64,000 nucleotides of DNA from Steroidobacter agaridevorans (GTDB lineage Bacteria > Pseudomonadota > Gammaproteobacteria > Steroidobacterales > Steroidobacteraceae), in assembly GCF_009932555.1 (NCBI RefSeq), contig NZ_BLJO01000002.1:687249-751248 (forward strand), given 5' to 3'. Each line of letters starts with the position of its first letter. Position 1 is the stretch's first letter. The notes beneath the pieces were generated by a model, which saw nothing but the letters and a program-made list of their open reading frames with translations, was not told the origin of the DNA and ran no database searches. Below are positions 1 to 64,000 of this stretch, piece by piece. The translations under genes and the position numbers were made by a program.

Positions 1-1132
1 TTTCCTGCCGGCCATCCGTGTCGACATCGGCGATGGACAAGTTGTGATTGCCCTGCCCTGCATAGGCGGAGTTGCCCGAAGTATTACTGTCGAAAGTCCA
101 TCGCTGCGTGAGCGCACCGTTGCGCCAGTCCCAAGCGGCAATGACGGCACGCGTGTAATACCCTCGCGACATGATCAAGCTGGGTCGCTGCCCATCGAGG
201 TAGGCGACACCGGCGAGGAAACGATCGACGCGATTGCCGTAGCTGTCGCCCCACGAGCTGACAGTGCCACGGGCCGGCACATAGTTGGTCGTTGCCAGGA
301 CCGCGCCATTCTGTCCGTTGAAGAGGGTCAGGAACTCCGGCCCGCTCAGCACATAGCCGCTGCTGTTGCGGTAATCGGCGCTCGCACTGCCGATGACCTG
401 GCCGGTCCCGCTGCGTGTGCCGTCGGCAGTCTTCGCCGCTACCTCGGCTCGGCCGTCGCCGTCGAGGTCATAGACGATGAATTGCGTATAGTGCGCTCCG
501 GCACGGATGTTTCGACCGAGGTCGATGCGCCACAAGCGCGTGCCGTTGAGCTCATAAGCATCCAGATACACGTTCCCCGTGTAGCCGGATTGTGAATTGT
601 CCTTGGCGTTGGTCGGGTCCCACTTGAGCACGTACTCATACTCGCCATCGCCGTCGAGATCGCCGATGCTCAAGTCATTCGCCGTGTAGGTGTATGCCTC
701 GCCGCTCGGCGTCGTGCCGCCGGCGGGTATCTGCAAAGGAATCTGCAGATACTGTTGGGTCGCCGCGTTGGCTGGCAACGTGAATGAAGCGCTGTTGGCC
801 TGCTCGACGCCATTCAACACCGGCCTGACGAAGTAAGTGTTGGCCTGCGTCGTCGGCGCCGAGTTGTCGACGAAGTTCGTGCTCGCCGTCATGGGCGTGC
901 CATTCAGCAGCGTGGCGGCGCCACCGGCCGTCGAGCGATACAGGTTGAAGGCAATTCCGGAAGGATCATTGCCAAACAAACGCCAGCCCACATAGACGGA
1001 AGAACTGCCGGTGCGAACGGCCACGACGCCGCGCGACAGTCGCTCCATCTGCGCTTGAGCGTGCGCGTCGAGCATCGCTGCAAACAACATCGGGACAAAC
1101 AAACAAGCACGCATCCATCCTTGATGCCTCAT
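1..1132 (-). CDS. Rhamnogalacturonan lyase, polysaccharide lyase family 11 (partial, C-terminus outside window)
   Basis: This secreted enzyme is predicted to cleave the rhamnogalacturonan I backbone of pectin by beta-elimination. The visible 377 residues start with a signal peptide (hydrophobic LFVPMLFAAM, then AHAQAQ), then a fibronectin-like N-terminal domain, then the start of the beta-propeller with repeated calcium-type loops (DLDGDGEYEY near residue 155 and DLDGDGRAEV). The segment WRIDLGRNIRAGAHYTQF is typical of PL11 lyases (YesW/YesX type). The ATG at 1132 is preceded by AAAGGAG six bases upstream. The gene runs off the left edge, so the catalytic C-terminal part is not seen. The family assignment is strong, while the endo or exo mode cannot be told from this part. 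Confidence 0.88.
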   Translation of the reverse strand, partial: MRHQGWMRACLFVPMLFAAMLDAHAQAQMERLSRGVVAVRTGSSSVYVGWRLFGNDPSGIAFNLYRSTAGGAATLLNGTPMTASTNFVDNSAPTTQANTYFVRPVLNGVEQANSASFTLPANAATQQYLQIPLQIPAGGTTPSGEAYTYTANDLSIGDLDGDGEYEYVLKWDPTNAKDNSQSGYTGNVYLDAYELNGTRLWRIDLGRNIRAGAHYTQFIVYDLDGDGRAEVAAKTADGTRSGTGQVIGSASADYRNSSGYVLSGPEFLTLFNGQNGAVLATTNYVPARGTVSSWGDSYGNRVDRFLAGVAYLDGQRPSLIMSRGYYTRAVIAAWDWRNGALTQRWTFDSNTSGNSAYAGQGNHNLSIADVDTDGRQE

Positions 1133-1242
1133 GACTGCTCCTTTGCATCATGTCAGCGCTGTCGGCTGTGAGGTCGCGCACGACCCATCCCGCAAGGCCA
1201 CGGCCCAGCGTCAATTGATTTCGTTGCTACAGAACCCCCGGC

Positions 1243-1259
1243 GCTTCACCGTGTGAAGC
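1243..1259. promoter_or_regulatory. Inverted repeat GCTTCAC-CGT-GTGAAGC, possible operator
   Basis: Perfect 7-bp arms are separated by 3 bases, about 110 bases upstream of the PL11 lyase start. The size fits a dimeric regulator site. No regulator gene is adjacent, so the function is inferred from position only. Confidence 0.4.
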
Positions 1260-1303
1260 TCTTCTTGGCGGGCACACAGTAGCGCAATAGCTCAGACAAA
1301 CCA

Positions 1304-1320
1304 ATCATATTCGATCATAT
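1304..1320. repeat. Direct repeat ATCATAT-TCG-ATCATAT in divergent promoter region
   Basis: Two identical 7-mers lie with 10-bp periodicity inside the most AT-rich stretch of the intergenic region, and overlap a TATAAT (1318-1323, plus strand) and TATGAT hexamers on the minus strand. Ten-base phasing is what tandem protomers on one DNA face would use, but it may simply be an AT-rich promoter. Confidence 0.35.
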
Positions 1321-1581
1321 AATTTAGGCCAGCAGTCAGCATCGATCGAGATCGCTGATATATCTTTCAATGCGCGATCTCTCGCCCGGCGTCGACCCTT
1401 TTGACACTTCGTCGCTCGAATGCCCTTGTTTTACCGAGGCCAGCGACTCGCAGCGGAATATTCCTTTCGCTGCCCGATGCGCACCGGAACTTGCTCACGC
1501 AACGTTCCGTTCATGCGTAACGCCGCTACCCAGTGGCACGGGGATCTGTAAGAAACAAGCAACGCGACGTCAGGGGGAGTC

Positions 1582-3780
1582 ATGCGCAACGACGCGTATT
1601 TCCGTCGTGAGTCCGGCCGCCGGGGACGAGTGTTTTCTCTGTTGTTACTATTCAATTCGGCGCTGGCGCTCGCTGAGCCTGCGGTTCTTCTGGAAACGGC
1701 ACGTTTGATACCTGGCGACGGCGTACCCGATGGCGGATACGGCCGCAGCGTAGCCATCGACGGCAACATCGCCGTCGTCGGCGCCACTATCGAGAAGTTT
1801 CCTGGCAACGGTTCGTCGAGGCCGGGCGCGGCCTATGTGTTCGAGCGCAATGCTCAGGGAATCTGGCAGCAAACGGCGAAGCTCGTTGGCACGACGCCGC
1901 CCGATGCCTTCGGCTTCGCGGTCGCCGTCGACGGCAATGTGATCGCAGTAGGCGAGCCGAATCACGAACGCGTGCACGTCTTCGAAAAACAGGGATCCAG
2001 CTGGGTGCGCACCGCCGAGCTCGGCCTGGCCCCGAGCCCGACCTTCGGCACCGGCAACGGATTCTCGGTCGCAGTGCATGGGGATCTGATCGCGATCAGC
2101 CATCGTGACGACAATGGCCTCGCGCTGTATCGACGCAGCACTGCCGGCTGGCAACGAATCGCTTCGTATAGCGACAGCTTTGCCGAGGAAGACCCTACCT
2201 ACCTGGGGCCGCACGTCGACGTGACGGCGGGCATTGCTGTGTTCGGCACACCCTCTCTATTCGAACACGGCCCGGCCCCAGGGCACCTCAACCTCTACTC
2301 GCCGGGCGCCAACGGTGACTGGGCTACGCCGACAGTGATTTCGTGGGACCACCCGGACATCAATGGCGACTTCAACGGGCCCGTGTCGATCAGCGGCAAC
2401 ACGCTGCTCGCGGCGGGTTGGATATACGAACGCAATTCGAGCGGTACCTGGGTGCTCACCAACACCTCGACGCACGCGGACGCGCTCGATGACGACGAAA
2501 GTACCGTGATTGCGGGCGAGGCGCCCTATCAGATCGACCGGGTTTATCAGCGCGATGCTGCCGGTTCGTGGCCGCGAGTGGCTGAGTTGACGACCAGCAT
2601 TGGATCGGAACTGAATCGCCTCGACGTAAATTCGAAGCGCGTGGTGGCCGCAAGCGCGCCCACGGACTCAGTCGTCAACGGGCAGGCTTTCATCTTCGAG
2701 CTGCCCACCACGCTGGATCGGCCCGCGTTGCTCCAGGATGATTTTCAGGATGGCAACGCGCAAGGCTGGACGTCTCTCGGCGGCAGCTTCAGCGTGGTTT
2801 CGGGCGGCACTTCGCTCGTCTATCGCCAATCGAACACGACCGGCAATGCTGCCGCGCTGCTCGCGAATGCGAACTACCCCGACCAATCCATCCAAGCCGA
2901 CATCATTCCTCGCGCGTTCGATGGATCGGATCGCTGGTTCGGGTTGGTGGCGCGCTACGTGAACTCCGCCAACTACTACTACGTCACCGCTCGCAGCGGC
3001 GGCGGAGTCCAATTGAAGAAAATGATGGCTGGATCCTTCACCACGTTGGGCTCCGCACCGCTCACCGTCACGCTCAATCGAACGCATCGCCTGCGGCTCG
3101 AAGCGGTCGCCGATCACGTGCGAGTGCTGGTGAACGATCGACCGGTCATCTCGGTTCGCGACGACGATATTTCAGGCGGTCGGCCAGGCGTCATGATGTT
3201 CCGGACGCGCTCCGACTATGACAACGTGCTGGTCAACGCGAATCCCGGCGTGCCTGTGGTCGTCGATGACTTCTCCGAGCAGCGCTGGTCCGTGATGCCG
3301 ACAACGGGACTCTGGAGCCTGCTGGCGGCGGGACTGTATCGGCAGGAGGACCTGACGGGCGGCGCCAGCCTGCTTACCAACACTTTCGGCGACAACGGCA
3401 CGTACGGCGATCAGATCGTCGCTGCCGATCTGCGGCCGACGCAGTTCGACGGCGCCGATCGCTGGATCGGACTGGCCGCGCGCTATGTGGACGCCAACAA
3501 CTATGTTTACGTGACTCTACGCAGCTCGAACACGCTGCAGATCAAGAAGCTGGTCAACGGCGCGATTCAAACGCTCGCCTCCGTTCCGTTCACGATCGCC
3601 ACGAACACGACGTATCGGGTGCGGCTGGAGACGGTGGGATCGAGAGTTCGTGTTTATGTGAATGGAGAGCTGAGGCTCGAGGCGGCCGATGCGCCGAATA
3701 CTTCTACTGCGAAACGCGCCGGTGTGGTGATGTACAAGACGGCTGCGGAAGTCGATAACTTCTCTTTATTCCAGCCCTGA
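1582..3780 (+). CDS. Secreted FG-GAP/beta-propeller protein with two jelly-roll domains
   Basis: This is a 732-residue exported protein of unknown specific role. After a signal peptide (VFSLLLLFNSALALAEP) residues about 40-375 form an integrin-like FG-GAP beta-propeller, recognisable by repeats of the type GYGRSVAIDGNIAVVGA and FGFAVAVDGNVIAVGEP. Residues about 385-555 and 560-732 are two copies of one concanavalin-like jelly-roll domain, each with DDF, SDRWFGLVARYV or ADRWIGLAARYV, YVT and HRLRLE or YRVRLE signatures. Such modules accompany pectate lyases and other secreted carbohydrate-active proteins. It is divergent from a pectin lyase, which makes a carbohydrate-binding role plausible. 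No catalytic motif was recognised. The start is supported by GGGGGAG just upstream. Confidence 0.75.
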   Translation: MRNDAYFRRESGRRGRVFSLLLLFNSALALAEPAVLLETARLIPGDGVPDGGYGRSVAIDGNIAVVGATIEKFPGNGSSRPGAAYVFERNAQGIWQQTAKLVGTTPPDAFGFAVAVDGNVIAVGEPNHERVHVFEKQGSSWVRTAELGLAPSPTFGTGNGFSVAVHGDLIAISHRDDNGLALYRRSTAGWQRIASYSDSFAEEDPTYLGPHVDVTAGIAVFGTPSLFEHGPAPGHLNLYSPGANGDWATPTVISWDHPDINGDFNGPVSISGNTLLAAGWIYERNSSGTWVLTNTSTHADALDDDESTVIAGEAPYQIDRVYQRDAAGSWPRVAELTTSIGSELNRLDVNSKRVVAASAPTDSVVNGQAFIFELPTTLDRPALLQDDFQDGNAQGWTSLGGSFSVVSGGTSLVYRQSNTTGNAAALLANANYPDQSIQADIIPRAFDGSDRWFGLVARYVNSANYYYVTARSGGGVQLKKMMAGSFTTLGSAPLTVTLNRTHRLRLEAVADHVRVLVNDRPVISVRDDDISGGRPGVMMFRTRSDYDNVLVNANPGVPVVVDDFSEQRWSVMPTTGLWSLLAAGLYRQEDLTGGASLLTNTFGDNGTYGDQIVAADLRPTQFDGADRWIGLAARYVDANNYVYVTLRSSNTLQIKKLVNGAIQTLASVPFTIATNTTYRVRLETVGSRVRVYVNGELRLEAADAPNTSTAKRAGVVMYKTAAEVDNFSLFQP

Positions 3781-3790
3781 GGTACAAACC

Positions 3791-3815
3791 CGCGGAGGCC
3801 GAGCCGGCCTCCGCG
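3791..3815 (+). terminator. GC-rich hairpin after the FG-GAP gene
   Basis: Perfect 11-bp arms (3791-3801 and 3805-3815) flank a 3-base loop, 10 bases after the stop codon. There is no T-run, so it may be a weak or factor-assisted terminator, or an mRNA 3'-end stabiliser. Nothing gene-like follows up to 4066. Confidence 0.55.
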
Positions 3816-4066
3816 AGCTGAGTGAGCTGTGGTAGGTCTGCGGAATTGCAGACGGCGAGCCAGCCGCGCCAGGAGTCACGGGATCTTTTTCAAGTTGTTG
3901 GCAGCAATAGGAAAACAGTTGACCGGGCGTAGTCTCCGCGCCACACAATCCACCCCGGTGCAGCGTCTCGATCAGTTGGGTCGTGGCTAACAACATCGCT
4001 CGCCGTGTTGGATAGCCACAAACCAAGCGCATACTTGTCTCGGATTCTCTTTCATGAGCGCCTCAC

Positions 4067-5128
4067 ATGACTTACGGACTCACGATCGAACCCGTGCTGC
4101 TCATCGGCGCCGTCTTGATTTTCGTCGGCTTGGGAGCTGCGAACGTGCCCAATGAAAATGGTGACAAGCAACCTTCCGGAACAGCGGCTGCGAATGCACT
4201 TCTGGAGTCGCTACCGGAAGCCAAGCGAACACAAGCCCAGTTGTCGTTCGATTCGTCTGAGCGCACGAACTGGAACTACGTTCCCACGAAACGCGCCGGC
4301 GTTGCGCTGGCAGAGCTCGATGCAAACCAGAAAACGCTGATCGATCCATTGCTGCGTTCCGCGTTGAGCCCTTCAGGCTTCAACGCTGCTAAACAGATCG
4401 TGCAGCACGAATCGATTCTCGCGGAGATCGAAGGCAACCCACGGCGCGATCCGGAGCTCTACTACACCGCAGTTTTTGGGGAACCGGGTCCCCGCGCACC
4501 TTGGGCGTGGCGATTCGAAGGCCATCACCTTTCTGTCAACGTGACCCATGTCGACGATCAAATGCAGGTCGTCGCGCCGCTCTTCATGGGCTCGAACCCC
4601 GCCCGCGTACCGCACGGACCGAAAGCCGGTCTACGATTGCTCGCGGCAGAAGAAGACCTGGCTCGCGATCTGATTCGCATGTTGCCGAAGGAGCGACGCA
4701 CCCGTGCGATGCTTGCCAATGACGCTTTTCCGGACATCGTCACCCGTAACGATCCAAAGGTACGTTCGCTCGGTATCGAAGGGCTTGCGGCAGGCGACAT
4801 GTCTCAACCTGAGCAAGCGCAATTGCGCAAGCTACTGCACGTGTACTCGGATCGCATGACCGAGAGCGCTGCACGAGAGCAGCTCGAGCGCATTGAGCGC
4901 GCGGGCTTTGACAAGCTGCACTTTGGATGGGCTGGCAGTCTCGAGCCAGGCAAGCCGCACTACTACCGAGTGCATGGCCCAACGGTCCTCATCGAGTACG
5001 ACAACACTCAAAACAACGCCAATCATATCCACAGCGTCTGGCGCGACCTGGAGCGCGACTTCGGCGGCGACTTGCTTCGTGCGCACTACGAAGCGCATCG
5101 GGCTGACGGTCACGGTCACGAGCACTAG
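4067..5128 (+). CDS. DUF3500 domain protein
   Basis: A 353-residue protein matches the DUF3500 family, a group of uncharacterised, usually exported bacterial proteins. An N-terminal hydrophobic segment (VLLIGAVLIFVGLGA) is a signal anchor or signal peptide. Family signatures include WAWRFEGHHLSVN around residue 145, the GLRLLAAEEDLARDL segment, LHFGWAGSL, and the C-terminal HIHSVWRDLERDFGGDLL block that usually ends the domain, followed by a short His-rich tail (DGHGHEH) that could bind metal. The protein stands alone between the FG-GAP gene and a small exported peptide. The biochemical role is unknown. Confidence 0.8.
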   Translation: MTYGLTIEPVLLIGAVLIFVGLGAANVPNENGDKQPSGTAAANALLESLPEAKRTQAQLSFDSSERTNWNYVPTKRAGVALAELDANQKTLIDPLLRSALSPSGFNAAKQIVQHESILAEIEGNPRRDPELYYTAVFGEPGPRAPWAWRFEGHHLSVNVTHVDDQMQVVAPLFMGSNPARVPHGPKAGLRLLAAEEDLARDLIRMLPKERRTRAMLANDAFPDIVTRNDPKVRSLGIEGLAAGDMSQPEQAQLRKLLHVYSDRMTESAAREQLERIERAGFDKLHFGWAGSLEPGKPHYYRVHGPTVLIEYDNTQNNANHIHSVWRDLERDFGGDLLRAHYEAHRADGHGHEH

Positions 5129-5178
5129 CACGCGCAACTAGCGAGACGTCCGGGCGTTAAGCCGCGCTCCGCCGCGGC

Positions 5179-5195
5179 CCGGCGTCTTTCGCCGG
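5179..5195 (+). terminator. Hairpin CCGGCG-TCTTT-CGCCGG downstream of the DUF3500 gene
   Basis: A 6-bp GC stem with a 5-base loop lies 50 bases after the DUF3500 stop codon. There is no U-tract, so termination strength is uncertain. Confidence 0.4.
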
Positions 5196-5316
5196 TATAC
5201 CCCCTCAGTTCGCCGGCAATCCCACTTTGCGATGTAACCCCAGAGCACTCCACCGTGTCCTAACACCAAGCCCCGCAATAACGCGGACAGCGCAGAGAGA
5301 GACCCAGGAGGCCGTC

Positions 5317-5466
5317 ATGCTTACCGCCATCAGCCGCAAAACCCAGACCGTTGTCTGCATGTTCCTGTCGGCTGTCATCGTCAGCGGCAGCCTGTCACTC
5401 GGCGCATACGCCGCCGAAAGCGCGGCTCACAACGGTTACTCGGTGACGGTCACGCAGATCCAGTAA
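5317..5466 (+). CDS. Small exported peptide, hypothetical (49 aa)
   Basis: An AGGAGG ribosome site (5306-5311) sits five bases before the ATG, one of the best in the window, so this short frame is likely translated. The product has a basic N-terminus, a hydrophobic stretch (VVCMFLSAVIVSGSLSLGAYA) and an Ala-x-Ala cleavage site, leaving a mature peptide of roughly 17 residues (ESAAHNGYSVTVTQIQ region). A strong hairpin follows 10 bases after the stop. An upstream in-frame extension to 5227 lacks a ribosome site. The function is unknown; an exported small peptide is all the sequence supports. Confidence 0.6.
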   Translation: MLTAISRKTQTVVCMFLSAVIVSGSLSLGAYAAESAAHNGYSVTVTQIQ

Positions 5467-5476
5467 GTCTTTGCCC

Positions 5477-5511
5477 CCTGCCGGTGTCACCTTTCACGGT
5501 GCACCGGCAGG
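5477..5511 (+). terminator. Strong hairpin after the small peptide gene
   Basis: Arms 5477-5491 and 5498-5511 pair over 14 positions with one bulged T and a 6-base loop, then CTTTGG. The position directly after the stop fits a terminator of a monocistronic transcript. Confidence 0.6.
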
Positions 5512-5894
5512 CTTTGGCCCCGGCACTGCGACCATGGCCAGCGCGCTCGTTATCTCAAGCAGCTTTCGATCCATCCAGATGCTTGCCCGAGCAGGAGGAG
5601 CGGAGCCTCCGAATATTTCGTCGAAAGGCCCATCTGTTCCCGAACTCTATGACGCAACTCATCTGTGAGATTTCCGTCGCCAATCGTCGCGGACGCATAA
5701 GCCTGTCCGCTTCGAGTCGGTGGGGACTTATGCCAGGGTGCAAAGAGCGACCATTGTTTTAGGCACAGTGCACTACGATGGAAGACAGTAGCGCAAGGGC
5801 AAAGCCCATTGACAGCCGCTTCTGGTAGAACCACCGTTGGGCCGGAGAACACTACCAACGAGATCACCGCGCCGCCGGCGAAAGTGAAGGAACC
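5512..5894. other. Intergenic region before the 747-aa/metallopeptidase pair
   Basis: No coding signal was found in these 383 bases on either strand. They should contain the promoter for the two-gene unit starting at 5895, but no clear -35/-10 pair was recognised. Confidence 0.5.
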
Positions 5895-8138
5895 ATGCCT
5901 ACGAAACCGCTACGCCGGAAGGCCCTGGCCGTTGGCAAGTCGACGCCGCGAAAGAAGCCGTCGATGGCTGCGAAGAAAACAACACCTGCCACCATACCGG
6001 CTGGTGCACAACCCGCAAGCCCTGCCCCCCCAGGGGCCGTGGTGCCACCAGGAGGAGTACCGTTCAAGCCCACCCTTTCCCTGCCTGGGTCTGCTACTCC
6101 TGCAGGTCAGCCGGCGCAGACGCCGGCGAGCAATCAACTGCTGCTCTGCGCGCCGCCAAACACACGTACCGGCCCAGTTTTCGAACTTCAGTACCGACGA
6201 CCGATTTTGTTGGCGCAGGCGGGGGACCAGGCCAACCCGGCAAGTTCTCTTTATCAGAGCATCTCCAAGCTCGTCCGCCTTGCCGGAGCCGATTACGCGC
6301 TCCAAGGAATCCACTTCGGTCTCGATGCACGCTTCTCGCAGGTCTGGAACCTGAGCAACGTGACCGTCGGCGACCTGGCCACGACACTCGCACTTGCACC
6401 GCAAGAACAGTTGACCATAGAGCTGGTGACATCGCAGCGCAAAGTGCTTGACCAGACCGCTTTGGATTCGACCGAGTCGTTGACGACGGCAGAAAGTACG
6501 ACCTCAGACAAGGAGGCCGTCAACGTCGCCCGCTCTGCGTCCAAGACCGAAGGCTGGCACGTCGACGGAACCGCATCGGTGAGCGTCGGCTACGCATCGG
6601 CTAGCATCAGTGCGGGCTATTCCAAAAGCATTACCGACTCAAATCAGCAAACTATTAACCACGTATCGGAGGCCACCAAGAAATCGGCCAAAAACTTAAA
6701 GACACTCCACAGTGTCTCCGTGCGCGGAGTTTCGGAGTCCTTCGTGCAAAGCCGGATGACTCGCGTTCTGAGAAACCCATACGCGGACCGGACCATGGCG
6801 GTCAACGTCTTCCAGCTGCTGAAGCACTATTCCGTCGCCACCGATCTGGTTGACCAACGTGGCGCCTTTATCGTTCGCATCGAGTCCATCAACTTCGATG
6901 CCGAATTCGTGCTGAACCACATCAGCTTTCTTCAGGAAACCCTGCTCGACTCGGCGATGGTGGACAGCCTTCCCAGTGCAGTCCAGGGCGCCAAGCCCCT
7001 GGTGCGATCGGGTGCCTTGGGAACGGCGGTGTCGATGTCGACGGTGGCTCTGGACTATTTGTTCAACCTCACCGGCGGCGTGCCGCTGCCACCGTCAAAC
7101 ATCCTCAATCTTCAGGTCGATCCGAACAGCGTGTCGGACCAAAACGACCCGGCCCAGTCCTTCACCACGCAGACAGCGTCGCCGGCCGGCAATGAGACCT
7201 CTGGTCTGTCGGTCGGAGATATTGTTCTGGGAGTTTTAACCGGAGGGATGTCGCTAACTGCGGAAGCAGCGTTGAGTGCTTACGAAGAGTTCAAGAAGAA
7301 CGAACTGAAGATGCGTTGGTCCTCTGGCTTTGACACTGCGGTACGTACCAAGGCATCCGCCCTGTTCATGACGCTCGCGTACTTCAACGCAATCGTCCGG
7401 ACTTCGATACCCGATACCTCGCAACCAGGCTCGCCCATGGCGCCGATTCTCACCATCGGCAACAACGCCATCCTGATCGCCAATGCCCTGGCTACTGACT
7501 TGGCAGAGCAGTGGAACAAGCTCTACCCGGACCCGATCAAGAGCGACGAATTGCACGCGATGATGAGCAGTCGCAACTACACCGAGGTATTTCGCAGGGT
7601 CCCCGGATTTCTGGCGATGATCCGTCAGATCGTCAAGCCGCTCGTCGAACCCGCTGGCGAAGACGCAGCGGCGATAGCTGCGCACAACCAGGATATCTTC
7701 AATCTGAACCGGCTCCTCGGACACCTCGCCAGTTACAGCGACTTCTACACCTCCAGGTTTCTCGCTTACGTTTCTCGCATCACCAACGGCGAGTCGGTTG
7801 CGCAGTTCGCCCGTGGGATACTGCAGCAGACAGTCTTTGCCTTCAATTTCAATCCCGAAGAATTTGACCCGGACCGGGCGTTTGTCAGTGCGCGCGATGT
7901 TGTCATCCCAGGCTTCGGTTTGCTGACCGCGCAAGACTTGCTGGTCATCGGCAGAGCGCTTGGAGTCAACGCACCTCCCGCGGTCGTCAACCCGGTCAAG
8001 ACTGTCGACAACATAGAAGTGCCTGCCGATGGCACGCACTTGGAGGCCGTTGCCGGCATGTGCGTGTTGGCGGGCGTCCCGCCGCAGCCTACGTTGGCGG
8101 GAACGGTCAACGCAGCGTTTGGGCGACAGGTGCTGTGA
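5895..8138 (+). CDS. Unrecognised 747-aa protein, first gene of a pair with an aspzincin-like peptidase
   Basis: No characterised family was recognised. Residues 1-30 are Lys/Arg-rich, residues 31-80 a Pro/Ala-rich low-complexity linker, and there is no signal peptide. A core of about residues 95-385 follows, with a Thr/Ser/Asp-rich stretch (LDSTESLTTAESTTSDKEAV), a Gly/Ser/Ala amphipathic stretch (SVSVGYASASISAGYSKSI) and the segment RMTRVLRNPYADRTMAVNVF, which looks like a conserved structural core. A second part (about 425-690) includes a Gly-rich hydrophobic segment and helical regions. The next gene begins at the base after the stop codon, so translation is coupled. AAGGA upstream supports the ATG. 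It could be a surface, fibre or scaffold protein, or a substrate or carrier for the peptidase. Confidence 0.7.
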   Translation: MPTKPLRRKALAVGKSTPRKKPSMAAKKTTPATIPAGAQPASPAPPGAVVPPGGVPFKPTLSLPGSATPAGQPAQTPASNQLLLCAPPNTRTGPVFELQYRRPILLAQAGDQANPASSLYQSISKLVRLAGADYALQGIHFGLDARFSQVWNLSNVTVGDLATTLALAPQEQLTIELVTSQRKVLDQTALDSTESLTTAESTTSDKEAVNVARSASKTEGWHVDGTASVSVGYASASISAGYSKSITDSNQQTINHVSEATKKSAKNLKTLHSVSVRGVSESFVQSRMTRVLRNPYADRTMAVNVFQLLKHYSVATDLVDQRGAFIVRIESINFDAEFVLNHISFLQETLLDSAMVDSLPSAVQGAKPLVRSGALGTAVSMSTVALDYLFNLTGGVPLPPSNILNLQVDPNSVSDQNDPAQSFTTQTASPAGNETSGLSVGDIVLGVLTGGMSLTAEAALSAYEEFKKNELKMRWSSGFDTAVRTKASALFMTLAYFNAIVRTSIPDTSQPGSPMAPILTIGNNAILIANALATDLAEQWNKLYPDPIKSDELHAMMSSRNYTEVFRRVPGFLAMIRQIVKPLVEPAGEDAAAIAAHNQDIFNLNRLLGHLASYSDFYTSRFLAYVSRITNGESVAQFARGILQQTVFAFNFNPEEFDPDRAFVSARDVVIPGFGLLTAQDLLVIGRALGVNAPPAVVNPVKTVDNIEVPADGTHLEAVAGMCVLAGVPPQPTLAGTVNAAFGRQVL

Positions 8139-8738
8139 ATGTGCGAGCTGGCAGAACACACCTGCAAGAACAAGCGCGGCGCAATAACGCGCGCGCAAGC
8201 AGAGGCAAAGAAGCGTCTATTGAAGGCAAACGGCAAGGTCGAGAACTACCGCGCGGCAGTGTCTCGAAGCGAAAAGCTGCAGGGCCAAAACAAAGCTGTG
8301 GGCGACGTGCTCAGGCGGTGTTTCGGTTGGCGAGGTGACGAATATCAGAAGGAACTGGCCGGCACATACACTGACACCCCACGGAATCTTCATAGGGCCA
8401 TCAGAACCTTGTTGGAACACGTCGATGCACCTATTCACGCCGCGTGTGGCGGCGAGATTGCCCATGCCGCCTTGAACCCGAGATTCAAGGATGAGATCAG
8501 CTTCGTGATGGCCATGTCGCATGAGTCCAACCAGAACTGTTTTTCCTTCACTGATCGCTTCTTCGGAGCAACGCTGGAGAAGCAGGCAAAGACCATTCTT
8601 CACGAGATGTGCCATGCGTGGCTGTATATGTCGGATGTCGCGTACGAAGGGCTCGGAGGTTGGAATTCCTTGAACAAACACAACTCCGAACACAATCCGG
8701 ACTCCTATGCCGTCGCAATTCGAGACCTGGGGAAATGA
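8139..8738 (+). CDS. Aspzincin-like (M35 / lysine-specific metallo-endopeptidase-like) zinc peptidase
   Basis: A 199-residue protein carries the zinc motif HEMCH (H155, H159) followed by SDVAYEG, in which D166 sits where aspzincins place their third zinc ligand in GTxxDxxYG. The C-terminal NPDSYA resembles the NADSYA segment of M35-type enzymes. The first 60 residues are Lys/Arg-rich and helical and have no signal peptide. The ATG directly follows the stop of the 747-aa gene (zero-base gap), so the two products are almost certainly made together. The peptidase class is inferred from the motif layout; the substrate is unknown. A role in processing the partner, or as a delivered effector, would both fit. 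Confidence 0.72.
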   Translation: MCELAEHTCKNKRGAITRAQAEAKKRLLKANGKVENYRAAVSRSEKLQGQNKAVGDVLRRCFGWRGDEYQKELAGTYTDTPRNLHRAIRTLLEHVDAPIHAACGGEIAHAALNPRFKDEISFVMAMSHESNQNCFSFTDRFFGATLEKQAKTILHEMCHAWLYMSDVAYEGLGGWNSLNKHNSEHNPDSYAVAIRDLGK

Positions 8739-8926
8739 GCCCGGCACGGGCGCGTTGACCAAACAGTGCGAGCATGGGATCGAGCAGATTGGTGACGATG
8801 CCCTGCTCCAAACATTTCAGTAGCGAAGCTTGCGCCAAATGCCGGCGGAATGAGCGACGGGCAGCGGCGAGTTGATCTCGTACGATAGACTCTGACTCCA
8901 CGCACGACTATCAGCCTGCTATCGCC

Positions 8927-9547
8927 ATGATCGATTCGATCGCGCTCGTCGGTCTCGTTCCTGTGTTTCTGGCGGCCATGATCTCGCCCGGCCCGGACTT
9001 TTTCATCGTGTCTCAAACCGCCCTATCCCGCGGGTTCGCCGCCGGCGCTTGGACTGCCGCTGGGATTGCCTCCGGAGTGGCTTTCTATGCGGCGCTCGCC
9101 GTATTGGGCCTTGCGTACGTACTAAGCCAGGCAGCGTGGCTGACGATGGTCATCAAGATAGCTGGCGGCCTCTATCTTCTATGGCTGGCGTGGAAGATGC
9201 TGCAATCGAGCTCGACAACAGCATCGTCGGAGCAACTATCCGTTCGTCATCGCAATCCCTATCTCACAGGCTTGCTCTCCAATCTCACCAACCCCAAGGT
9301 CGTGGTCTTCTTCGGCAGTCTATTTGCAGCCGCCCTGACGCCTCAGGCATCGCTGGCAACCAAGCTCGCCATGATCGGCATGTCCGCCGTGTTGCCTCTC
9401 TTGTGGTTTTGTTTTGTCGCCGCGTGCCTGGCCCTGCCCGCGGTGCGCGAACGCTATCAGTCGATGCGTGATGCAATCAATCGCATCGGCGGAGTCATCA
9501 TTGGCCTCTTTGGGATCAAACTGCTCTGGAGCGCCCGCTCGCAATAA
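8927..9547 (+). CDS. LysE/RhtB family amino acid exporter
   Basis: This 206-residue inner-membrane protein has the classic LysE signature near the N-terminus (SPGPDFFIVSQTALSRGFAAG), about six hydrophobic segments, and a central LTNPKVVVFFGSLF motif. Family members export amino acids or related metabolites (lysine, threonine, homoserine lactone, cysteine); the substrate here cannot be deduced. It stands alone, without a clear ribosome site, 188 bases after the metallopeptidase and convergent with the methyltransferase. Confidence 0.88.
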   Translation: MIDSIALVGLVPVFLAAMISPGPDFFIVSQTALSRGFAAGAWTAAGIASGVAFYAALAVLGLAYVLSQAAWLTMVIKIAGGLYLLWLAWKMLQSSSTTASSEQLSVRHRNPYLTGLLSNLTNPKVVVFFGSLFAAALTPQASLATKLAMIGMSAVLPLLWFCFVAACLALPAVRERYQSMRDAINRIGGVIIGLFGIKLLWSARSQ

Positions 9548-9555
9548 ACCAGCGT

Positions 9556-10281
9556 TCAGGCCACAGCCTTGCTCGTCAGGAAGACATCGCTGCCGCAAAG
9601 ATCGGAAAGCCCATGTCGCAGCACGACGTGCAGGTCGAGATCGCCCAGGCGCAATGTTTCCAATGCGAGGTCGGCGGCGCGCAGCCGATTCTCGATGTCC
9701 GCCCCATAGCGGCGCACGTGATCTTCCTGAAAATATTTCAAGACCCTTTCTTCAGGCGTATTCAGCGGCTCGTCGCTCGTCCTCGCGCCCCATACGGGCA
9801 CCTGAATGACAGCGAGGCCATTCGGTTTCAGAACACGGCGGATCTCGCGCATCGCCTTGTGGTCGTCCGCCACGTGCTCGAGGATGTGTGAGCACCACAC
9901 GAGGTCAAAGGTATTGTCCGCGAAGCTCATGTTGCAGATGTCTTCCTTGTGCATGACCGTCGGCAGAAGCAGATCGGCCGTGTGGTAGTCGTCTGTCAAG
10001 GACGCCAACCATTTGGTCATGCAAGGCTCGGGGGCGAAATGCAACACCTTGCCCAGTCGTGCGGGCAGACGCTTGGCGAGCAACACGTAAGCGAGCCGAT
10101 GCCGTTCCTGAGACTTGCAGCGGGGGCAGGTCGCATCGAACCTGAAAAAAGGTCCCTGATTCGCGGGATGGAACTGAAATCCGCTCCAGTTGCACATCGG
10201 ACACTGGCGCGTGTGCTGGAAGTTGAGCCCGGTGATGACGGCTCGATAAGACCTGCGCGCGATCCTATTCACTAGACTCAT
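9556..10281 (-). CDS. SAM-dependent class I methyltransferase with N-terminal zinc ribbon
   Basis: A 241-residue protein begins with a four-cysteine ribbon (CPMCNW and CPRCKSQERHR) followed by a methyltransferase type-11 fold: VLHFAPEPCMTKWLA as the first strand and loop, DICNMSFADNTFDLVWCSHILEHV as the motif II/III region, and EIRRVLKPNGLAVIQVPVWG. Such proteins often methylate lipids, glycans or small metabolites; the substrate is not evident. The start at 10281 is chosen because GAGGTG lies just upstream. An in-frame upstream extension of 27 residues looks non-coding. It is convergent with the LysE gene (8-base gap). Confidence 0.82.
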   Translation of the reverse strand: MSLVNRIARRSYRAVITGLNFQHTRQCPMCNWSGFQFHPANQGPFFRFDATCPRCKSQERHRLAYVLLAKRLPARLGKVLHFAPEPCMTKWLASLTDDYHTADLLLPTVMHKEDICNMSFADNTFDLVWCSHILEHVADDHKAMREIRRVLKPNGLAVIQVPVWGARTSDEPLNTPEERVLKYFQEDHVRRYGADIENRLRAADLALETLRLGDLDLHVVLRHGLSDLCGSDVFLTSKAVA

Positions 10282-10626
10282 ATTGCACCTCGGGAGGGTC
10301 CCTGTTCCAACATGCCAGTGCGTGGAATCGTTCGTCTGTTGAAGCAAGCGTAAACGCGCCACTGACGACTTGACAAGATATTCCGAGATTGTTTCCTCGC
10401 AGCGCGCGAGCGCCGGCCTTCCGAAGCTGACCTCATAGCAAACCGTCTCTTAAAGGCGACGCGCGAGACGATCGGATCAAGTCAAGGCAGCTCATTTATA
10501 GCCCGCCGATTGCCTGCTACTGCCCTCACCTTCCTCGGCAATCCGCGTGTAAACATGCGTCTTCCTGCTGCACGAGCGTCTACTGTATGGTTCTGCACAC
10601 CAACGCTGTGCCATGTGGAGGACGAT
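10282..10626. other. Intergenic region between methyltransferase and Lys/Ala-rich protein genes
   Basis: These 345 bases carry no convincing gene. A TTGACA hexamer is present at 10370-10375 but no good -10 lies 16-18 bases after it. Promoters of both divergent genes should be here. Confidence 0.4.
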
Positions 10627-11106
10627 GTGAAAGCTCCCTCTGAGTCCAAGTCTCGTCGTAAGCCAAACGCGAAAAAGCAGGCACGTAAGACCAGCACAGC
10701 TTCCGCGAAAGCCAGCACGAAAGGCGTCTCTGCTCAAGTTACAAAGTCTGCTAGGGCCGGAACTGTGACTATCGTGGCTGCAAGCCTGACGCTAGCCGTC
10801 GTGAACGCTTTGCCACTTGAGCGCGTGCAGGCTGCGCCTTCGACCCCTGCTGCTCATGTGGCGCTTCAGATGGAGCAGCCACCGCCGGCGACTGCGAACG
10901 AGCGAGCGCGAACGGCGTCCAATCATCAAACCCCAGAGCACAAGGCAAGTGAACAAGAAAATCGCGGGAAAGGCTTTTGGCGAGGTTTGGGCCGAGAAAT
11001 TTTTGTGGCAGTCGTGGCAGGTGCCGTCGTCGAAATCGTAAAGTGGGCATTGACGACGCTGCCTGGCGTCATCCAAGGCATTGCCTTTGTAGCCGCGTGT
11101 CTATAG
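10627..11106 (+). CDS. Hypothetical Lys/Ala-rich membrane-associated protein
   Basis: The family was not recognised. The GTG start at 10627 is preferred over an in-frame ATG at 10510 because GGAGG (10617-10621) lies five bases upstream and the composition changes there. The 159-residue product starts with a histone-H1-like basic stretch (Lys/Ser/Ala/Thr repeats, residues 1-37), then a hydrophobic segment (TVTIVAASLTLAVVNALPL), a Pro/Ala/Gln linker, and a C-terminal hydrophobic region (FVAVVAGAVVEIVKW and GVIQGIAFVAACL). The basic N-terminus resembles that of the 747-aa protein 5 kb upstream, but only in composition. Confidence 0.5.
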   Translation: MKAPSESKSRRKPNAKKQARKTSTASAKASTKGVSAQVTKSARAGTVTIVAASLTLAVVNALPLERVQAAPSTPAAHVALQMEQPPPATANERARTASNHQTPEHKASEQENRGKGFWRGLGREIFVAVVAGAVVEIVKWALTTLPGVIQGIAFVAACL

Positions 11107-11130
11107 CGGAATGCTGTGTTCTGAACTTAT

Positions 11131-11742
11131 CTAACCGGGGATGACGAGAAGCAAACCCAGTGAAACAGCCCCAACAGCCGCAATCGCACTCCCGCCCCAT
11201 CGAACCAGTGAGAGCTGCTGCCCTGACTGCACCATCCTCGTCGAGATCAGCACGCCGAAGGCGTGCAACAGCGCAGTCGACATCACGAATCCGATTCCAT
11301 ACGACGCGGCCGACAGGTCCGCCCCCATCTCCGCTCCATGTGCGTGGCCATGAAACAAAGCGAAGCCCGCCGTCAGCCCGACCAGCACCGGCGCACGAAA
11401 CGTTTGTTTCCAAACAAGCGCGGTCCCGAACGCCACGAGCGACAGCGCAATGCCAATCTCGATAAACGGCACATCCACCCCGCCTGCGCCGATCATCGCT
11501 CCAACGACCATCGCCATCACGAAGCTCACCGGCAGCCCCCACCGCAGGCGCCCAGCGCTGCAACCTGCCAGCAAGCCGACCGCCACCATGGCGAGCAGAT
11601 GATCCAGGCCCCCAAGCGGATGAAGAACACCAGCGAGGAAGCTGTGCGTGACATGGCCAGTGTGTGCCAAGGCCGTGGCAGGCAGCGACAGGGAGAGAAA
11701 CGATCCCAGCAACGATGTACGACGTAACATGATCACGAGCAT
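11131..11742 (-). CDS. ureJ: HupE/UreJ family membrane protein (probable nickel permease of the urease system)
   Basis: This protein of about 203 residues has a signal-peptide-like N-terminus ending in LAHTGH, several membrane helices, the HupE/UreJ signature [12 protein letters not shown] (HPxxGxDH) near residue 40, and FHGHAHGAE. HupE/UreJ proteins are secondary permeases linked to nickel supply for hydrogenase or urease. It is divergent from ureG with about 100 bases between the starts, where a putative operator lies. The start is uncertain between 11742 and the methionine at 11730, which directly opens the hydrophobic leader. Confidence 0.85.
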
Positions 11743-11769
11743 GCCCTCGATGCGACGTTCCCGCCCTGA

Positions 11770-11809
11770 GTCAAATGACGTAGGCGGCCGGTTATGGGAA
11801 ACGTATGAT
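11770..11809 (+). promoter_or_regulatory. ureG promoter with palindromic operator GTCAAATGAC and -10 TATGAT
   Basis: A 10-bp perfect palindrome (11770-11779) lies 24 bases before TATGAT (11804-11809). If the start point is 7 bases after the hexamer, the palindrome is centred at -41.5, the position of class II activators. The -35 region (TAGGCG) is poor, which suggests activator dependence. The 12-mer GTCAAATGACGT is repeated exactly at 16924-16935. Confidence 0.6.
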
Positions 11810-11839
11810 ACGCAAGCATCCCGTGGGCGAGGAAGATCG

Positions 11840-12454
11840 ATGTCGAAAGCTGAAGTGTTGCGACTGGGAGTCGGCGGTCCGGTCGGGTCGGGGAAGACAG
11901 CCCTGGTCGACAATCTCTGCAAGCGCATGCGCGAGCGCTTCAACATCGCCGTCGTCACCAACGACATCTACACGCGCGAGGACGCAGAGTTCCTGATCCG
12001 CAGCCAGGCCCTACCTCCGGAGCGCATTCGCGGCGTGGAAACCGGCGGCTGCCCGCACACCGCCATTCGCGAAGACGCGTCGATGAATCTCGCGGCCATC
12101 GATGGCCTGATGCAGGAATTCGCTGGCCTGGACATGATCATCGTCGAGAGCGGCGGCGACAACCTGGCCGCGACGTTCAGCCCGGAGCTGTCGGATCTGA
12201 CCTTGTACGTGATCGATGTCGCCGCGGGCGACAAGATTCCCCGCAAGGGCGGCCCCGGCATCATGCGGTCGGACCTGCTGATCATCAACAAGATCGACCT
12301 GGCGCCCCATGTGGGCGCCTCGCTCGAAGTCATGGATCGGGACGCACGCAAAATGCGGGGCGAGCGGCCCTTCGTATTCACGAACCTGAAAACGGGCGAA
12401 GGACTGGACAAGGTGATCGCGTTCATCGAGCGCGAAGGCATGTTGAAGCAGTAG
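11840..12454 (+). CDS. ureG: Urease accessory GTPase UreG
   Basis: UreG hydrolyses GTP to drive nickel delivery to urease as part of the UreD-UreF-UreG complex in the cytosol. The 204-residue protein has the P-loop [11 protein letters not shown] (about residues 11-21), the metal-binding CPH motif in [15 protein letters not shown], the ESGGDN switch segment and the NKID guanine-specificity motif, and its length is normal for the family. The start is supported by GAGGA upstream. Unusually, it lies more than 11 kb from the other ure accessory genes, behind its own promoter and divergent from ureJ. Confidence 0.97.
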
Positions 12455-12466
12455 CCCCCTCCGCTC

Positions 12467-13393
12467 TTATCGCGCCAAAGTGCGAACCGCACGTGCGGCG
12501 GCGGCGGCGCGATTCTCCACACCCAGCTTCACGAACACCTGCTCCAGATGTTTGTTCACCGTGCGCGGGCTGATGCTGAGGATCTCGCCAATCTCCCGAT
12601 TGGATTTGCCGCGGCTGATCCACAACAGCACTTCTGCTTCACGCGTGGTGAGCAACAGTGCGCTCTGCAACTGCTGCTCGTCGCCCCGCGTGCCTGACTC
12701 GGCCAGCCTGAACAGCAGTTCGTCCGGTCCGATGCGGCTCAACATCGAAATCTCCAGCCGCCGCGCGCCCACTTCCATGATGGCCGTACCCGCCCCTTTC
12801 ACGCTCTGCCGTAATTGCATCAGCTGTTGCACCAACTCTGCCGGCAGGTTCGCGGCCTGTTCGTTTTGACCCGGAAACAACTCGGCGAGCAATGCCCTGG
12901 CTTTCGGCGTCGACCAGAGCAGCCGACCGCTCAAATCGGTGGCCAGCAGGAAACGTCCGGTCGCATCCAGCGCCGCATGCGTGCCGGAGGCGATTCTCGC
13001 ATTCGCCAGGTGAACGCGGATACGCGCCAGCAACTCGTCGATGACGATGGGTTTAGCGACATAGTCGACGCCGCCCGCGGCGAGTCCCTCGACCACGTGT
13101 TCGGTATCGCTCAGGCCAGTCATGAAGATGACCGGCAGATGCGACAACAGCTTCTCTCGCTTCAAGCGCCGGCAGGCTTCGAAGCCATCGATGCCCGGCA
13201 TTACCGCATCCATCAGCACTAGATCTGGCGTGATCTGATCGACCAGCTCCAGCGCACTGTCGCCGTCAGTGGCGATCAGCACGGTGAACCCAGCCTGATC
13301 GAGGGTGTCGGTGAGAAAGCTGAGCGTCTCCGGCGTGTCATCCACGACCAGCACGGTATCCCGGCGCGTGCTTGCTTCAGAGGTCATCGTCAT
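12467..13393 (-). CDS. LuxR-family response regulator, partner of the NCS1-type sensor kinase
   Basis: This 308-residue two-domain regulator has a receiver domain (residues about 13-130; DD at 18-19, phosphorylated Asp62 in LMDAVMPG, Lys in AKPI), a middle linker with PAS-like character (about 140-225), and a C-terminal LuxR helix-turn-helix (LTTREAEVLLWISRGKSNRE, then ISPRTVNKHLEQVFVKLG). It overlaps the 3' end of the kinase gene by 17 bases, so the two are co-expressed. It is the natural candidate to bind the shared palindrome upstream of ureG and the porin-urt genes, although this is inference from position. Confidence 0.93.
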   Translation of the reverse strand: MTMTSEASTRRDTVLVVDDTPETLSFLTDTLDQAGFTVLIATDGDSALELVDQITPDLVLMDAVMPGIDGFEACRRLKREKLLSHLPVIFMTGLSDTEHVVEGLAAGGVDYVAKPIVIDELLARIRVHLANARIASGTHAALDATGRFLLATDLSGRLLWSTPKARALLAELFPGQNEQAANLPAELVQQLMQLRQSVKGAGTAIMEVGARRLEISMLSRIGPDELLFRLAESGTRGDEQQLQSALLLTTREAEVLLWISRGKSNREIGEILSISPRTVNKHLEQVFVKLGVENRAAAAARAVRTLAR

Positions 13394-16300
13394 TTCGCAG
13401 GGTTTCCAGCACGTTCATGTAGCGCTTCAGGTCGAAGTTCGCGACCAGCGACTGCATGTGGGTGGTGAAGGGTTTGCTGGCCGGGTCGTCGGCCTCGATC
13501 TGGCGCAGCTTGGCTTGGATGCCACGCACGTGCCCGATCTTGCCGAGTTGATAGAGATCGTTGACGTGATGTCGCGAGTGCAACGGCAAGTCGCGCGACG
13601 CGCCGACCTCCTCTATCGCTTCCTCCTCGGTCGCGTAGGTCCACTGCAGACCGAGCAGACCCGCGATCGTATCGAGCAGTAACTGCATGTCGACGGGCTT
13701 CATCACAAAGCCGTCGTGCGGACAATCGGCGCCGCCCGGGCCGTATTCATGTGCGTTGGCCGACACCATGACGATCTTCATCGACGTGAGCGCCGCGTGA
13801 TCGCGCAGTTGGTTCGCGACGTCCCAACCCGACAGATCCGGCATCGAAATATCGATCATGACCAGCGCCGGACGCTCCCGGACAGCGAGCGCGATGCCCG
13901 ATGTTCCGTTCGACGCCGTGAGAACCTCAAACTGCAATGGCCGCAGCAGACGCTGCACGATGTCGAGATGCGCGGGATCGTCATCGATAAGCAGCAACTT
14001 GCAGCGCGCCCCGGTGTAGCCGGTGATGCGCCCGGGTAGCGACGATTGCTGGACCGAATGCATCGCCTCGGACAACAGCAGTCGCACAGTAAACATCGTG
14101 CCCTCGCCCAGCGTGCTGCGCGCGAGCAGCTCGCCGCCCATGATTTGCGTCAGCAGCTTCGTGATCGTGAGCCCCAGACCGATGCCCGGCACCGCGCGCA
14201 CCGTCGGCGTTTCACCGCGCTCGAAAGGCTGAAAGACCCGCTCGAGATCGGCCTCCGCAATGCCGAGGCCGGTATCGGAGATCTCGAACTCCGCCACTTG
14301 ATTGCGATAGCGCACCACCAGGCTGGCATGGCCGCGCTCGGTGTACTTGATCGCATTCGACAGCAGATTGATCAGGATCTGCCGCAACCGTTTCTGGTCG
14401 GTGTACACCTGCGCCGGCAGGTGCGGCGGCCGTTGATAGCGGAACTCGATGCCGCGACTCGCCGCCTGCAGCCGGAACATGTCGACGATCTGGTCGAGAA
14501 ACTCCACCAGCTGCACTTTGTCCCGATTCAGCCGCAGCATGCCGTTCTCGATGCGCGAGATATCCAGCAAGCCGTCGATGAGGTTGGTGAGATGCTCGGC
14601 GCTGCGGCGGATCACGCGCGCCGCATTGTCGGAAGGCCCGGCGATCTCCCGTTCGAGCAGCTGCGCATAACCGAAGATCGCATTCAGCGGCGAGCGGATC
14701 TCGTGGCTGATGCCGACGATATAACGCGTCTTGGCCACATTGGCCGCTTCTGCGACTTCCTTCGCCTTTTGCAGGGCCGCGTCCGTGCGTTTGTGAGCCT
14801 CGATTTCATCCATCAGCATTGCGGTCTGGCGCGCCGACTCCGCCTCGGCGCTGCGCCGGCTCTCGTGGGCTAGGACGATGAGCCACGCGGCCACGCCGGT
14901 CAGCACGAATAGACTGATGAAGACGACCCACAACGTCATGCCGATCGCCTCGCGATCCGCCGCGGTGGCGCCGCCGGCCTGATGATAGATCAGCGACAGC
15001 AGCAAACCCGTCGCCAAGTTGAACACCAGCAACAGGCCAAAGAAATGACCGGCGCGCGTGTTCAACGACACTGCCGCGCGCTTGGGCAGGATACTCGCGA
15101 AGAACCCCTGCAGCTGCTCGGTAAAGCGGCTGTCGGTCTTGCACAGATCGTGACAACGCGCCTCCAGCGTGCAGCACAACGAGCAGATCGGGCCCGAATA
15201 GGCGGGACACATCGCCATGTCGTTCCGGCCGAATACGTTTTCGCAGATCGTGCAACGAATCTCGGGCTGCTGCTCCGGTAGACCCGTCGGCTGGCGGGCC
15301 AGGTAGTACCGACCCTTCGTCGCCCACGCGATCAGCGGCGCGGCGACGAAGGCCACGACCAGCGCCACCAGCGGAGAAAGAATCTGCGGGAATGTGCCGA
15401 ACACACCGAGGAACGCGAGACTCGAGATCACAATCGACAACAGCAATGCGCCCACGCCGACGGGATTGATGTCATAGAGATGCGCGCGTTTGAACTCGAT
15501 GTACGGTGGGCTGTACCCCAGCGGCTTGTTGATCACCAAGTCCGCTGTCAAGGCACCGATCCACCCCGCCGCGAAATTGGCGTAGATCACCAGGATGCTT
15601 TCGATCGCGTTGAAGATGCCGGTCTGCATGAGCAGCAACGCGAGCAGCACGTTGAACACCAGCCACACGACGCGGCCCGGATGGCTGTGCGTCAGACGCG
15701 AAAAGAAATTCGACCACGCGATCGATCCGGCGTACGCGTTGGTCACATTGATCTTGAGCTGACAGACGATGACGAAGATGCCGGTCAGCACCAGCGCAAA
15801 GGTCGGCGACTGAAACGTCTCGCGGAACGCCAGGAAATACATGCCCGTCGGCTCATCCGCCTGCGCCGGCAAGACCCCATGCCGTAAGGCGAAGTACGCC
15901 AGAAAGGAGCCCGCGAGCAACTTGAACCCGCCCATGAACACCCAGCCAGGGCCCGAGGCGATCAACGCCGTCCACCAAGCCACCCGATTGCGGCGATCAC
16001 GGTTTGGCAGAAATCGCAGATAGTCCACCTGCTCGCCAATCTGCGGCAGCAATGACAGCAGCATCGACAGCGCCAGACCGAACAACAGCGGATCGAGCGA
16101 ACCGTCGGGCGAGCCTTGCTGGCCTGCGTATCCGGTCCACGCCGACACGTCGGCCGGACTCCGCCACGCTATATATGCAATCGGCAGGATCTGCAGCAGC
16201 AGCCAGATCGGCTGCGTCACCAGCTGCATCTTGCTGATCAGACTGATGCCATAGATCGCGATGGGAATGACGATCAGCGAGCTGATCAGATGGCCGATCG

Positions 16301-16745
16301 CGAGCGGAATGCCGAACAGCATCTGCAGCGCCATCGACATGATGCTCGCCTCGATTGCCAGCAGCAGGAAGGTGAAGGACGCATAGATCAGCGAGGTGAT
16401 CGTCGAGCCCATGTACCCGAAGCCGGCGCCACGCGTGAGCAGGTCGATGTCCACGCCATAGCGGGCCGCATACGAGCAGATCGGCAGGCCGATCAGAAAC
16501 ATCAGCACGCAGAACGCCGCGATCGCCCACGCGGTATTCGGAAAGCCATAGGCAATCGTCAGCGCGCCGCCGATGGCCTCGCACGCCAGGAACGCGATCG
16601 GACCGAACGCAGTATTGCCGACGCGGAAAGAAGACTTGCGCGCGCGATCCGCCGTGTAGCGCAGCGCATAGTCTTCGAGCGTCTGACTCGCCACCCATTG
16701 GTTGTACTGACGGCGCTCGCGAACGATCCGTTGTCGTGCAGCCAT
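13377..16745 (-). CDS. Hybrid sensor histidine kinase with NCS1 (purine/cytosine/allantoin permease-like) sensor domain
   Basis: A protein of about 1122 residues. Residues 20-490 form a 12-helix nucleobase:cation symporter-1-like permease (TAFGPIAFLACEAIGGALTIAYGFP near the start). Residues 498-535 hold an eight-cysteine cluster (CTIC, MCPAY, CSLCC, RCHDLC) that could bind a metal or Fe-S centre. Two more membrane helices follow, then HisKA (H681 in SHEIRSPLNAIFGYA), HATPase (NLLSNAIKYTERG, GIGLGLTITKL) and a receiver with Asp965 (MIDISMPDLSGWD). A transporter-like sensor resembles the logic of CbrA, which uses an SLC5 domain. The locus between ureG and urt suggests it senses urea, a purine-derived compound or nitrogen flux. 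The ATG at 16745 is preferred; a longer frame exists. Confidence 0.9.
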   Translation of the reverse strand: MAARQRIVRERRQYNQWVASQTLEDYALRYTADRARKSSFRVGNTAFGPIAFLACEAIGGALTIAYGFPNTAWAIAAFCVLMFLIGLPICSYAARYGVDIDLLTRGAGFGYMGSTITSLIYASFTFLLLAIEASIMSMALQMLFGIPLAIGHLISSLIVIPIAIYGISLISKMQLVTQPIWLLLQILPIAYIAWRSPADVSAWTGYAGQQGSPDGSLDPLLFGLALSMLLSLLPQIGEQVDYLRFLPNRDRRNRVAWWTALIASGPGWVFMGGFKLLAGSFLAYFALRHGVLPAQADEPTGMYFLAFRETFQSPTFALVLTGIFVIVCQLKINVTNAYAGSIAWSNFFSRLTHSHPGRVVWLVFNVLLALLLMQTGIFNAIESILVIYANFAAGWIGALTADLVINKPLGYSPPYIEFKRAHLYDINPVGVGALLLSIVISSLAFLGVFGTFPQILSPLVALVVAFVAAPLIAWATKGRYYLARQPTGLPEQQPEIRCTICENVFGRNDMAMCPAYSGPICSLCCTLEARCHDLCKTDSRFTEQLQGFFASILPKRAAVSLNTRAGHFFGLLLVFNLATGLLLSLIYHQAGGATAADREAIGMTLWVVFISLFVLTGVAAWLIVLAHESRRSAEAESARQTAMLMDEIEAHKRTDAALQKAKEVAEAANVAKTRYIVGISHEIRSPLNAIFGYAQLLEREIAGPSDNAARVIRRSAEHLTNLIDGLLDISRIENGMLRLNRDKVQLVEFLDQIVDMFRLQAASRGIEFRYQRPPHLPAQVYTDQKRLRQILINLLSNAIKYTERGHASLVVRYRNQVAEFEISDTGLGIAEADLERVFQPFERGETPTVRAVPGIGLGLTITKLLTQIMGGELLARSTLGEGTMFTVRLLLSEAMHSVQQSSLPGRITGYTGARCKLLLIDDDPAHLDIVQRLLRPLQFEVLTASNGTSGIALAVRERPALVMIDISMPDLSGWDVANQLRDHAALTSMKIVMVSANAHEYGPGGADCPHDGFVMKPVDMQLLLDTIAGLLGLQWTYATEEEAIEEVGASRDLPLHSRHHVNDLYQLGKIGHVRGIQAKLRQIEADDPASKPFTTHMQSLVANFDLKRYMNVLETLRNDDDL

Positions 16746-16921
16746 TCTCGATGTTCTTGTGTCGTTGACGTTCCCATAAGCAAGCGATGTGCCAGGCCAC
16801 GTTCTGGGGCAGCGTCGCGGCTGCCTTCCCCAATGCTGGTGCACGTTCGTGCCACATCGAGGTGCAGCGTTCAGGCCGGCTGCACAGTGATGGGTCGTAC
16901 GCGACTCATTCGAGCACGGCT

Positions 16922-16963
16922 ACGTCAAATGACGTGTATGCGCACGTCGCCAGCCCGCATAGC
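16922..16963 (+). promoter_or_regulatory. Putative promoter of the porin-urt-ure operon with palindromic operator
   Basis: ACGTCA-AA-TGACGT (16922-16935) is a perfect 14-bp palindrome. It shares 12 identical bases with the ureG promoter site, and at exactly the same distance downstream (22 bases after the 12-mer) lies CATAGC (16958-16963), a weak -10 with the ATA core. This sits in the divergent region between the kinase gene and the porin, about 95 bases before the porin ATG. Confidence 0.55.
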
Positions 16964-17030
16964 GTTCGACGCCAGGGATGGACTCGAGCTCATCTGGCCA
17001 CACCAACAATCACGACTGCAGGGAACCTTC

Positions 17031-18134
17031 ATGCGACCACCATCGATCAATTGCCGAACCACCGCGGGCTTGCGCGTCGTCGCGATGGGCGCGCTGGCAG
17101 CGCTGCCCGCGAGCAACCTGCTCGCCGCCGAGGTGGATTTGCCGCCCGTGTCGGTCGGCGCCGGCGTGCGCTCGAGCTTCACGTACTCCGATCCGGACTT
17201 TGGCGATGAGGTCAGCGACTTCGAGCTGAACAGCGCGCGCATCTACATCAGCGGCAAAGTGACCGAGAACATCAGCTTGATGTTCAACACCGACTACAAC
17301 GCAGGGGGCGCGACGCCGGAATCGGTGCGCGTCATCGACGCCGTCGCGCAATTCTCGTTCTCGGATGAATTCAACATCTGGGCCGGCCGTTTCCTGCCAC
17401 CGAGCGACCGCGCCAATCTTTACGGCCCCTATTACGCAAATCACTGGGGCGTGTATCGCGACGGCGTCCAGGACGGCTATCCGTTCGAGACCGAAGGCCG
17501 CAACGACGGCGTGATGTATTGGGGTCAGTTCGGTATCGCGAAGGTCTCCGCCGGCGCCTTCGATGTGCAAGGCCTCACCAAGGGCAGCTCGGACGTGCTG
17601 TACGCGGGCCGCGTGCAGCTGGATTTCTGGGACCCGGAGAGCGGCTATTACCTGAACAGCACCTACTACGGCGAGAAGGATCTGCTGGCGGTCGGCGTCG
17701 CGGCTCAAACAGCGGCCGGCGACAACGCCTACTCCGTCGACTTTCTGCTGGAAAAGAAGCTGGCCAACAGCGGCGTCGTGACGATCGAGGCGGAATACGC
17801 CAAGTATGACGGCCTGGGCGGCTACCCCTCGCCAGTGTCCAACATCAATGTCCCCATCCCGTACGACTCGAGCGACGGTTACTACCTGCTCGGCGCCTAC
17901 GTGTTTCCGCAAACCGTCGGCATCGGCAAGTTCCAGGTGCTCGCGAAGTACGGCGAGGCGACCTACGACTACGGCTTCGCCGAGCTCGATCAAACCACGA
18001 GCGAGTTGAACCTGACGTATCTGATCAAGGACTTCAACGCGCGCGTCACGCTGTTCTACATCGACTCCAGCTTCGACCCCAATCTCGGCCTCGACGGCAA
18101 GCAGATGGGCGTCGGCCTGCAGGTTCAGATCTAG
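17031..18134 (+). CDS. Outer-membrane porin of the urea uptake operon (phosphate-selective porin O/P-like)
   Basis: This 367-residue beta-barrel has a signal peptide (GALAALPASNLLAAEV) and alternating hydrophobic strands ending in the typical C-terminal pattern (MGVGLQVQI). The segments FELNSARIYISGKVTENISL and FNIWAGRFLPPSDRANLYGP are typical of the OprO/OprP-like group. It is the first gene of the urt cluster, 29 bases before urtA, so it probably forms the outer-membrane channel for urea or short amides. The start at 17031 follows AGGGA. A longer frame upstream overlaps the kinase gene on the other strand and is rejected. Confidence 0.85.
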   Translation: MRPPSINCRTTAGLRVVAMGALAALPASNLLAAEVDLPPVSVGAGVRSSFTYSDPDFGDEVSDFELNSARIYISGKVTENISLMFNTDYNAGGATPESVRVIDAVAQFSFSDEFNIWAGRFLPPSDRANLYGPYYANHWGVYRDGVQDGYPFETEGRNDGVMYWGQFGIAKVSAGAFDVQGLTKGSSDVLYAGRVQLDFWDPESGYYLNSTYYGEKDLLAVGVAAQTAAGDNAYSVDFLLEKKLANSGVVTIEAEYAKYDGLGGYPSPVSNINVPIPYDSSDGYYLLGAYVFPQTVGIGKFQVLAKYGEATYDYGFAELDQTTSELNLTYLIKDFNARVTLFYIDSSFDPNLGLDGKQMGVGLQVQI

Positions 18135-18163
18135 TCCCCACTCTTCCCTTCGGAGAAACATTC

Positions 18164-19453
18164 ATGCGTAAAACAAACCCGGGCGGACTGAAGCAACTTG
18201 CAGCCGCCATCGCTCTCATGTCCGCCATGGCGGCGCAAGCGGCCGACACCATCAAGGTCGGCGTGTTGCATTCGCTGTCGGGCACGATGGCGATCTCGGA
18301 AACGACGCTCAAAGACACCGTCCTCATGCTCATCGACGAGCAGAACAAGAAAGGCGGCGTCATGGGCAAGAAGCTCGAAGCCGTGGTGGTCGATCCAGCT
18401 TCCAACTGGCCGCTGTTCGCCGAGAAGGCCGAGCAGCTGCTGGTGAAGGACAAAGTGTCGGTCGTGTTCGGCTGCTGGACCTCGGTCTCACGCAAGTCCG
18501 TGCTGCCGGTGTTCGAGAAGAACAATGGCTTGCTGTTCTATCCGGTGCAGTACGAGGGCGAGGAATCGTCCAAGAACGTGTTCTACACCGGCGCCGCGCC
18601 CAATCAGCAGGCGATTCCCGCCGTCGATTACCTGATGAACGAAGTGGGCGTGAAGCGCTGGGTGCTGGCCGGCACCGACTACGTGTATCCGCGCACCACC
18701 AACAAAATCCTCGAAGCGTACTTGAAGGCCAAGGGCGTCAAGGACGAGGACATCATGATCAACTACACGCCCTTCGGGCACTCCAACTGGCAGCGCATCG
18801 TCGCTGACATCAAGAAATTCGGCTCAGCGGGGAAAAAGACCGGCGTCGTCTCCACCATCAACGGCGACGCCAACGTGCCGTTCTACAAGGAGCTCGGCAA
18901 TCAGAAGATCTCGGCCGAGGACATTCCGGTGGTGGCCTTCTCGGTCGGCGAGGAAGAGCTCTCGGGCATCGACACCAAGCCGCTGGTCGGCCATCTCGCC
19001 GCCTGGAACTATTTCATGAGCGTCGACACGCCGGCGAACGCCGAGTTCATCAAGAAGTGGCGCGCCTTCATCAAGAACAACAAGCGCGTCACCAACGACC
19101 CGATGGAAGCGCACGTGATCGGCTTCAACATGTGGGTCAAGGCGGTGGAAAAGGCCAAGAGCACCGAGGTCGGTAAGGTGATCGACGCCATGGTCGGCAT
19201 CGAAGTGCCGAACCTGAGCGGCGGCACCGCCAAGATGCTGCCGAATCATCACCTCACCAAGCCGGTGCTGATTGGCGAAGTGCGCGCCGACGGTCAGTTC
19301 GACACCGTCTGGCAGACCGAAGGATTGGTGCCGGGCGACGCGTGGTCCGACTACTTGCCGGGCAGCAAGGACATCGAGGCGGACTGGGTGAAGCTCAAGT
19401 GCGGCAACTACAACACCAAGACCATGAAGTGCTCCGGACAGAACTACGAGTAA
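18164..19453 (+). CDS. urtA: Urea ABC transporter substrate-binding protein UrtA
   Basis: UrtA is the periplasmic urea receptor of the UrtABCDE high-affinity transporter. The 429-residue protein has a signal peptide (LAAAIALMSAMAAQAAD) followed by the characteristic TIKVGVLHSLSGTMAISE start of the mature family. VFGCWTSVSRKSVLPVFE and YPVQYEGEESSKN are signature segments of urea and short-chain amide receptors. GGAG upstream supports the start. It lies between the porin and urtB in one transcription unit. Confidence 0.97.
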   Translation: MRKTNPGGLKQLAAAIALMSAMAAQAADTIKVGVLHSLSGTMAISETTLKDTVLMLIDEQNKKGGVMGKKLEAVVVDPASNWPLFAEKAEQLLVKDKVSVVFGCWTSVSRKSVLPVFEKNNGLLFYPVQYEGEESSKNVFYTGAAPNQQAIPAVDYLMNEVGVKRWVLAGTDYVYPRTTNKILEAYLKAKGVKDEDIMINYTPFGHSNWQRIVADIKKFGSAGKKTGVVSTINGDANVPFYKELGNQKISAEDIPVVAFSVGEEELSGIDTKPLVGHLAAWNYFMSVDTPANAEFIKKWRAFIKNNKRVTNDPMEAHVIGFNMWVKAVEKAKSTEVGKVIDAMVGIEVPNLSGGTAKMLPNHHLTKPVLIGEVRADGQFDTVWQTEGLVPGDAWSDYLPGSKDIEADWVKLKCGNYNTKTMKCSGQNYE

Positions 19454-19463
19454 TGGGTCCGCG

Positions 19464-21155
19464 GTGACAAACATCAGTTGCACGTTGTTCGCGGTCCCGG
19501 GCGCAAGTCCGGGACCGCTGTTCCTTGCCCGCCGCGCATTGGGGTGGCTCGCGCTCCTCCTGGTCGTCGGGATGCTCGCGCGCCCAGCTGCCGCTGCCGA
19601 GTCGACTTCATTCGAGCAGGCGCTCGGCCATCTCGCGACGGCCAACTTCAAACAAAAGGAACGCGCCGTCGGCGAGTTGCTCGACGCTCGCCATGCCAAC
19701 ACGCGCGCCGTGCTGAACGCGTTGCTCGAAGGCACTCTCTATTATCGAAAAGACGACAGGCGCGTGTTCATCGCCGCTGCGCAGGATGCGAGCTTGCGAT
19801 TACTAGACCCGCTCACGATGTCCGACGCAGGCACCGCCGAGGCGTCCGACTACACCAAGATCACGACCAACAACCAGTTGCGTAAAACATTGAAGAGCGC
19901 GTTGGCCAGCTTCGACCTGGCCGATCCCGACGCGAATGTGCGACTGGCCGCCGTGAACGAGCTAATGCGCTCTCTGGATGCGGACAGCGTTTCGATCCTG
20001 CGTGCGCGCCAAAGCTCCGAAAAGAACGATGCGGTCCGTACTGCCATCAGCACCGGCCTGGCCATCGCAGATCTGGATAGCGCGGATGCCGCCGTTCGGC
20101 TGGCCGCCGTCGAACAACTCGAAGGCAGCCTGAATCCCGAAGCCTTCAACCGGCTCAGCGCCCTCGTGACCAAGGCCGACGACGGCAGCTACGCAGAGCC
20201 GGATGAGAACGTGCGAAACGCGGCGCGCGCCGCGCTCAACGAGATCGACAACTGGCGGAGCTTCTATCGCACGCTGGAAACATTGTTCTTCGGCCTGAGC
20301 CTGGGCTCGGTGCTGGTGTTGGCTGCGATCGGGCTTGCCATCACCTTCGGCGTCATGGGCGTCATCAACATGGCGCACGGCGAGTTGATGATGCTCGGCG
20401 CCTACACCACTTACGTGATTCAGCTGCTGATGCCGCAACACATTGGCGCCTCGGTGCTGGTCGCGATACCGGTCGCTTTCTTGGTTGCGGGCGGCGTCGG
20501 TGTCCTGATCGAGCGTGGCATCATGCGCTTCCTGTATGGCCGCCCCCTGGAAACATTGCTGGCCACCTTCGGCGTCAGCCTGGTGCTGCAGCAGATCGTG
20601 CGCGACATCTTCACCGCCAACAATCGCCCCGTGGAAACCCCGGCGTGGATGGCCGGTTCGCTGCAGATCAACGAAGCGTTCTCGATCACTTACAACCGGC
20701 TCTACGTCGTGCTGTTCATGCTGATCGTGTTCGCGATCCTGCAACTGGTCCTGAAGAAGACTTCGCTCGGCCTGAAAGTGCGGGCAGTGGCGCAAAATCG
20801 CGCGATGGCGAAATCCATGGGCGTGCGCACCGAGTGGGTGGACGCGCTCACGTTCGGGCTGGGCTCGGGCATCGCCGGCGTCGCCGGCGTCGCACTGAGC
20901 CAGCTCACCAACGTCGGGCCGAATCTCGGCCAGAGCTACATCATCGATTCGTTCATGGTCGTCGTGTTCGGCGGCGTGGGCAATCTCTGGGGCACGCTCA
21001 TCGGCGGTATGTCGCTCGGCGTCGTGAACCAGGCGCTCGAACCGTACGCGGGCGCCGTCCTCGCGAAGATCCTCGTGCTCATCGCGCTGATCCTGTTCAT
21101 CCAGCGACGCCCGCGTGGCCTCTTTCCGCAGAAAGGCCGGGCCGCCGAGAATTAA
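19464..21155 (+). CDS. urtB: Urea ABC transporter permease UrtB
   Basis: This 563-residue inner-membrane permease of the branched-chain amino acid type has a signal sequence, then a periplasmic N-terminal region (about residues 50-265), which many proteobacterial UrtB proteins carry, then eight or so membrane helices from residue 270. The segments GLAITFGVMGVINMAHGELMMLGAY and VFGGVGNLWGTLIGG identify the family. The start is a GTG ten bases after urtA, without a strong ribosome site, which suggests coupled translation. Confidence 0.94.
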   Translation: MTNISCTLFAVPGASPGPLFLARRALGWLALLLVVGMLARPAAAAESTSFEQALGHLATANFKQKERAVGELLDARHANTRAVLNALLEGTLYYRKDDRRVFIAAAQDASLRLLDPLTMSDAGTAEASDYTKITTNNQLRKTLKSALASFDLADPDANVRLAAVNELMRSLDADSVSILRARQSSEKNDAVRTAISTGLAIADLDSADAAVRLAAVEQLEGSLNPEAFNRLSALVTKADDGSYAEPDENVRNAARAALNEIDNWRSFYRTLETLFFGLSLGSVLVLAAIGLAITFGVMGVINMAHGELMMLGAYTTYVIQLLMPQHIGASVLVAIPVAFLVAGGVGVLIERGIMRFLYGRPLETLLATFGVSLVLQQIVRDIFTANNRPVETPAWMAGSLQINEAFSITYNRLYVVLFMLIVFAILQLVLKKTSLGLKVRAVAQNRAMAKSMGVRTEWVDALTFGLGSGIAGVAGVALSQLTNVGPNLGQSYIIDSFMVVVFGGVGNLWGTLIGGMSLGVVNQALEPYAGAVLAKILVLIALILFIQRRPRGLFPQKGRAAEN

Positions 21156-21157
21156 AC

Positions 21158-22282
21158 ATGCAGACATCTCATCCAGCGATCCGACTTCTCGCCGGCGAGC
21201 GCGGCACGCAAGTGTTTCTTGCGTTGCTGCTGACTGTCGGCGTCGCCGCGCCAATCATGCACCTCGCATTTCCGGAAGGCTCGGCCTTGCACCTGTCCAG
21301 CTACACGATGACGCTCATGGGCAAGTACATGACCTATGCCCTGCTCGCCATCGCCGTGGACCTGGTCTGGGGCTATTGCGGCATCTTGAGCCTCGGACAC
21401 GCAGCGTTCTTCGCACTCGGCGGCTACGCGATGGGCATGTATCTGATGCGGCAGATCGGCACGCGCGGCGTCTATGGCGATCCGGTGCTGCCCGACTTCA
21501 TGGTGTTCCTGAATTGGCAGGAGCTGCCGTGGTTCTGGCACGGCTTCGATATGTTCTGGTTTGCCGCGCTCATGGTCATCGTCGTGCCCGGGCTGCTGGC
21601 ACTGGCATTCGGATGGCTGGCGTTTCGTTCGCGCGTCACCGGCGTGTATCTGTCGATCATCACGCAAGCGCTGACCTACGCGCTGATGCTCGCCTTCTTC
21701 CGCAACGACATGGGCTTTGGCGGCAACAACGGCCTGACGGACTTCAAAGACATCCTCGGCGCGAATATCAACGCGCCCGGAACTCGGGTCGCATTGTTTG
21801 TAGCCTCGGCGGTCGCGCTCGGTCTCGGCTATCTCGCCTGCCGTTACATCACCTTGTCACGTGCCGGTCGGGTGGTACAGGCGATTCGCGACGCCGAAAG
21901 CCGAACCCGATTCATCGGCTATCGCGTCGAGTCATACAAGCTGTGGGTGTTCGCATTCTCTGCGGTGCTCGCCGGTATTGCCGGGGCGCTGTACGTGCCG
22001 CAGGTCGGCATCATCAATCCCAGCGAATTCCAGCCCATCAACTCCATCGAGATCGTCATCTGGGTGGCGGTGGGTGGCCGCGGAACCTTGTATGGCGCGG
22101 TCGCGGGCGCTGTGCTCGTGAACTACGCGAAAACTTATTTCACCGCCACCATCCCCGAGCTGTGGCTGTACGCGCTGGGCACGCTGTTCGTGATCGTCAC
22201 GTTGTTCCTGCCGAAGGGCGTCGTCGGGCTCGCAGATAAATTCACGTCACGCGAGCCGGCTGCTCGAGCGGTGACCGCATGA
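21158..22282 (+). CDS. urtC: Urea ABC transporter permease UrtC
   Basis: This 374-residue second permease subunit begins two bases after the urtB stop. It has about ten membrane helices and the UrtC/LivM signature WGYCGILSLGHAAFFALGGY, then ALRDAESRTRFIGY-type cytoplasmic coupling helix residues (QAIRDAESRTRFIGYRVE) and WVAVGGRGTLYGAVAGA. Upstream in-frame extension into urtB is a reading-frame shadow. It pairs with UrtB to form the urea channel. Confidence 0.96.
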   Translation: MQTSHPAIRLLAGERGTQVFLALLLTVGVAAPIMHLAFPEGSALHLSSYTMTLMGKYMTYALLAIAVDLVWGYCGILSLGHAAFFALGGYAMGMYLMRQIGTRGVYGDPVLPDFMVFLNWQELPWFWHGFDMFWFAALMVIVVPGLLALAFGWLAFRSRVTGVYLSIITQALTYALMLAFFRNDMGFGGNNGLTDFKDILGANINAPGTRVALFVASAVALGLGYLACRYITLSRAGRVVQAIRDAESRTRFIGYRVESYKLWVFAFSAVLAGIAGALYVPQVGIINPSEFQPINSIEIVIWVAVGGRGTLYGAVAGAVLVNYAKTYFTATIPELWLYALGTLFVIVTLFLPKGVVGLADKFTSREPAARAVTA

Positions 22283-23106
22283 ACGCCACCACCGCTCTTC
22301 GTAACGGTTGGCAAAAGGTATTCGGCGCCGGAGCGAGAAGCGCTCGCCCAGCGCCCGGCGACACTTCGCACGGCACGATTCTGTATCTCGAAGACATCAG
22401 CGTCAGCTTCGATGGTTTCAAGGCGCTCAACGCACTGACCTTGTATATCGACGCCGGCGAGCTTCGTTGCATCATCGGGCCGAATGGCGCCGGCAAGACC
22501 ACGATGATGGACGTCATTACCGGCAAGACGCGCCCGGATGCCGGCTCGGCATGGTTCGGCCAGACCACCGACCTGCTGACATTGAGCGAGCCGCAGATCG
22601 CCGAAGCGGGCATTGGCCGGAAGTTTCAGAAACCCACCGTGTTCGAGCAGCACACCGTCATGGAGAACCTGGAGCTGGCGGTCGCCGGCACCAAGACGAT
22701 CTGGACGACGCTCGGTTCCCCGCTCGATCGCCGGCAACACGAACGTATCGAAGAGGTACTCGAAACCATTCGCTTGCAGGATCGCCGCAGCATGCGTGCC
22801 GGCATGCTTTCGCACGGCCAGAAGCAATGGCTGGAGATCGGCATGCTGCTCGCGCAGGAGCCGCGTCTGCTGCTCGTCGACGAACCGGTGGCCGGCATGA
22901 CGCCGCAGGAAGTGGAGCGCACCGCCGAGCTGTTGCTCTCGCTCGCGGGCAAACATTCCGTGATGGTCGTCGAACATGATATGGATTTCGTCCGCTCCAT
23001 CGCGCGCAGGGTCACCGTGCTGCACGAGGGCCACGTCCTGGCGGAAGGCACGATCGATGAAGTCCAGAACGATCCACGCGTCGTGGAAGTGTATCTGGGC
23101 GAGTGA
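22279..23106 (+). CDS. urtD: Urea ABC transporter ATPase UrtD
   Basis: This 275-residue LivG-type ATPase has Walker A GPNGAGKTT, an ABC-like signature in the LSHGQKQWLEIGM segment (HGQ replacing the usual SGGQ, common in UrtD), and Walker B RLLLVDEPVAGM followed by the H-loop. The ATG overlaps the urtC stop by four bases. It energises urea import together with UrtE. Confidence 0.96.
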   Translation: MNATTALRNGWQKVFGAGARSARPAPGDTSHGTILYLEDISVSFDGFKALNALTLYIDAGELRCIIGPNGAGKTTMMDVITGKTRPDAGSAWFGQTTDLLTLSEPQIAEAGIGRKFQKPTVFEQHTVMENLELAVAGTKTIWTTLGSPLDRRQHERIEEVLETIRLQDRRSMRAGMLSHGQKQWLEIGMLLAQEPRLLLVDEPVAGMTPQEVERTAELLLSLAGKHSVMVVEHDMDFVRSIARRVTVLHEGHVLAEGTIDEVQNDPRVVEVYLGE

Positions 23107-23118
23107 CAGAGACGAACG

Positions 23119-23811
23119 ATGCTGGAAATCCGACAGCTCAACCAGTTCTACGGCGGCAGCCACATTCTTTGGGATGTGGACCTGAGCATCGCCGCCGGCT
23201 CGTGCACCTGCCTGATGGGCCGCAACGGCATGGGCAAAACCACCCTGCTCCGCTGCATCATGGGCCTGCTGCCCGCGACCGGCGAGGTTTCCTATGACGG
23301 ACAGAACCTGAATCGACTCGCGGCCGATCGTCGCGCCGGCCTTGGCATCGGCTACGTCCCACAGGGGCGCGAAATCTTTTCGCAGCTGACGGTGGAAGAG
23401 AACCTTCGCATCGGCCTGTCGGCACGCAAGCGCAAAGTCCGCGATATTCCGGAACAGATCTTCGAGCTGTTTCCGGTGTTGAAGAAGATGCTACGTCGTC
23501 GCGGCGGCGACCTGTCCGGCGGCCAGCAGCAGCAACTCGCCATCGGCCGTGCGCTGGTTCTGGAGCCGCGTCTGCTGATCCTGGATGAGCCGACCGAAGG
23601 CATTCAACCCAACATCGTTCATGAAATCGGCGATATCATCCTGCGGCTCAACCACGAGGCGAACCTCACCGTGCTGCTGGTCGAACAGAAATTGCCTTTT
23701 GCCCGCCGCGTGGCGAGCGAGTTCCGCATCCTCGACAAGGGCCGGGTCGTCGCGGGCGGGAAGATTCCCGAGCTGACGGACGATTTGGTACGCCAGCACC
23801 TCACGGTATGA
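23119..23811 (+). CDS. urtE: Urea ABC transporter ATPase UrtE
   Basis: This 230-residue LivF-type ATPase has Walker A GRNGMGKTT, signature LSGGQQQQLAIGRAL and Walker B RLLILDEPTEGIQP, the last typical of UrtE. It starts 12 bases after urtD and its stop overlaps the ureD start by four bases, so transport and hydrolysis genes are on one message. Confidence 0.96.
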   Translation: MLEIRQLNQFYGGSHILWDVDLSIAAGSCTCLMGRNGMGKTTLLRCIMGLLPATGEVSYDGQNLNRLAADRRAGLGIGYVPQGREIFSQLTVEENLRIGLSARKRKVRDIPEQIFELFPVLKKMLRRRGGDLSGGQQQQLAIGRALVLEPRLLILDEPTEGIQPNIVHEIGDIILRLNHEANLTVLLVEQKLPFARRVASEFRILDKGRVVAGGKIPELTDDLVRQHLTV

Positions 23812-24626
23812 GCGCAGTCGGCGAGCAATCGCCAACGTCGGGATGGCGCGCACGGCTGGAACTGACGTTCGCCCGCGCCGCCGGACGAACACGCATTGTC
23901 GCGCGACGACATCACGGCCCGCTGCTCGTGCAGAGACCGTTCTATCCCGAGGGCGATGTTTGTCACGCTTACATCGTTCATCCACCCGGTGGCGTCGTGG
24001 GTGGCGACGAGTTGCAGTTGCACGTCGAAACAGGAAACGACGCGCACGCCTTGCTAACGACGCCGGCCGCGGCGAAGTTCTATCGCAGCGATGGCCGCAC
24101 GGCCCGACAGGAGCAGATTCTGCGTGCCGATGGAGCGACGCTGGAATGGTTACCGCAGGAAAGCATTTTCTATCCCGATGCCAGAGTGCGCAGTGTGACT
24201 CGCATCGAGCTGTCAGCGCGCGCCAGGTTCATCGGCTGGGAGATCGCCTGCCTCGGCCTGCCGGCTCGCAAGCAACCGTTCGATCGCGGCGAGCTGCGTC
24301 TGCACCTGGAATTGTGGGAAGCCGGCGCGCCGCTATTGATCGATCGGTTGCGCATTTCTGGAAGCACGGGCTGGGGCCTGGGCGGCCATGAGTCGATCGG
24401 AACATTGCTTGCCTATCCTGCGACACGCGTGACGGTCGACGCTGTCCGGAACGTGCAACCGCCGAATGTCGAACTCGGGGTCACGCTGGTAGATAACGTG
24501 CTGGTCTGCCGAGCGCTCGCCGCGCAGGCCGAGCCGATCAAGCGCGCGTTCGTCGAAGCCTGGAAAACATTGCGGCCCTCTTTGCTGGAGCGGCCGGCCG
24601 TGCCGCCCCGCATCTGGGCAACTTGA
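23808..24626 (+). CDS. ureD: Urease accessory protein UreD
   Basis: UreD (UreH) is the scaffold that binds apo-urease and receives UreF and UreG for nickel insertion. The 272-residue protein shows family signatures: [35 protein letters not shown] near residue 60, [11 protein letters not shown], and [14 protein letters not shown]. It overlaps urtE by four bases and is followed eight bases later by ureA. Confidence 0.96.
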
Positions 24627-24634
24627 GACACGCC

Positions 24635-24937
24635 ATGGAACTGACACCAAGAGAGAAAGATAAACTGCTCATCTTCACCGCCGCGCTGCTCGCCGAGCGA
24701 CGCAAGGCTCGCGGCCTGAAATTGAATTATCCCGAGGCGGTCGCCTTGATCTCCGCCGCGATCATGGAAGGCGCGCGCGACGGCAAGACGGTTGCGGAGC
24801 TGATGAGCTATGGCGCCACCATCCTGACGCGCGACGACGTGATGGACGGCATTGCCGAAATGATCCCCGACGTCCAGGTCGAGGCCACGTTTCCAGACGG
24901 CACCAAGCTCGTGACCGTGCACCAGCCCATCGCCTGA
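24635..24937 (+). CDS. ureA: Urease gamma subunit
   Basis: This is the 100-residue small structural subunit of cytosolic urease (urea to ammonia and carbamate). It has the usual start [20 protein letters not shown], the [13 protein letters not shown] segment, and the ending [12 protein letters not shown]. Length and sequence are normal for three-subunit bacterial ureases. An in-frame TTG four codons upstream overlaps the ureD stop, but the ATG fits the family start. Confidence 0.98.
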
Positions 24938-24959
24938 CGCAGATCGACGCGAGGACTTC

Positions 24960-25265
24960 ATGATACCCGGCGAAGTGTTTCCCGCGGACGGCGAGCTCGA
25001 GCTCAACGTCGGCCGCCCCACCGTCATCATCAAAGTGGCGAACACCGGCGATCGGCCGATACAGGTCGGCTCGCATTATCACTTCTTCGAAACCAACACG
25101 GCGCTGCGCTTCGACCGAGCGGCGACGCGAGGCTTTCGCCTGAACATCGCCTCCGGGACCGCGGTCCGCTTCGAGCCCGGCCAGGAGCGCGAAGTGGAGC
25201 TGGTTGCGTACGACGGCGATCGCGTGGTGTATGGATTCAATCAAAAGGTGATGGGCAAGTTATGA
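24960..25265 (+). CDS. ureB: Urease beta subunit
   Basis: A 101-residue structural subunit with the typical [16 protein letters not shown] start and the [11 protein letters not shown] motif, ending in [16 protein letters not shown] precedes the start. The stop overlaps the ureC ATG by four bases, so stoichiometric translation is likely. Confidence 0.98.
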
Positions 25266-26965
25266 CCTCCATCGGCCGGACCGCCTATGCCGAGATGTAC
25301 GGGCCCACCACGGGCGACCGCGTGCGCCTGGGCGACACCGAATTGATCGTCGAGGTCGAGCGCGACCATACGATCTACGGCGAGGAAGTGAAATTCGGCG
25401 GCGGCAAAGTCATCCGCGACGGCATGGGCCAGAGCCAGCGCACCGCCGCCGACGTCGTCGACACCATCATCACCAACGCGCTGATCATCGACCATTGGGG
25501 CATCGTCAAGGCCGACATCGGCATCAAGGATGGGCGCATCGTCCGCGTCGGCAAGGGCGGCAATCCGGATGTGCAACCGGGCGTCGACATCGTGATTGGC
25601 GCCGGCACCGAAGTGATCGCCGGCGAAGGGCTCATCGCAACGCCGGGGGCGATCGATTCGCACATTCATTTCATCTGCCCGCAGCAGGTCGACGAAGCAT
25701 TGATGTCCGGCATCACGACCATGATCGGTGGCGGCACCGGTCCCGCGACCGGCACGAACGCGACCACGTGCACCTCGGGCCGTTGGTATATCGAGCGCAT
25801 GTATCAGGCCGTCGAGGCGCTGCCGATCAACTTCGGATTGCTCGGCAAGGGCAACGCGAGTCTGCCCCGCCCGCTCGAGGAACAAATCGAAGCGGGCGTC
25901 ATGGGATTGAAGCTGCACGAGGATTGGGGCACGACACCGGCGGCCATCGATAATTGCCTCGCCGTTGCCGACCGATACGACGTGCAGGTCGCCATCCATA
26001 CGGACACGCTCAATGAGTCCGGTTTCGTCGAAGACACGATCGCCGCGTTCAAGGGACGTGCGATTCATACCTATCACACCGAGGGCGCCGGTGGCGGTCA
26101 TGCGCCGGACATCATCAAGGCTTGCGGCGAAGCCAACGTGCTGCCCTCCTCGACCAATCCAACTCGTCCCTATACGGTCAACACCATCGACGAGCATCTC
26201 GACATGCTGATGGTGTGCCATCACTTGGATCCCGGCATTGCCGAGGACGTCGCGTTCGCCGAATCGCGCATCCGCCGCGAGACAATTGCCGCAGAGGATA
26301 TCCTGCACGACCTGGGCGCCTTTTCGATGATCTCGTCCGACTCCCAGGCCATGGGCCGCGTTGGCGAAGTCATCACACGCACCTGGCAGACGGCGCACAA
26401 GATGAAAGTGCAGCGGGGCTCGCTGGCGCCGGACACGGCACGCAACGATAACTTTCGCGTGCGTCGCTATCTCGCCAAGTACACGATCAATCCAGCCCTG
26501 ACGCACGGTGTGGCGCATGAAGTCGGATCGATCCAGGCCGGCAAGCTCGCCGACATCGTGCTGTGGCGCCCGGCGTTCTTCGGCGCGAAGCCCGCGATGA
26601 TCATCAAAGGCGGCATGATCGTCGCCGCTCCCATGGGCGACCCGAATGCGTCAATTCCTACGCCGCAGCCCGTGCACTATCGTCCGATGTTTGGCGCGCT
26701 CGGTCGGGCTCGGTCCGCCACGTCTGTGAGTTTTGTTTCCAAGGCCGCGCTGGAGAACGGCATGGCCGAGCGCTTGAAGCTCGATAAGCGCTTGGTCGCC
26801 GTGCAGGGAACGCGTACTGTGCGCAAGCGCGATCTGGTGCTGAACGACTATCAGCCGACGATCGATGTGGATTCGCAAACGTACGAAGTGCGCGCCGACG
26901 GCCAGCTGCTCACCTGCGAGCCGGCGAAAGCGTTGCCGCTGGCGCAGCGATATTTCCTGTTCTGA
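25262..26965 (+). CDS. ureC: Urease alpha (catalytic) subunit
   Basis: The 567-residue nickel metalloenzyme subunit carries all expected active-site residues at standard numbering: H134 and H136 (DSHIHF), carbamylated K217 and H219 (GLKLHEDWG), H320 ([10 protein letters not shown]) and D360 (SSDSQAMGR). The mobile-flap cysteine region is present in the same HHL segment. Nothing suggests loss of function. It lies in the order ureD-A-B-C-E-F behind urtABCDE, so imported urea is hydrolysed by the co-expressed enzyme. Confidence 0.99.
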
Positions 26966-26967
26966 AG

Positions 26968-27438
26968 TTGACCTCTGTGCTGAATATCACTCGAAAGCTG
27001 CCCGCCTCCACGACGCCTGCTGACGTGAAGCTCGTGCTGCCGTTTCAATTGCGGAACAAGAGCCGTCTGCGCACCACCTTGGATACTGGCGAAGAAGTGG
27101 GCCTGATCCTCGAGCGTGGATCGATCCTGCGCGGCGGAGATCTGTTGCTTGCGGAGGATGGCCGCGTCGTGGAAGTCGTCGCGGAGCCCGAGACGGTTTC
27201 GACAGTGCGCGCCTCCGAGCCGCTGGCGCTGTGTCGGGCGAGCTATCATCTGGGCAATCGACACGTCGCGCTGCAGATCGGCCCTGGCTGGGTTCGTTAT
27301 CAACACGATCACGTGCTCGACGAAATGGTCCGCGGCCTGGGTCTTGCCGTCACAATCGAAGAAGCGCCTTTCGAGCCCGAGGCTGGCGCCTATGGTGGGC
27401 ACTCGCATTCCGCACTTGCTCCGCATGCGCTCGGGTAG
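26968..27438 (+). CDS. ureE: Urease accessory metallochaperone UreE
   Basis: UreE delivers nickel to the UreG/F/D complex. The 156-residue protein has the UreE N-terminal fold ([23 protein letters not shown]) and the conserved metal site [12 protein letters not shown] around residue 90. Its tail is short ([14 protein letters not shown]) rather than the long poly-His seen in some bacteria. The start is uncertain: TTG at 26968 or GTG at 26977, both within a few bases of the ureC stop. Confidence 0.94.
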
Positions 27439-28090
27439 CACTCACCTGCTTCGCATCCTGCATCTGGCGAGCCCCGCCTTGCCGATCGGCGCTTTTCACT
27501 TCTCGCAAGGATTGGAATATGCCGTCGAAGCAGGCTGGGTGAAGGACGAGCCCTTCGCGCTCGAATGGATAGCCGGCGTTGCTCGATGTGCCATCGGCAC
27601 GCTCGATCTGCCGGTGCTGCTCCGCCTGCATCGTGCCGCTCGCCTTGGCGACGACGATGGGCTGCAACGGTGGGGCCGATTCCTGCTGGCGGCTCGAGAG
27701 ACGGAAGAACTGCGTGCCGAGGACCGCCATATGGGATCCGCACTGGCTCGCATCTTGCGAGAGCTCGGCGCGAGGCTTCCAAGCCGGAACCATCCCGGCT
27801 ACGCCGAGATGTTCGCTGTTGCCTGCGTGCACTGGAACATCGGTGAGGACGAAGTCCTGCAGGCGTATGCATGGGCTTGGGCGGAGAATCAGGTTCTCGC
27901 AGCCGTGAAGCTCGTACCGCTCGGACAAAGCGCCGGACAGCGCATGCTGCACGCCCTTGTGCCGTTGCTCGAAGAAATCGCGGTGCAGGCGTTCGATATC
28001 GACGATGAAGGCATCGGCGCCTGCGCAGTCATGCAAGGGCTCGCCAGCGCGCGACACGAAACCCAGTACACTCGGCTGTTCAGATCCTAA
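27392..28090 (+). CDS. ureF: Urease accessory protein UreF
   Basis: UreF acts with UreD and UreG in urease activation. The protein of about 232 residues has the family start region [32 protein letters not shown], plus [11 protein letters not shown]-like and [19 protein letters not shown] segments. It overlaps ureE by 47 bases. The ATG at 27392 has GAGG nine bases upstream. The ATG at 27425 gives a start closer to many homologues and is the alternative. It is the last ure gene of this operon; ureG is encoded elsewhere in the window. Confidence 0.93.
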
Positions 28091-28160
28091 AAGCGCCAGA
28101 CTGCAACTTTCTCGGCGCCTGGCAAGTCACAACGCTGCGTCGATTCAAGGAAGCTGAAGC

Positions 28161-29408
28161 ATGTCGAACCGTTGCCTGGGCGTCTTGCTGGTGGCTCTCA
28201 CCGGAATAGTATCATCAGTGGCTCAGGCCCAGCAGGCCTGGACGTTGGACGGCGTGAAGATCTATCCGGCCCCGAATGCGCCACCGGTCAGTGGCCACGT
28301 CATCATCGCGGGCAACAAGATCGAATCGGTCACAACCGGCAAGTCGCGCGCGACGGCCGAGAACAAGCACTCTCAGTGCGATGGCGGCGTAATCGTGGCG
28401 GGCTTCCAAAACAGTCACGTCCACTTCACCGGCGAGGAGTTCAGCAACGCTCGACAGCGGCCGGCCGCAGAGCTCGACGCTGCATTGACGCGGATGCTGA
28501 CGCGCTACGGCTACACGACTGTCTTCGATGTCGCTTCCGATGGCGAAAACACATTGGCTCTGCGGAGCAGGATCGAGAAAGGCGAGCTGCGCGGACCGAG
28601 AATCCTCACAGTGGGCCTGGCTCTCTTTCCTCCGCACGGCTTACCGATTTATATCTCGCACATGCCCAAGGAGCTGCTCGATCGGCTCCCGCAACCCGAC
28701 TCCGCCGACGCAGCGGCGCAGATCGTGCGCAAGAACCTGGATGCCGGCACTGACGGAACCAAGCTCTTCATCGCAACTCCGCAAGGTGACGGCACCAACA
28801 AGCGCATGCCCGCCGACATCGCCAGCGCCGCCGTACAAGAAACACACCGACGAGGCAAGTTGGTGTTCGCCCATCCGACCGACATCCAGGGCATCCAGGA
28901 CGCGCTCGCCGCCCACGTCGACATCCTGACTCACCCGCCGCTCGGGGCGCCGGCGCCGTGGCCGGAGCCACTGATGAAACAACTGCGCGACGCCGGAGTC
29001 TCGATGACGCCGACGTTGCAACTCTTCCCCTATGAGCTGAACAAACAACGCGTCCCAGCGGATATCGCCGAACGGCTCGTGAACGAGACTCTGACCGAGT
29101 TCGGCAAATTCGCGACGCTCGGCGGCCAGGTGCTGTTTGGCACTGACGTGGGTTACATGACCGACTACGATCCGACTCGCGAATACGAGCTGCTGGCGAA
29201 AGCGGGCATGACGCCCATGCAAATGCTCGCCTCCCTGACCACAACCCCAGCCGCGCGATGGAATGAGCAGGATTCACGAGGACGCATCGCGGCCGGGATG
29301 GCTGCAGACCTCGTCGTACTCGACGCCGACCCCGCCGACTCACCTCGCAACTTCGCCTCCGTCCGCTGCGCCATCCGTGGCGGCGAAGTCATTTACTCGC
29401 GGCGCTGA
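28161..29408 (+). CDS. Exported amidohydrolase-family protein
   Basis: This 415-residue metal-dependent hydrolase of the imidazolonepropionase or prolidase-like amidohydrolase group has a signal peptide (LLVALTGIVSSVAQAQ), so it acts in the periplasm. Metal-site motifs are visible: NSHVHF (HxH, about residue 90), a probable bridging Lys in DGTKLFIA, FAHPTD, ILTHPP and GTDVGY. The substrate is unknown. It starts 70 bases after ureF with AAGGA upstream, and may be transcribed by read-through from the urease operon. Its export argues against a direct role in urease assembly. Confidence 0.82.
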   Translation: MSNRCLGVLLVALTGIVSSVAQAQQAWTLDGVKIYPAPNAPPVSGHVIIAGNKIESVTTGKSRATAENKHSQCDGGVIVAGFQNSHVHFTGEEFSNARQRPAAELDAALTRMLTRYGYTTVFDVASDGENTLALRSRIEKGELRGPRILTVGLALFPPHGLPIYISHMPKELLDRLPQPDSADAAAQIVRKNLDAGTDGTKLFIATPQGDGTNKRMPADIASAAVQETHRRGKLVFAHPTDIQGIQDALAAHVDILTHPPLGAPAPWPEPLMKQLRDAGVSMTPTLQLFPYELNKQRVPADIAERLVNETLTEFGKFATLGGQVLFGTDVGYMTDYDPTREYELLAKAGMTPMQMLASLTTTPAARWNEQDSRGRIAAGMAADLVVLDADPADSPRNFASVRCAIRGGEVIYSRR

Positions 29409-29500
29409 TCAAGCTCCCCTAACCCGGAAGCCGACATCACAGGGGCAAAATAAGCCGCAAAACGCGAACATATCTGGCGAATTCGCCCCCTCCACGCTCT

Positions 29501-29548
29501 GTAAGTTATACGCCGAGTGCGCTCTCTACGTAACTTGCGTATACTTAC
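29501..29548 (+). promoter_or_regulatory. Operator-like inverted repeat at the toxin start
   Basis: GTAAGTTATACGC (29501-29513) and GCGTATACTTAC (29537-29548) are inverted copies differing by one base insertion, and the second arm ends at the base before the toxin ATG. A further CGTAACTT half-site lies between. This fits autoregulation by the antitoxin or toxin-antitoxin complex. Confidence 0.65.
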
Positions 29549-29905
29549 ATGCACGCCGTTTTTATTGAGTTGCCAGCCTTCGAGCGCCATCGCTCCGCCT
29601 ACCTCGATGACGATGGCTTTCGGCGGTTGCTAGACACGCTCATGGCCAATCCGGAAGCTGGTGATCCCATCGAGGAGACCGGCGGTCTCAGAAAACTGCG
29701 CTTCGCCGATGTACGGCGTGGCAAAGGCAAGCGTGGCGGGCTGCGAGTGATCTACTACTACTGGACCGGCGGGCCTGAGTTCTGGTTATTCACGTTGTAC
29801 GGCAAGGATGAGATGTCTGACCTGACAGCCAAACAACGAGCGGCGCTGAAGGCACTCGTCAAGGCTGAATTGAATGTGAGGAAGGCGCATGAAAAAGAAG
29901 CGTGA
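29549..29905 (+). CDS. RelE/HigB-type toxin of a type II toxin-antitoxin pair
   Basis: This 118-residue RelE-superfamily toxin has DDDGFRRLLDTLMANPEAGD, GGLRKLRFADVRRGKGKRGGLRVIYYY and FWLFTLYGKDEMSDL segments, as in toxins paired with NadS-type antitoxins. The Arg/Lys-rich central strands and the Tyr cluster fit an mRNA interferase, although the catalytic set was not verified. It is the first gene of the pair, and its end overlaps the antitoxin start by 17 bases. There is little untranslated leader after the operator. Confidence 0.87.
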   Translation: MHAVFIELPAFERHRSAYLDDDGFRRLLDTLMANPEAGDPIEETGGLRKLRFADVRRGKGKRGGLRVIYYYWTGGPEFWLFTLYGKDEMSDLTAKQRAALKALVKAELNVRKAHEKEA

Positions 29906-30206
29906 CTTATTTTCCGACTTGTCGGATGGCTTCGATGCACTCGCCGAACACCGCGCTGGCAAACGAACGCTGCGTACTCATACGGTGAAAGCCAAGCCCG
30001 CCCCGAAGATCACGCCTCGCGAGCTTACAAAAGTACGCACGGACATGAATCTCTCACGCGGGCTGTTCGCGGGCTACCTCCGCACCAACGTTCGGACGCT
30101 CGAGAATTGGGAACAGGGACGCGCCAGGCCCAACGCTCAAGCCGCGCTGCTCATTCGCCTGGTGCAGCGCTATCCGGACACCGTCCATCGGCTTGCGGAG
30201 ATCTAA
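29889..30206 (+). CDS. Helix-turn-helix antitoxin (NadS/HigA-type)
   Basis: This 105-residue DNA-binding antitoxin has a basic N-terminal region, then an XRE-type helix-turn-helix (LTKVRTDMNLSRGLFAGYLRTNVRTLENWEQGR, residues about 48-80). It overlaps the toxin gene by 17 bases and ends three bases from the convergent serine hydrolase gene. It is expected to neutralise the toxin and repress the operator at 29501-29548. Confidence 0.88.
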   Translation: MKKKRDLFSDLSDGFDALAEHRAGKRTLRTHTVKAKPAPKITPRELTKVRTDMNLSRGLFAGYLRTNVRTLENWEQGRARPNAQAALLIRLVQRYPDTVHRLAEI

Positions 30207-30209
30207 CGT

Positions 30210-31808
30210 CTAACGCGTACTCCGCACCGGCTTGAACAGCAGGTCCTGAAAATCGAAGCTGAAGTCGGCGAGTGGCGAGATGGCCTTCATGGTCATCGTG
30301 GCGATCGAGCCGTCGGGCTGCAGCGAGAAGGTCACGTATGCGTCTTCCGTCAGCGTCCGATCCGTCCAGCGTGTGCGGAAGGTGTCGTACTGGACGTGCT
30401 CGAGCTTGCCCGAGAATGCCGGCGTGTGCTCGAAGCGGATCGACAGGCCGTCACCGCCATTCTCGATGGTGACGCCGCCATACCAGTCATCTCGATAGCT
30501 GCCCGCATATTTTTCCAGTAAGAGCGATGGCCCCTTCCCGCCCTGCGCCGGCGCAGTCGGCGCCGCGGCTGCCAAGATTTCCTGGCCCTTTGCGATTCTT
30601 GCCTTGCGTACATCATTAAGTGCGCCGATCCAATCGGGGCTCGACAGGCCGAGATAGTGATCCAGCAATCGATACTGGACCGCTGCCAGCGCGGAGGTTT
30701 CTTCCGAATTGGTCATCATCGCAAACGCAACGTCCTTGCCAGGAACGATCACGACCAGCGCAACGCTGCCCAACACGCCGCCGCCGTGGGAAACGATCGG
30801 CTGGCCACGATAATCGCTGTAACCCCAGCCCAGCGCATAGGCACGGAAGTTAGCCTGAGCGAGCTCGAGCGGCTTCGGGTTCTGGGCCACCGGGATCAGT
30901 GTCTGACCGGTCCACATCTCGCGAGACTGAGCTTCGCTGAACAGACGCACGTTCGTGCGAGGATCAAGGCCACGGCCCAGCTGCAATTCGAGCCAACGCG
31001 CAACGTCAGCGATGCTGGCGTTGAGCGATCCGGCTGGCGCTGAATTGTCGAAGCTCATCTGCTTCGGCAGCGACGTCATCGGCCCGACGCCGCGGAGCTC
31101 GGTCGACACACGTCCATGCGGCCAACCCTTGTTGGCGCCGGGCGGCGTCGTTGACGAGGTCGTCGTATGTTCCATCTGCAGCGGCGCGAGGATGCGCTGG
31201 CGAACGACGTTCTCCCACGTGTCCTTGCAAACCGCTTCGATCAGCTGGCCGGCAACCACGTACAGCATGTTGTCGTAGGCATAGCCGCTGCGGAAGCTCG
31301 TCGCAGGCTTGATGTAACGAAGCTTCTCGACGATCTGCGCACGAGTCAGCGTCGTCTCCGGCACAAACATCAGGTCGCCGGCGCCGAGACCCAGGCCGCT
31401 GCGATGAACGAGTAGATCTCGCACCGTCATCTCGCTGCTCGTATACGGATCGTACATGCGGAATCCCGGCAGCAAATCCACGACTTTGCTGTCCCACGAC
31501 AGCTTGCCTTCATCGACGAGCATTGCCAGCACGGCGCTTGTGAAAGCCTTCGTGGTCGAGCCCATCGAAAACATCGTCTGCTCGTCGACTTTGGCCGCCT
31601 CCCCCATGCGGCGAACGCCATAAGTGCGCACGACCGGCGCCTTGCCGCGCTCGACAATCGTGATCGCCATGCCCGGCGTCTCGAAGGTATCGAACACGCG
31701 CTTTACGTAGCGATCGAGATCGCTCGGCGGCGCTGCGTGCGCCGATGCGACAACGAGCACCGTGGCCGCGATCGTTACACGCAGGGCTGCTCGAACGTGA
31801 TTCAACAT
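30210..31808 (-). CDS. Exported serine hydrolase 1 (beta-lactamase class C fold)
   Basis: A 532-residue protein with signal peptide (IAATVLVVASAHA) has catalytic S84-T-T-K87, a YDN motif (GYAYDNM) and SHGGGVLGS in place of KTG, the pattern of class C or esterase/peptidase-type serine hydrolases. The C-terminal domain (about residues 415-532) is a DUF3471-like beta domain. Possible substrates are D-amino peptides, esters or peptidoglycan fragments. ATG 31808 has GAGGA eight bases upstream; ATG 31814 is the alternative. It is the last member of the minus-strand series behind the LytS/LytTR pair. Confidence 0.85.
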   Translation of the reverse strand: MLNHVRAALRVTIAATVLVVASAHAAPPSDLDRYVKRVFDTFETPGMAITIVERGKAPVVRTYGVRRMGEAAKVDEQTMFSMGSTTKAFTSAVLAMLVDEGKLSWDSKVVDLLPGFRMYDPYTSSEMTVRDLLVHRSGLGLGAGDLMFVPETTLTRAQIVEKLRYIKPATSFRSGYAYDNMLYVVAGQLIEAVCKDTWENVVRQRILAPLQMEHTTTSSTTPPGANKGWPHGRVSTELRGVGPMTSLPKQMSFDNSAPAGSLNASIADVARWLELQLGRGLDPRTNVRLFSEAQSREMWTGQTLIPVAQNPKPLELAQANFRAYALGWGYSDYRGQPIVSHGGGVLGSVALVVIVPGKDVAFAMMTNSEETSALAAVQYRLLDHYLGLSSPDWIGALNDVRKARIAKGQEILAAAAPTAPAQGGKGPSLLLEKYAGSYRDDWYGGVTIENGGDGLSIRFEHTPAFSGKLEHVQYDTFRTRWTDRTLTEDAYVTFSLQPDGSIATMTMKAISPLADFSFDFQDLLFKPVRSTR

Positions 31809-31837
31809 CGACATCGTCCTCACCCCAGGCAATTGGT

Positions 31838-33826
31838 TCAGTAATTCACGTCGAAGGCGATGAGATGGAATGCCAGCGCGACCCAGAGCACGACCAGCAG
31901 CGCAAGCGCGAGCAGCACCGCCCAGGCCTTGGCGTACCACTTGCGTTCGCCACGCACGACGACCATGGCGTTCCACACACCGATCGCAGCGGCCCCGAAG
32001 AAAACAATCGCGGACAGCAGCTGCACGATCATCAACAAGACGTCGCCCGTCGAGGAAAGCAGTTGATCGCCCATGACCAGCGACACCACCACACCCCAGA
32101 GGACGAACAGCGCAATCACCGCGGACGAGGCGACGCGTATCCAGCGATGAGCCTGCGCGTCCCGACCCGATAGACTGTAGCTGGCGCCATAATGCCTGCG
32201 CGTCAGCGCGGAGATGGGCCATGCGAGCGCCGTAAAGAGCAGCGCGATCAAGCCAGCGACGAGCGCCGGTGTGACCCATGCCGGGGAAATCGACGCCGGC
32301 ACCGGCTCGAACACCATGAACGGCGAGACCCATTCGAAGCCGAAGCGCGTGACTCGCCCGTCCTCGACCTTCGCCGACAGGAAGCTTTCGCCATCGACAT
32401 CGCGCCAGACGAACGGCTCGACTTCACGCCACTTGATGGGCGCGCCGGCGACGTTCGTGGCCAACGAAACGCTGATCGTGCCATCTTCGTTCGGAAATAC
32501 CTTGACGGGACTCGCCAGTCCCAGCACACGCAGGAAGTTCGTCTCCATACGGCGCGAGACTTGATACAGGCCGGTGATCATTCGCGCGTGCTCGGCCGCT
32601 GTTTGCGGATCGACCTTGCCGTCGAACGTCGGCCCCGGCAGATAGCGATCGGCAAACTGCTCGAACACAGCCTTGCGGATCTTGCCGGCCGCGCCCTCCT
32701 TGCCTGCACTGTTCAACGACAGGAACAGACCGACATTGTCGTCAAGGAACAAAAACAGATCGGAATGAAACCACGCCGTATCGCCGGCATGCGAAATGAT
32801 TCGCCGGCCATTGCGGTTCTGCTCATAGAACCCCAGCATCATGCGATCGACACGCGGCAACACGGTGAGCGCCGTGGCGTGCATCTGCTCGGCAGTCTCC
32901 TCCTTGAGAATGCGGTTGTCGCCGAACGCGCCCTTCTGCAGATGGGCGATCATGAATCGCGCCATGTCCGCACCCGACGAGGCTTGACTGCCGGCCGGCG
33001 CCGAGACGACGACTTCGAAGGGCTTCGCCTTGCCTTCCGAGGCTCGCGCATAGCCCTTCGCCATGAATGGCTGCAAACGCTCGGGCAACGGCTGACGGAA
33101 CGTCGAATGTTCCATGCCGAGCGGCTGCAGGATGTGCCGATCGACGTAGTCGTCGTAGGACAGACCGGCAGTGCGCGCGACGATATAACCTGCCAGCGAA
33201 GTGGCGTAGTTCGAATAAGCCGGTGTGGTGCCGGGAGCGAAGATCCGAGCCGGCACCCACTCCTTGAGGTAGACATCCAACGGATCGAAAGGCGCACCTT
33301 CGGGAATGATCAGGTCTTTGACCCGCTCCTCGAACCCGGGCGTATGAGTGAGGATGTTCCGCAACGTGATCGGCTGGCCGTCACGCGCCGGAATCTCGAA
33401 ATCCAGATATCCGTTCACATCCGCATCGAGATCGAGCTTGCCCTGCTCGACCAGCTGCATCACCGCGGTCCAGGTGGTCAGCTTCGAAATCGATCCTGGA
33501 CGAAACAATGTCGTTGCCGGATCGACCGGCTGGCGCGCCTCAACGTCGGCGTAACCGTAGCCTTTCTGCAGGAGAGTCGCGCCGTCCTTCACGACAACCA
33601 CCACCGCACCTGCCACGTCGCCGGTTGCCAGGGCGTACGGCATGAAGCCATCGAGCCACGCTTCCAGATCTTCGCGCGTCAGTGGCCTGACATCACTGGC
33701 CGGCATTTCGGCGGATGTGACACTGGGCTCCGGAGCAGGCGGCTGCGAAGGAGCATCCCCAACCGCCGCCGCGAACAGTGCTCGCGAAAACAGCAGCATC
33801 GTCATCAACGTGACAGCAGCACGCAT
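31838..33826 (-). CDS. Exported serine hydrolase 2 with C-terminal membrane helices
   Basis: This protein of about 662 residues has a signal peptide, a beta-lactamase-like domain with S112-I-S-K115, YSNY and HAGD motifs, then a linker domain and about four C-terminal membrane helices that tether the enzyme to the inner membrane. It is clearly paralogous to serine hydrolase 3 in the same series (GYGY.DVE.RQPVDP.TLFR, PLGM..STFRQPLP shared). ATG 33826 is chosen because GGGGA lies just upstream; ATG 33838 is also possible. It has its own promoter-like sequence at 33874-33901. Confidence 0.85.
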   Translation of the reverse strand: MRAAVTLMTMLLFSRALFAAAVGDAPSQPPAPEPSVTSAEMPASDVRPLTREDLEAWLDGFMPYALATGDVAGAVVVVVKDGATLLQKGYGYADVEARQPVDPATTLFRPGSISKLTTWTAVMQLVEQGKLDLDADVNGYLDFEIPARDGQPITLRNILTHTPGFEERVKDLIIPEGAPFDPLDVYLKEWVPARIFAPGTTPAYSNYATSLAGYIVARTAGLSYDDYVDRHILQPLGMEHSTFRQPLPERLQPFMAKGYARASEGKAKPFEVVVSAPAGSQASSGADMARFMIAHLQKGAFGDNRILKEETAEQMHATALTVLPRVDRMMLGFYEQNRNGRRIISHAGDTAWFHSDLFLFLDDNVGLFLSLNSAGKEGAAGKIRKAVFEQFADRYLPGPTFDGKVDPQTAAEHARMITGLYQVSRRMETNFLRVLGLASPVKVFPNEDGTISVSLATNVAGAPIKWREVEPFVWRDVDGESFLSAKVEDGRVTRFGFEWVSPFMVFEPVPASISPAWVTPALVAGLIALLFTALAWPISALTRRHYGASYSLSGRDAQAHRWIRVASSAVIALFVLWGVVVSLVMGDQLLSSTGDVLLMIVQLLSAIVFFGAAAIGVWNAMVVVRGERKWYAKAWAVLLALALLVVLWVALAFHLIAFDVNY

Positions 33827-33868
33827 TTCCGTCCCCATGGTTTTAGTAATGGGCGAACAAGCCTTATC

Positions 33869-33901
33869 AGGACATCTTAGTCCTATATAGAGAATCGTCA
33901 A
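33869..33901 (-). promoter_or_regulatory. Promoter of serine hydrolase 2 with an inverted repeat over the -10
   Basis: On the minus strand TTGACG (33901-33896), a 16-base spacer and TAAGAT (33879-33874) form a plausible sigma-70 promoter. The -10 is exactly the 6-base spacer of the inverted repeat AGGAC-N6-GTCCT (33869-33884), so a repressor bound there would block it. Confidence 0.5.
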
Positions 33902-33932
33902 CCGCGGCCTGGCGCCGCGAGACCGCCCGGCA

Positions 33933-34187
33933 TCACTCCTTGTGACAGCCGAGCGTGCCCACGGGTATCAAGAGCACATAGGCCTGCTCGCACTCGAAGG
34001 TCAGCTTCTGTCCGCATCCCGCGGCTTCGAAGACATAATCGCCGAGATACCGACGCTTGATTTGCGTAACCGTGACTTGCGAGGCATCGCAGGTCAGCGC
34101 GCTGCTGGCCTGCTCGCGCACAGTTTGTGGAGCGGATACGCAAGCCGTGCAAAGCATGGCGGCGGCCGCAACAGAAAACATCCTCAT
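33933..34187 (-). CDS. Small putative lipoprotein
   Basis: An 84-residue protein has a short leader ending in a lipobox-like LCTAC, so the mature form would be a lipid-anchored peptide of about 70 residues with four further cysteines (TCDAS, GCGQ, FECEQ, LGCHK) that could form disulfides. The family was not recognised. It lies between paralogous serine hydrolases 3 and 2 in the same orientation, 20 bases after the former. The start is uncertain between 34199 and 34187. Confidence 0.6.
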   Translation of the reverse strand: MRMFSVAAAAMLCTACVSAPQTVREQASSALTCDASQVTVTQIKRRYLGDYVFEAAGCGQKLTFECEQAYVLLIPVGTLGCHKE

Positions 34188-34207
34188 GGTGTATCTCATC
34201 CAATGGC

Positions 34208-36163
34208 TCAGTAGTAAAGGTTGAGCTTCACGAGATTCAGGGTGAACGCGACCCAGGTGATCGCGACACAGGACGCAGCCAGCACCACGCTCCATGTTCT
34301 ACCGAACCAGCGGTGATTGCCTTGGAACGAGAGCCACGCATTCCAGATCGCAACGCCTGCACCAAACAACCCGATGAAGCCGAACAGATGGAGCACGACG
34401 AACCACACATTCGTTCTGCCATCGAACAGCGCGAGATTCCCCAGGCCGTACTGGATCATCGTCATCCAGCCAACGACGACAGCGAGGTTGACGATGGCCG
34501 TGCCGCCGACCAGCCAACGCGCGAGTGTTTGTTGTTTCGTCATTTCGAGCGTCACCCCGTGGCGGCGCCGGATCCAGGCGGCAACCGGCCACCCGATAAG
34601 TGTCAGCAGCAGACTCAGCGCCGCGATGACGACCACTGGAACGATCCAGCCGGCGGAGGTCCCTGCCGGGACCGGCATGAAGACTTGAATGCCGCTCGAT
34701 GTATCGTGCCCCAGGAACCGCACGCGCCCGTCCTCGATTTTCGCGGCAAGACGCTCCTTGCCACCGACCTCGCGCCACACGAACGGCGCGACTTCACGCC
34801 AGACTTTCGGCTGGCCATCGAGTTTCGTGAGCGGCGGAATGATCAACGTGCCGTCCGCGTTGGCAGTAACGTTGAATTGGCTGAGCACGCCCACGGCCCT
34901 GAAGAATGTGTTCTCCGCGCGGCGTGAGCTTTGGTATCGGCCCGCCACCAACCGGCTGTGCTCGACCGCCGTCGACGCTGTCGGCTCATCCGGCACGGGC
35001 GCGGGAAAATATCGATCCGTGAACTGCTCGAACAGCGCGGTGCGGACACCGCCCACCGCTCCCTCCTTGCCAGTGCTGTTGAACGACATGAACAGGCCGA
35101 CGCCTTGGTCCATGAACAGGACCAGCTGGCTGTGGAAGACCTGCGAATCGCCGCCATGCTCGATGATCCGTTGGCCATTGCGATTCGCTTCGAAGAAACC
35201 CAGGGCCATGCCGTTGACCGGCGGGGTCGCCTGAAACACGGAGTTGTGCATGAGGCGCGCGGTTTCTGGCTGTAACAGAGACGGAGCCCCGCCCTGTTCC
35301 GCACTCAGATGCGCGATCATGAATCGCGCCATATCGGCGCCGGTGGCGCTGATGCTGCCTGCAGGCGCGGGGCCGACCAGCTCGAAGTACAACGGCGACC
35401 CCGATGCGCGCCCATATCCCTTCGACATGTCAGCTTCCAGCTTCGCCGGCAGCGGCTGCCGGAATGTCGAACGCTGCATCCCCAGCGGCTCGAAGATGTG
35501 ACGATCGAGGTAATCGTCGAATGTTTCTCCGGAGACGCGTTGGACGATGTAGCCCGCGAGCGCTATGCAGTAGTTGCAATAGGACGGCACTTCGCCCGGC
35601 GGGAAGATGCGCGCGGGCGGCGATCTCTTCACGAACGCCTCCAAGCTCGGAAACTTTTCCGGATCGGAGTGCATGAGCTCGCGCACCAGCTCCTCGAACC
35701 CGCCGGTGTGGGTGATGAGATTGCGCATCGTCACCGGCTTGCCGAAACCTTCCGGAATCTTGAAATCCAGGTACCGATCGATGGGCGCGTCGAGATCGAC
35801 TTTGCCCTGCTCGACCAGCTGCATCACCGCGGTCTCGGTGAACAGCTTGCCGACCGAGCCGGCCCTGAACAGCGTGCGCTCGGGATCCACGGGCCGCTGC
35901 TTCTCGACATCGTCGTAGCCGTACCCTTTTTGCAGCAGGACTTCGCCATCCTTCACGATGACGACGACGCCTCCCGCGATGTCACCTCGCTGCAGCTCAT
36001 AATCCAGGAAGCCGTCGAGCCAAGGCTCCACATCGGCGCGCGTGAGCGGAAGAGCCGCTGCGCTGGTGGCGGTGCTTGCTTGTGGATCCGAATCGTTGGC
36101 GAGCGCCGCGCTCAGCGAGCCGAAGCTGCAAACTAGGACGGCGAGAGTTCTGGCGAGGCGCAT
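34208..36163 (-). CDS. Exported serine hydrolase 3 with C-terminal membrane helices
   Basis: A 651-residue paralogue of serine hydrolase 2. It has a signal peptide (LAVLVCSFGSLSAALA), catalytic S103-V-G-K106, a Tyr-x-Asn equivalent in SYCNYC and EHGGDS near residue 340, then a beta-rich linker and four C-terminal membrane helices. ATG 36163 follows GGAG with normal spacing. It is the hydrolase nearest the LytTR regulator gene (about 100-base gap), making it a candidate target. Confidence 0.85.
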   Translation of the reverse strand: MRLARTLAVLVCSFGSLSAALANDSDPQASTATSAAALPLTRADVEPWLDGFLDYELQRGDIAGGVVVIVKDGEVLLQKGYGYDDVEKQRPVDPERTLFRAGSVGKLFTETAVMQLVEQGKVDLDAPIDRYLDFKIPEGFGKPVTMRNLITHTGGFEELVRELMHSDPEKFPSLEAFVKRSPPARIFPPGEVPSYCNYCIALAGYIVQRVSGETFDDYLDRHIFEPLGMQRSTFRQPLPAKLEADMSKGYGRASGSPLYFELVGPAPAGSISATGADMARFMIAHLSAEQGGAPSLLQPETARLMHNSVFQATPPVNGMALGFFEANRNGQRIIEHGGDSQVFHSQLVLFMDQGVGLFMSFNSTGKEGAVGGVRTALFEQFTDRYFPAPVPDEPTASTAVEHSRLVAGRYQSSRRAENTFFRAVGVLSQFNVTANADGTLIIPPLTKLDGQPKVWREVAPFVWREVGGKERLAAKIEDGRVRFLGHDTSSGIQVFMPVPAGTSAGWIVPVVVIAALSLLLTLIGWPVAAWIRRRHGVTLEMTKQQTLARWLVGGTAIVNLAVVVGWMTMIQYGLGNLALFDGRTNVWFVVLHLFGFIGLFGAGVAIWNAWLSFQGNHRWFGRTWSVVLAASCVAITWVAFTLNLVKLNLYY

Positions 36164-36204
36164 ACGTTCTCCGGCACGGTGCATCTGGCCGGAAATTTAC
36201 GATG

Positions 36205-36223
36205 CGGCCCGGCCGGTGGGCCG
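36205..36223 (-). terminator. GC hairpin between the LytTR gene and serine hydrolase 3
   Basis: CGGCCC and GGGCCG arms flank a 7-base loop in the 98-base gap. It may attenuate read-through from the two-component genes. It has no T-run and is weakly supported. Confidence 0.3.
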
Positions 36224-36261
36224 ATTTCGTGTCGAACGGTCCGATCGCCTGAGTGAATGGT

Positions 36262-36972
36262 CTACACGCTCATCTGCATGCGGAACAGTCGCGCCTGACG
36301 GCGGGAGATCTCGACTTCGGAGCCGCCTCGCAGCCGAACATGCAACTGCCCGCCGATCCCGAGCTCGACGTTCTCGATGCAGTCGACGTTGATGATCTGC
36401 TTGCGGTTGGCGCGAAAGAAACGCTTGGGATCGAGCCGCTGCTCCAGGCTCTGCAAGGGCCGCCCGAGCAACGGACGCTCCTGGCCCCAGAACAAACGCA
36501 CGTAATTCCCTTCCGCCAGCAGCATGCACACTTCGCGCAGCGGCACGAACCAGCAACGATCGCCATCGCGCACGAACAGGCGCTCGAGGATGTCGTGCGG
36601 CGGAGCTTCGACACCCCGCTCTTCCGGCATCGAACGCGCCCTGGTGAGCGCCGCCGCCAGCCGCTGCGGCTCGATCGGCTTGAGCAGATAATCGAGCGCG
36701 TTCACCTCGAAAGCGCGTACCGCATGATGGTCGTATGCGGTCGTGAAGATGACGCGCGGCACGTGATCGAGTCGCGCGAGCAGATCGAACCCCGATCCAC
36801 CCGGCATCTGGATGTCCAGAAAGATCAGATCCGGCGCGAGCGCCTCGACCCGCGCGGCTGCTTCATTCACGTCGCCCGCTTCCCCCACGACCTCGACCCA
36901 CGGAAACTCCGCGAGCAACCGTCGCAATTCACGCCGCGCCAGCGGTTCGTCATCGACGATGAGCGATTTCAT
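36262..36972 (-). CDS. LytTR-family response regulator
   Basis: A 236-residue regulator with receiver domain (DDE at 7-9, Asp53 in FLDIQMPGGSGFD, Lys in LLKPI) and a LytTR DNA-binding domain (about residues 130-232; LAEGNYVRLFW, RFFRANRKQIINVDCIENVEL). Its start overlaps the kinase stop by four bases. LytTR regulators commonly control exported or cell-surface functions, which fits the serine hydrolases downstream. Confidence 0.94.
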   Translation of the reverse strand: MKSLIVDDEPLARRELRRLLAEFPWVEVVGEAGDVNEAAARVEALAPDLIFLDIQMPGGSGFDLLARLDHVPRVIFTTAYDHHAVRAFEVNALDYLLKPIEPQRLAAALTRARSMPEERGVEAPPHDILERLFVRDGDRCWFVPLREVCMLLAEGNYVRLFWGQERPLLGRPLQSLEQRLDPKRFFRANRKQIINVDCIENVELGIGGQLHVRLRGGSEVEISRRQARLFRMQMSV

Positions 36973-38072
36973 GCTTCGACTTCACTTGGGACACGGATTC
37001 GTGCGATTGCCAGGTCAGGTTGCGACAGGTCCAGCTCGAGGCTGGCTCGCGACCCGAACAGCAATCGCAACCTTTCGGCGGCATTGTACAACCCCGATCC
37101 CTGCTGCTCGCGCGGCGTCGGATTGATCGGACGCGGATTGCTCACCTCGATATGCAAGGCGCTGTCACGCAAAGTCGCGGAGATCCGCAGAACACCGCCG
37201 CCGGGCAACTCCGCGATTCCATGCTTGATCGCATTCTCGACCACTGTCTGCAGCAGCATGACGGGAACGCGTACATCTTGCGCGCCGGGTGCGATGTCGA
37301 GCTCCACGCGCAAACGATCGCCAAGACGCAATGACTCGAGGGCCAGGTAATCGCCAACAGTTTTGAGCTCGCGCTCCAACGTCACCAGTTCCTCGTGATC
37401 CGATCTCAACGTGTAGCGCAGGAGTCCGGCGAGTTGTGTGACAGCATCTCGAGCACGCGCCGGATCTTCGGCGATGAGCGCACGCACGCTGTTGAGCGAA
37501 TTGAACAGGAAGTGCGGATTGAGCTGCGATTTGAGCAGCTTCAGCTCGGCGGCTTGCAGCGCCCGGCTCAGCTCCGATTGGCGCAGCTCGGCCGCCTGCC
37601 GCTCGCGCACCGACGTAATGCCGATGTACAGCGCGATCCAGATGAAAAAGATCAGGCTCCAGTTGACGGTCCGGAGCATCACCGGATCCATGGCCACGAG
37701 CAGCGACGGCAGCGCTTCGAGGACCGCGGGGTCGTGGATCGTTTCCAGCCCCCACAGCGGCGCGACCGCCATGAAATGCATCGCCGACGCTACCACGCTC
37801 CCTAGCAACACACTCGCCACCAGCGCACGCGGCAAGAGCTGCCGGATGCTCAGCTTCTTCCAGCCTCTGCGCAGCATGAATTCACGAAGCAACTGCGTGA
37901 GGCCGATGGCTGCCAGATTCAGCACAGTGACTTCCACAACGATCCGCTCCCACGGGATCGGCAGCGTAGCCATGGCGTTGGAGACCTGACTCGAGCCATA
38001 GAGTCCCCAGCCGAGCAGCTGGCAGGCCCAGTACGCGCGCGAGGTGTTCATTGGAGCGATGGATTGTCTCAT
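36969..38072 (-). CDS. LytS-type membrane sensor histidine kinase
   Basis: A 367-residue kinase with four membrane helices in the first 160 residues, a short coiled region, and a His_kinase domain with H in LKSQLNPHFLFNSLNSVRALI, then an ATPase lid region (VVENAIKHGIAELPGGG and GSGLYNAAERLRLLF). It pairs with the overlapping LytTR regulator. The ligand is unknown. ATG 38072 and ATG 38051 are both possible starts. Confidence 0.93.
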   Translation of the reverse strand: MRQSIAPMNTSRAYWACQLLGWGLYGSSQVSNAMATLPIPWERIVVEVTVLNLAAIGLTQLLREFMLRRGWKKLSIRQLLPRALVASVLLGSVVASAMHFMAVAPLWGLETIHDPAVLEALPSLLVAMDPVMLRTVNWSLIFFIWIALYIGITSVRERQAAELRQSELSRALQAAELKLLKSQLNPHFLFNSLNSVRALIAEDPARARDAVTQLAGLLRYTLRSDHEELVTLERELKTVGDYLALESLRLGDRLRVELDIAPGAQDVRVPVMLLQTVVENAIKHGIAELPGGGVLRISATLRDSALHIEVSNPRPINPTPREQQGSGLYNAAERLRLLFGSRASLELDLSQPDLAIARIRVPSEVEA

Positions 38073-38245
38073 TCGGCCGCTAAGCTAACCCAACGGCGGC
38101 TGGCGAACGAGATGGCGGGGTGAACGGTCGGAGGACCGGTCGAACGGCTTCGGGTCGTGGCGAGTGGAATTCCATCGGACGCAGGGCCGCGGCGAGCGGC
38201 CAATTGGATTTGAGCACATGTTGCCGGTCGTGCCGATTCGATAAT

Positions 38246-38977
38246 CTACTTGCGCCGGAGCTTCTGGAACTCCGAGAACTCCCAGGAGCGTAACGACAGT
38301 ATCGCGCTACAACTGTCCCGCTCCTCGAGCGGACGCCTCGCATCTTTGTGTGCGAGGTCCTCGAACTCCGTCGCCAGACGATCGATGCCCGCTTTGAATT
38401 TCATCAACGATTCGGCGGTGAGCAGGCCGCCGAAGAAGCGCAGCTCATCGCCCTGGCCGTCGAAGCGTCCGCCGAAGAATTCCGGCACCACTCGTTTCAG
38501 AAAGAATTCATGGACCGGCCCGTCCTTGCGCCATGAGAAATTGCGCGCTGTGAGCTTGCGGATCCGATTGGGCGGCTTGAACTCGGCAATGCCCAGGCGC
38601 TCGAGCTTGATCAGGATGTCGATCAGCTCGCTTTCGCTCAGCTGGAAGGTCGAGAGGATTTCCTGGAAGCGCCAGTCATTGGCGGTGAGATAGGCCACCA
38701 GCAGCAGCTTCGGCCGACTGACGATGGCCCGCTCCTGCTCATCGCTGAGCTGAGTCAGCATCGCGCCCGGCACGGGCGGGTGCACCAGCTCTTCAAGGTC
38801 GATGCCCACCGCGTCGCAGATCCGGTCGAGTCGCTCCAACGAAAACGTGCCACGGCTCAGGTCCCGCTTGATCGTGGGCTCGCTGACTCTCAGGCGCCGC
38901 GCCAGCTCGCCATAAGTCACACCGCGCAGCTTCAACACCGCTTTCAAGTTTTTGATGAGCGTCTTCGAATCGGCCAT
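38246..38977 (-). CDS. XRE-family transcriptional regulator
   Basis: A 243-residue regulator has an N-terminal helix-turn-helix (LRGVTYGELARRLRVSEPTIKRDLSRG, about residues 18-45) and a C-terminal helical domain with no recognised ligand motif. It is divergent from the KASIII/oxidase gene, with inverted repeats in the 143-base region between them, so it probably represses or senses for that locus and itself. The start at 38977 is preferred over a longer frame that would consume the promoter. Confidence 0.85.
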   Translation of the reverse strand: MADSKTLIKNLKAVLKLRGVTYGELARRLRVSEPTIKRDLSRGTFSLERLDRICDAVGIDLEELVHPPVPGAMLTQLSDEQERAIVSRPKLLLVAYLTANDWRFQEILSTFQLSESELIDILIKLERLGIAEFKPPNRIRKLTARNFSWRKDGPVHEFFLKRVVPEFFGGRFDGQGDELRFFGGLLTAESLMKFKAGIDRLATEFEDLAHKDARRPLEERDSCSAILSLRSWEFSEFQKLRRK

Positions 38978-39011
38978 GGATTGCGCACTCCCCGTCCGGC
39001 GCCCGCAGGAC

Positions 39012-39051
39012 GGTATAATAATACGATACCTTCCGTATCGACCGGTGTCAC
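39012..39051. promoter_or_regulatory. Divergent promoter/operator region of the XRE and KASIII-oxidase genes
   Basis: The region contains TATAAT (39014-39019), the inverted repeats GGTAT-N9-ATACC (39012-39030) and CGATAC-CTTCC-GTATCG (39024-39040), and on the minus strand GTGACA (39051-39046) 17 bases before TATCGT (39028-39023). The overlapping repeats suit autoregulation by the XRE protein. Confidence 0.55.
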
Positions 39052-39120
39052 GCCGCCGCGAGTATTTGGCGTGCGAACGGCGCCCCGTCAACCTGCCCAC
39101 GGGTTCCACGGGAGATCCAC

Positions 39121-40962
39121 ATGCCGATTCGATTCGACAATGTTTATGTGACATCGACGGGGTCGTTTCTACCGGGCGCGCCCGTCGGCAACGACGATAT
39201 CGATCGCTACATCGCTCCTATCAACGCCACGTCCGCGCGCATCAAGCGGCGCATTCTCGCGGAGAACGGCATCACCCGCCGGCACTACGCGATCGATGCG
39301 AACGGCGAGACGGTGCTTTCGAACACGCAGATGGCGGCGATGGCGATCAACCGTTGTTTGTCGGATGGCGAGGTCGAGCTGCAGGACGTAACCATCCTGT
39401 GCACTGGTTCATCGGGAGGCGATCTCGCGATGCCCGGCTTTGCCAACATGGTTCAAGGCGAGCTGCATGCGCCTCCCATGACCACGAGCGCGCACCAGGG
39501 TGTGTGTGCCGCAGGCATGGCAGCCCTACAGCATGCGGCCACTGCCTTGGAGCTGAGCGACAAGGGCAATGCGCTCGTCACCGCGAGCGAGATGCCGTCA
39601 CGCATGTTCAAGCATTCCAGGTTCGCTCCGCGAGGCTACGCGACCGATTTCGACTCGCACTTCCTGCGGTGGATGTTGTCGGACGGCGCAGGCGCCTGCT
39701 TGCTCAGCAAACAGCCGCGACGCTCGGGCGTGTCGCTCAAGCTGAAGTGGATCCACAACCGATCCTTTAGCGGCGATCTGCCAGTGTGCATGCAGATCGG
39801 TCAGCCGGGCGGCGCACAGGGCCGGTCCTATCTCGATTACCCTTCGCTAGCGGACGCAGAAGCCGACGGCGCGTTTCTCTTGCGGCAGGATGTGCGCTTG
39901 CTGCCGCACTTGTTCGAGCTGGGCATTCATGAATATGCGACGCTGGTCCAGCAGGCCGCGTTTCGGCCCGAGCAAATCGATCACTTCCTCTGCCACTACT
40001 CGTCGCAGAAATTCGCAGGCGTCGTCGAAGATCTCATGCAACGCGCCGGGCTCGCGATCCCCCGCGAGCGTTGGTACAGCAATCTCACCTGGCGTGGCAA
40101 CACCGGCGCCGCCTCGATCTTCATCATGCTGGCGGACTTCGTGCGTGAGCGCGAGCTCAAACCGGGCCAGCAGATTCTGTGCTTTGTCCCGGAGTCGGGC
40201 CGCTTCAGCATTTCTTTCATGCACCTGGAGGTTGTAGAAGGCGACGCTGCCGTGCAGATGTGTAACATCGCCCCTCCCCACGAAGCTTGGCCGACGCAGT
40301 CTGCTCCGGCGTCGCGCTTGATCCAGGAACTGGCGTCGGTGTGGCACGAGTATCGTTCGCGCGCCTGGCGCAGCGGATTGATCCGGAAGATCGTCGCTGG
40401 CGAGTTCACCAATGCCGACTACGTGCGCTGGATGTCGTGCTGGATTCCGCAAGTCCGTGAAGGCAGCCGGTGGATGCTCGCCGGCGCCAGCAACCTCGAT
40501 CCGCGCTACGCCGCTTTGACGGCGCTCGTGAGCAAGCATGCCGGCGAGGAGCGCAACGACTTCAAGATCCTGTTCGAGGACTATCGATTGGCGGGCGGCG
40601 TGGCCGGCATGATCGAGGAGCTGCGCCGCAATCCAGGCGGTGAGGCCCTCAATGCCTACATGAATGCGCTCGCGAGCGAGCCGACTCCGCTGGGCTTGCT
40701 CGGTGCGATTTACATCATCGAAGGCACCGGCCAGCGAATCATTCCGGCCCTGTTGCCGCTCTTGCGCGATCAGCTCGACCTGCCCTCGCAGGCGTTCCGC
40801 TTCCTCAGCTATCACGGCGAGAACGACGCCTCGCATCTCGAGCGCTGGCTCACTGCCGTCGAGATGGCCGTGCAGCTCAGCCCGGGTTGCGAACGGCAGA
40901 TCCTCAACGTGGCCCGCCACACCGCGGAACTCTACGTCCTGCAGATGGAGCACGTCCTGTGA
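39121..40962 (+). CDS. Beta-ketoacyl-ACP synthase III fused to a haem-oxygenase-like diiron oxidase domain
   Basis: A 613-residue bifunctional protein. Residues 1-375 are a KASIII/thiolase fold with the full catalytic triad: C129 (HQGVCAAGMA), H292 (FLCHYSSQ) and N327 (WRGNTGAA). Residues about 395-613 match the iron-containing redox, haem-oxygenase-like (HDO) fold, with candidate metal ligands H473, E476/E477 (HAGEERND), E534 (YIIEGTG), and D569/H572 (GENDASH), as in UndA, SznF and BesC relatives. A condensation step followed by oxygen-dependent chemistry on the product is implied. The downstream gene is translationally coupled. The product is unknown; an alkene, short-chain fatty derivative or signal is possible. 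Confidence 0.85.
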   Translation: MPIRFDNVYVTSTGSFLPGAPVGNDDIDRYIAPINATSARIKRRILAENGITRRHYAIDANGETVLSNTQMAAMAINRCLSDGEVELQDVTILCTGSSGGDLAMPGFANMVQGELHAPPMTTSAHQGVCAAGMAALQHAATALELSDKGNALVTASEMPSRMFKHSRFAPRGYATDFDSHFLRWMLSDGAGACLLSKQPRRSGVSLKLKWIHNRSFSGDLPVCMQIGQPGGAQGRSYLDYPSLADAEADGAFLLRQDVRLLPHLFELGIHEYATLVQQAAFRPEQIDHFLCHYSSQKFAGVVEDLMQRAGLAIPRERWYSNLTWRGNTGAASIFIMLADFVRERELKPGQQILCFVPESGRFSISFMHLEVVEGDAAVQMCNIAPPHEAWPTQSAPASRLIQELASVWHEYRSRAWRSGLIRKIVAGEFTNADYVRWMSCWIPQVREGSRWMLAGASNLDPRYAALTALVSKHAGEERNDFKILFEDYRLAGGVAGMIEELRRNPGGEALNAYMNALASEPTPLGLLGAIYIIEGTGQRIIPALLPLLRDQLDLPSQAFRFLSYHGENDASHLERWLTAVEMAVQLSPGCERQILNVARHTAELYVLQMEHVL

Positions 40963-41855
40963 ACAGCCAACCGAATTTCCTCCGCGAACCGCACGATCCG
41001 AAGGACCCGAGCCCGTGGCGCGCCCTGTATCTGGATCAAAGCCTGCCGCTCGCCGAAGAGTGCAAGCGCGCCTGGCTGGAGGACGTGAGCTCCCGCTCGC
41101 GGCAGTTCCTGCTGCCGCTGGTGAGGCCGATCGCGCGTCTGACCATCGTCGCCCTGCAGATCCTCAAGATCGTGATTCCGAAGCGCTTCACTTCCTCGGC
41201 GCTATTGCATCGGCTGCTGGAATGGAACATGCGCACCTGGCTGTCACCCAACGCCAATCTGCTGATCTTCCGGCACTTCCATCTGGGCTCGGAGATCCTC
41301 GACTTCATCGCGCGCAACACGCGAGGAGTGACTGTGACGACCAACCCGCTGAAGCCGAGAAGGCTCACGGAAGTTCGCGATCACCTCTATCTGAAGCACG
41401 ATATCAATCTGTTCAATTTCGTGATCGCCCTCAACGAGCAGCTGCGCGAGCGCGGCCTCGAGCTGGCGCCCATCGACGAACTCGACTTCAGCGGCATTAC
41501 CGACGGACCGCTGCCGATCGAGCCCATGCCCGCGCGCTGGAGCAACTTCATCGACCTGCAGACCGCCATCGAGCTGTACACACCGTTCTACCAGCTGCTG
41601 CTCACCGACAACGACTTCTGGCGCGCTTCGAACTCATTGCAACTGGATGAGACGATTGGACTTTATGTCGCGCGTCTGCTCGGTACGGCCTGGACGCCGG
41701 CGCTCATCAACAACCGCCATCCGCTGGTGCCGCTGTCGACCATGCAGGCCGGCTTTCGCCTGGTGCTCCATGGACTTGCCACCGAGATGCAGCACGCATT
41801 GCTGGTGCAGTACAAGCGCGCACAATTGCAAGTCTTGACAGCTCGCTCGTCTTGA
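40959..41855 (+). CDS. Unrecognised partner protein of the KASIII-oxidase fusion
   Basis: The family was not recognised. The GTG start overlaps the fusion-gene stop by four bases (GTGA), so it is made from the same message. The 298-residue protein has an N-terminal hydrophobic amphipathic stretch (FLLPLVRPIARLTIVALQIL, about residues 50-70), a His-rich LLIFRHFHLGSEI segment, a long central charged region, and a C-terminal helical part with FYQLLLTDNDFWRASNSLQL. The stretch FRHFHLG could hold metal. Membrane association or a carrier or acyltransferase-like role is possible but not shown. Confidence 0.8.
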   Translation: MNSQPNFLREPHDPKDPSPWRALYLDQSLPLAEECKRAWLEDVSSRSRQFLLPLVRPIARLTIVALQILKIVIPKRFTSSALLHRLLEWNMRTWLSPNANLLIFRHFHLGSEILDFIARNTRGVTVTTNPLKPRRLTEVRDHLYLKHDINLFNFVIALNEQLRERGLELAPIDELDFSGITDGPLPIEPMPARWSNFIDLQTAIELYTPFYQLLLTDNDFWRASNSLQLDETIGLYVARLLGTAWTPALINNRHPLVPLSTMQAGFRLVLHGLATEMQHALLVQYKRAQLQVLTARSS

Positions 41856-41887
41856 CTCCGCGACTCGGGTCGATCGTGCCTGCCAAG

Positions 41888-41922
41888 TGATCCACAAAAG
41901 TTGTGGGCAACCCTGTGGATAT
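41888..41922. promoter_or_regulatory. DnaA-box-like palindrome cluster
   Basis: TGATCCACA (41888-41896) and TGTGGATAT (41914-41922) each match the DnaA box TTATCCACA (or its complement) at 8 of 9 positions and face each other, with a nested palindrome CCACAA-AAG-TTGTGG (41892-41906) between them. Such sites near genes other than dnaA have been linked to DnaA-dependent regulation or titration. No replication gene is adjacent. Confidence 0.45.
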
Positions 41923-42035
41923 CTTTGGACGCACGACCTTTTGCCGGGAAATTCACGCGCCAGAATCGCGTGCTCAAGTTTTGATCAATCCGTGACGCTT
42001 GCGCACGGTGTTCTGCGCGAGGCGCGGCTATGCTG

Positions 42036-42080
42036 AGCGCCGAGACCTGGCCCGGATTTTCCGCCGAAGGTCAAGGCGCT
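42036..42080 (-). terminator. Imperfect hairpin after the TonB receptor gene
   Basis: Arms 42036-42048 and 42068-42080 (AGCGCC-2-GACCT type) pair at 11 of 13 positions around a 19-base loop, five bases downstream of the receptor stop codon. The arms are long, the loop large and no T-run follows, so it is a possible terminator. Confidence 0.35.
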
Positions 42081-42084
42081 CGCG

Positions 42085-44862
42085 TCAGAACTTGACGCGG
42101 GCGCCGACGCTGTAAATCGTCTCGTCGCCCATCAGCCCGAGGACGACTCGTTCGTTCCCCCAGTAGCTCGAGGTCTTGTTGCGCAGGATGTTCGTGCCGC
42201 CGATGTCCACACGCAACGCATCGGTCACGTCGTAGCCGATGCTGAAGTCGAGACGGCCGGCGGGCCGGACATAGGATAGGAAGACCGGCACATAGGCTTC
42301 GTTCACCCGCTCCGGATCGAACGGCCGCAGCGCCACGCCGCCGGTGTTGTCGGCGTTGATGTATTTGGAGCGATGGGTCCAGATCAAGCGGCCGCTGATG
42401 GCGGACTTGTCGTAGAGCAAGCCGACCGTGTAATTGTATTTGGACACGCCCACCAGGGGATTGCCCGCGAGCGGATCGTCGCCCTTGATCTCCGAATCCG
42501 CCAGCGTGAATGCGCCCTGCACGCCGACGCCCGACCACGCTCCCGGCAGGAAATCGAAGAAATACTGGGCACTGACTTCGAGACCTTGCAAGTCCACCGA
42601 GCCGACATTGCGCGGGCTGGAGATCAGGTAATTGAGTCCGTCGATCGTCTCCTGAGTGCTCGAGGTGACGACACGGTCCTTGATCGAGCGATAGTAACCA
42701 GTCACCGCGGCATAGCCGCTGTCGAAGTAATATTCCGCCGTCAGGTCGATGCTGTCCGATGTCTGCGGCTTCAGATTGGGGTTGCCGCGCGTGCCGTTGT
42801 TGAGCAGAAACACATTGCCCACCAGCGTCAGCGATTCAGCGGGATTGAGCGACGCAAAATCCGGGCGCCTCATCGAGCGCGAATAGGTCAGGCGCGTCTG
42901 GAACGAATTCGGGAACACTAGCCGCGCCGTCGCCGCCGGCAGGACGTCGACGTCCGATGTATCGGCCCGCACCGGACTGAAGGTGCTGCCCGTCCGCTCG
43001 AAGCCTTCGATGGTCCGCTCGGTCTTGACCACTCGCGTGCCGATTACGCCGTCCAGCGTCAGCGATCCCAGCGGAATCTCATAGGCGCCCTCGACGTAGG
43101 CGGCATATGTCGGCTCTTCGGCATTGAATTCCTTGGTCGGCTCGTAGTCGGGCTGCCGCAGCGGCAGGTTGAACAGGCTGCGCAACTCGTTGCGACCGCG
43201 CTCCGAGCGGAGATAGGCCGGGTTCACGCCGAGAAACTCGGCCCCGCCGTTGAGCCTCGGCGCCTCCCCAATCACGCCCAGGAAATCGGGTGACAGCGGC
43301 AGGCTGGAGATCAGCCGCGCGTTCGCCTCGGTCGGGGTGCCGATGTTTCCAAAGCCGATCGACTGGACCGTGTTGGTCTGTCGCACCTCCTGAAATCGCG
43401 TCTCGCGTCTGGCGTAGCGCAGGCCCGTCTTGACCTTGGGAACGATGCCACCCAGCTCGAACTCTCCATCGAGCCGCGCCTGGAGCAGTTCGCCCTCGCC
43501 GAGCGTGTAATTCTGGTTGATCGAGTTGCGCAGCGAGAGGTTCGCCGAGCTCAACGGAATCGAGGGATCGATCGTGAACGACGGACCGTCGTCGTCATCC
43601 AACTCGACGAAGATCGTCGGCACGCGCTGACCGACCTCGGCGTTGAAGTTCTCCAGGAACGATCGCGACGTTTGATAGGCCACGTCGAACATGACTTTCG
43701 CGCGATCCCGCTCCCAGTTCAAACCGCCCGCGATCATCTTGTTTCGCTGAGTCACGTCCTCCGACGAGGAGTTCTGGTTGATCACGACATTGTCGAAGCG
43801 CGCGCTCTCGAGCTCGCACACTCGCCGCACCGTGAATGGCTGGATCGACACCGTTCCATCGGCATTGTTGACCAGCGTCGGGTTGGTGCCCTGGGCATTC
43901 ACGCGAGCGTCGAAGCAATAGTCGCTGACCGTGACGTCGGACATCCGCGAGTTGTTGGTGAAGGGCTGCGGATTGAAACCGGCAAAGCCGGTCGTGCTGC
44001 GGAAATGCGTGTAGAGGCCGTCTGCGTAGACCTGCAGCGCCGGCGTCGCCTGCCACTGGACCGCCGCATTCGCTTGCTTCCGGTCGATGTCGCCCACATC
44101 GGGCATATTTCTCAGCACCTGAGGAACGAGCAGGTCGGGCACGTTGAGCGGGGCCACGCCCGAATAGCGGCGTTCGCTCAGGTTGGAAACGCTGCGGATG
44201 TTCTCGGCGCGAGAATAGGTCGCGTTGATCAGGGCGCCGATTTCGCCGATCGACGTATCGGTCGTGCCTGCCGCAAGCACGCCGAACTGCGGGTTGTGCG
44301 CATCGGCAATGTCGGCGTAGTTGTCTCGTGCTGTTACGACCAGCGTCGGTTCGCTGAAACTGAACGGGCGGTTGAGCCGCAGGTCGAGCGCACCGGCCAC
44401 GCCGCCCTCGATCTGATCCACCGTCTGCGACTTGAACGCATCGATGCGAGCGAGCGCCTCGGCCGGCACATCTTGCAGATCGAAGCCGCGCCCGGTTGTT
44501 GTGATCACCTCGCGCCCATTCACCGTCGTCAGGATGTCGGTCAAGCCGCGAATGCGCACACCCGACAGCTCGTTGTTGCGGTCGTTCTGCACCTGAATGC
44601 CGGGCACGCGCTGGAGCGCGGCGGCGACGGTGGGATCGGGCAGCTTGCCGATGTCGGTCGCGACGATCGAGTCGACCACCTGCACCGAATCGCGTTTCAC
44701 TTCCGCCGCGCGTTCGAGCGACTGGCGAACGCCAGTCACAACGACTTCTTCATAGTCCGCCGGCGCCGTTGCGTCTGGCGCCGCCCCACTCTCCTGGGCC
44801 ATGACGGGAATGGAAACAAACACAGCCGTGGCCGACACGGCGCTAAGGAGCTTGAGCCGCAT
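42085..44862 (-). CDS. TonB-dependent receptor, Caulobacter type
   Basis: A 925-residue outer-membrane receptor with signal peptide (AVSATAVFVSIPVMAQE), TonB box-like EEVVVTGV, plug domain (residues about 45-160: DIGKLPDPTVAAALQRVPGIQVQ, then VRIRGL) and a 22-strand barrel ending in YSVGARVKF. The plug signature is that of large TonB receptors used for carbohydrates or other bulky ligands in Caulobacter- and Steroidobacter-like bacteria. No adjacent FecR, sigma factor or hydrolase indicates the ligand. ATG 44862 is chosen over TTG 44871. Confidence 0.93.
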   Translation of the reverse strand: MRLKLLSAVSATAVFVSIPVMAQESGAAPDATAPADYEEVVVTGVRQSLERAAEVKRDSVQVVDSIVATDIGKLPDPTVAAALQRVPGIQVQNDRNNELSGVRIRGLTDILTTVNGREVITTTGRGFDLQDVPAEALARIDAFKSQTVDQIEGGVAGALDLRLNRPFSFSEPTLVVTARDNYADIADAHNPQFGVLAAGTTDTSIGEIGALINATYSRAENIRSVSNLSERRYSGVAPLNVPDLLVPQVLRNMPDVGDIDRKQANAAVQWQATPALQVYADGLYTHFRSTTGFAGFNPQPFTNNSRMSDVTVSDYCFDARVNAQGTNPTLVNNADGTVSIQPFTVRRVCELESARFDNVVINQNSSSEDVTQRNKMIAGGLNWERDRAKVMFDVAYQTSRSFLENFNAEVGQRVPTIFVELDDDDGPSFTIDPSIPLSSANLSLRNSINQNYTLGEGELLQARLDGEFELGGIVPKVKTGLRYARRETRFQEVRQTNTVQSIGFGNIGTPTEANARLISSLPLSPDFLGVIGEAPRLNGGAEFLGVNPAYLRSERGRNELRSLFNLPLRQPDYEPTKEFNAEEPTYAAYVEGAYEIPLGSLTLDGVIGTRVVKTERTIEGFERTGSTFSPVRADTSDVDVLPAATARLVFPNSFQTRLTYSRSMRRPDFASLNPAESLTLVGNVFLLNNGTRGNPNLKPQTSDSIDLTAEYYFDSGYAAVTGYYRSIKDRVVTSSTQETIDGLNYLISSPRNVGSVDLQGLEVSAQYFFDFLPGAWSGVGVQGAFTLADSEIKGDDPLAGNPLVGVSKYNYTVGLLYDKSAISGRLIWTHRSKYINADNTGGVALRPFDPERVNEAYVPVFLSYVRPAGRLDFSIGYDVTDALRVDIGGTNILRNKTSSYWGNERVVLGLMGDETIYSVGARVKF

Positions 44863-44938
44863 ATCCCCCAACCTTTTGTACGTTTTGCGTTGTTCGCCGC
44901 CTCACATCCGGCGATCCGATGTGGCGACTATTGGCGGA

Positions 44939-44967
44939 TTAATATTATAAAGCTGAGAAATCGTCAA
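44939..44967 (-). promoter_or_regulatory. Sigma-70 promoter of the TonB receptor gene
   Basis: Minus strand TTGACG (44967-44962), 17-base spacer, TATTAA (44944-44939), with further TATAAT overlap, about 77 bases before the ATG. Spacing and hexamers are close to consensus. It overlaps the last codons of the dedA-like gene. Confidence 0.6.
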
Positions 44968-45542
44968 CTGCCGCCCGATCCGGGGGCCGCTACCGATCTG
45001 GCAAGCCACCAGCGGCGCAGCAGGATGCAGCTCGCCAGAAGCATCAGCCCCGCGACGATGTGTTTCTCATGCCGATGCAGCTCTTCGATCCACTGGGCTG
45101 CGACATGCGTCCCGGCGTAACCGATCGACGCAAACACTACCGACCAGATCGCCGCGGCCAACAGATCGAGCTTGAAGTAGTGCCTAGCATTCATTCCGCT
45201 CATGCCGATGGCCATGGGCAGCGCTATGCGCAAGCCCCACATGAAGCGCATGCCAAGAACAACCAGAGTGCCGCGTTGTTCGATGAGGCGTAACGCCGTA
45301 TCGATCTTGGAACGCAGCTTCGGCCGGCGCATCAGAAATCGAGCTCCATGTCGGCGGCCGAACTGAAAATACAACTGGTCGCTGATCACGCCAGCGACGA
45401 ACGCCGTGGCGATCACCCAGGGCAGCTCCAGATAACCTCGATGGGCTGCGAATCCGCCGAGCAGCAGCATGCTTTCGCCTTCGGCCAGGCAACCAACGAA
45501 CACAGCCAGATAGCCGTATTGTTGAAGCAGGCTCGATAACAT
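44964..45542 (-). CDS. DedA-family membrane protein
   Basis: A 192-residue inner-membrane protein of the DedA/VTT superfamily, implicated as lipid scramblases or flippases and in envelope homeostasis. It has GGFAAHRGYLELPWVIATAFVAG, the family motif FGRRHG, FMWGLRIALPMAIGMSGM, and four or five hydrophobic segments. It lies upstream of the TonB receptor gene, which has its own promoter in the dedA-like 3' end. It is divergent from serine hydrolase 4. Confidence 0.9.
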   Translation of the reverse strand: MLSSLLQQYGYLAVFVGCLAEGESMLLLGGFAAHRGYLELPWVIATAFVAGVISDQLYFQFGRRHGARFLMRRPKLRSKIDTALRLIEQRGTLVVLGMRFMWGLRIALPMAIGMSGMNARHYFKLDLLAAAIWSVVFASIGYAGTHVAAQWIEELHRHEKHIVAGLMLLASCILLRRWWLARSVAAPGSGGS

Positions 45543-45712
45543 CGGTAGGTTTGCCGACAGCTGTTAGCGGTGCGGGTCATCATGCGCAACGCCAAGGAAA
45601 AACGCTTCGCGTGACCATGCCTCACGGACTTCCCGAACTACGGATTGGGGGCCGTTTTGCCGAGATTTTCGTGGGCAGCTATGATGCCTCGAAACCAGAC
45701 CGAGGGACTCCC

Positions 45713-47341
45713 ATGCACTGGACGGCTTTTCGGGGCGTGATCGCGGCGGCGGCCTTGGTCTTATCGGCGGTCTGTCATGCGCAGGACATCGAGCGCATGG
45801 ATCAGATCGTGCAGCATCTGGTCGATGGCAAGCAGTTCATGGGCTCGGTGCTGGTGGCGCGTGCCGACCAGATCGTGCTCCATAAGGCGTACGGAAGCGC
45901 CAACCTGGAATGGGACATCGCGAACACCCCGACGACGAAGTACCGCATCGGCTCGATCACGAAGCAGTTCACGAGCGCGAGCATCCTCCTGCTGGAGGAA
46001 CGCGGGAAACTCAAACTGGACGATCCCGTCAAGAAACATTTCGCCGAGGCGCCGGCCACGTGGGACAGCGTCACGCTCGAGCATCTGCTGACTCATACGT
46101 CCGGCATTCCGAATTTCACCAGTTTCCCCGAGTACCAGAAACTCAAGCAGTTCCAAACGCCGCTGACGGACCTCATCGGCCTGTTCAAGGACAAGCCGCT
46201 CGAGTTCGCCCCGGGCGAGAAGATGGCTTACTCGAACTCGGGCTACCTGCTGCTCGGTTACGTCATCGAGAAGGCTTCCGGGATGTCGTATGCCGACTTC
46301 GTTCAAGCAAACATCTTTACGCCGCTCGGCATGAAGGATTCGGGTTACGACTCGAATGCGTCGATCATCCCTCGCCGGGCGGCTGGCTACACGCGCAGCG
46401 GTGAGTCGCTGGTCAATGCCGATTTCGTGCATATGAGCATCCCGCATGCCGCAGGCGGCTTGTACTCGACCACCGAGGATCTGCTGCGTTGGCAGCGCCA
46501 GCTATACGGCGGCAAGCTGCTGTCAGGCGCATCGCTGACGAAAATGACCACCCCTTTCAAGAACGACTATGCGCTCGGCCTCGCCGTGCAGACCGGCAAG
46601 CGCAAGATGTACAGCCATGGCGGCGGCATCGAAGGCTTCAACACACTTCTGGCCTACTACCCTGACACGCAAGTCTCTGTAGTGGCGCTCGCCAACTTGA
46701 ACGGCGGCGCTCCGGCGGAGATTGCCGCGAAGCTCGGCTCTCTGGCGCATGGCGAGACGATCACGCTGACTCACGAGCGCAAGGAAATCGCCGTCCCTCG
46801 GGCAGTGCTCGAAAGATACGTCGGTACTTATGCGTTGTCGCCGCAGGTGAACGTCATGGTGACGCTCGACGGCGATCAACTGGTGACCCAGGTCTCGGGC
46901 CAGATACGGGCGGCGGCGTTTGCGGAATCGCCAACGCGTTTCTTTCTCAAAATCGTCGACGCGCAGTGGGAGTTCGTGGAAACCGATGGCAAGGTGACGC
47001 ACGTCGTCCTCCATCAGGGAGGGCGCGAGACCAAAGCACAGCGCACCAGCGATACGGTTGCGGTGAAACGTGAGATCACTCTGCCGGCCAATGCGTTGAA
47101 AAAATTTGTGGGAACCTATCAGCTACGGCCCGGTTTCGACCTGGTCATCAAGCTCGAGGGCGAGCAGCTCGTCCTGAACCCGACGGGACAAAAGTCCGAT
47201 CGTCTCTACGCCGAATCTGCGGACACCTTCTTCAGCAAGGTCGTCGACGCCTCGATTCAGTTCCATGGCAACGATCAAGGCGAGATCACGCACCTGACGT
47301 TGAACCAGGGGCAGTTCAAGGGGGATGCGCGGAGGAAGTGA
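45713..47341 (+). CDS. Exported serine hydrolase 4 (beta-lactamase class C fold) with two DUF3471 repeats
   Basis: A 542-residue exported protein with signal peptide (VIAAAALVLSAVCHAQ), S81-I-T-K84, YSNSGY and SHGGGIEGF motifs, followed by two homologous beta domains (LERYVGTYALSPQVNVMVTL around residue 370 and LKKFVGTYQLRPGFDLVIKL around 465) typical of DUF3471 tails. It is a soluble periplasmic relative of the tethered hydrolases at 31-36 kb. GAGGG precedes the start at 45713. Confidence 0.87.
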   Translation: MHWTAFRGVIAAAALVLSAVCHAQDIERMDQIVQHLVDGKQFMGSVLVARADQIVLHKAYGSANLEWDIANTPTTKYRIGSITKQFTSASILLLEERGKLKLDDPVKKHFAEAPATWDSVTLEHLLTHTSGIPNFTSFPEYQKLKQFQTPLTDLIGLFKDKPLEFAPGEKMAYSNSGYLLLGYVIEKASGMSYADFVQANIFTPLGMKDSGYDSNASIIPRRAAGYTRSGESLVNADFVHMSIPHAAGGLYSTTEDLLRWQRQLYGGKLLSGASLTKMTTPFKNDYALGLAVQTGKRKMYSHGGGIEGFNTLLAYYPDTQVSVVALANLNGGAPAEIAAKLGSLAHGETITLTHERKEIAVPRAVLERYVGTYALSPQVNVMVTLDGDQLVTQVSGQIRAAAFAESPTRFFLKIVDAQWEFVETDGKVTHVVLHQGGRETKAQRTSDTVAVKREITLPANALKKFVGTYQLRPGFDLVIKLEGEQLVLNPTGQKSDRLYAESADTFFSKVVDASIQFHGNDQGEITHLTLNQGQFKGDARRK

Positions 47342-47383
47342 TTTCTTGCGATGAAGTAAGCCGTCTATGACTGCCCCGCGCGC

Positions 47384-48661
47384 TCACGGAGGCCCGGTCT
47401 CGCCAGCGCACGCCTTCGCGCGCGCCAGGAGCAACTCCCGCTCGCGCACATTTTGCGCCATGACTGCCGCTCGCCCAAACTCCTTGTAAGCCTCCTCCAC
47501 GCGCCCGAGCTTGCTCAGCAGATCGCCGCGCACGCTCGGCAACAGGTGATACCCCCGCAGAGCCGGCTCGTCTGTCAAAGCATCTATCAGCTCGAGACCC
47601 GCCTCCGCGCCGAAAGCCATACCTACCGCGATCGCGCGGTTTAACTCTACGAGCGGCGATTGCGTGATCTCGACCAACGCGTCGTAGAGGGCGACGATTT
47701 TTTTCCAGTCCGTCTCGTCGGCCGAACGAGCTTGCGCGTGGCACGCAGCAATCGCCGCCTGTAGCGCATAGGGTCCAAGCGGACTGGCGAGCGCTTCGGC
47801 ACGAGCGAGTGCGGCGAGGCCCCGATGCACCAGAAGCTGGTCCCAGCGGGAGCGGTCCTGATCGAGAAGCAGGATCGGCTCCCCCGACGGACCGAGGCGC
47901 GCGCTAGCGCGTGAAGAATGTAGCTCCATCAGTGCTACGAGGCCGTGAACCTCGGCGTTGTCGGGTACCCGTTCGGCCAGAATCCGAGCCAACCGCAGGG
48001 CTTCTTCGCAAAGCTCCAGGCGCATCCAGTCTTTACCCCGGGTAGCCGCGTAGCCCTCGTTGAAGATGAGATAGATCACTTCGAACACCGAGGGCAACCG
48101 GTCAGCAAGATCCTCGCCACGCGGTATCTCAAAAGGCACGCGGGCCTCCGCCAGAGTTCGTTTCGCGCGAACGATACGTTGCGCGATGGTCGTTTCCGGG
48201 ACGAGAAATGCCCGGGCGATCTGATCCGTCGTGAGCCCGCCGAGAAGACGCAGTGTGAGTGCTACTCGCGCTTCTTTCGAAAGCACCGGGTGACACGCAA
48301 TCAGAATGAGGCGCAGGAGTTCGTCATCGACGCCCTCGTCGCTATCCGCTTCGATTTCGTGACGGTCGGCCGATGTGCCATTGGTGGCGTCGCTTTGGAT
48401 GCGCGCATGGGTCCGATCCAACATCCCACGCCGGCGCAGCTGATCGATGGCGCGGTTCTTTGCAGCCGCCATCAGCCACGCACCGGGATTGTTCGGAACA
48501 CCGGTGCCCGGCCAACGCTCGAGCGCCGCGAGGAGCGCTTCCTGAGCGAGATCCTCAGCAAGGCTGAGATCGCGCACGACGCGAACGAGACCACCGAGCA
48601 GCCGAGCTGACTCGATCCGCCAGACCGCTTCGATGGTCTCTCTCGTGACTGACTCTCGCAT
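47384..48661 (-). CDS. ECF-type RNA polymerase sigma factor, ECF42 group
   Basis: A 425-residue sigma factor longer than standard ECFs: region 2 (LAEDLAQEALLAALERWP, about residues 33-50), region 4 (GLTTDQIARAFLVPETTIAQRIVRAKRTL, about 140-170), and a long C-terminal TPR-like extension (about 200-420) characteristic of the DUF6596/ECF42 group. ECF42 factors lack a classical anti-sigma factor and are controlled through this C-terminal domain. The gene directly follows the DGPF-domain gene, which is its usual partner and target. ATG 48661 is preferred; a TTG at 48679 overlaps the upstream stop. Confidence 0.9.
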   Translation of the reverse strand: MRESVTRETIEAVWRIESARLLGGLVRVVRDLSLAEDLAQEALLAALERWPGTGVPNNPGAWLMAAAKNRAIDQLRRRGMLDRTHARIQSDATNGTSADRHEIEADSDEGVDDELLRLILIACHPVLSKEARVALTLRLLGGLTTDQIARAFLVPETTIAQRIVRAKRTLAEARVPFEIPRGEDLADRLPSVFEVIYLIFNEGYAATRGKDWMRLELCEEALRLARILAERVPDNAEVHGLVALMELHSSRASARLGPSGEPILLLDQDRSRWDQLLVHRGLAALARAEALASPLGPYALQAAIAACHAQARSADETDWKKIVALYDALVEITQSPLVELNRAIAVGMAFGAEAGLELIDALTDEPALRGYHLLPSVRGDLLSKLGRVEEAYKEFGRAAVMAQNVRERELLLARAKACAGETGPP

Positions 48662-48675
48662 CGATGGGCACCAAT

Positions 48676-49104
48676 TCAACGTTTCCCTCTGAAAGTTTCG
48701 CTCCAGGTGGGAGCGGCTTTACGAATCACCTCGAGGTACTGGGGCGGGATATCGGATGGCTCCGTCATGGGGTGAATCGTGAGCACATCGGCGGCGCCCA
48801 GTCCAACCGGGCAACGAAGCGCCCACTGGGTCGCATCCTCCAGCGAGGGTACGTCTATCAGATAGAAGCCGCCGACCAGTTCCTTGGACTCTACAAAGGG
48901 CCCGTCGAGAACGGTGCGCTTGCCCTTCGATACACCAACCCGTACCCCTTTGCGGGCAGGATTCAGCCCTTCCGAGGCGACGAGCACCCCGGCCCGGTGC
49001 ATTTCTTCGTTGAACCGCATGTAAGCGGCGAAGGTCTCGTCGTCGACGGGCCGGTCGGACGCCGGCGCCTGCGGATCAGAGGCGGCTGTGATGAGAAATC
49101 GCAT
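48676..49104 (-). CDS. DGPF-domain (YCII-related) protein
   Basis: A 142-residue member of the DGPF family, named for the conserved VLDGPFVESKE-type motif seen here around residue 71. YMRFNEEMHRAGVLVASEGL is also typical. The domain is dimeric and related to muconolactone isomerase-like folds; its function is unclear. It is upstream of the ECF42 sigma factor gene (stop about 15 bases before the sigma ATG). AGGAG seven bases before the ATG at 49104 fixes the start. Confidence 0.9.
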   Translation of the reverse strand: MRFLITAASDPQAPASDRPVDDETFAAYMRFNEEMHRAGVLVASEGLNPARKGVRVGVSKGKRTVLDGPFVESKELVGGFYLIDVPSLEDATQWALRCPVGLGAADVLTIHPMTEPSDIPPQYLEVIRKAAPTWSETFRGKR

Positions 49105-49348
49105 CTTTGGTCTCCTGTAGTCACGCCGGCTCGCCGGAAGCCCCAAGAGCATCGGTGCCGGTCTTGCCCGGATACGACGAATGACGGCCGGTCCGATCGA
49201 CGTCCCGCCGATCTTTTTTTTGGGCCCGCGATTGCAGCTGATCCACGAGCTACAAGAAGTCAAGTCAGAGACCGGCCTGGAGCCGATGGCCACGATACCC
49301 GGATAAATAACAACAACAACCCCGTGGAGCAGTCATCCAGCCTACGGA

Positions 49349-49882
49349 CTATTCAATTGCATCCGTTACTCTGAGCAGCAGGTTTCCATCCGGCGTACAG
49401 AACTCCCTCGATCTGTATGCGCCTCGTTTGATTCGCGTCAGTTGCGTTGCGGGCACGAACCGCTCCCCATAATTGGGCAACTCCCAGGCATCGATAACAG
49501 TCGCCTGCCCGCTCTCCAAGATATCGGCGAGCAGCAATTCCATATCGACAAGATACAACGCGTCCTTGAGGAGCAATACAAACAGGTCTTTCGAATTGCC
49601 GGCTGGAAGACCGTCGCGAATATCTTTCAGCAGGCGCTGGGCAGGAGATGAAGCACCCTTCGCCCGCGGACGAATCCGCTCCTCCAGCTTTCGCACCAAC
49701 GTCGCCGGTTCCACGACGATCGCGTAGTGGTCGGCACGATAATAGTAGAACTCCTGCAGCGTTCTCTTTTGCAGAGTGATCCTGCTGGTCGGATAGTCGG
49801 TGTTTCCTTTCGTGTCGGCCGAGCACCCCGCCTCGGCCTTGAAAGCCAGCCAACATAGGAGCAGAACGAAACAGCTTCTCAT
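49349..49882 (-). CDS. Exported hypothetical protein
   Basis: A 177-residue protein with signal peptide (CFVLLLCWLAFKAEAGC, cleavage possibly before the cysteine, so a lipoprotein or disulfide is possible). No family was recognised. Visible segments include YYYRADHYAIVVEPATLVRKLEERIRP and LKDALYLVDMELLLADIL, and a cysteine near the C-terminus (REFCTPDG). It stands alone. ATG 49882 is taken as start; the ribosome site is weak. Confidence 0.6.
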   Translation of the reverse strand: MRSCFVLLLCWLAFKAEAGCSADTKGNTDYPTSRITLQKRTLQEFYYYRADHYAIVVEPATLVRKLEERIRPRAKGASSPAQRLLKDIRDGLPAGNSKDLFVLLLKDALYLVDMELLLADILESGQATVIDAWELPNYGERFVPATQLTRIKRGAYRSREFCTPDGNLLLRVTDAIE

Positions 49883-50022
49883 GACGATACCCAAGCGCTA
49901 CGCAGCCATGAGTTCTTTCTGTCGGCCTCGGATGGCTTCGCAGGCAGGATTGGTGCCCCTGAGCGGAGCTGGGTTGAACCGAGTCCTTGAAACGCTGAGG
50001 GAATGGAACGCCTTACCGGCAC

Positions 50023-50463
50023 TCAGGAATCGGGTAAATTGTCGACCCATGGATTGAACACCGGCACGCGCGCCTTTGCATATTCGGCAGTATCACGCGA
50101 GACGACTGTGAGACCGTGATGCTGACCGGTCGCAGCGATGATGAGATCGGGTTGCGGGAAGGTATGTCCGCTCTTGCGCCCTTCCTCAACCATGAGTCGC
50201 CACTTGAACATGACGTCCTCGCTGACCGCGAGCGCTCGCCCCTCAAACATCGGGCGAACTTTGTTAGTAAGCCAGTCCGTGAGTTCGGAGCGGCGCCCGG
50301 GATCGGGAACGAGCTCTATACCAAAGCGGATCTCGGCCAGCGTCACGATGCTGATATGAAGTAGCTCGAGGGGTTGGCTCGCGACGAACGCAAGTACCTT
50401 ACGTTCCGGCCTTGGCCGACGGAGCTCCGAGAGAATGTTAGTGTCCAGCAGCCAACCTGTCAC
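50023..50463 (-). CDS. vapC: VapC/FitB-type PIN-domain toxin
   Basis: A 146-residue PIN RNase toxin with the acidic residues at D8 (WLLDTNILSELRR), E44 (TLAEIRFGIEL), D103 (PQPDLIIAATG) and D124 (VSRDTAEY), the expected metal-binding set. VapC toxins cleave tRNA or rRNA. The start overlaps the antitoxin stop by four bases. The upstream antitoxin is Phd/YefM-like, a common pairing. Confidence 0.92.
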   Translation of the reverse strand: MTGWLLDTNILSELRRPRPERKVLAFVASQPLELLHISIVTLAEIRFGIELVPDPGRRSELTDWLTNKVRPMFEGRALAVSEDVMFKWRLMVEEGRKSGHTFPQPDLIIAATGQHHGLTVVSRDTAEYAKARVPVFNPWVDNLPDS

Positions 50464-50783
50464 AGAGAGATATCTCGTACGGGCATGGGTTCCCGCTTGG
50501 GCGCGATATCGACATCACGATAAGGCGATGCTTGCATCGCCGCTATGAGCGCCTCACCGGTCACGTCGCCCTTCATGCGTCGAAAGTCCTCAGCGGCGAT
50601 TACTACCACTTCATCGCGCCCATGCACGGTCACGTGCTGCGGCCCTTCGCTTCTGACCTTGCGCACGAGTTCGCTGAACCGCGCCTTGGCGTCCTGCAGG
50701 ACCCAATATCCCCGTCGATTCTTCGCAGCCGCGCGCTGAGGCTTCTTGGGTGCTCCGGATTTGGATTTTGGTGACCTAGTCAT
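50460..50783 (-). CDS. Phd/YefM-type antitoxin
   Basis: A 107-residue antitoxin with a basic N-terminal extension (residues 1-25) and the Phd core (WVLQDAKARFSELVRKVRSEGPQHVTVHG, then DEVVVIAAEDFRRM). It overlaps vapC by four bases. An operator-like palindrome surrounds its start codon, which fits autoregulation. ATG 50783 is chosen; a longer frame would run through the operator. Confidence 0.88.
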   Translation of the reverse strand: MTRSPKSKSGAPKKPQRAAAKNRRGYWVLQDAKARFSELVRKVRSEGPQHVTVHGRDEVVVIAAEDFRRMKGDVTGEALIAAMQASPYRDVDIAPKREPMPVRDISL

Positions 50784-50801
50784 GCTGACTAGATTAGCAT
50801 G
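50781..50801 (-). promoter_or_regulatory. Operator-like palindrome CATGCT-N9-AGCATG over the antitoxin start
   Basis: The 6-bp arms plus a CTAG core span the antitoxin start codon and the bases before it. On the minus strand TAATCT within it could serve as a -10. The position suits autorepression by the antitoxin/VapC complex. Confidence 0.5.
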
Positions 50802-50838
50802 TCTCGTAAGCTGCTGCGGCGGCCTCTTCTCGCTTGTT

Positions 50839-51072
50839 TTATCTTGCGAAAATGGCGGCTGAATGTTCGCAATTATTTGATTCAAAAAGATTTTTTGTGA
50901 CTTTACGCAGACTGAACCGGAAGAATTCTTCCACCTCGCGCACTCGACGCGTCGCGTCCTCAGCGAGCCAATCGAGACGACCTTTTCCCATTCTGCGCGC
51001 CGCCATTCGGGCCTCCATCAGATTTGCATTCATTCGACAGACCGTCAAAAGATGCTGAATTTTACGGATCAT
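50839..51072 (-). CDS. Small basic helical protein, hypothetical
   Basis: A 77-residue Arg-rich helical protein (MEARMAARRMGKGRLDWLAEDATRRVREVEEFFRF). Its ATG overlaps the end of the preceding 283-residue gene by 11 bases, which suggests coupled translation. No family was recognised. It lies just upstream of the antitoxin operator. Confidence 0.45.
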   Translation of the reverse strand: MIRKIQHLLTVCRMNANLMEARMAARRMGKGRLDWLAEDATRRVREVEEFFRFSLRKVTKNLFESNNCEHSAAIFAR

Positions 51073-51913
51073 CTGGCGCGCGCTGTAGCACGCCCCTCAA
51101 TCTGGTGCGCGCCGGTGTGGCAGCAGCTTCGAGAGCCTCCAAATCTTCAGAATTCGCTTCGGTCTTGCCCTGAATGTATTGGTGCGTTGGTAGCATCACG
51201 TAGTCCAACGCGCGCTTGTTAATGACAATGGTCCGGTGCCAACCCTCGGCGGCCAGAACGATCATGCCATCTGCCGACTGCCCGCCATCAAGATCGATCA
51301 GCTCTGAGAAGGCTCGGTAAAGCCTCTCAGGACCGTCGACGTAAACACTTCGTCGGTTACCCGAAGACAGCTGGTAAGTTGTTCTGTTAGCGAGAGCGAA
51401 AATCAGATCTGTTTCCTTCTGATTCTTCTCGCGTTCACTTTCAAGATCCTCTGGCTTGATCCGCCCATCAGCCACCAGCTTTTCGTACTGCTCATCCGTG
51501 ATCATTACTCGCTCAGTGACCCGCTGCACATCGACCGGATCGAAGTCCTCCAGACCAATACCATCTGCTGCCAACGCCTCGACAATCTCCCAGTCGCGCG
51601 TATCCGGCATTTGAATGCTTACGTGATCTGGATAGTCACGGAACACTTCGCCCTCGGGCCCACAATCGTCGTACGCCTCGCTGGAGAAGTACAAGTCAGC
51701 GATAGCGCCGCTTCTAATGACTACTGTCTGATTCGCTAGACTTTGGACCATCACGAACGCTAAGTCTTCCTGCAGTTCCTCGTGCAGACGACGAAACGCT
51801 CCGTCTGAAATGGAAAGCAGCAGAGGAGCCCCGCCGCCGCAGAACTGAATCGACACTTCCCCATAGTAGTTAAGGTCCTCACCCACCGGTGATTCACGCG
51901 CCGAGAGAGCCAC
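51062..51913 (-). CDS. Hypothetical acidic protein in a lower-GC patch
   Basis: A 283-residue protein without signal peptide or membrane helix. No family was recognised. It is rich in Asp/Glu, with a charged helical middle (EQYEKLVADGRIKPEDLESE) and beta-like segments such as MIVLAAEGWHRTIVINKRALDYVML. Base composition is visibly less GC-rich than most neighbours, and the gene lies between a toxin-antitoxin pair and a tRNA, which suggests acquisition. The nearest upstream in-frame start is uncertain. Confidence 0.6.
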   Translation of the reverse strand: MALSARESPVGEDLNYYGEVSIQFCGGGAPLLLSISDGAFRRLHEELQEDLAFVMVQSLANQTVVIRSGAIADLYFSSEAYDDCGPEGEVFRDYPDHVSIQMPDTRDWEIVEALAADGIGLEDFDPVDVQRVTERVMITDEQYEKLVADGRIKPEDLESEREKNQKETDLIFALANRTTYQLSSGNRRSVYVDGPERLYRAFSELIDLDGGQSADGMIVLAAEGWHRTIVINKRALDYVMLPTHQYIQGKTEANSEDLEALEAAATPARTRLRGVLQRAPDDP

Positions 51914-52337
51914 TAAGCGTTCGATGAGGAGTTGGTATCCTCGAGCGGACTAGGTTGAACCGTTCTAACGAAACGGCTCGAGTTCTGGCGAAACTGCAGG
52001 AAAGGCACACCGAATTGAGCCGGAACGCGAGCTATTCAACGCGCGCTCCTATCCGGCGATGAAACTGAAATCCACGTTTGCGCAACCTCGATTCCAACAA
52101 CGTCCACACAACGACGAGCGCAGTAGCGAAGACCGCCTGCCACAGAGCGCCCCGCGCCCTACGTGGGCGCCACCAAACTCAGCTGCTTCGAGCGCAACTA
52201 ACAGCATCTAGAGACGCTCGCATACTAAGGCACTTGAGCAAGTTGACGCGTCACGCGGTCCTTCAAGGCCGCTGATCGAATACTTGGCTGGCATCCCTGC
52301 CGTGCATACTGAGCTACGGATTGGTCTCTTTTTGAGT
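51914..52337. other. Intergenic region on the 3' side of tRNA-Arg, with a partial tRNA repeat
   Basis: About 420 bases without a convincing gene. The 12-mer ACTGAGCTACGG at 52308-52319 repeats the D-arm side of the tRNA-Arg gene (52398-52409). No integrase or clear attachment core was found. Confidence 0.5.
52308..52319. repeat. 12-base copy of tRNA-Arg sequence (possible att or tRNA fragment)
   Basis: ACTGAGCTACGG here is identical to 52398-52409 inside the tRNA gene and lies just past its 3' end. Flanking bases diverge at once. It could be an island scar or a chance or partial duplication. Confidence 0.4.
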
Positions 52338-52413
52338 TGGTGCGCCCGGCAGGAGTTGAACCTGCGACCTACCGCTTAGGAGGCGGTCGCTCTATCCACT
52401 GAGCTACGGGCGC
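52338..52413 (-). tRNA. tRNA-Arg (anticodon CCU), CCA encoded
   Basis: The minus strand starts GCGCCCG, has a D-arm with GTAGCTCAGTGGATAGAGC, an anticodon arm with loop CTCCTAA (anticodon CCT), a T-arm with GGTTCAACTC and acceptor CGGGCGC, then discriminator A and an encoded CCA. The 76-base cloverleaf pairs fully by inspection. The codon read is AGG. Confidence 0.96.
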
Positions 52414-52445
52414 AACCAGGCGACATTCTAGCAGCTCACACAACT

Positions 52446-52685
52446 TCATGTCCTCGCGGGGTCATTCTTCTTCGCCCCGCGCAGGTTCAGGACGAACAGG
52501 CCGACTTGCAGGACGATCAGGGCCAGGGCGTCTTCGTGCCAGCCCCAGACGATCCACAGCACATTGCTCACGATGAACGTCCAGAAGCCCCAGTTGCGGC
52601 GGGCTTTGGACTGGGACGCGACCAGCCAGGCGGCCGCCAGGGTGACGACCATCGCGGGCCATTGCAGCAGCGACAACGCATCCAT
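52446..52685 (-). CDS. Small membrane protein, hypothetical
   Basis: A 79-residue protein with two or three hydrophobic helices (WPAMVVTLAAAWLVA, FWTFIVSNVLWIVWGW, LALIVLQVGLFVLNL) and a charged C-terminus (RGAKKNDPART). It resembles small conserved inner-membrane proteins of unknown role. GAGG before the ATG at 52685 supports the start. It is divergent from the hybrid kinase gene. Confidence 0.72.
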   Translation of the reverse strand: MDALSLLQWPAMVVTLAAAWLVASQSKARRNWGFWTFIVSNVLWIVWGWHEDALALIVLQVGLFVLNLRGAKKNDPART

Positions 52686-52848
52686 GAATACCTCGGATCG
52701 GGCGATTCGGCGTGGGAATGCCGGCGATCGAAGCAATCGCCCGGGTGCGGTACGAGTTCCGGCGCGGTGACGATGCGGCTGTCGGGAATGCACGTGCTTT
52801 GCTAGATTGCCCGCTTTGTCGGCGGCCGACAGCTTCCCATCGAATTAC

Positions 52849-54513
52849 ATGCTCGTCAGACGCATCCGCAAATGGTACGAGGCTACGCAATTCCTGCGCG
52901 AGCACATCTGGCTCGGCTATGCCTTTGCCTTGTTGACCAGCATCGGCGCCATGTATGTGCGGGTGCTGCTCAGTGGCGTGCTCGAAGGCTTTCCGTTCAT
53001 CACGTTCTTCGTCGCCATCGTGCTCACGGCGTTTATTTTCGGCTGGCGGGCCGGCGCCCTGGCAGGCGCGCTGGGCGGCGTGATTTCCGGGTACTTCCTG
53101 CTGCCGTCCGACTGGTCCCTGTTCGGCAGCGGCATGTCGAACTGGATCGGCATGGGCTTCTACATCGTACTGGTCGGCGTGATCCTGCTGTTGACCGCGG
53201 CCATGCATCGCGGCTTTGCCGAATATGCCCAAGACGACCGCTTACGCCGGCAGCTGAACGACCTGCTGGAAATTCGGGTCGCGGAGCGCACCGCCGAGCT
53301 GGAGTCGGCGAATCAGAAGCTGCGCGACGAAGCCCAATCGCGAGCGGCCGCCGAAGCGCTGGTCAGACAGATGCAAAAGATGGAAGTCGTCGGCCAGCTC
53401 ACCGGCGGCATCGCGCACGACTTCAACAACATGCTCGCCATCATCGTCGGCTCGCTCGACATGGCGAAGAAATACTTTCAACGCGATCCGGCCAAAGCGT
53501 CGCGATCCATCGACCATGCGCTGGAAGGCGCCACGCGCGCCGCCGAGTTGACAGCGCGGCTCCTGGCGTTCTCGCGGCAGCAACCGCTCGATCCCCGCGT
53601 CGTGGACGCGAATAAACTGGTGAGCGGCATGTCGGAGCTGCTGACGCGAACGCTCGGCGGCAACGTGCGCATGGAAACGGTGCTCGCCGGGGGGCTGTGG
53701 CGCATGTTCGCCGACCCGCCGCAACTCGAGAGCGCGATCCTCAATCTGTGCGTGAACGGTCGCGATGCCATGCCCGACGGCGGCAAGATCACGCTGGAGA
53801 CGATGAATGCGCATCTCGACGACGTCTACGCCGCGGCGCATGCCGAGGTTCGGCCCGGTCAGTACGTGGCGATCGCGGTCACCGACACCGGCACAGGAAT
53901 GACTGCCGAGGTGCTGTCACGCGCGTTCGACCCCTTCTTCACGACCAAGAAGCCCGGCCAGGGCACGGGGCTGGGGTTGTCGCAGGTGTATGGCTTCGCG
54001 AAACAATCCGGCGGCCACGTGAAGATGTATTCGGAAGTGGGCCAGGGCACGACGGTGAAGCTCTACCTGCCCCGCTACGTCGGCGAGGATGAGCCGCTTC
54101 AACACGAGCTGCCCATGGATCGTCAGCTCCAAGGGTCGTCGTCGGAAGTCATTCTCGTGGTGGAAGACGAAGACCGCGTGCGTCGGATGTCAGTGCAGCT
54201 GCTCAGCGACTTGGGTTACACAGTCATTCACGCCAGCGATGCGAAGCAGGCGCTCGCGATGCTGGAGACCGGGGGCGTCGCGTTCGACCTGCTGTTTACG
54301 GATGTCGTGATGCCTGACATGAACGGCAAGCAACTCGCCGATCGCGTCCGCGAGCTGCGACCGGGAGCCAAAGTGCTGTACACCACCGGCTACACGCGCA
54401 ATGCGGTCATTCACAACGGCATGCTCGACCGCGATGTCTCATTCCTGCCCAAGCCCTTCACGATCCAACAGCTCGCGACCAAAGTCCGCCAGGTATTGGA
54501 TCAGAAGCAGTAG
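52849..54513 (+). CDS. Membrane hybrid sensor histidine kinase with DUF4118-like sensor
   Basis: A 554-residue kinase: a four-helix membrane region of the KdpD/DUF4118 type in residues about 15-125, a coiled-coil linker (130-175), HisKA with H190 (GGIAHDFNNML), HATPase (LNLCVNGRDAMPDGG, FFTTKKPGQGTGLGLS), and a C-terminal receiver with Asp485 (FTDVVMPDMNG). No partner regulator is adjacent; output may go through the receiver. ATG 52849 is preferred to an in-frame TTG at 52807. It ends two bases from the convergent reductase gene. Confidence 0.92.
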   Translation: MLVRRIRKWYEATQFLREHIWLGYAFALLTSIGAMYVRVLLSGVLEGFPFITFFVAIVLTAFIFGWRAGALAGALGGVISGYFLLPSDWSLFGSGMSNWIGMGFYIVLVGVILLLTAAMHRGFAEYAQDDRLRRQLNDLLEIRVAERTAELESANQKLRDEAQSRAAAEALVRQMQKMEVVGQLTGGIAHDFNNMLAIIVGSLDMAKKYFQRDPAKASRSIDHALEGATRAAELTARLLAFSRQQPLDPRVVDANKLVSGMSELLTRTLGGNVRMETVLAGGLWRMFADPPQLESAILNLCVNGRDAMPDGGKITLETMNAHLDDVYAAAHAEVRPGQYVAIAVTDTGTGMTAEVLSRAFDPFFTTKKPGQGTGLGLSQVYGFAKQSGGHVKMYSEVGQGTTVKLYLPRYVGEDEPLQHELPMDRQLQGSSSEVILVVEDEDRVRRMSVQLLSDLGYTVIHASDAKQALAMLETGGVAFDLLFTDVVMPDMNGKQLADRVRELRPGAKVLYTTGYTRNAVIHNGMLDRDVSFLPKPFTIQQLATKVRQVLDQKQ

Positions 54514-54514
54514 C

Positions 54515-55540
54515 TCACGCCGGCCCCGGAGCGATGCGGTCGATGGCCGCCAGCTCTTCCTTGGTGAAGCTCAGTTGCTTCAACGCGCCGAGATTCTCTC
54601 GCACCTGAGCCGCGCTGCTCGCGCCGATGATCGCGGACGTCATGCGCGGATCGCGTAGAACCCAGGCAATCGCCAGCTGGGCAAGCGACTGGCCGCGTGC
54701 CTGAGCAATTTCATTCAGCGCTGCCGCCTTCTTCACGACCACGTCGGACACCTGCTCCGGCCGCAGGAATCGAGTGCCTCGCCCCACGCGCGAGTCCGCG
54801 GGAATGCCCTGCAAATAGCGGTTCGTCAGCAAGCCTTGCTGGAGCGGCGAGAAACAGATCATGCCGGCGCCGATCTTCTCGACCGCCTCGAACAGGCCCG
54901 TCTCGATCTCTCGTTTCAGAATGCTGTACGAGGGCTGATGGATCAGCAGCGGAATGTTCCAGCGGCGCAATACCGCTTCCATCTCCAGCGTCTGCTCGGG
55001 CGAGTACGCGGAGATGCCGACATAGAGCGCCTTGCCCTGCTGCACGGCCGTCGCAAGCGCCGAAGCGGTTTCCTCGAGCGGGGTCTCGGGATCGAAACGA
55101 TGCGAATAAAAGATATCGACGTAATCGAGACCCATGCGTCGCAGACTCTGATCGAGGCTGGCGAGCACATACTTGCGTGAGCCGCCGCCCTGCCCGTACG
55201 GCCCGGGCCACATGTCCCAGCCCGCCTTGGTGGAGATGATCAGCTCGTCGCGATGCGCCTGAAAATCTTCCTTGAGGATGCGGCCGAAGTTGCTCTCGGC
55301 GCTGCCATACGGCGTGCCGTAGTTGTTGGCGAGATCGAAGTGAGTGATGCCGAGATCGAACGAGGCTCGCAGGATCTCGCGCTGACGCTCGAGCGGCGTG
55401 TTGTCACCGAAGTTGTGCCATAGCCCGAGCGATAGCGGCGGCAGTTTCAAGCCGCTGCGGCCGACCGGGCGATACGCGAATTGATCATATCTGTCGCTGG
55501 AAGCGACGTAACCGGTGGCGGGCTGTGTCATGCCCGCCAT
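54515..55540 (-). CDS. Aldo/keto reductase (YghZ/L-glyceraldehyde-3-phosphate reductase-like)
   Basis: A 341-residue NADPH-dependent oxidoreductase with the AKR barrel. Catalytic Asp and Tyr lie in THFDLANNYG, Lys in ISTKAGWDMWPGPYG, and His in IFYSHRFDPETP. The WDMWPGPYGQGGGSRKYV loop matches the YghZ subgroup, which reduces glyceraldehyde 3-phosphate and detoxifies methylglyoxal. It lies 11 bases after the porin gene and may be co-transcribed. Start ATG 55540 or 55531. Confidence 0.9.
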   Translation of the reverse strand: MAGMTQPATGYVASSDRYDQFAYRPVGRSGLKLPPLSLGLWHNFGDNTPLERQREILRASFDLGITHFDLANNYGTPYGSAESNFGRILKEDFQAHRDELIISTKAGWDMWPGPYGQGGGSRKYVLASLDQSLRRMGLDYVDIFYSHRFDPETPLEETASALATAVQQGKALYVGISAYSPEQTLEMEAVLRRWNIPLLIHQPSYSILKREIETGLFEAVEKIGAGMICFSPLQQGLLTNRYLQGIPADSRVGRGTRFLRPEQVSDVVVKKAAALNEIAQARGQSLAQLAIAWVLRDPRMTSAIIGASSAAQVRENLGALKQLSFTKEELAAIDRIAPGPA

Positions 55541-55551
55541 CGTAGCAGTTA

Positions 55552-56853
55552 TCAGAACGAGACCATAAACGCGACACGGATCCGATCCAGCCAGTCGCCG
55601 ATGGCATTGCTACCCGCGTCGACAGCGTTCTCCGGCTTGTAGTGATACCAGATGGCGGTGAGCAGCGTTTTCGGCATCGGCACGTAATCCACCGTGAGCG
55701 CATGCAGCTCATAGTTGGTGCCGATGCCGATGTTGTCGTGTGAGAACGCGCCCAGCACCGCATCCGTCTCGGCCACCGAGTAGCCATAGGTCACGCGCAA
55801 ATCGTGGGGCTGAGTCACGCGACCGATGCCCAGGTCCGCGCCGTAGCCGGTGTCCTGTGAAGTCTCGGCGCCGAAGTTCTTCACGTAGTTGCCGACGAAA
55901 CGCACCGGCCAACGCGCGCCAAGTCCCGAATAGCTCGCACCGAGGATGAAATCGCCAAGATTGAAGTCGGAGAGATAGCTGCCGTCGGGCCGACGCAGAT
56001 TGCTCCGGAAATCGCCGGCGTCGGCGCCAACGATGCTGCCCAAGGTGTAGTCGTAGTAAGCCACGGACGCATCGAACTTGAAGTGGCCGAGCTCGGCGGA
56101 GTCGTAACCGAGCTGGACGCCGCTCATGGTGCTGTCGGGGCCGACGGCATCTTCATCGACGATGAAGAACAAACCGCTCGCGCGCAGGGCCGAACCGTCG
56201 CCGAGCTTGTGCCTGTACACGCCGCTCAGGCCTTGCGGATTCACGTCGCCATCCCACACCAGGTCGGTTCGCGTAAAGGGCTGCGGAATCTTGCCGCCGT
56301 AAACATTCAGGTCGCCGAAATTGATCTGCGCGTAGGCCTGATCGAGGCTGACCTGAAAGTCATCGTCCCAATTCGACATCTGCACGTCGACGCTGTTCGG
56401 ATCGTCCGCATCGCCGGTCACCAGGCGGGCGCCGACGGTGACGCGATCGGTGACGGCATACGTCGCACCGAGACGGCCACGAACCTGTCCGCTGTCACGT
56501 GCGCGGGCATCGTCATCGGAGTAGTCGCCTTGATAGCGCAGGCGCAGATCGCCCGACACCGTCAACTTCGGCTTGCCATCGGGATTCGCAAACTGCGGAG
56601 CCGGCGAGGAAGGAGCAACCGCGGGCGCGCTCTGAGCCGCAGCGCTGGTCGCGCCGACACTCGCTTCCAACTCACGAATTTTCGCTTCGGTCTGACGCTG
56701 CCACTCGGCGATACGCGCCTGCTCTGCTCGCAATGCTTCGATCTGCGCGCGAAGCGCGGCGGTGTCGGTGGTGCTCGCAGCTTGAGCGAATGCGTTCGGG
56801 CTCGCGGCCGCCAATAGGACGGCAACAGCTGCGCCGAGGTTGTTGGAATTCAT
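55552..56853 (-). CDS. Outer-membrane porin with N-terminal coiled coil
   Basis: A 433-residue putative porin: signal peptide (AVAVLLAAASPNAFAQ), a coiled coil of about residues 28-66 (ALRAQIEALRAEQARIAEWQ), an Ala/Pro linker and a 16-strand-like barrel from residue 95 to the C-terminal F (RVAFMVSF). Coiled-coil porins of this kind trimerise. The substrate is unknown. It is the first gene of a two-gene unit with the aldo/keto reductase. Confidence 0.85.
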   Translation of the reverse strand: MNSNNLGAAVAVLLAAASPNAFAQAASTTDTAALRAQIEALRAEQARIAEWQRQTEAKIRELEASVGATSAAAQSAPAVAPSSPAPQFANPDGKPKLTVSGDLRLRYQGDYSDDDARARDSGQVRGRLGATYAVTDRVTVGARLVTGDADDPNSVDVQMSNWDDDFQVSLDQAYAQINFGDLNVYGGKIPQPFTRTDLVWDGDVNPQGLSGVYRHKLGDGSALRASGLFFIVDEDAVGPDSTMSGVQLGYDSAELGHFKFDASVAYYDYTLGSIVGADAGDFRSNLRRPDGSYLSDFNLGDFILGASYSGLGARWPVRFVGNYVKNFGAETSQDTGYGADLGIGRVTQPHDLRVTYGYSVAETDAVLGAFSHDNIGIGTNYELHALTVDYVPMPKTLLTAIWYHYKPENAVDAGSNAIGDWLDRIRVAFMVSF

Positions 56854-56960
56854 GAATGCTCCACGGTTGAAAACTCGGGCGCGCCTGTTCGGCGCGACCG
56901 CGGAGCATGATGCCGAACGAGTACTGACGTTAACCTGACGCTCTTGTCAGCTGCCGAGGG

Positions 56961-57245
56961 TCAGCTGCCGAGATCGAACATCCCTTCGACCGCAGCCTTC
57001 GTGAACACACGGAACGCGATCATCGTCTCGGTCAACTGCACGCCGGGCAGCTTGCGCATCTTGTCGCTGACCACCTCGGCCAGCTGCTCGTTTTCCTTGA
57101 CGCGCACGATGGCGACGAGATCGTACTGCCCCGCCACCGAGAACACTTCGGCGACGCCTTTGAGCTCGACGAGCTTTTGCGCGAGCTCGTTGACACTGGA
57201 AGTTTCGGCCTTGATGAGGACCACTGCACTGACGCCGCCGACCAT
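56961..57245 (-). CDS. Stand-alone Lrp/AsnC ligand-binding (RAM) protein
   Basis: A 94-residue protein consists only of the Lrp/AsnC effector-binding domain (VSAVVLIKAETSSVNELAQ, LVAIVRVKENEQLAEVV) and lacks the DNA-binding part. Such solo RAM proteins assemble as oligomers that bind small amino-acid-like ligands. AAGGAG six bases before the ATG supports the start. It lies 39 bases after the full-length Lrp gene and may modulate it. Confidence 0.88.
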   Translation of the reverse strand: MVGGVSAVVLIKAETSSVNELAQKLVELKGVAEVFSVAGQYDLVAIVRVKENEQLAEVVSDKMRKLPGVQLTETMIAFRVFTKAAVEGMFDLGS

Positions 57246-57284
57246 GACTGACTCCTTGAACCTTTGTAACTTTACTTTCGTCGC

Positions 57285-57740
57285 TCACCGCAGGCAGGCC
57301 ATCACCGAGCCGCGATGCTTGATGGTCTTCATGCAGACCGTCGTTTCCAATCGTTGCACACCGGGCAGCCGCGAGATCTGCGCCCGGAGCAATTCATCCA
57401 GTTCGCCGATGCCACGCACCAGGACATGCAGCAGGTAGTCCGCCTGCCCCGCCGTCGTGAAGCACTCCAACACCGACGGGTGCCGATTCACTGCCGCCTC
57501 GAAATCGGTATGCCGCGTCGGGTTGATGGTCACTTGCACGAAGGCATGTAAATCCAACCCGACCGCCGCGGCGTCGATCTCCGCCCGATAACGCCGGATG
57601 ACGCCCTGACGCTCCAACTCCCGCACTCGGGACCAGCACGGACTCTTCGACAACCCGACCTTCTCGCCCAGCTCGGCGTACGAGAGCCGTCCGTCGTCTT
57701 CGAGCAATTTCAGGATAGTGGTCTCTGTCTTGTCCAGCAT
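57285..57740 (-). CDS. Lrp/AsnC-family regulator, likely controlling kynurenine catabolism
   Basis: A 151-residue regulator with N-terminal helix-turn-helix (LEDDGRLSYAELGEKVGLSKSPCWSRVREL, residues about 12-42) and a RAM ligand domain. It is divergent from kynU with 132 bases between the starts. KynR-type Lrp proteins that respond to kynurenine sit in this position in several proteobacteria, so kynurenine or tryptophan sensing is a fair inference. Confidence 0.9.
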   Translation of the reverse strand: MLDKTETTILKLLEDDGRLSYAELGEKVGLSKSPCWSRVRELERQGVIRRYRAEIDAAAVGLDLHAFVQVTINPTRHTDFEAAVNRHPSVLECFTTAGQADYLLHVLVRGIGELDELLRAQISRLPGVQRLETTVCMKTIKHRGSVMACLR

Positions 57741-57872
57741 CGGGACATTTTCCTCCGAATCGGGGTATCGACACTACTATCGTTCTTTACGGCGCATGGC
57801 AAGACCCGCCTTTCGGAACAATGTCCGGCGGCCTTGGGCCGACACTTTCCGACAGGCACAGGGGTCCGCCAG
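57741..57872. promoter_or_regulatory. Divergent regulatory region between the Lrp gene and kynU
   Basis: The 132 bases include an AT-rich part (TCGACACTACTATCGTTCTTTACGG near 57770-57795) where a promoter for one or both genes is likely. No clear symmetric operator was identified. Confidence 0.4.
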
Positions 57873-59147
57873 ATGCATCGAAAATTCGACAAGATCACGA
57901 CCTTCGAGCGACGAGATGCGATTACCTACCCGGCGATCCGCCGGTGGGACCAGGAAGACCCGTTACGCCACCGTCGCGAGGAGTTCGAGCTACCGGGCGG
58001 CATCATTTATATGGACGGCAACTCGCTCGGTCCGCTGCCCAAGGCCACCCGCGGCCGGATCGAGGAAGTGGTCGCCAAGGAATGGGGCCAGGGCCTGATC
58101 CGCAGCTGGAACGAGCATCACTGGATCGACGCGCCTTTGCGCGTGGGCGACAAGATCGCCCGATTGATCGGCGCACGCAGCGGTGAGGTCGTCGTGGCCG
58201 ACTCCACCTCCGTCAACTTGTTCAAGCTGCTGGGCGCGGCGCTCGCCGCCCGCCCGGACCGCTGCGTGGTGCTCTCCGAGCCCGGCAACTTCCCCACCGA
58301 TCTGTACATGGCCGAAGGCGCCATCGGCACTCGCAGTTGTCCGTTACAACTGCGGCTGGAACCGGCCGAGCGCATCATCGACGCCATCGATGCGAACACC
58401 GCGGTGGTCATGCTCACGCATGTCCACTACAAAACCGCCGCCATTCACGACATGCGAGCCATCACTGCCAAGGCTCACGAGCATGGCGCGCTGGTGATCT
58501 GGGATTTGAGTCATAGCGTCGGCGCGATCGAGGTCGATCTGAACGGCTGTGAAGCCGACATGGCCGTGGGGTGCGGCTACAAATATCTGAATGGCGGGCC
58601 GGGCGCGCCGGCGTTTTTGTTCGTCTCGCAACGGCTGCAGGACCAGCTCACCTCGCCGCTCAAGGGTTGGATGGGTCACAACCGCCCGTTCGAATTCATC
58701 GACAACTACGAGCCGGCCAACGGCATCCGTCGTTTCCTGTGCGGCACGCCGTCGATTCTTGGCGTACTGAGCCTGGAGGTCGGCGTCGATCTGATGTTGC
58801 GCAGCCGGATGCAGGACATCGTGCAGAAGTCGCGCTGGCTGAGCGAGTTGTTCGTCGATCTCCTCGCCGACATCTGCCCGTCGCTGCAACTGGTCAGTCC
58901 GGCGAACGTGAACGATCGCGGCAGTCATGTTTCCTTCTCGCATCCCGAAGGCTACGCAATCATGCAGGCGCTGATCGAACGCGGCGTGATTGGCGACTTC
59001 CGTGCACCGGATCTGCTGCGCTTCGGCTTCACGCCTTTGTATCTTCGCTACCAGGATGTCTGGGACGCCGCCTACACAGTTGCCGATGTAGTCCATAGCG
59101 GCTGCTGGGCAGATCCGCGTTATGCCGTTCGCGCCGCGGTGACATGA
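57873..59147 (+). CDS. kynU: Kynureninase
   Basis: This PLP enzyme converts kynurenine to anthranilate and alanine. The 424-residue protein has family segments IYMDGNSLGPLP near residue 48, PLP lysine K237 in GCGYKYLNGGPGAP, and WMGHNRPFEF and GTPSILGVLSLE regions. ATG 57873 follows AGGGG; an in-frame TTG 13 codons upstream lacks support. It overlaps the aminobenzoate-CoA ligase gene by four bases, so anthranilate is passed to CoA activation. Confidence 0.96.
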   Translation: MHRKFDKITTFERRDAITYPAIRRWDQEDPLRHRREEFELPGGIIYMDGNSLGPLPKATRGRIEEVVAKEWGQGLIRSWNEHHWIDAPLRVGDKIARLIGARSGEVVVADSTSVNLFKLLGAALAARPDRCVVLSEPGNFPTDLYMAEGAIGTRSCPLQLRLEPAERIIDAIDANTAVVMLTHVHYKTAAIHDMRAITAKAHEHGALVIWDLSHSVGAIEVDLNGCEADMAVGCGYKYLNGGPGAPAFLFVSQRLQDQLTSPLKGWMGHNRPFEFIDNYEPANGIRRFLCGTPSILGVLSLEVGVDLMLRSRMQDIVQKSRWLSELFVDLLADICPSLQLVSPANVNDRGSHVSFSHPEGYAIMQALIERGVIGDFRAPDLLRFGFTPLYLRYQDVWDAAYTVADVVHSGCWADPRYAVRAAVT

Positions 59148-60772
59148 TGTTCGCCGAGTCCTTTCGCATGCCGTACACCTCCCATGTGGATGGCTTTGCG
59201 AATGAGCGATTGCCGCCGCCGCACTTGTGGCCGGAGTTTCGTTTCGACCTGCCCGAGCTGCAGTATCCCGAACATCTCAATTGCGGCGTCGTGCTGATCG
59301 ACGATGCCGTCCGCGAAGGGCATGGCAACCGCGTCGCGCTCTACGCCGACAGCGGCGTTTGGACCTACGCAGAGCTGCTCGAGCGCAGCAATCGCATTGC
59401 CAATGTGCTGGTGAACGAGATGGGCATCGTGCCCGGCAATCGCGTGCTGCTGCGAGGCCCGAACAATCCCACGTTGGTCGCCTGCTGGCTGGCCGTGATG
59501 AAAGCCGGCGCGATCGCCGTGACAACCATGCCTTTGCTCCGCGCGCACGAGCTGTCGGTCATCGCCGAGCGCGCGCAAATCGACCATGCCCTGTGCGACT
59601 CACGTTTCGCACAGGAGCTGCAGCAGGCCGCGCAACTCGGCGGACGCCTGCGCAAGATCGTGCAATTCGGGGGTGGCCAGCTGGAGAAAATGATGAACGG
59701 GCAGGCTTCGACATTCGCCAATGTCGACACTGCCCGTGACGACGTTTGTTTGCTCGCATTCACGTCTGGAACGACAGGCACGCCGAAGGCCACCATGCAT
59801 TTTCATCGCGATGTGCTCGCGATGCGCGAGATCGTCGCCGGCCATCTGCTCGAGACTTCACCCGAGGACATCTATGTCGGCAGTCCACCGCTCGGCTTCA
59901 CGTTTGGATTGGGAGCCCTGCTGGTTTTCCCATTGGGCAGGCGCGCGGCGAGTGTCCTCGTCGAACAGCCGAGCGGCGAGAACCTGCTGGCGGCTGTGCA
60001 ACGTTTCCGGGCGAGCGCATTGTTCACATCGCCGACAGCGTATCGATCGTTGCTACCGCTGTTGAGCAAGTTCGATATTTCCAGCCTGAAGCGCTGCGTG
60101 TCCGCGGGCGAGGCGTTACCCAAGGCAACGTCGGATGCGTGGTTCGCAGCGACTGGCATTCGCCTGATCGATGGCATCGGCGCCACCGAGCTGATCCATA
60201 TCTTTATTTCCGCCAAAGGCGATCAGATTCATCCGGGCACCACGGGCAAGCCGCTGCCCGGCTATCAGGCGTGCATCCTCGACACCGATGGTCTGCCTTT
60301 GCCACCGGGCAAAGTCGGTCGCCTCGCCGTGAAGGGTCCGACCGGATGCCGCTATCTCGACGACCCGCGCCAGCATGATTACGTGTTTGAAGGATGGAAT
60401 GTCACCGGCGATCTGTATTCACAGGACGAGGACGGCTATTTCCATTTCGAAGCGCGCGCCGACGACATGATCATTTCCGCCGGCTACAACATCGCCGGGC
60501 CGGAAGTGGAAGCGGCGCTCCTGGAACATCCCGCAGTCAAAGAATGCGCCGTGGTCGGCGTGCCGGACGAAGCGCGCGGTCAGCTCGTCAAGGCATTCAT
60601 CGTGCTTCACGACGGCAACGACGGCTCGTCGGAGCTCGTGCAAACATTGCAAGCGTTCGTGAAGCAAACCATCGCGCCATACAAATACCCGCGCGCCATC
60701 GAATTTCGCAGCTCGCTGCCGAAGACCGCGACCGGAAAATTGCAGCGTCACGCGTTGCGCTCGACGAGCTGA
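59144..60772 (+). CDS. 2-aminobenzoate-CoA ligase (AMP-binding)
   Basis: A 542-residue acyl-adenylating enzyme with P-loop SGTTGTPKATMHFH, and GATELIHIFISA and GWNVTGDLYSQDEDGYF, and the A10 lysine region LPKTATGKLQRH. The GATELIHIF substrate-side motif and coupling to kynU support 2-aminobenzoate (anthranilate) as substrate, feeding the anthraniloyl-CoA pathway. The monooxygenase/reductase and later steps are not in the window. Start ATG overlaps the kynU stop by four bases; the second codon is also ATG. Confidence 0.92.
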   Translation: MMFAESFRMPYTSHVDGFANERLPPPHLWPEFRFDLPELQYPEHLNCGVVLIDDAVREGHGNRVALYADSGVWTYAELLERSNRIANVLVNEMGIVPGNRVLLRGPNNPTLVACWLAVMKAGAIAVTTMPLLRAHELSVIAERAQIDHALCDSRFAQELQQAAQLGGRLRKIVQFGGGQLEKMMNGQASTFANVDTARDDVCLLAFTSGTTGTPKATMHFHRDVLAMREIVAGHLLETSPEDIYVGSPPLGFTFGLGALLVFPLGRRAASVLVEQPSGENLLAAVQRFRASALFTSPTAYRSLLPLLSKFDISSLKRCVSAGEALPKATSDAWFAATGIRLIDGIGATELIHIFISAKGDQIHPGTTGKPLPGYQACILDTDGLPLPPGKVGRLAVKGPTGCRYLDDPRQHDYVFEGWNVTGDLYSQDEDGYFHFEARADDMIISAGYNIAGPEVEAALLEHPAVKECAVVGVPDEARGQLVKAFIVLHDGNDGSSELVQTLQAFVKQTIAPYKYPRAIEFRSSLPKTATGKLQRHALRSTS

Positions 60773-60861
60773 GCGCCAGCTTGCAATAGCCCTGCAATGT
60801 CGATGTCACGTTGAGGCGGTTGAATGGCCCCTCTTCGCTGATCCGTCTCGCAGGCGCAGAC

Positions 60862-61062
60862 ATGAAAGACCTGATCCGCTCGCCTCTGCAATTCGTCCGG
60901 CCCATGACGAAGGACGAGTGGCAGGACCTGGTGTTACGAGCCGGTCACAATGAGAGGCTACGGATCAGACGGCGTCAGCGGCGCGCGAAGCCGACGTCTC
61001 TGGACCTGAGCGATCGCCGTGGCGGCGAGCTCACGCGGCCCGCTTCTTCCGCGAGCCTTTGA
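60862..61062 (+). CDS. Small basic hypothetical protein
   Basis: A 66-residue frame beginning MKDLIRSPLQFVRPMTKDEW with an Arg-rich middle (RLRIRRRQRRAKP). Only a weak CAGG ribosome site is seen, and the gene overlaps the end of a convergent Lys-rich gene by 32 bases. The first 40 residues look protein-like. The evidence is limited. Confidence 0.35.
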   Translation: MKDLIRSPLQFVRPMTKDEWQDLVLRAGHNERLRIRRRQRRAKPTSLDLSDRRGGELTRPASSASL

Positions 61063-61279
61063 GGGACGCATCGGGCCCGAGCAATTTCTTCAATTTTTTG
61101 CTCAAGCCCTCGAGCTCGGCACGCGCCTTCTTGGCAACCTTCTTCGCTTCCTTGAACAGGCGGCGGGCTTCGCGAGCCCGGGCCTTCGCATCGCGCGCTT
61201 CCTGTTTCGCCAGCTCGGCCCGCTTGCGTGCATTCAGCGTACGACGCTGCAGCTCACCGACGCTCTTTTTCTTCGCCAT
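61031..61279 (-). CDS. Lys/Ala-rich coiled-coil protein, hypothetical
   Basis: An 82-residue highly basic helical protein (long Ala/Lys/Arg/Glu coiled coil from residue 10 to 70, ending SLKGSRKKRAA), with GGGGA before the ATG. It may bind nucleic acid through its basic helix, but no family was recognised. It lies 25 bases before the repeat-protein gene in the same orientation, so it may be its downstream neighbour. Confidence 0.65.
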   Translation of the reverse strand: MAKKKSVGELQRRTLNARKRAELAKQEARDAKARAREARRLFKEAKKVAKKARAELEGLSKKLKKLLGPDASLKGSRKKRAA

Positions 61280-61303
61280 TGCGGTCCCCGGTTCGCTGAA
61301 CGG

Positions 61304-63358
61304 TCAGCGCAGGATAGAGCGTCTGCGTGCCGTCGCCAAGCTCAGCAATGCCAGCAGAGAAACGAGCAGCAGCGGATCCATGGCGCCGCCACCGCCTCGA
61401 CGGAGCGCCGCCGCGTTCACCGTGACAGTGACGGACGCATCATCCCGGCCGCCCGGGCCCACGCACTCGATCTCGAAAGTCGTATTCGCCGTGAGAGCGA
61501 CGCTCGTCTCGGGCCCGGTAAGCGCCTTGCTACCGCTCCAGCCACCGGCCGCCGAGCAGGAGGTCGCACCGGTTGCCGACCACGTCAGCGTGGTGGTTTG
61601 ACCCGACGTCACCGAAGTCGGCGAGGCTGCCAGAGTCACGACCGGCGGAGCCACGGAGTCGGCGACCTTCATGCCGAAGGTTCCGTAATTCGCATCCGCC
61701 GCCGGCTGACCGAGGAAATTCAACACGTGCAGGCCGGCTTCGAGCTGCAGGTTCTGAATGGCGCTGCTGCCGATCACTTGCCCCACCAGCGTGGTGCCTC
61801 GAGTGACGGCCAGCCAGCTGGTCCGCAGCCGCTCGGGAAACGCGAAGTCTTTCAAAGTCACATCGTAGCGACCGGCGGCGGGCAACGTGACGACTCGGGC
61901 GGTGAACAAGCCGCCGACGCCCTGCGTGCTCTCGATCACCGTCGCATTGCCCGGCTGAGTGGTCAGGGTCAGTGCAAACAAACCATTGCCCGGCGTCGTG
62001 CCAGACACTGGCGGTGGAGTCGCGGCAACCAGCACACGCATCCGGCCGGTCTGCAAGGTCACAGGCTCGCTGCCTGCTTCATCGAGCTGATGAACGACTG
62101 TCGCACCCTGCACCACCGCGGCCCGCAGGTCGGTAAGCTGCGTAGGAAAGCGCAAGTCCGCGAGCGTGAGCATGTAGTTGCCGGCGGCAACGGCCTCCGA
62201 CGGCGAGAAGGAATAAATCGCCGGCGTCGACGCTTCGGGCGAGGCATCGGCGATGTGAACATCTGCGTACTCGACCTGCGCGCCTTGCCCCAACGTGACT
62301 GACGCAGCGCCAACGGTCGGCGTCACCGCATATACAAACAACTGCGCCGGACCTGCGCTCAGCGTCAAGTTTGCTGCCGTCGTGCCGGTCGTGCTGCCGA
62401 CGAAGGTTTCGTTCTGGATCACTGCAGCCGAGAACGAAGTGAGGGCCTCTGGAAATTCCAGATCCGCCAACGTAAGGGTGTGCGCCCCGGCACTGGCAAT
62501 GCTCAACGTGCGTGCGCGCGGCAAGCTGCCGACCGCATTTTCACTTCGATAAATCACCGCATCCGAAGGTCCACCCTGCACGCTCACGCCATACAACCCC
62601 GCCGCATCCGCGCCGGAACTGGATGCAATGACGATCAAGTCGTAAGTGGCGCCGGCCGTCGCATTGAACGTGCCCACGTCAGCCGTGCTGAATGCCCCCT
62701 GATTGCTTACAACGACGCCGACGGTCGGCGAGGTCTGCAGCACCAGCACATTCCTCTCGACCAGCGGCGCAGGAAACGAGCGATCCAACGCACGCACCCG
62801 ATAGGCGCCGGCCTGAGTCACGGTGAATGAAGTCTGCAACACCGTTTGCTCCGGCGCCGGACCGCTCTGAATCGCGATCTCATCGGCCACTTGAAAGAGG
62901 GGCGCGCCGCCACCGGATGGAGCCACGTCGACGCTGAACAGGCCGACGCCCGCATCCGAAGCAGCGCCCAACACGTGCACGCGATAGGTGCCCGGTGTCC
63001 CGGCGAACACCTGCGTTTCCGGCAGCTGCGCGATGTTCGGTTCGGTCGGATAATCGATCTCGAGCTCAGCCACAGCCTGCAAGTCTCGCGTCACCAGCAC
63101 TTGCAACGACTGCAGGACCGGCACATTGAGATTGGTTGGATCGACCGGCAGTCCCGGCATCACGCCGAGATCCTTCAAGGTCACGACGTAGTTGCCCGCG
63201 GCGGTCAACGTGAACTCATAGGTCGGCGGCAACTGTGCGGCGGCTGCGGCATTCGCGGCCAGCACTTCCGATGTTTCCAACACTGTCGCCGACCACGCCG
63301 GCAAGCCGACACCCGACGCCAGCCACGCGGCCAGCGCCACAATCGTTTTTCTAAACAC
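61304..63358 (-). CDS. Repeat protein with Ig-like domain and GlyGly-CTERM-like sorting tail
   Basis: A 684-residue exported protein. A signal peptide (VALAAWLASGVGLPAWSA) is followed by five related beta units starting at about residues 55, 184, 291, 393 and 496, each with a G-x-Y/H core and DLxFPxxL-type motif (for example TLADLRFPTQLTDL). An Ig-like domain at 571-650 has WSATGATSCSAAG and EIECVGPGG. The tail is GGGG (655-658), a 15-residue hydrophobic stretch (662-676) and RRR (678-680), the layout of rhombosortase-type GlyGly-CTERM signals. It would be surface-anchored or processed. The TPR protein gene is upstream. Confidence 0.72.
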   Translation of the reverse strand: MFRKTIVALAAWLASGVGLPAWSATVLETSEVLAANAAAAAQLPPTYEFTLTAAGNYVVTLKDLGVMPGLPVDPTNLNVPVLQSLQVLVTRDLQAVAELEIDYPTEPNIAQLPETQVFAGTPGTYRVHVLGAASDAGVGLFSVDVAPSGGGAPLFQVADEIAIQSGPAPEQTVLQTSFTVTQAGAYRVRALDRSFPAPLVERNVLVLQTSPTVGVVVSNQGAFSTADVGTFNATAGATYDLIVIASSSGADAAGLYGVSVQGGPSDAVIYRSENAVGSLPRARTLSIASAGAHTLTLADLEFPEALTSFSAAVIQNETFVGSTTGTTAANLTLSAGPAQLFVYAVTPTVGAASVTLGQGAQVEYADVHIADASPEASTPAIYSFSPSEAVAAGNYMLTLADLRFPTQLTDLRAAVVQGATVVHQLDEAGSEPVTLQTGRMRVLVAATPPPVSGTTPGNGLFALTLTTQPGNATVIESTQGVGGLFTARVVTLPAAGRYDVTLKDFAFPERLRTSWLAVTRGTTLVGQVIGSSAIQNLQLEAGLHVLNFLGQPAADANYGTFGMKVADSVAPPVVTLAASPTSVTSGQTTTLTWSATGATSCSAAGGWSGSKALTGPETSVALTANTTFEIECVGPGGRDDASVTVTVNAAALRRGGGGAMDPLLLVSLLALLSLATARRRSILR

Positions 63359-63411
63359 AACCGCTCCCCACGCGGCGCGAGCCGCGTCCCGAAATTGAAG
63401 TTCTATCTTCC

Positions 63412-64000
63412 TTAGCCGGCCGCTTTCATTTGATCGAGCGCCGCCTGCGCATCCTTCGAGCCGTGGAACTGACGGCCCGAGCTGACCGCGGCTTCGAGAT
63501 TCTTCTGCGCCGACGCGCGATCGCCGGTCTTGAGCTGCGCCATGCCGAGGTGATAGCGCATCAGCGGCGATTCCGGCGACTTGTCCACCGCCTGCTGCAA
63601 CAGGGCCAACGATTCCTGGAACTCGCCGCGCTTGAATTTCACCCAGCCGCGCGTATTCAGAATGGACGGCTCGCTGACATTGTCGAGCTTGCCCGTCAGC
63701 TCCGCGGCACGCTCCAGGCTGGAAGGATCGGTGCGATAGCTCACCAGCAGCATCGCCAGATTGTTGGCGGCCGCGACGGAATTCGGCTCGCGCGTCACCA
63801 TGCCTTCGTAGATTCGAATGGCGTCATCGGGTCGATCGAGGCGCTCATAGAGCGCGGCCAGGTCGGTGCCCAGCGCGGCGGCGCCGGTTTTCGCGAAGCC
63901 ATCTTCGAGCGCCTTGATGGCTTGATCGTTGCGCTTGCCCGCCAAATGCGACAGAGCGAGGCCTCGATACGGCATCCACCATTGCGGCGCCTTCGCGATG
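63412..64000 (-). CDS. TPR-repeat protein (partial, N-terminus beyond window)
   Basis: At least 195 residues of tandem tetratricopeptide repeats: ALEDGFAKTGAAALGTDLAALYERLDRPDDAIRIYEGM, then SVAAANNLAMLLVSY and GEFQESLALLQQAVDKSPESPLMRYHLGMAQLKTGDRASAQ. The reading frame stays open to the edge, with residues IAKAPQWW before the first internal ATG, so the true start is outside. Similar TPR proteins accompany exosortase/PEP-CTERM or polysaccharide-export loci, which fits the CTERM-like neighbour, but the assignment is not certain. Confidence 0.75.
   Translation of the reverse strand, partial: IAKAPQWWMPYRGLALSHLAGKRNDQAIKALEDGFAKTGAAALGTDLAALYERLDRPDDAIRIYEGMVTREPNSVAAANNLAMLLVSYRTDPSSLERAAELTGKLDNVSEPSILNTRGWVKFKRGEFQESLALLQQAVDKSPESPLMRYHLGMAQLKTGDRASAQKNLEAAVSSGRQFHGSKDAQAALDQMKAAG

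Follow-up and report, generated by a model that had tools for sequence, protein, structure and literature searches.

How could a gene that lies outside its operon still be switched on together with it? In Steroidobacter agaridevorans, ureG, encoding the urease accessory GTPase (11840..12454, plus strand; NCBIfam TIGR00101, 347 bits against a cutoff of 204), is separate from the main ure genes. Coordinates refer to the window, the whole stretch of 64,000 nucleotides that was analysed. Divergent from ureG lies a hupE/ureJ nickel permease gene (11131..11742, minus strand; Pfam PF04955, E = 5e-50). Downstream, on the minus strand, are the genes of a LuxR-type response regulator (12467..13393) and a hybrid sensor kinase (13377..16745), followed on the plus strand by an outer-membrane porin gene (17031..18134; Pfam PF07396, E = 4e-05; NCBIfam ExtI below its cutoff), urtABCDE-type ABC transporter genes (18164..23811) and the urease genes ureDABCEF (23808..28090). 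The latter two sets were recognized as open reading frames whose order is conserved in relatives, and their names are presumptive family assignments. A first-pass annotation had proposed that an identical palindromic 12-mer precedes both ureG and the porin, and that the regulator activates both units through it.

The 12-mer, GTCAAATGACGT, is indeed found on the plus strand at 11770-11781 and 16924-16935, with no third copy in the window. Dinucleotide shuffles predict 0.01 copies per window, and two copies appeared in 0 of 100 shuffles. A genome scan, which the first-pass annotation had suggested, returned exactly two copies in 8.0 Mb, both inside the window, at ureG and at porin-urt, where 0.43 would be expected from the base composition of the window; abundant copies unrelated to urea genes, which would have spoken against a regulatory site, are not what the genome searches show. 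The 12-mer itself is not self-complementary; it lies at the core of a larger symmetric element, an inverted repeat of 14-18 bp with the form ATACGTCA-WW-TGACGTAT, hereafter the urea box. The copy ahead of the porin (16922-16935, plus strand; ACGTCA-AA-TGACGT), recovered by motif discovery and genome ranking, is a perfect palindrome over 14 bp (6+2+6). In the copy ahead of ureG (11768-11781, plus strand; GAGTCA-AA-TGACGT), recovered by motif scans and genome ranking, five of the six arm pairs match. The flanks of the 14-bp element are more weakly conserved, out to about 18 bp.

Looser searches give a different picture. With up to two mismatches, the 12-mer occurs three times in the window against 4.4 expected from shuffles, which is no excess; with up to one mismatch, it occurs at 15 places in the genome against 10 for the reversed pattern. 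The 14-mer with two mismatches has 26 matches, within the 4-158 of permuted controls and again no excess, and TACGTCANNTGACGTA with three mismatches is uninformative in its own genome (82 places per strand against 184 for the control). The signal resides in the exact or near-exact element plus its position, not in loose matches.

Position was compared among relatives. Hexamers resembling a -10 element had been placed 22 bases past the 12-mer at both sites, and TATGAT (11804-11809, plus strand) and CATAGC (16958) do lie there. At ureG, TATGAT is the putative -10: TATNAT is present in eight of nine ureG loci and TAAGAT in the ninth, 21-25 nt past the box in six loci and 30, 34 and 45 nt past it in the other three. 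CATAGC, in contrast, is not kept in several relatives and was dropped as the porin -10; the hexamer kept instead is TAGCGT (16960-16965, plus strand), two bases further on, so that the distance from box to promoter, claimed to be the same at both sites, is 22 nt at ureG and 24 nt at the porin. Of the 11 porin loci of the family, 10 have a TANNNT hexamer at a spacing of exactly 24 nt from the nearer box. This hexamer is not always the top-scoring one in the first 70 nt. Given these putative -10 elements, the dyads would be centred at about -41.5 (ureG) and about -43.5 (porin), and the boxes would span roughly -48 to -35 and -50 to -37 relative to the putative starts. The geometry fits the class II position, centred at -41.5, that had been predicted for ureG. 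Because the box occupies the usual place of the -35 element, class II activation of the sigma-70 RNA polymerase appears the most likely mode of action.

The regulator is a LuxR/NarL-type protein by its domains, a receiver (PF00072, 5e-29) and a C-terminal GerE helix-turn-helix (PF00196, 8e-18), and is the candidate for binding the box. The kinase combines an NCS1-type transporter part and a Cys-rich segment with HisKA, HATPase and receiver domains, as assigned with Pfam, AlphaFold and Foldseek. For an AlphaFold model of residues 1-650, the best Foldseek matches in the PDB are CodB (7qoa) and Mhp1 (2jln), at 16-18% identity in structural alignment; a sodium/sialic acid symporter, of the SLC5 type, follows at ranks 6-7. 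No Pfam transporter family matched the kinase, even at E up to 5, and its N-terminal part matched nothing in a profile search against the sequences of solved structures, so the fold is a predicted one. On this model, the N-terminal half of the kinase has an NCS1-transporter fold, with the transporter-like part at about residues 40-480 (15306..16628, minus strand; limits approximate). The Cys-rich segment (15141..15254, minus strand) contains eight cysteines, C498, C501, C513, C521, C524, C525, C531 and C535, that are invariant in 34 of 34 sequences of alignment A1, which omits locus L086; predicted helices follow it. The kinase, in which the predicted NCS1 fold is joined to the signalling domains, is a candidate sensor of urea or a ureide.

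De novo expectation maximization on 109 upstream regions, with no palindrome constraint, returned TACGTCAAaTGaCgCATg as the top motif. Three kinds of gene are left out of this set and of that of the kinase upstream regions: kinases whose match starts only past residue 40, porins with no urtA in view, and ureG genes, among them that of the window, that share the strand of ureF. Loci L027-L036 partly repeat named loci and were not counted with L037-L116. Many of the loci later counted with the main position weight matrix had also served to train it, a circularity answered in part by a cross-class test, a family-held-out model and the class sample described below. A model built from 16 loci taken as alphaproteobacterial ranks the two sites of the window first and second within it. 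With the same model, all 17 gammaproteobacterial urtA loci outscore all 17 reversed controls; in this test L102, L105 and L108 resemble one another, and two loci grouped with the alphaproteobacteria, L098 and L111, bear no title beyond 'bacterium' and 'Proteobacteria'. Of the 150 candidates scored in each genome, model R1 places the 16922 box first and the 11768 box second, and the family-held-out model R2 places the former first and the latter fourth, behind two matches within long reading frames. A larger set of genomic targets was considered and rejected: the further matches checked, namely those listed here rather than other low-scoring ones, all fall within long reading frames (L008/L219 at C5:310043, L213 and L221 in the same genome; L204 and L210 in relatives).

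The box exists, is conserved in sequence and position, and co-occurs with the regulator or the kinase. A box of at least 17 bits lies within 2.6 kb upstream of urtA in all 33 loci that have a close relative of the regulator and urtA in view, against 1/33 in the control; these loci, drawn from 81 sequences, include close relatives. Where ureG stands apart, a box precedes it in seven of nine loci, and additionally in the window (22.4 bits); L041 has a weak box of 15.8 bits, and L048 has none upstream of ureG. The loci found include ones titled Steroidobacter, Peristeroidobacter, Povalibacter, Solimonas, Azospirillum, Acidocella, Methylomicrobium and Alloalcanivorax. In two Azospirillum genomes, where the regulator-kinase pair is away from the urt and ure genes, the top genome match lies ahead of urtA, and the next best falls between ureD and ureA. 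The box is absent near the Azospirillum kinase, and those at urtA and ureD-ureA emerged from a whole-genome search of the two. Other loci carry the box ahead of further urea, biuret or nickel genes, and in L045, L074, L081 and L097 boxes precede TonB-dependent receptors. In some sphingomonad relatives the kinase has no NCS1 part. Given such kinases and the boxes at TonB-dependent receptors, different loci may respond to different signals.

The same association is found at the level of genomes. Among 60 relatives, urtA (E up to 1e-80) is present in 12, and the regulator (E up to 1e-40) in 11 of those 12 and in none of the other 48. All 11 regulator-carrying family genomes, which include close relatives, have a box of 26.3-28.0 bits ahead of porin-urtA. 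The twelfth (G028), with urtA and no regulator, has no box, its best score being 10.2 bits in 19 kb. In a class sample of 369 gammaproteobacteria, a box lies ahead of urtA in seven of 12 genomes that carry the kinase and in none of the 23 examined that lack it (highest score 12.9 bits); these 23, at least one with less than 1.5 kb upstream, are those whose locus was retrieved among 77 kinase-lacking genomes with urtA. The five other kinase-carrying genomes have no box of at least 17 bits in the urtA upstream sequence available. Two of them are counter-examples, with no box within 2.6 kb upstream of urtA (G128, G165); one scores 16.7 bits, under the cut (G186); and the short contigs of G110 and G090 give 0.5 and 1.1 kb of urtA upstream, without a box. 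Kinase upstream regions of the class sample contain a box in 10 of 19 cases (16 genomes; control 0/19). That both ureG and porin-urt-ure are targets of the LuxR-type regulator through the site, as predicted, gains support from this comparison, considering the 33/33 urtA loci, the 7/9 ureG loci and the 0/23 kinase-lacking genomes.

We consider it probable, at roughly 80%, that the repeated site is the operator of the LuxR-type regulator encoded between its two copies and defines a urea/ureide regulon. The kinase, through its NCS1-fold N-terminal half, would sense urea or a related ureide and phosphorylate the regulator, a dimer of which would bind the inverted repeat and activate the sigma-70 RNA polymerase in class II fashion. 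From the 16922 box it would drive porin-urtABCDE-ureDABCEF, and from the 11768 box ureG, which in this family is apart from the ure genes with its own copy of the box. From sequence comparison we infer the regulator as the binder, activation as the outcome, the transcript starts, and urea or a ureide as the ligand.

Chance, or a repeated element devoid of function, is hardly credible as the origin of the repeat. It would account for the lack of a window excess at two mismatches, but it was rejected on the two exact genome copies, the shuffles, the position at urtA and the conservation between classes; the de novo motif, the genome ranks and the class-sample contrast also oppose it. It is unlikely that a different, unlinked nitrogen or urea regulator binds the box while the kinase-regulator pair merely adjoins. 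The five kinase-carrying class-sample genomes lacking a box at urtA would suit such a regulator, yet the box tracks the pair, from the kinase-lacking genomes examined and G028 without it to the regulator-carrying family genomes with it, and a motif learned in one class is recovered in another. Since the 16922 box sits in the divergent region between kinase and porin, and boxes occur in 25 of 56 kinase upstream regions (31 have none), this box might instead serve the kinase and regulator genes in autoregulation and not activate urt, with the ureG copy secondary. This is very improbable: seven loci (L079, L087, L089, L093, L095, L098 and L111) carry a box upstream of urtA and none upstream of the kinase, the boxes of the two Azospirillum genomes are found at urtA and ureA, with the pair encoded elsewhere, and the conserved -10 spacing faces the porin.

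The identity of the signal is less settled, and one alternative is compatible with the operator reading. Box and regulator may act as proposed while the signal is a ureide (of the biuret, allantoin or hydantoin type) or a short-chain amide, with the urea genes serving downstream catabolism. The predicted kinase fold, closest to carriers of cytosine (CodB) and hydantoins (Mhp1), points this way. So do a box in G003 ahead of a BiuH-like hydrolase gene adjoining biuret amidohydrolase and AtzH-like genes, boxes in L045 preceding two arginase-family genes, and the distance of 16 of the 33 box-bearing urtA genes, which are just 36-43% identical to that of the window. Against it, the pair goes with urtA in the window and in all 11 regulator-carrying family genomes, which urea fits best. 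We regard a ureide or amide signal as quite possible, though short of an even chance.

The operator reading supplies a cis-element and a regulator that can be tested in the use of urea by soil and water bacteria, and suggests how ureG, apart from its operon, may stay co-regulated, namely by its own operator copy. A wider picture is tentative and, taken whole, rather doubtful: a urea/ureide regulon, widespread in proteobacteria and equipped with its own operator, in which an NCS1 ureide carrier has turned into a kinase sensor and the eight-Cys segment detects a metal, perhaps nickel. Nickel import and ureide hydrolases would then be on, together with urea uptake and urease, only when substrate and metal are both present.

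The literature searched, which covers few subscription journals, yielded no description of such a urea-associated system, and urea is not mentioned in the parts of PMC12997753 covered. CodB and Mhp1, the NCS1 proteins that best match the N-terminal part of the kinase among solved structures, are stand-alone carriers, unlike the kinase. NtrC is a sigma-54 activator, whereas here the regulator is of the LuxR type and the box abuts sigma-70-like -10 hexamers. As far as the available parts of the source describe it, NtrC control of urea utilisation shares the nitrogen-responsive control of alternative nitrogen sources (PMC8443478). In Sinorhizobium fredii, RpuS/RpuR likewise has a transporter-fused kinase governing an uptake operon via promoter-near repeats, but these form an imperfect direct repeat between -80 and -43, the kinase is of the SLC5/STAC type and the substrate is pyruvate (PMC9100948).

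The acetate system CrbS/CrbR (MxtR/ErdR), as described in the accessible sections of PMC5715377, also pairs a transporter-fused hybrid kinase with a LuxR-type response regulator and governs a small regulon of uptake and utilisation genes. Its targets are acetate genes rather than urea genes, and CrbS carries an SLC5 symporter joined by a STAC domain, where the present kinase has a predicted NCS1-type fold and the eight-Cys segment; no SLC5 symporter domain was recognized in the kinase, whose top fold matches are NCS1 carriers. The CrbR motif, ACTU, for instance TACTACCATCGTCGAAT at acs, differs from TACGTCA-WW-TGACGTA here, and comparison by eye of the box consensus with the ACTU sequences in those sections found no ACTU motif at the target promoters (PMC5715377). 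At acs, CrbR nevertheless requires an imperfect inverted repeat spanning -52 to -36, just upstream of a putative RpoD promoter (PMC5715377), in a geometry that is nearly that of the urea box.

The 12-mer GTCAAATGACGT, which the first-pass annotation had proposed as a shared activator site of ureG and the porin-urt genes, occurs exactly twice in the window, once before each of them, compared with 0.01 copies expected per window from shuffles. The same two copies are the only ones in the 8.0 Mb genome. The 12-mer sits within an inverted repeat (the box), of which it forms the core and which reads ACGTCA-AA-TGACGT on the porin side (16922-16935) and GAGTCA-AA-TGACGT on the ureG side (11768-11781). 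Across 81 sequences totalling 1.39 Mb (loci L037-L116 plus the window's initial 32 kb), searching for ACGTCA-NN-TGACGT gave 8 perfect matches, 16 places with one mismatch, and 26 with two. Thirty permuted-arm controls reached at most one perfect and 12 one-mismatch places and gave 4 to 158 with two mismatches; as the last range includes the observed count, the excess is confined to near-exact sites. When no palindrome was imposed, the top EM motif in 109 upstream regions was TACGTCAAaTGaCgCATg, estimated to be present in 63% of them. Across 42 sites the half-site TGACGTA is almost invariant while the other half ranges from ATACGTCA to ATGGGGCR, so near-palindromic and lopsided sites form a single family.

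From the left, the gene set consists of hupE/ureJ (minus strand), ureG (plus), the LuxR-type response regulator and the hybrid sensor kinase (both minus), followed by the porin gene, urtABCDE, and ureDABCEF (all plus). The urt and ure names, except ureG, are presumed ones; the urt-ure order is found again in relatives. Downstream of the ure genes, two small adjoining frames (29549-30206) may be a RelE/HigB-type toxin-antitoxin pair.

Boxes of at least 17 bits lie no more than 2.6 kb upstream of urtA in all 33 of the 81 sequences that show this gene (reversed control, 1/33), and porin upstreams carry one in 11 of 12 cases, L100 being the exception (control, 0/12); the scores were trained in part on the same loci and the relatives are not independent of each other. 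A model trained on 16 urtA upstreams, assumed alphaproteobacterial by their titles, gave a motif log-likelihood of 200.7 versus 54.9 for one shuffled set. It ranks the window's two boxes first and second in 64 kb, followed by position 33132 inside the reading frame 31838-33901 (17.3 versus 17.9 for the ureG site), and fully separates the 17 gammaproteobacterial urtA loci, none scoring under 17.6, from the 17 reversed controls, none scoring over 11.4. Among 150 candidates scored in the window's own genome, the two boxes are ranks 1 and 2 with model R1. R2, built without Steroidobacteraceae sites, gives four matches there, with the boxes first and fourth; its ranks 2 and 3 fall within frames of 294 and 520 aa.

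The box follows the presence of the kinase-regulator pair. At the thresholds used, 12 of 60 relatives have urtA and 11 of these have the regulator, the other 48 having neither; all 11 carry a box before porin-urtA (26.3-28.0 bits). The remaining one, the single genome G028, has no regulator genome-wide, and the 19 kb read there retain porin-urt-ure with neither kinase, regulator, nor box (best 10.2 bits). In a class sample of 369 gammaproteobacteria, the kinase N-terminal part is found in 17 and a UrtA match in 90. No box precedes urtA in the 23 kinase-lacking genomes examined (highest 12.9 bits). Own genome excluded, 12 kinase-carrying genomes have a UrtA match, and seven of them a box before a urtA (G068, G106, G196, G228, G254, G306, G414); of the rest, G186 reaches 16.7 bits, G090 and G110 are on short contigs, and G128 and G165 have no box within 2.6 kb upstream of urtA. 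The kinase gene itself is preceded by a box in 10 of 19 upstreams from 16 genomes (control, 0/19). In two Azospirillum genomes with no urt or ure match within 9 kb either side of the regulator, the best genome-wide box still lies before urtA, about 110 nt from the match-implied start, and the second-best between ureD and ureA.

Named loci differ in where ureG lies: 18 keep it together with the remaining ure genes, and eight have it next to the regulator instead. Boxes of at least 17 bits precede regulator-adjoining ureG in seven of nine loci including the window (22.4 bits there); that of L041 is weak (15.8 bits) and L048 has none before ureG. The second box looks like the means by which a displaced ureG remains in the regulon. 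The start of hupE is only 25 nt from this box, a distance that varies in relatives, and would be too close for it to be driven in the same manner.

Promoter spacing suggests how the box may act. In nine family loci the -10-like hexamer of ureG is TATNAT (TAAGAT in one), 21-25 nt from the box in six and 30, 34, and 45 nt in three, while TANNNT lies exactly 24 nt past the nearer box in 10 of 11 porin loci (not L145; for L031 once the 22 nt separating its pair of boxes are subtracted); some loci have a better-scoring hexamer within 70 nt. Such spacing would put the box over the -35 region, fitting class II activation, which we infer here. The CrbR inverted repeat, at -52 to -36 of acs, is required for acs activation (PMC5715377). 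Tandem boxes precede urt 22 nt apart in L040, L041, L046, L077, L145, and L147, 32-33 nt apart in L038 and L039, and 92 nt apart in L050.

Further genes may belong to the regulon. ureD is preceded by a box in L080, L099, and L101, 3 of 40 ureD/ureA upstreams, many of them operon-internal (control, 0), and hupE/ureJ in L100. In genome G003, a box lies about 90 nt before a BiuH-like hydrolase (263.6 bits, under the 370 cutoff) that adjoins a biuret amidohydrolase (418.5 bits, over the cutoff) and an AtzH-like gene. These genes lie between regulator and ureG (L032:4687-8316), the box scoring 25 bits and the hydrolase being the second BiuH-like one there; with a 528-aa frame that has no Pfam or NCBIfam match, they are possibly a biuret branch of the regulon. 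In L045, from a Lysobacterales MAG, boxes at 9976, 13329, and 5428 precede two arginase-family frames, one with its listed start 7 nt from its box, and a TonB-dependent receptor. The arginase-family frames have 490 and 530 aa, with long N-terminal parts without match. L074, L081, and L097 likewise have boxes at TonB-dependent receptors, located ahead of the gene or where its start is listed. Similar boxes occur in L082, L084, L092 (the frame behind it has no Pfam match), and L113. The box-linked genes share a urea and ureide theme, so that urea or a related compound may be the ligand.

Kinase residues ~40-480 have a predicted fold like NCS1 carriers (mean pLDDT 76.9, pTM 0.77), the PDB list being led by CodB 7qoa (E 1.4e-10) and Mhp1 2jln; Pfam finds no transporter family there. 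Between this part and the kinase core, eight cysteines at 498-535 (window 15141-15254) do not vary in any of the 34 aligned sequences and could form a zinc or nickel site. Neither regulator nor kinase has an NCBIfam model at cutoff among the matches listed (25 of 109 and 25 of 127). The four kinases read out from L082, L096, L106, and L116 are short and without the NCS1-type part. Two NCS1-type kinase copies each occur in G195 (L162, L166), G306 (L156, L165), and G320 (L151, L167), the two genes of G320 diverging from each other.

A literature search turned up no paper describing a kinase fused to an NCS1 part or control of urt-ure by a LuxR-type regulator. The nearest known systems are CrbS/CrbR (acetate) and RpuS/RpuR (pyruvate), which also have transporter-fused kinases. 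The window's system is not CrbS/R, as the SLC5 and ACTU features of the latter were not found in it, but its pair would work in like manner to both.
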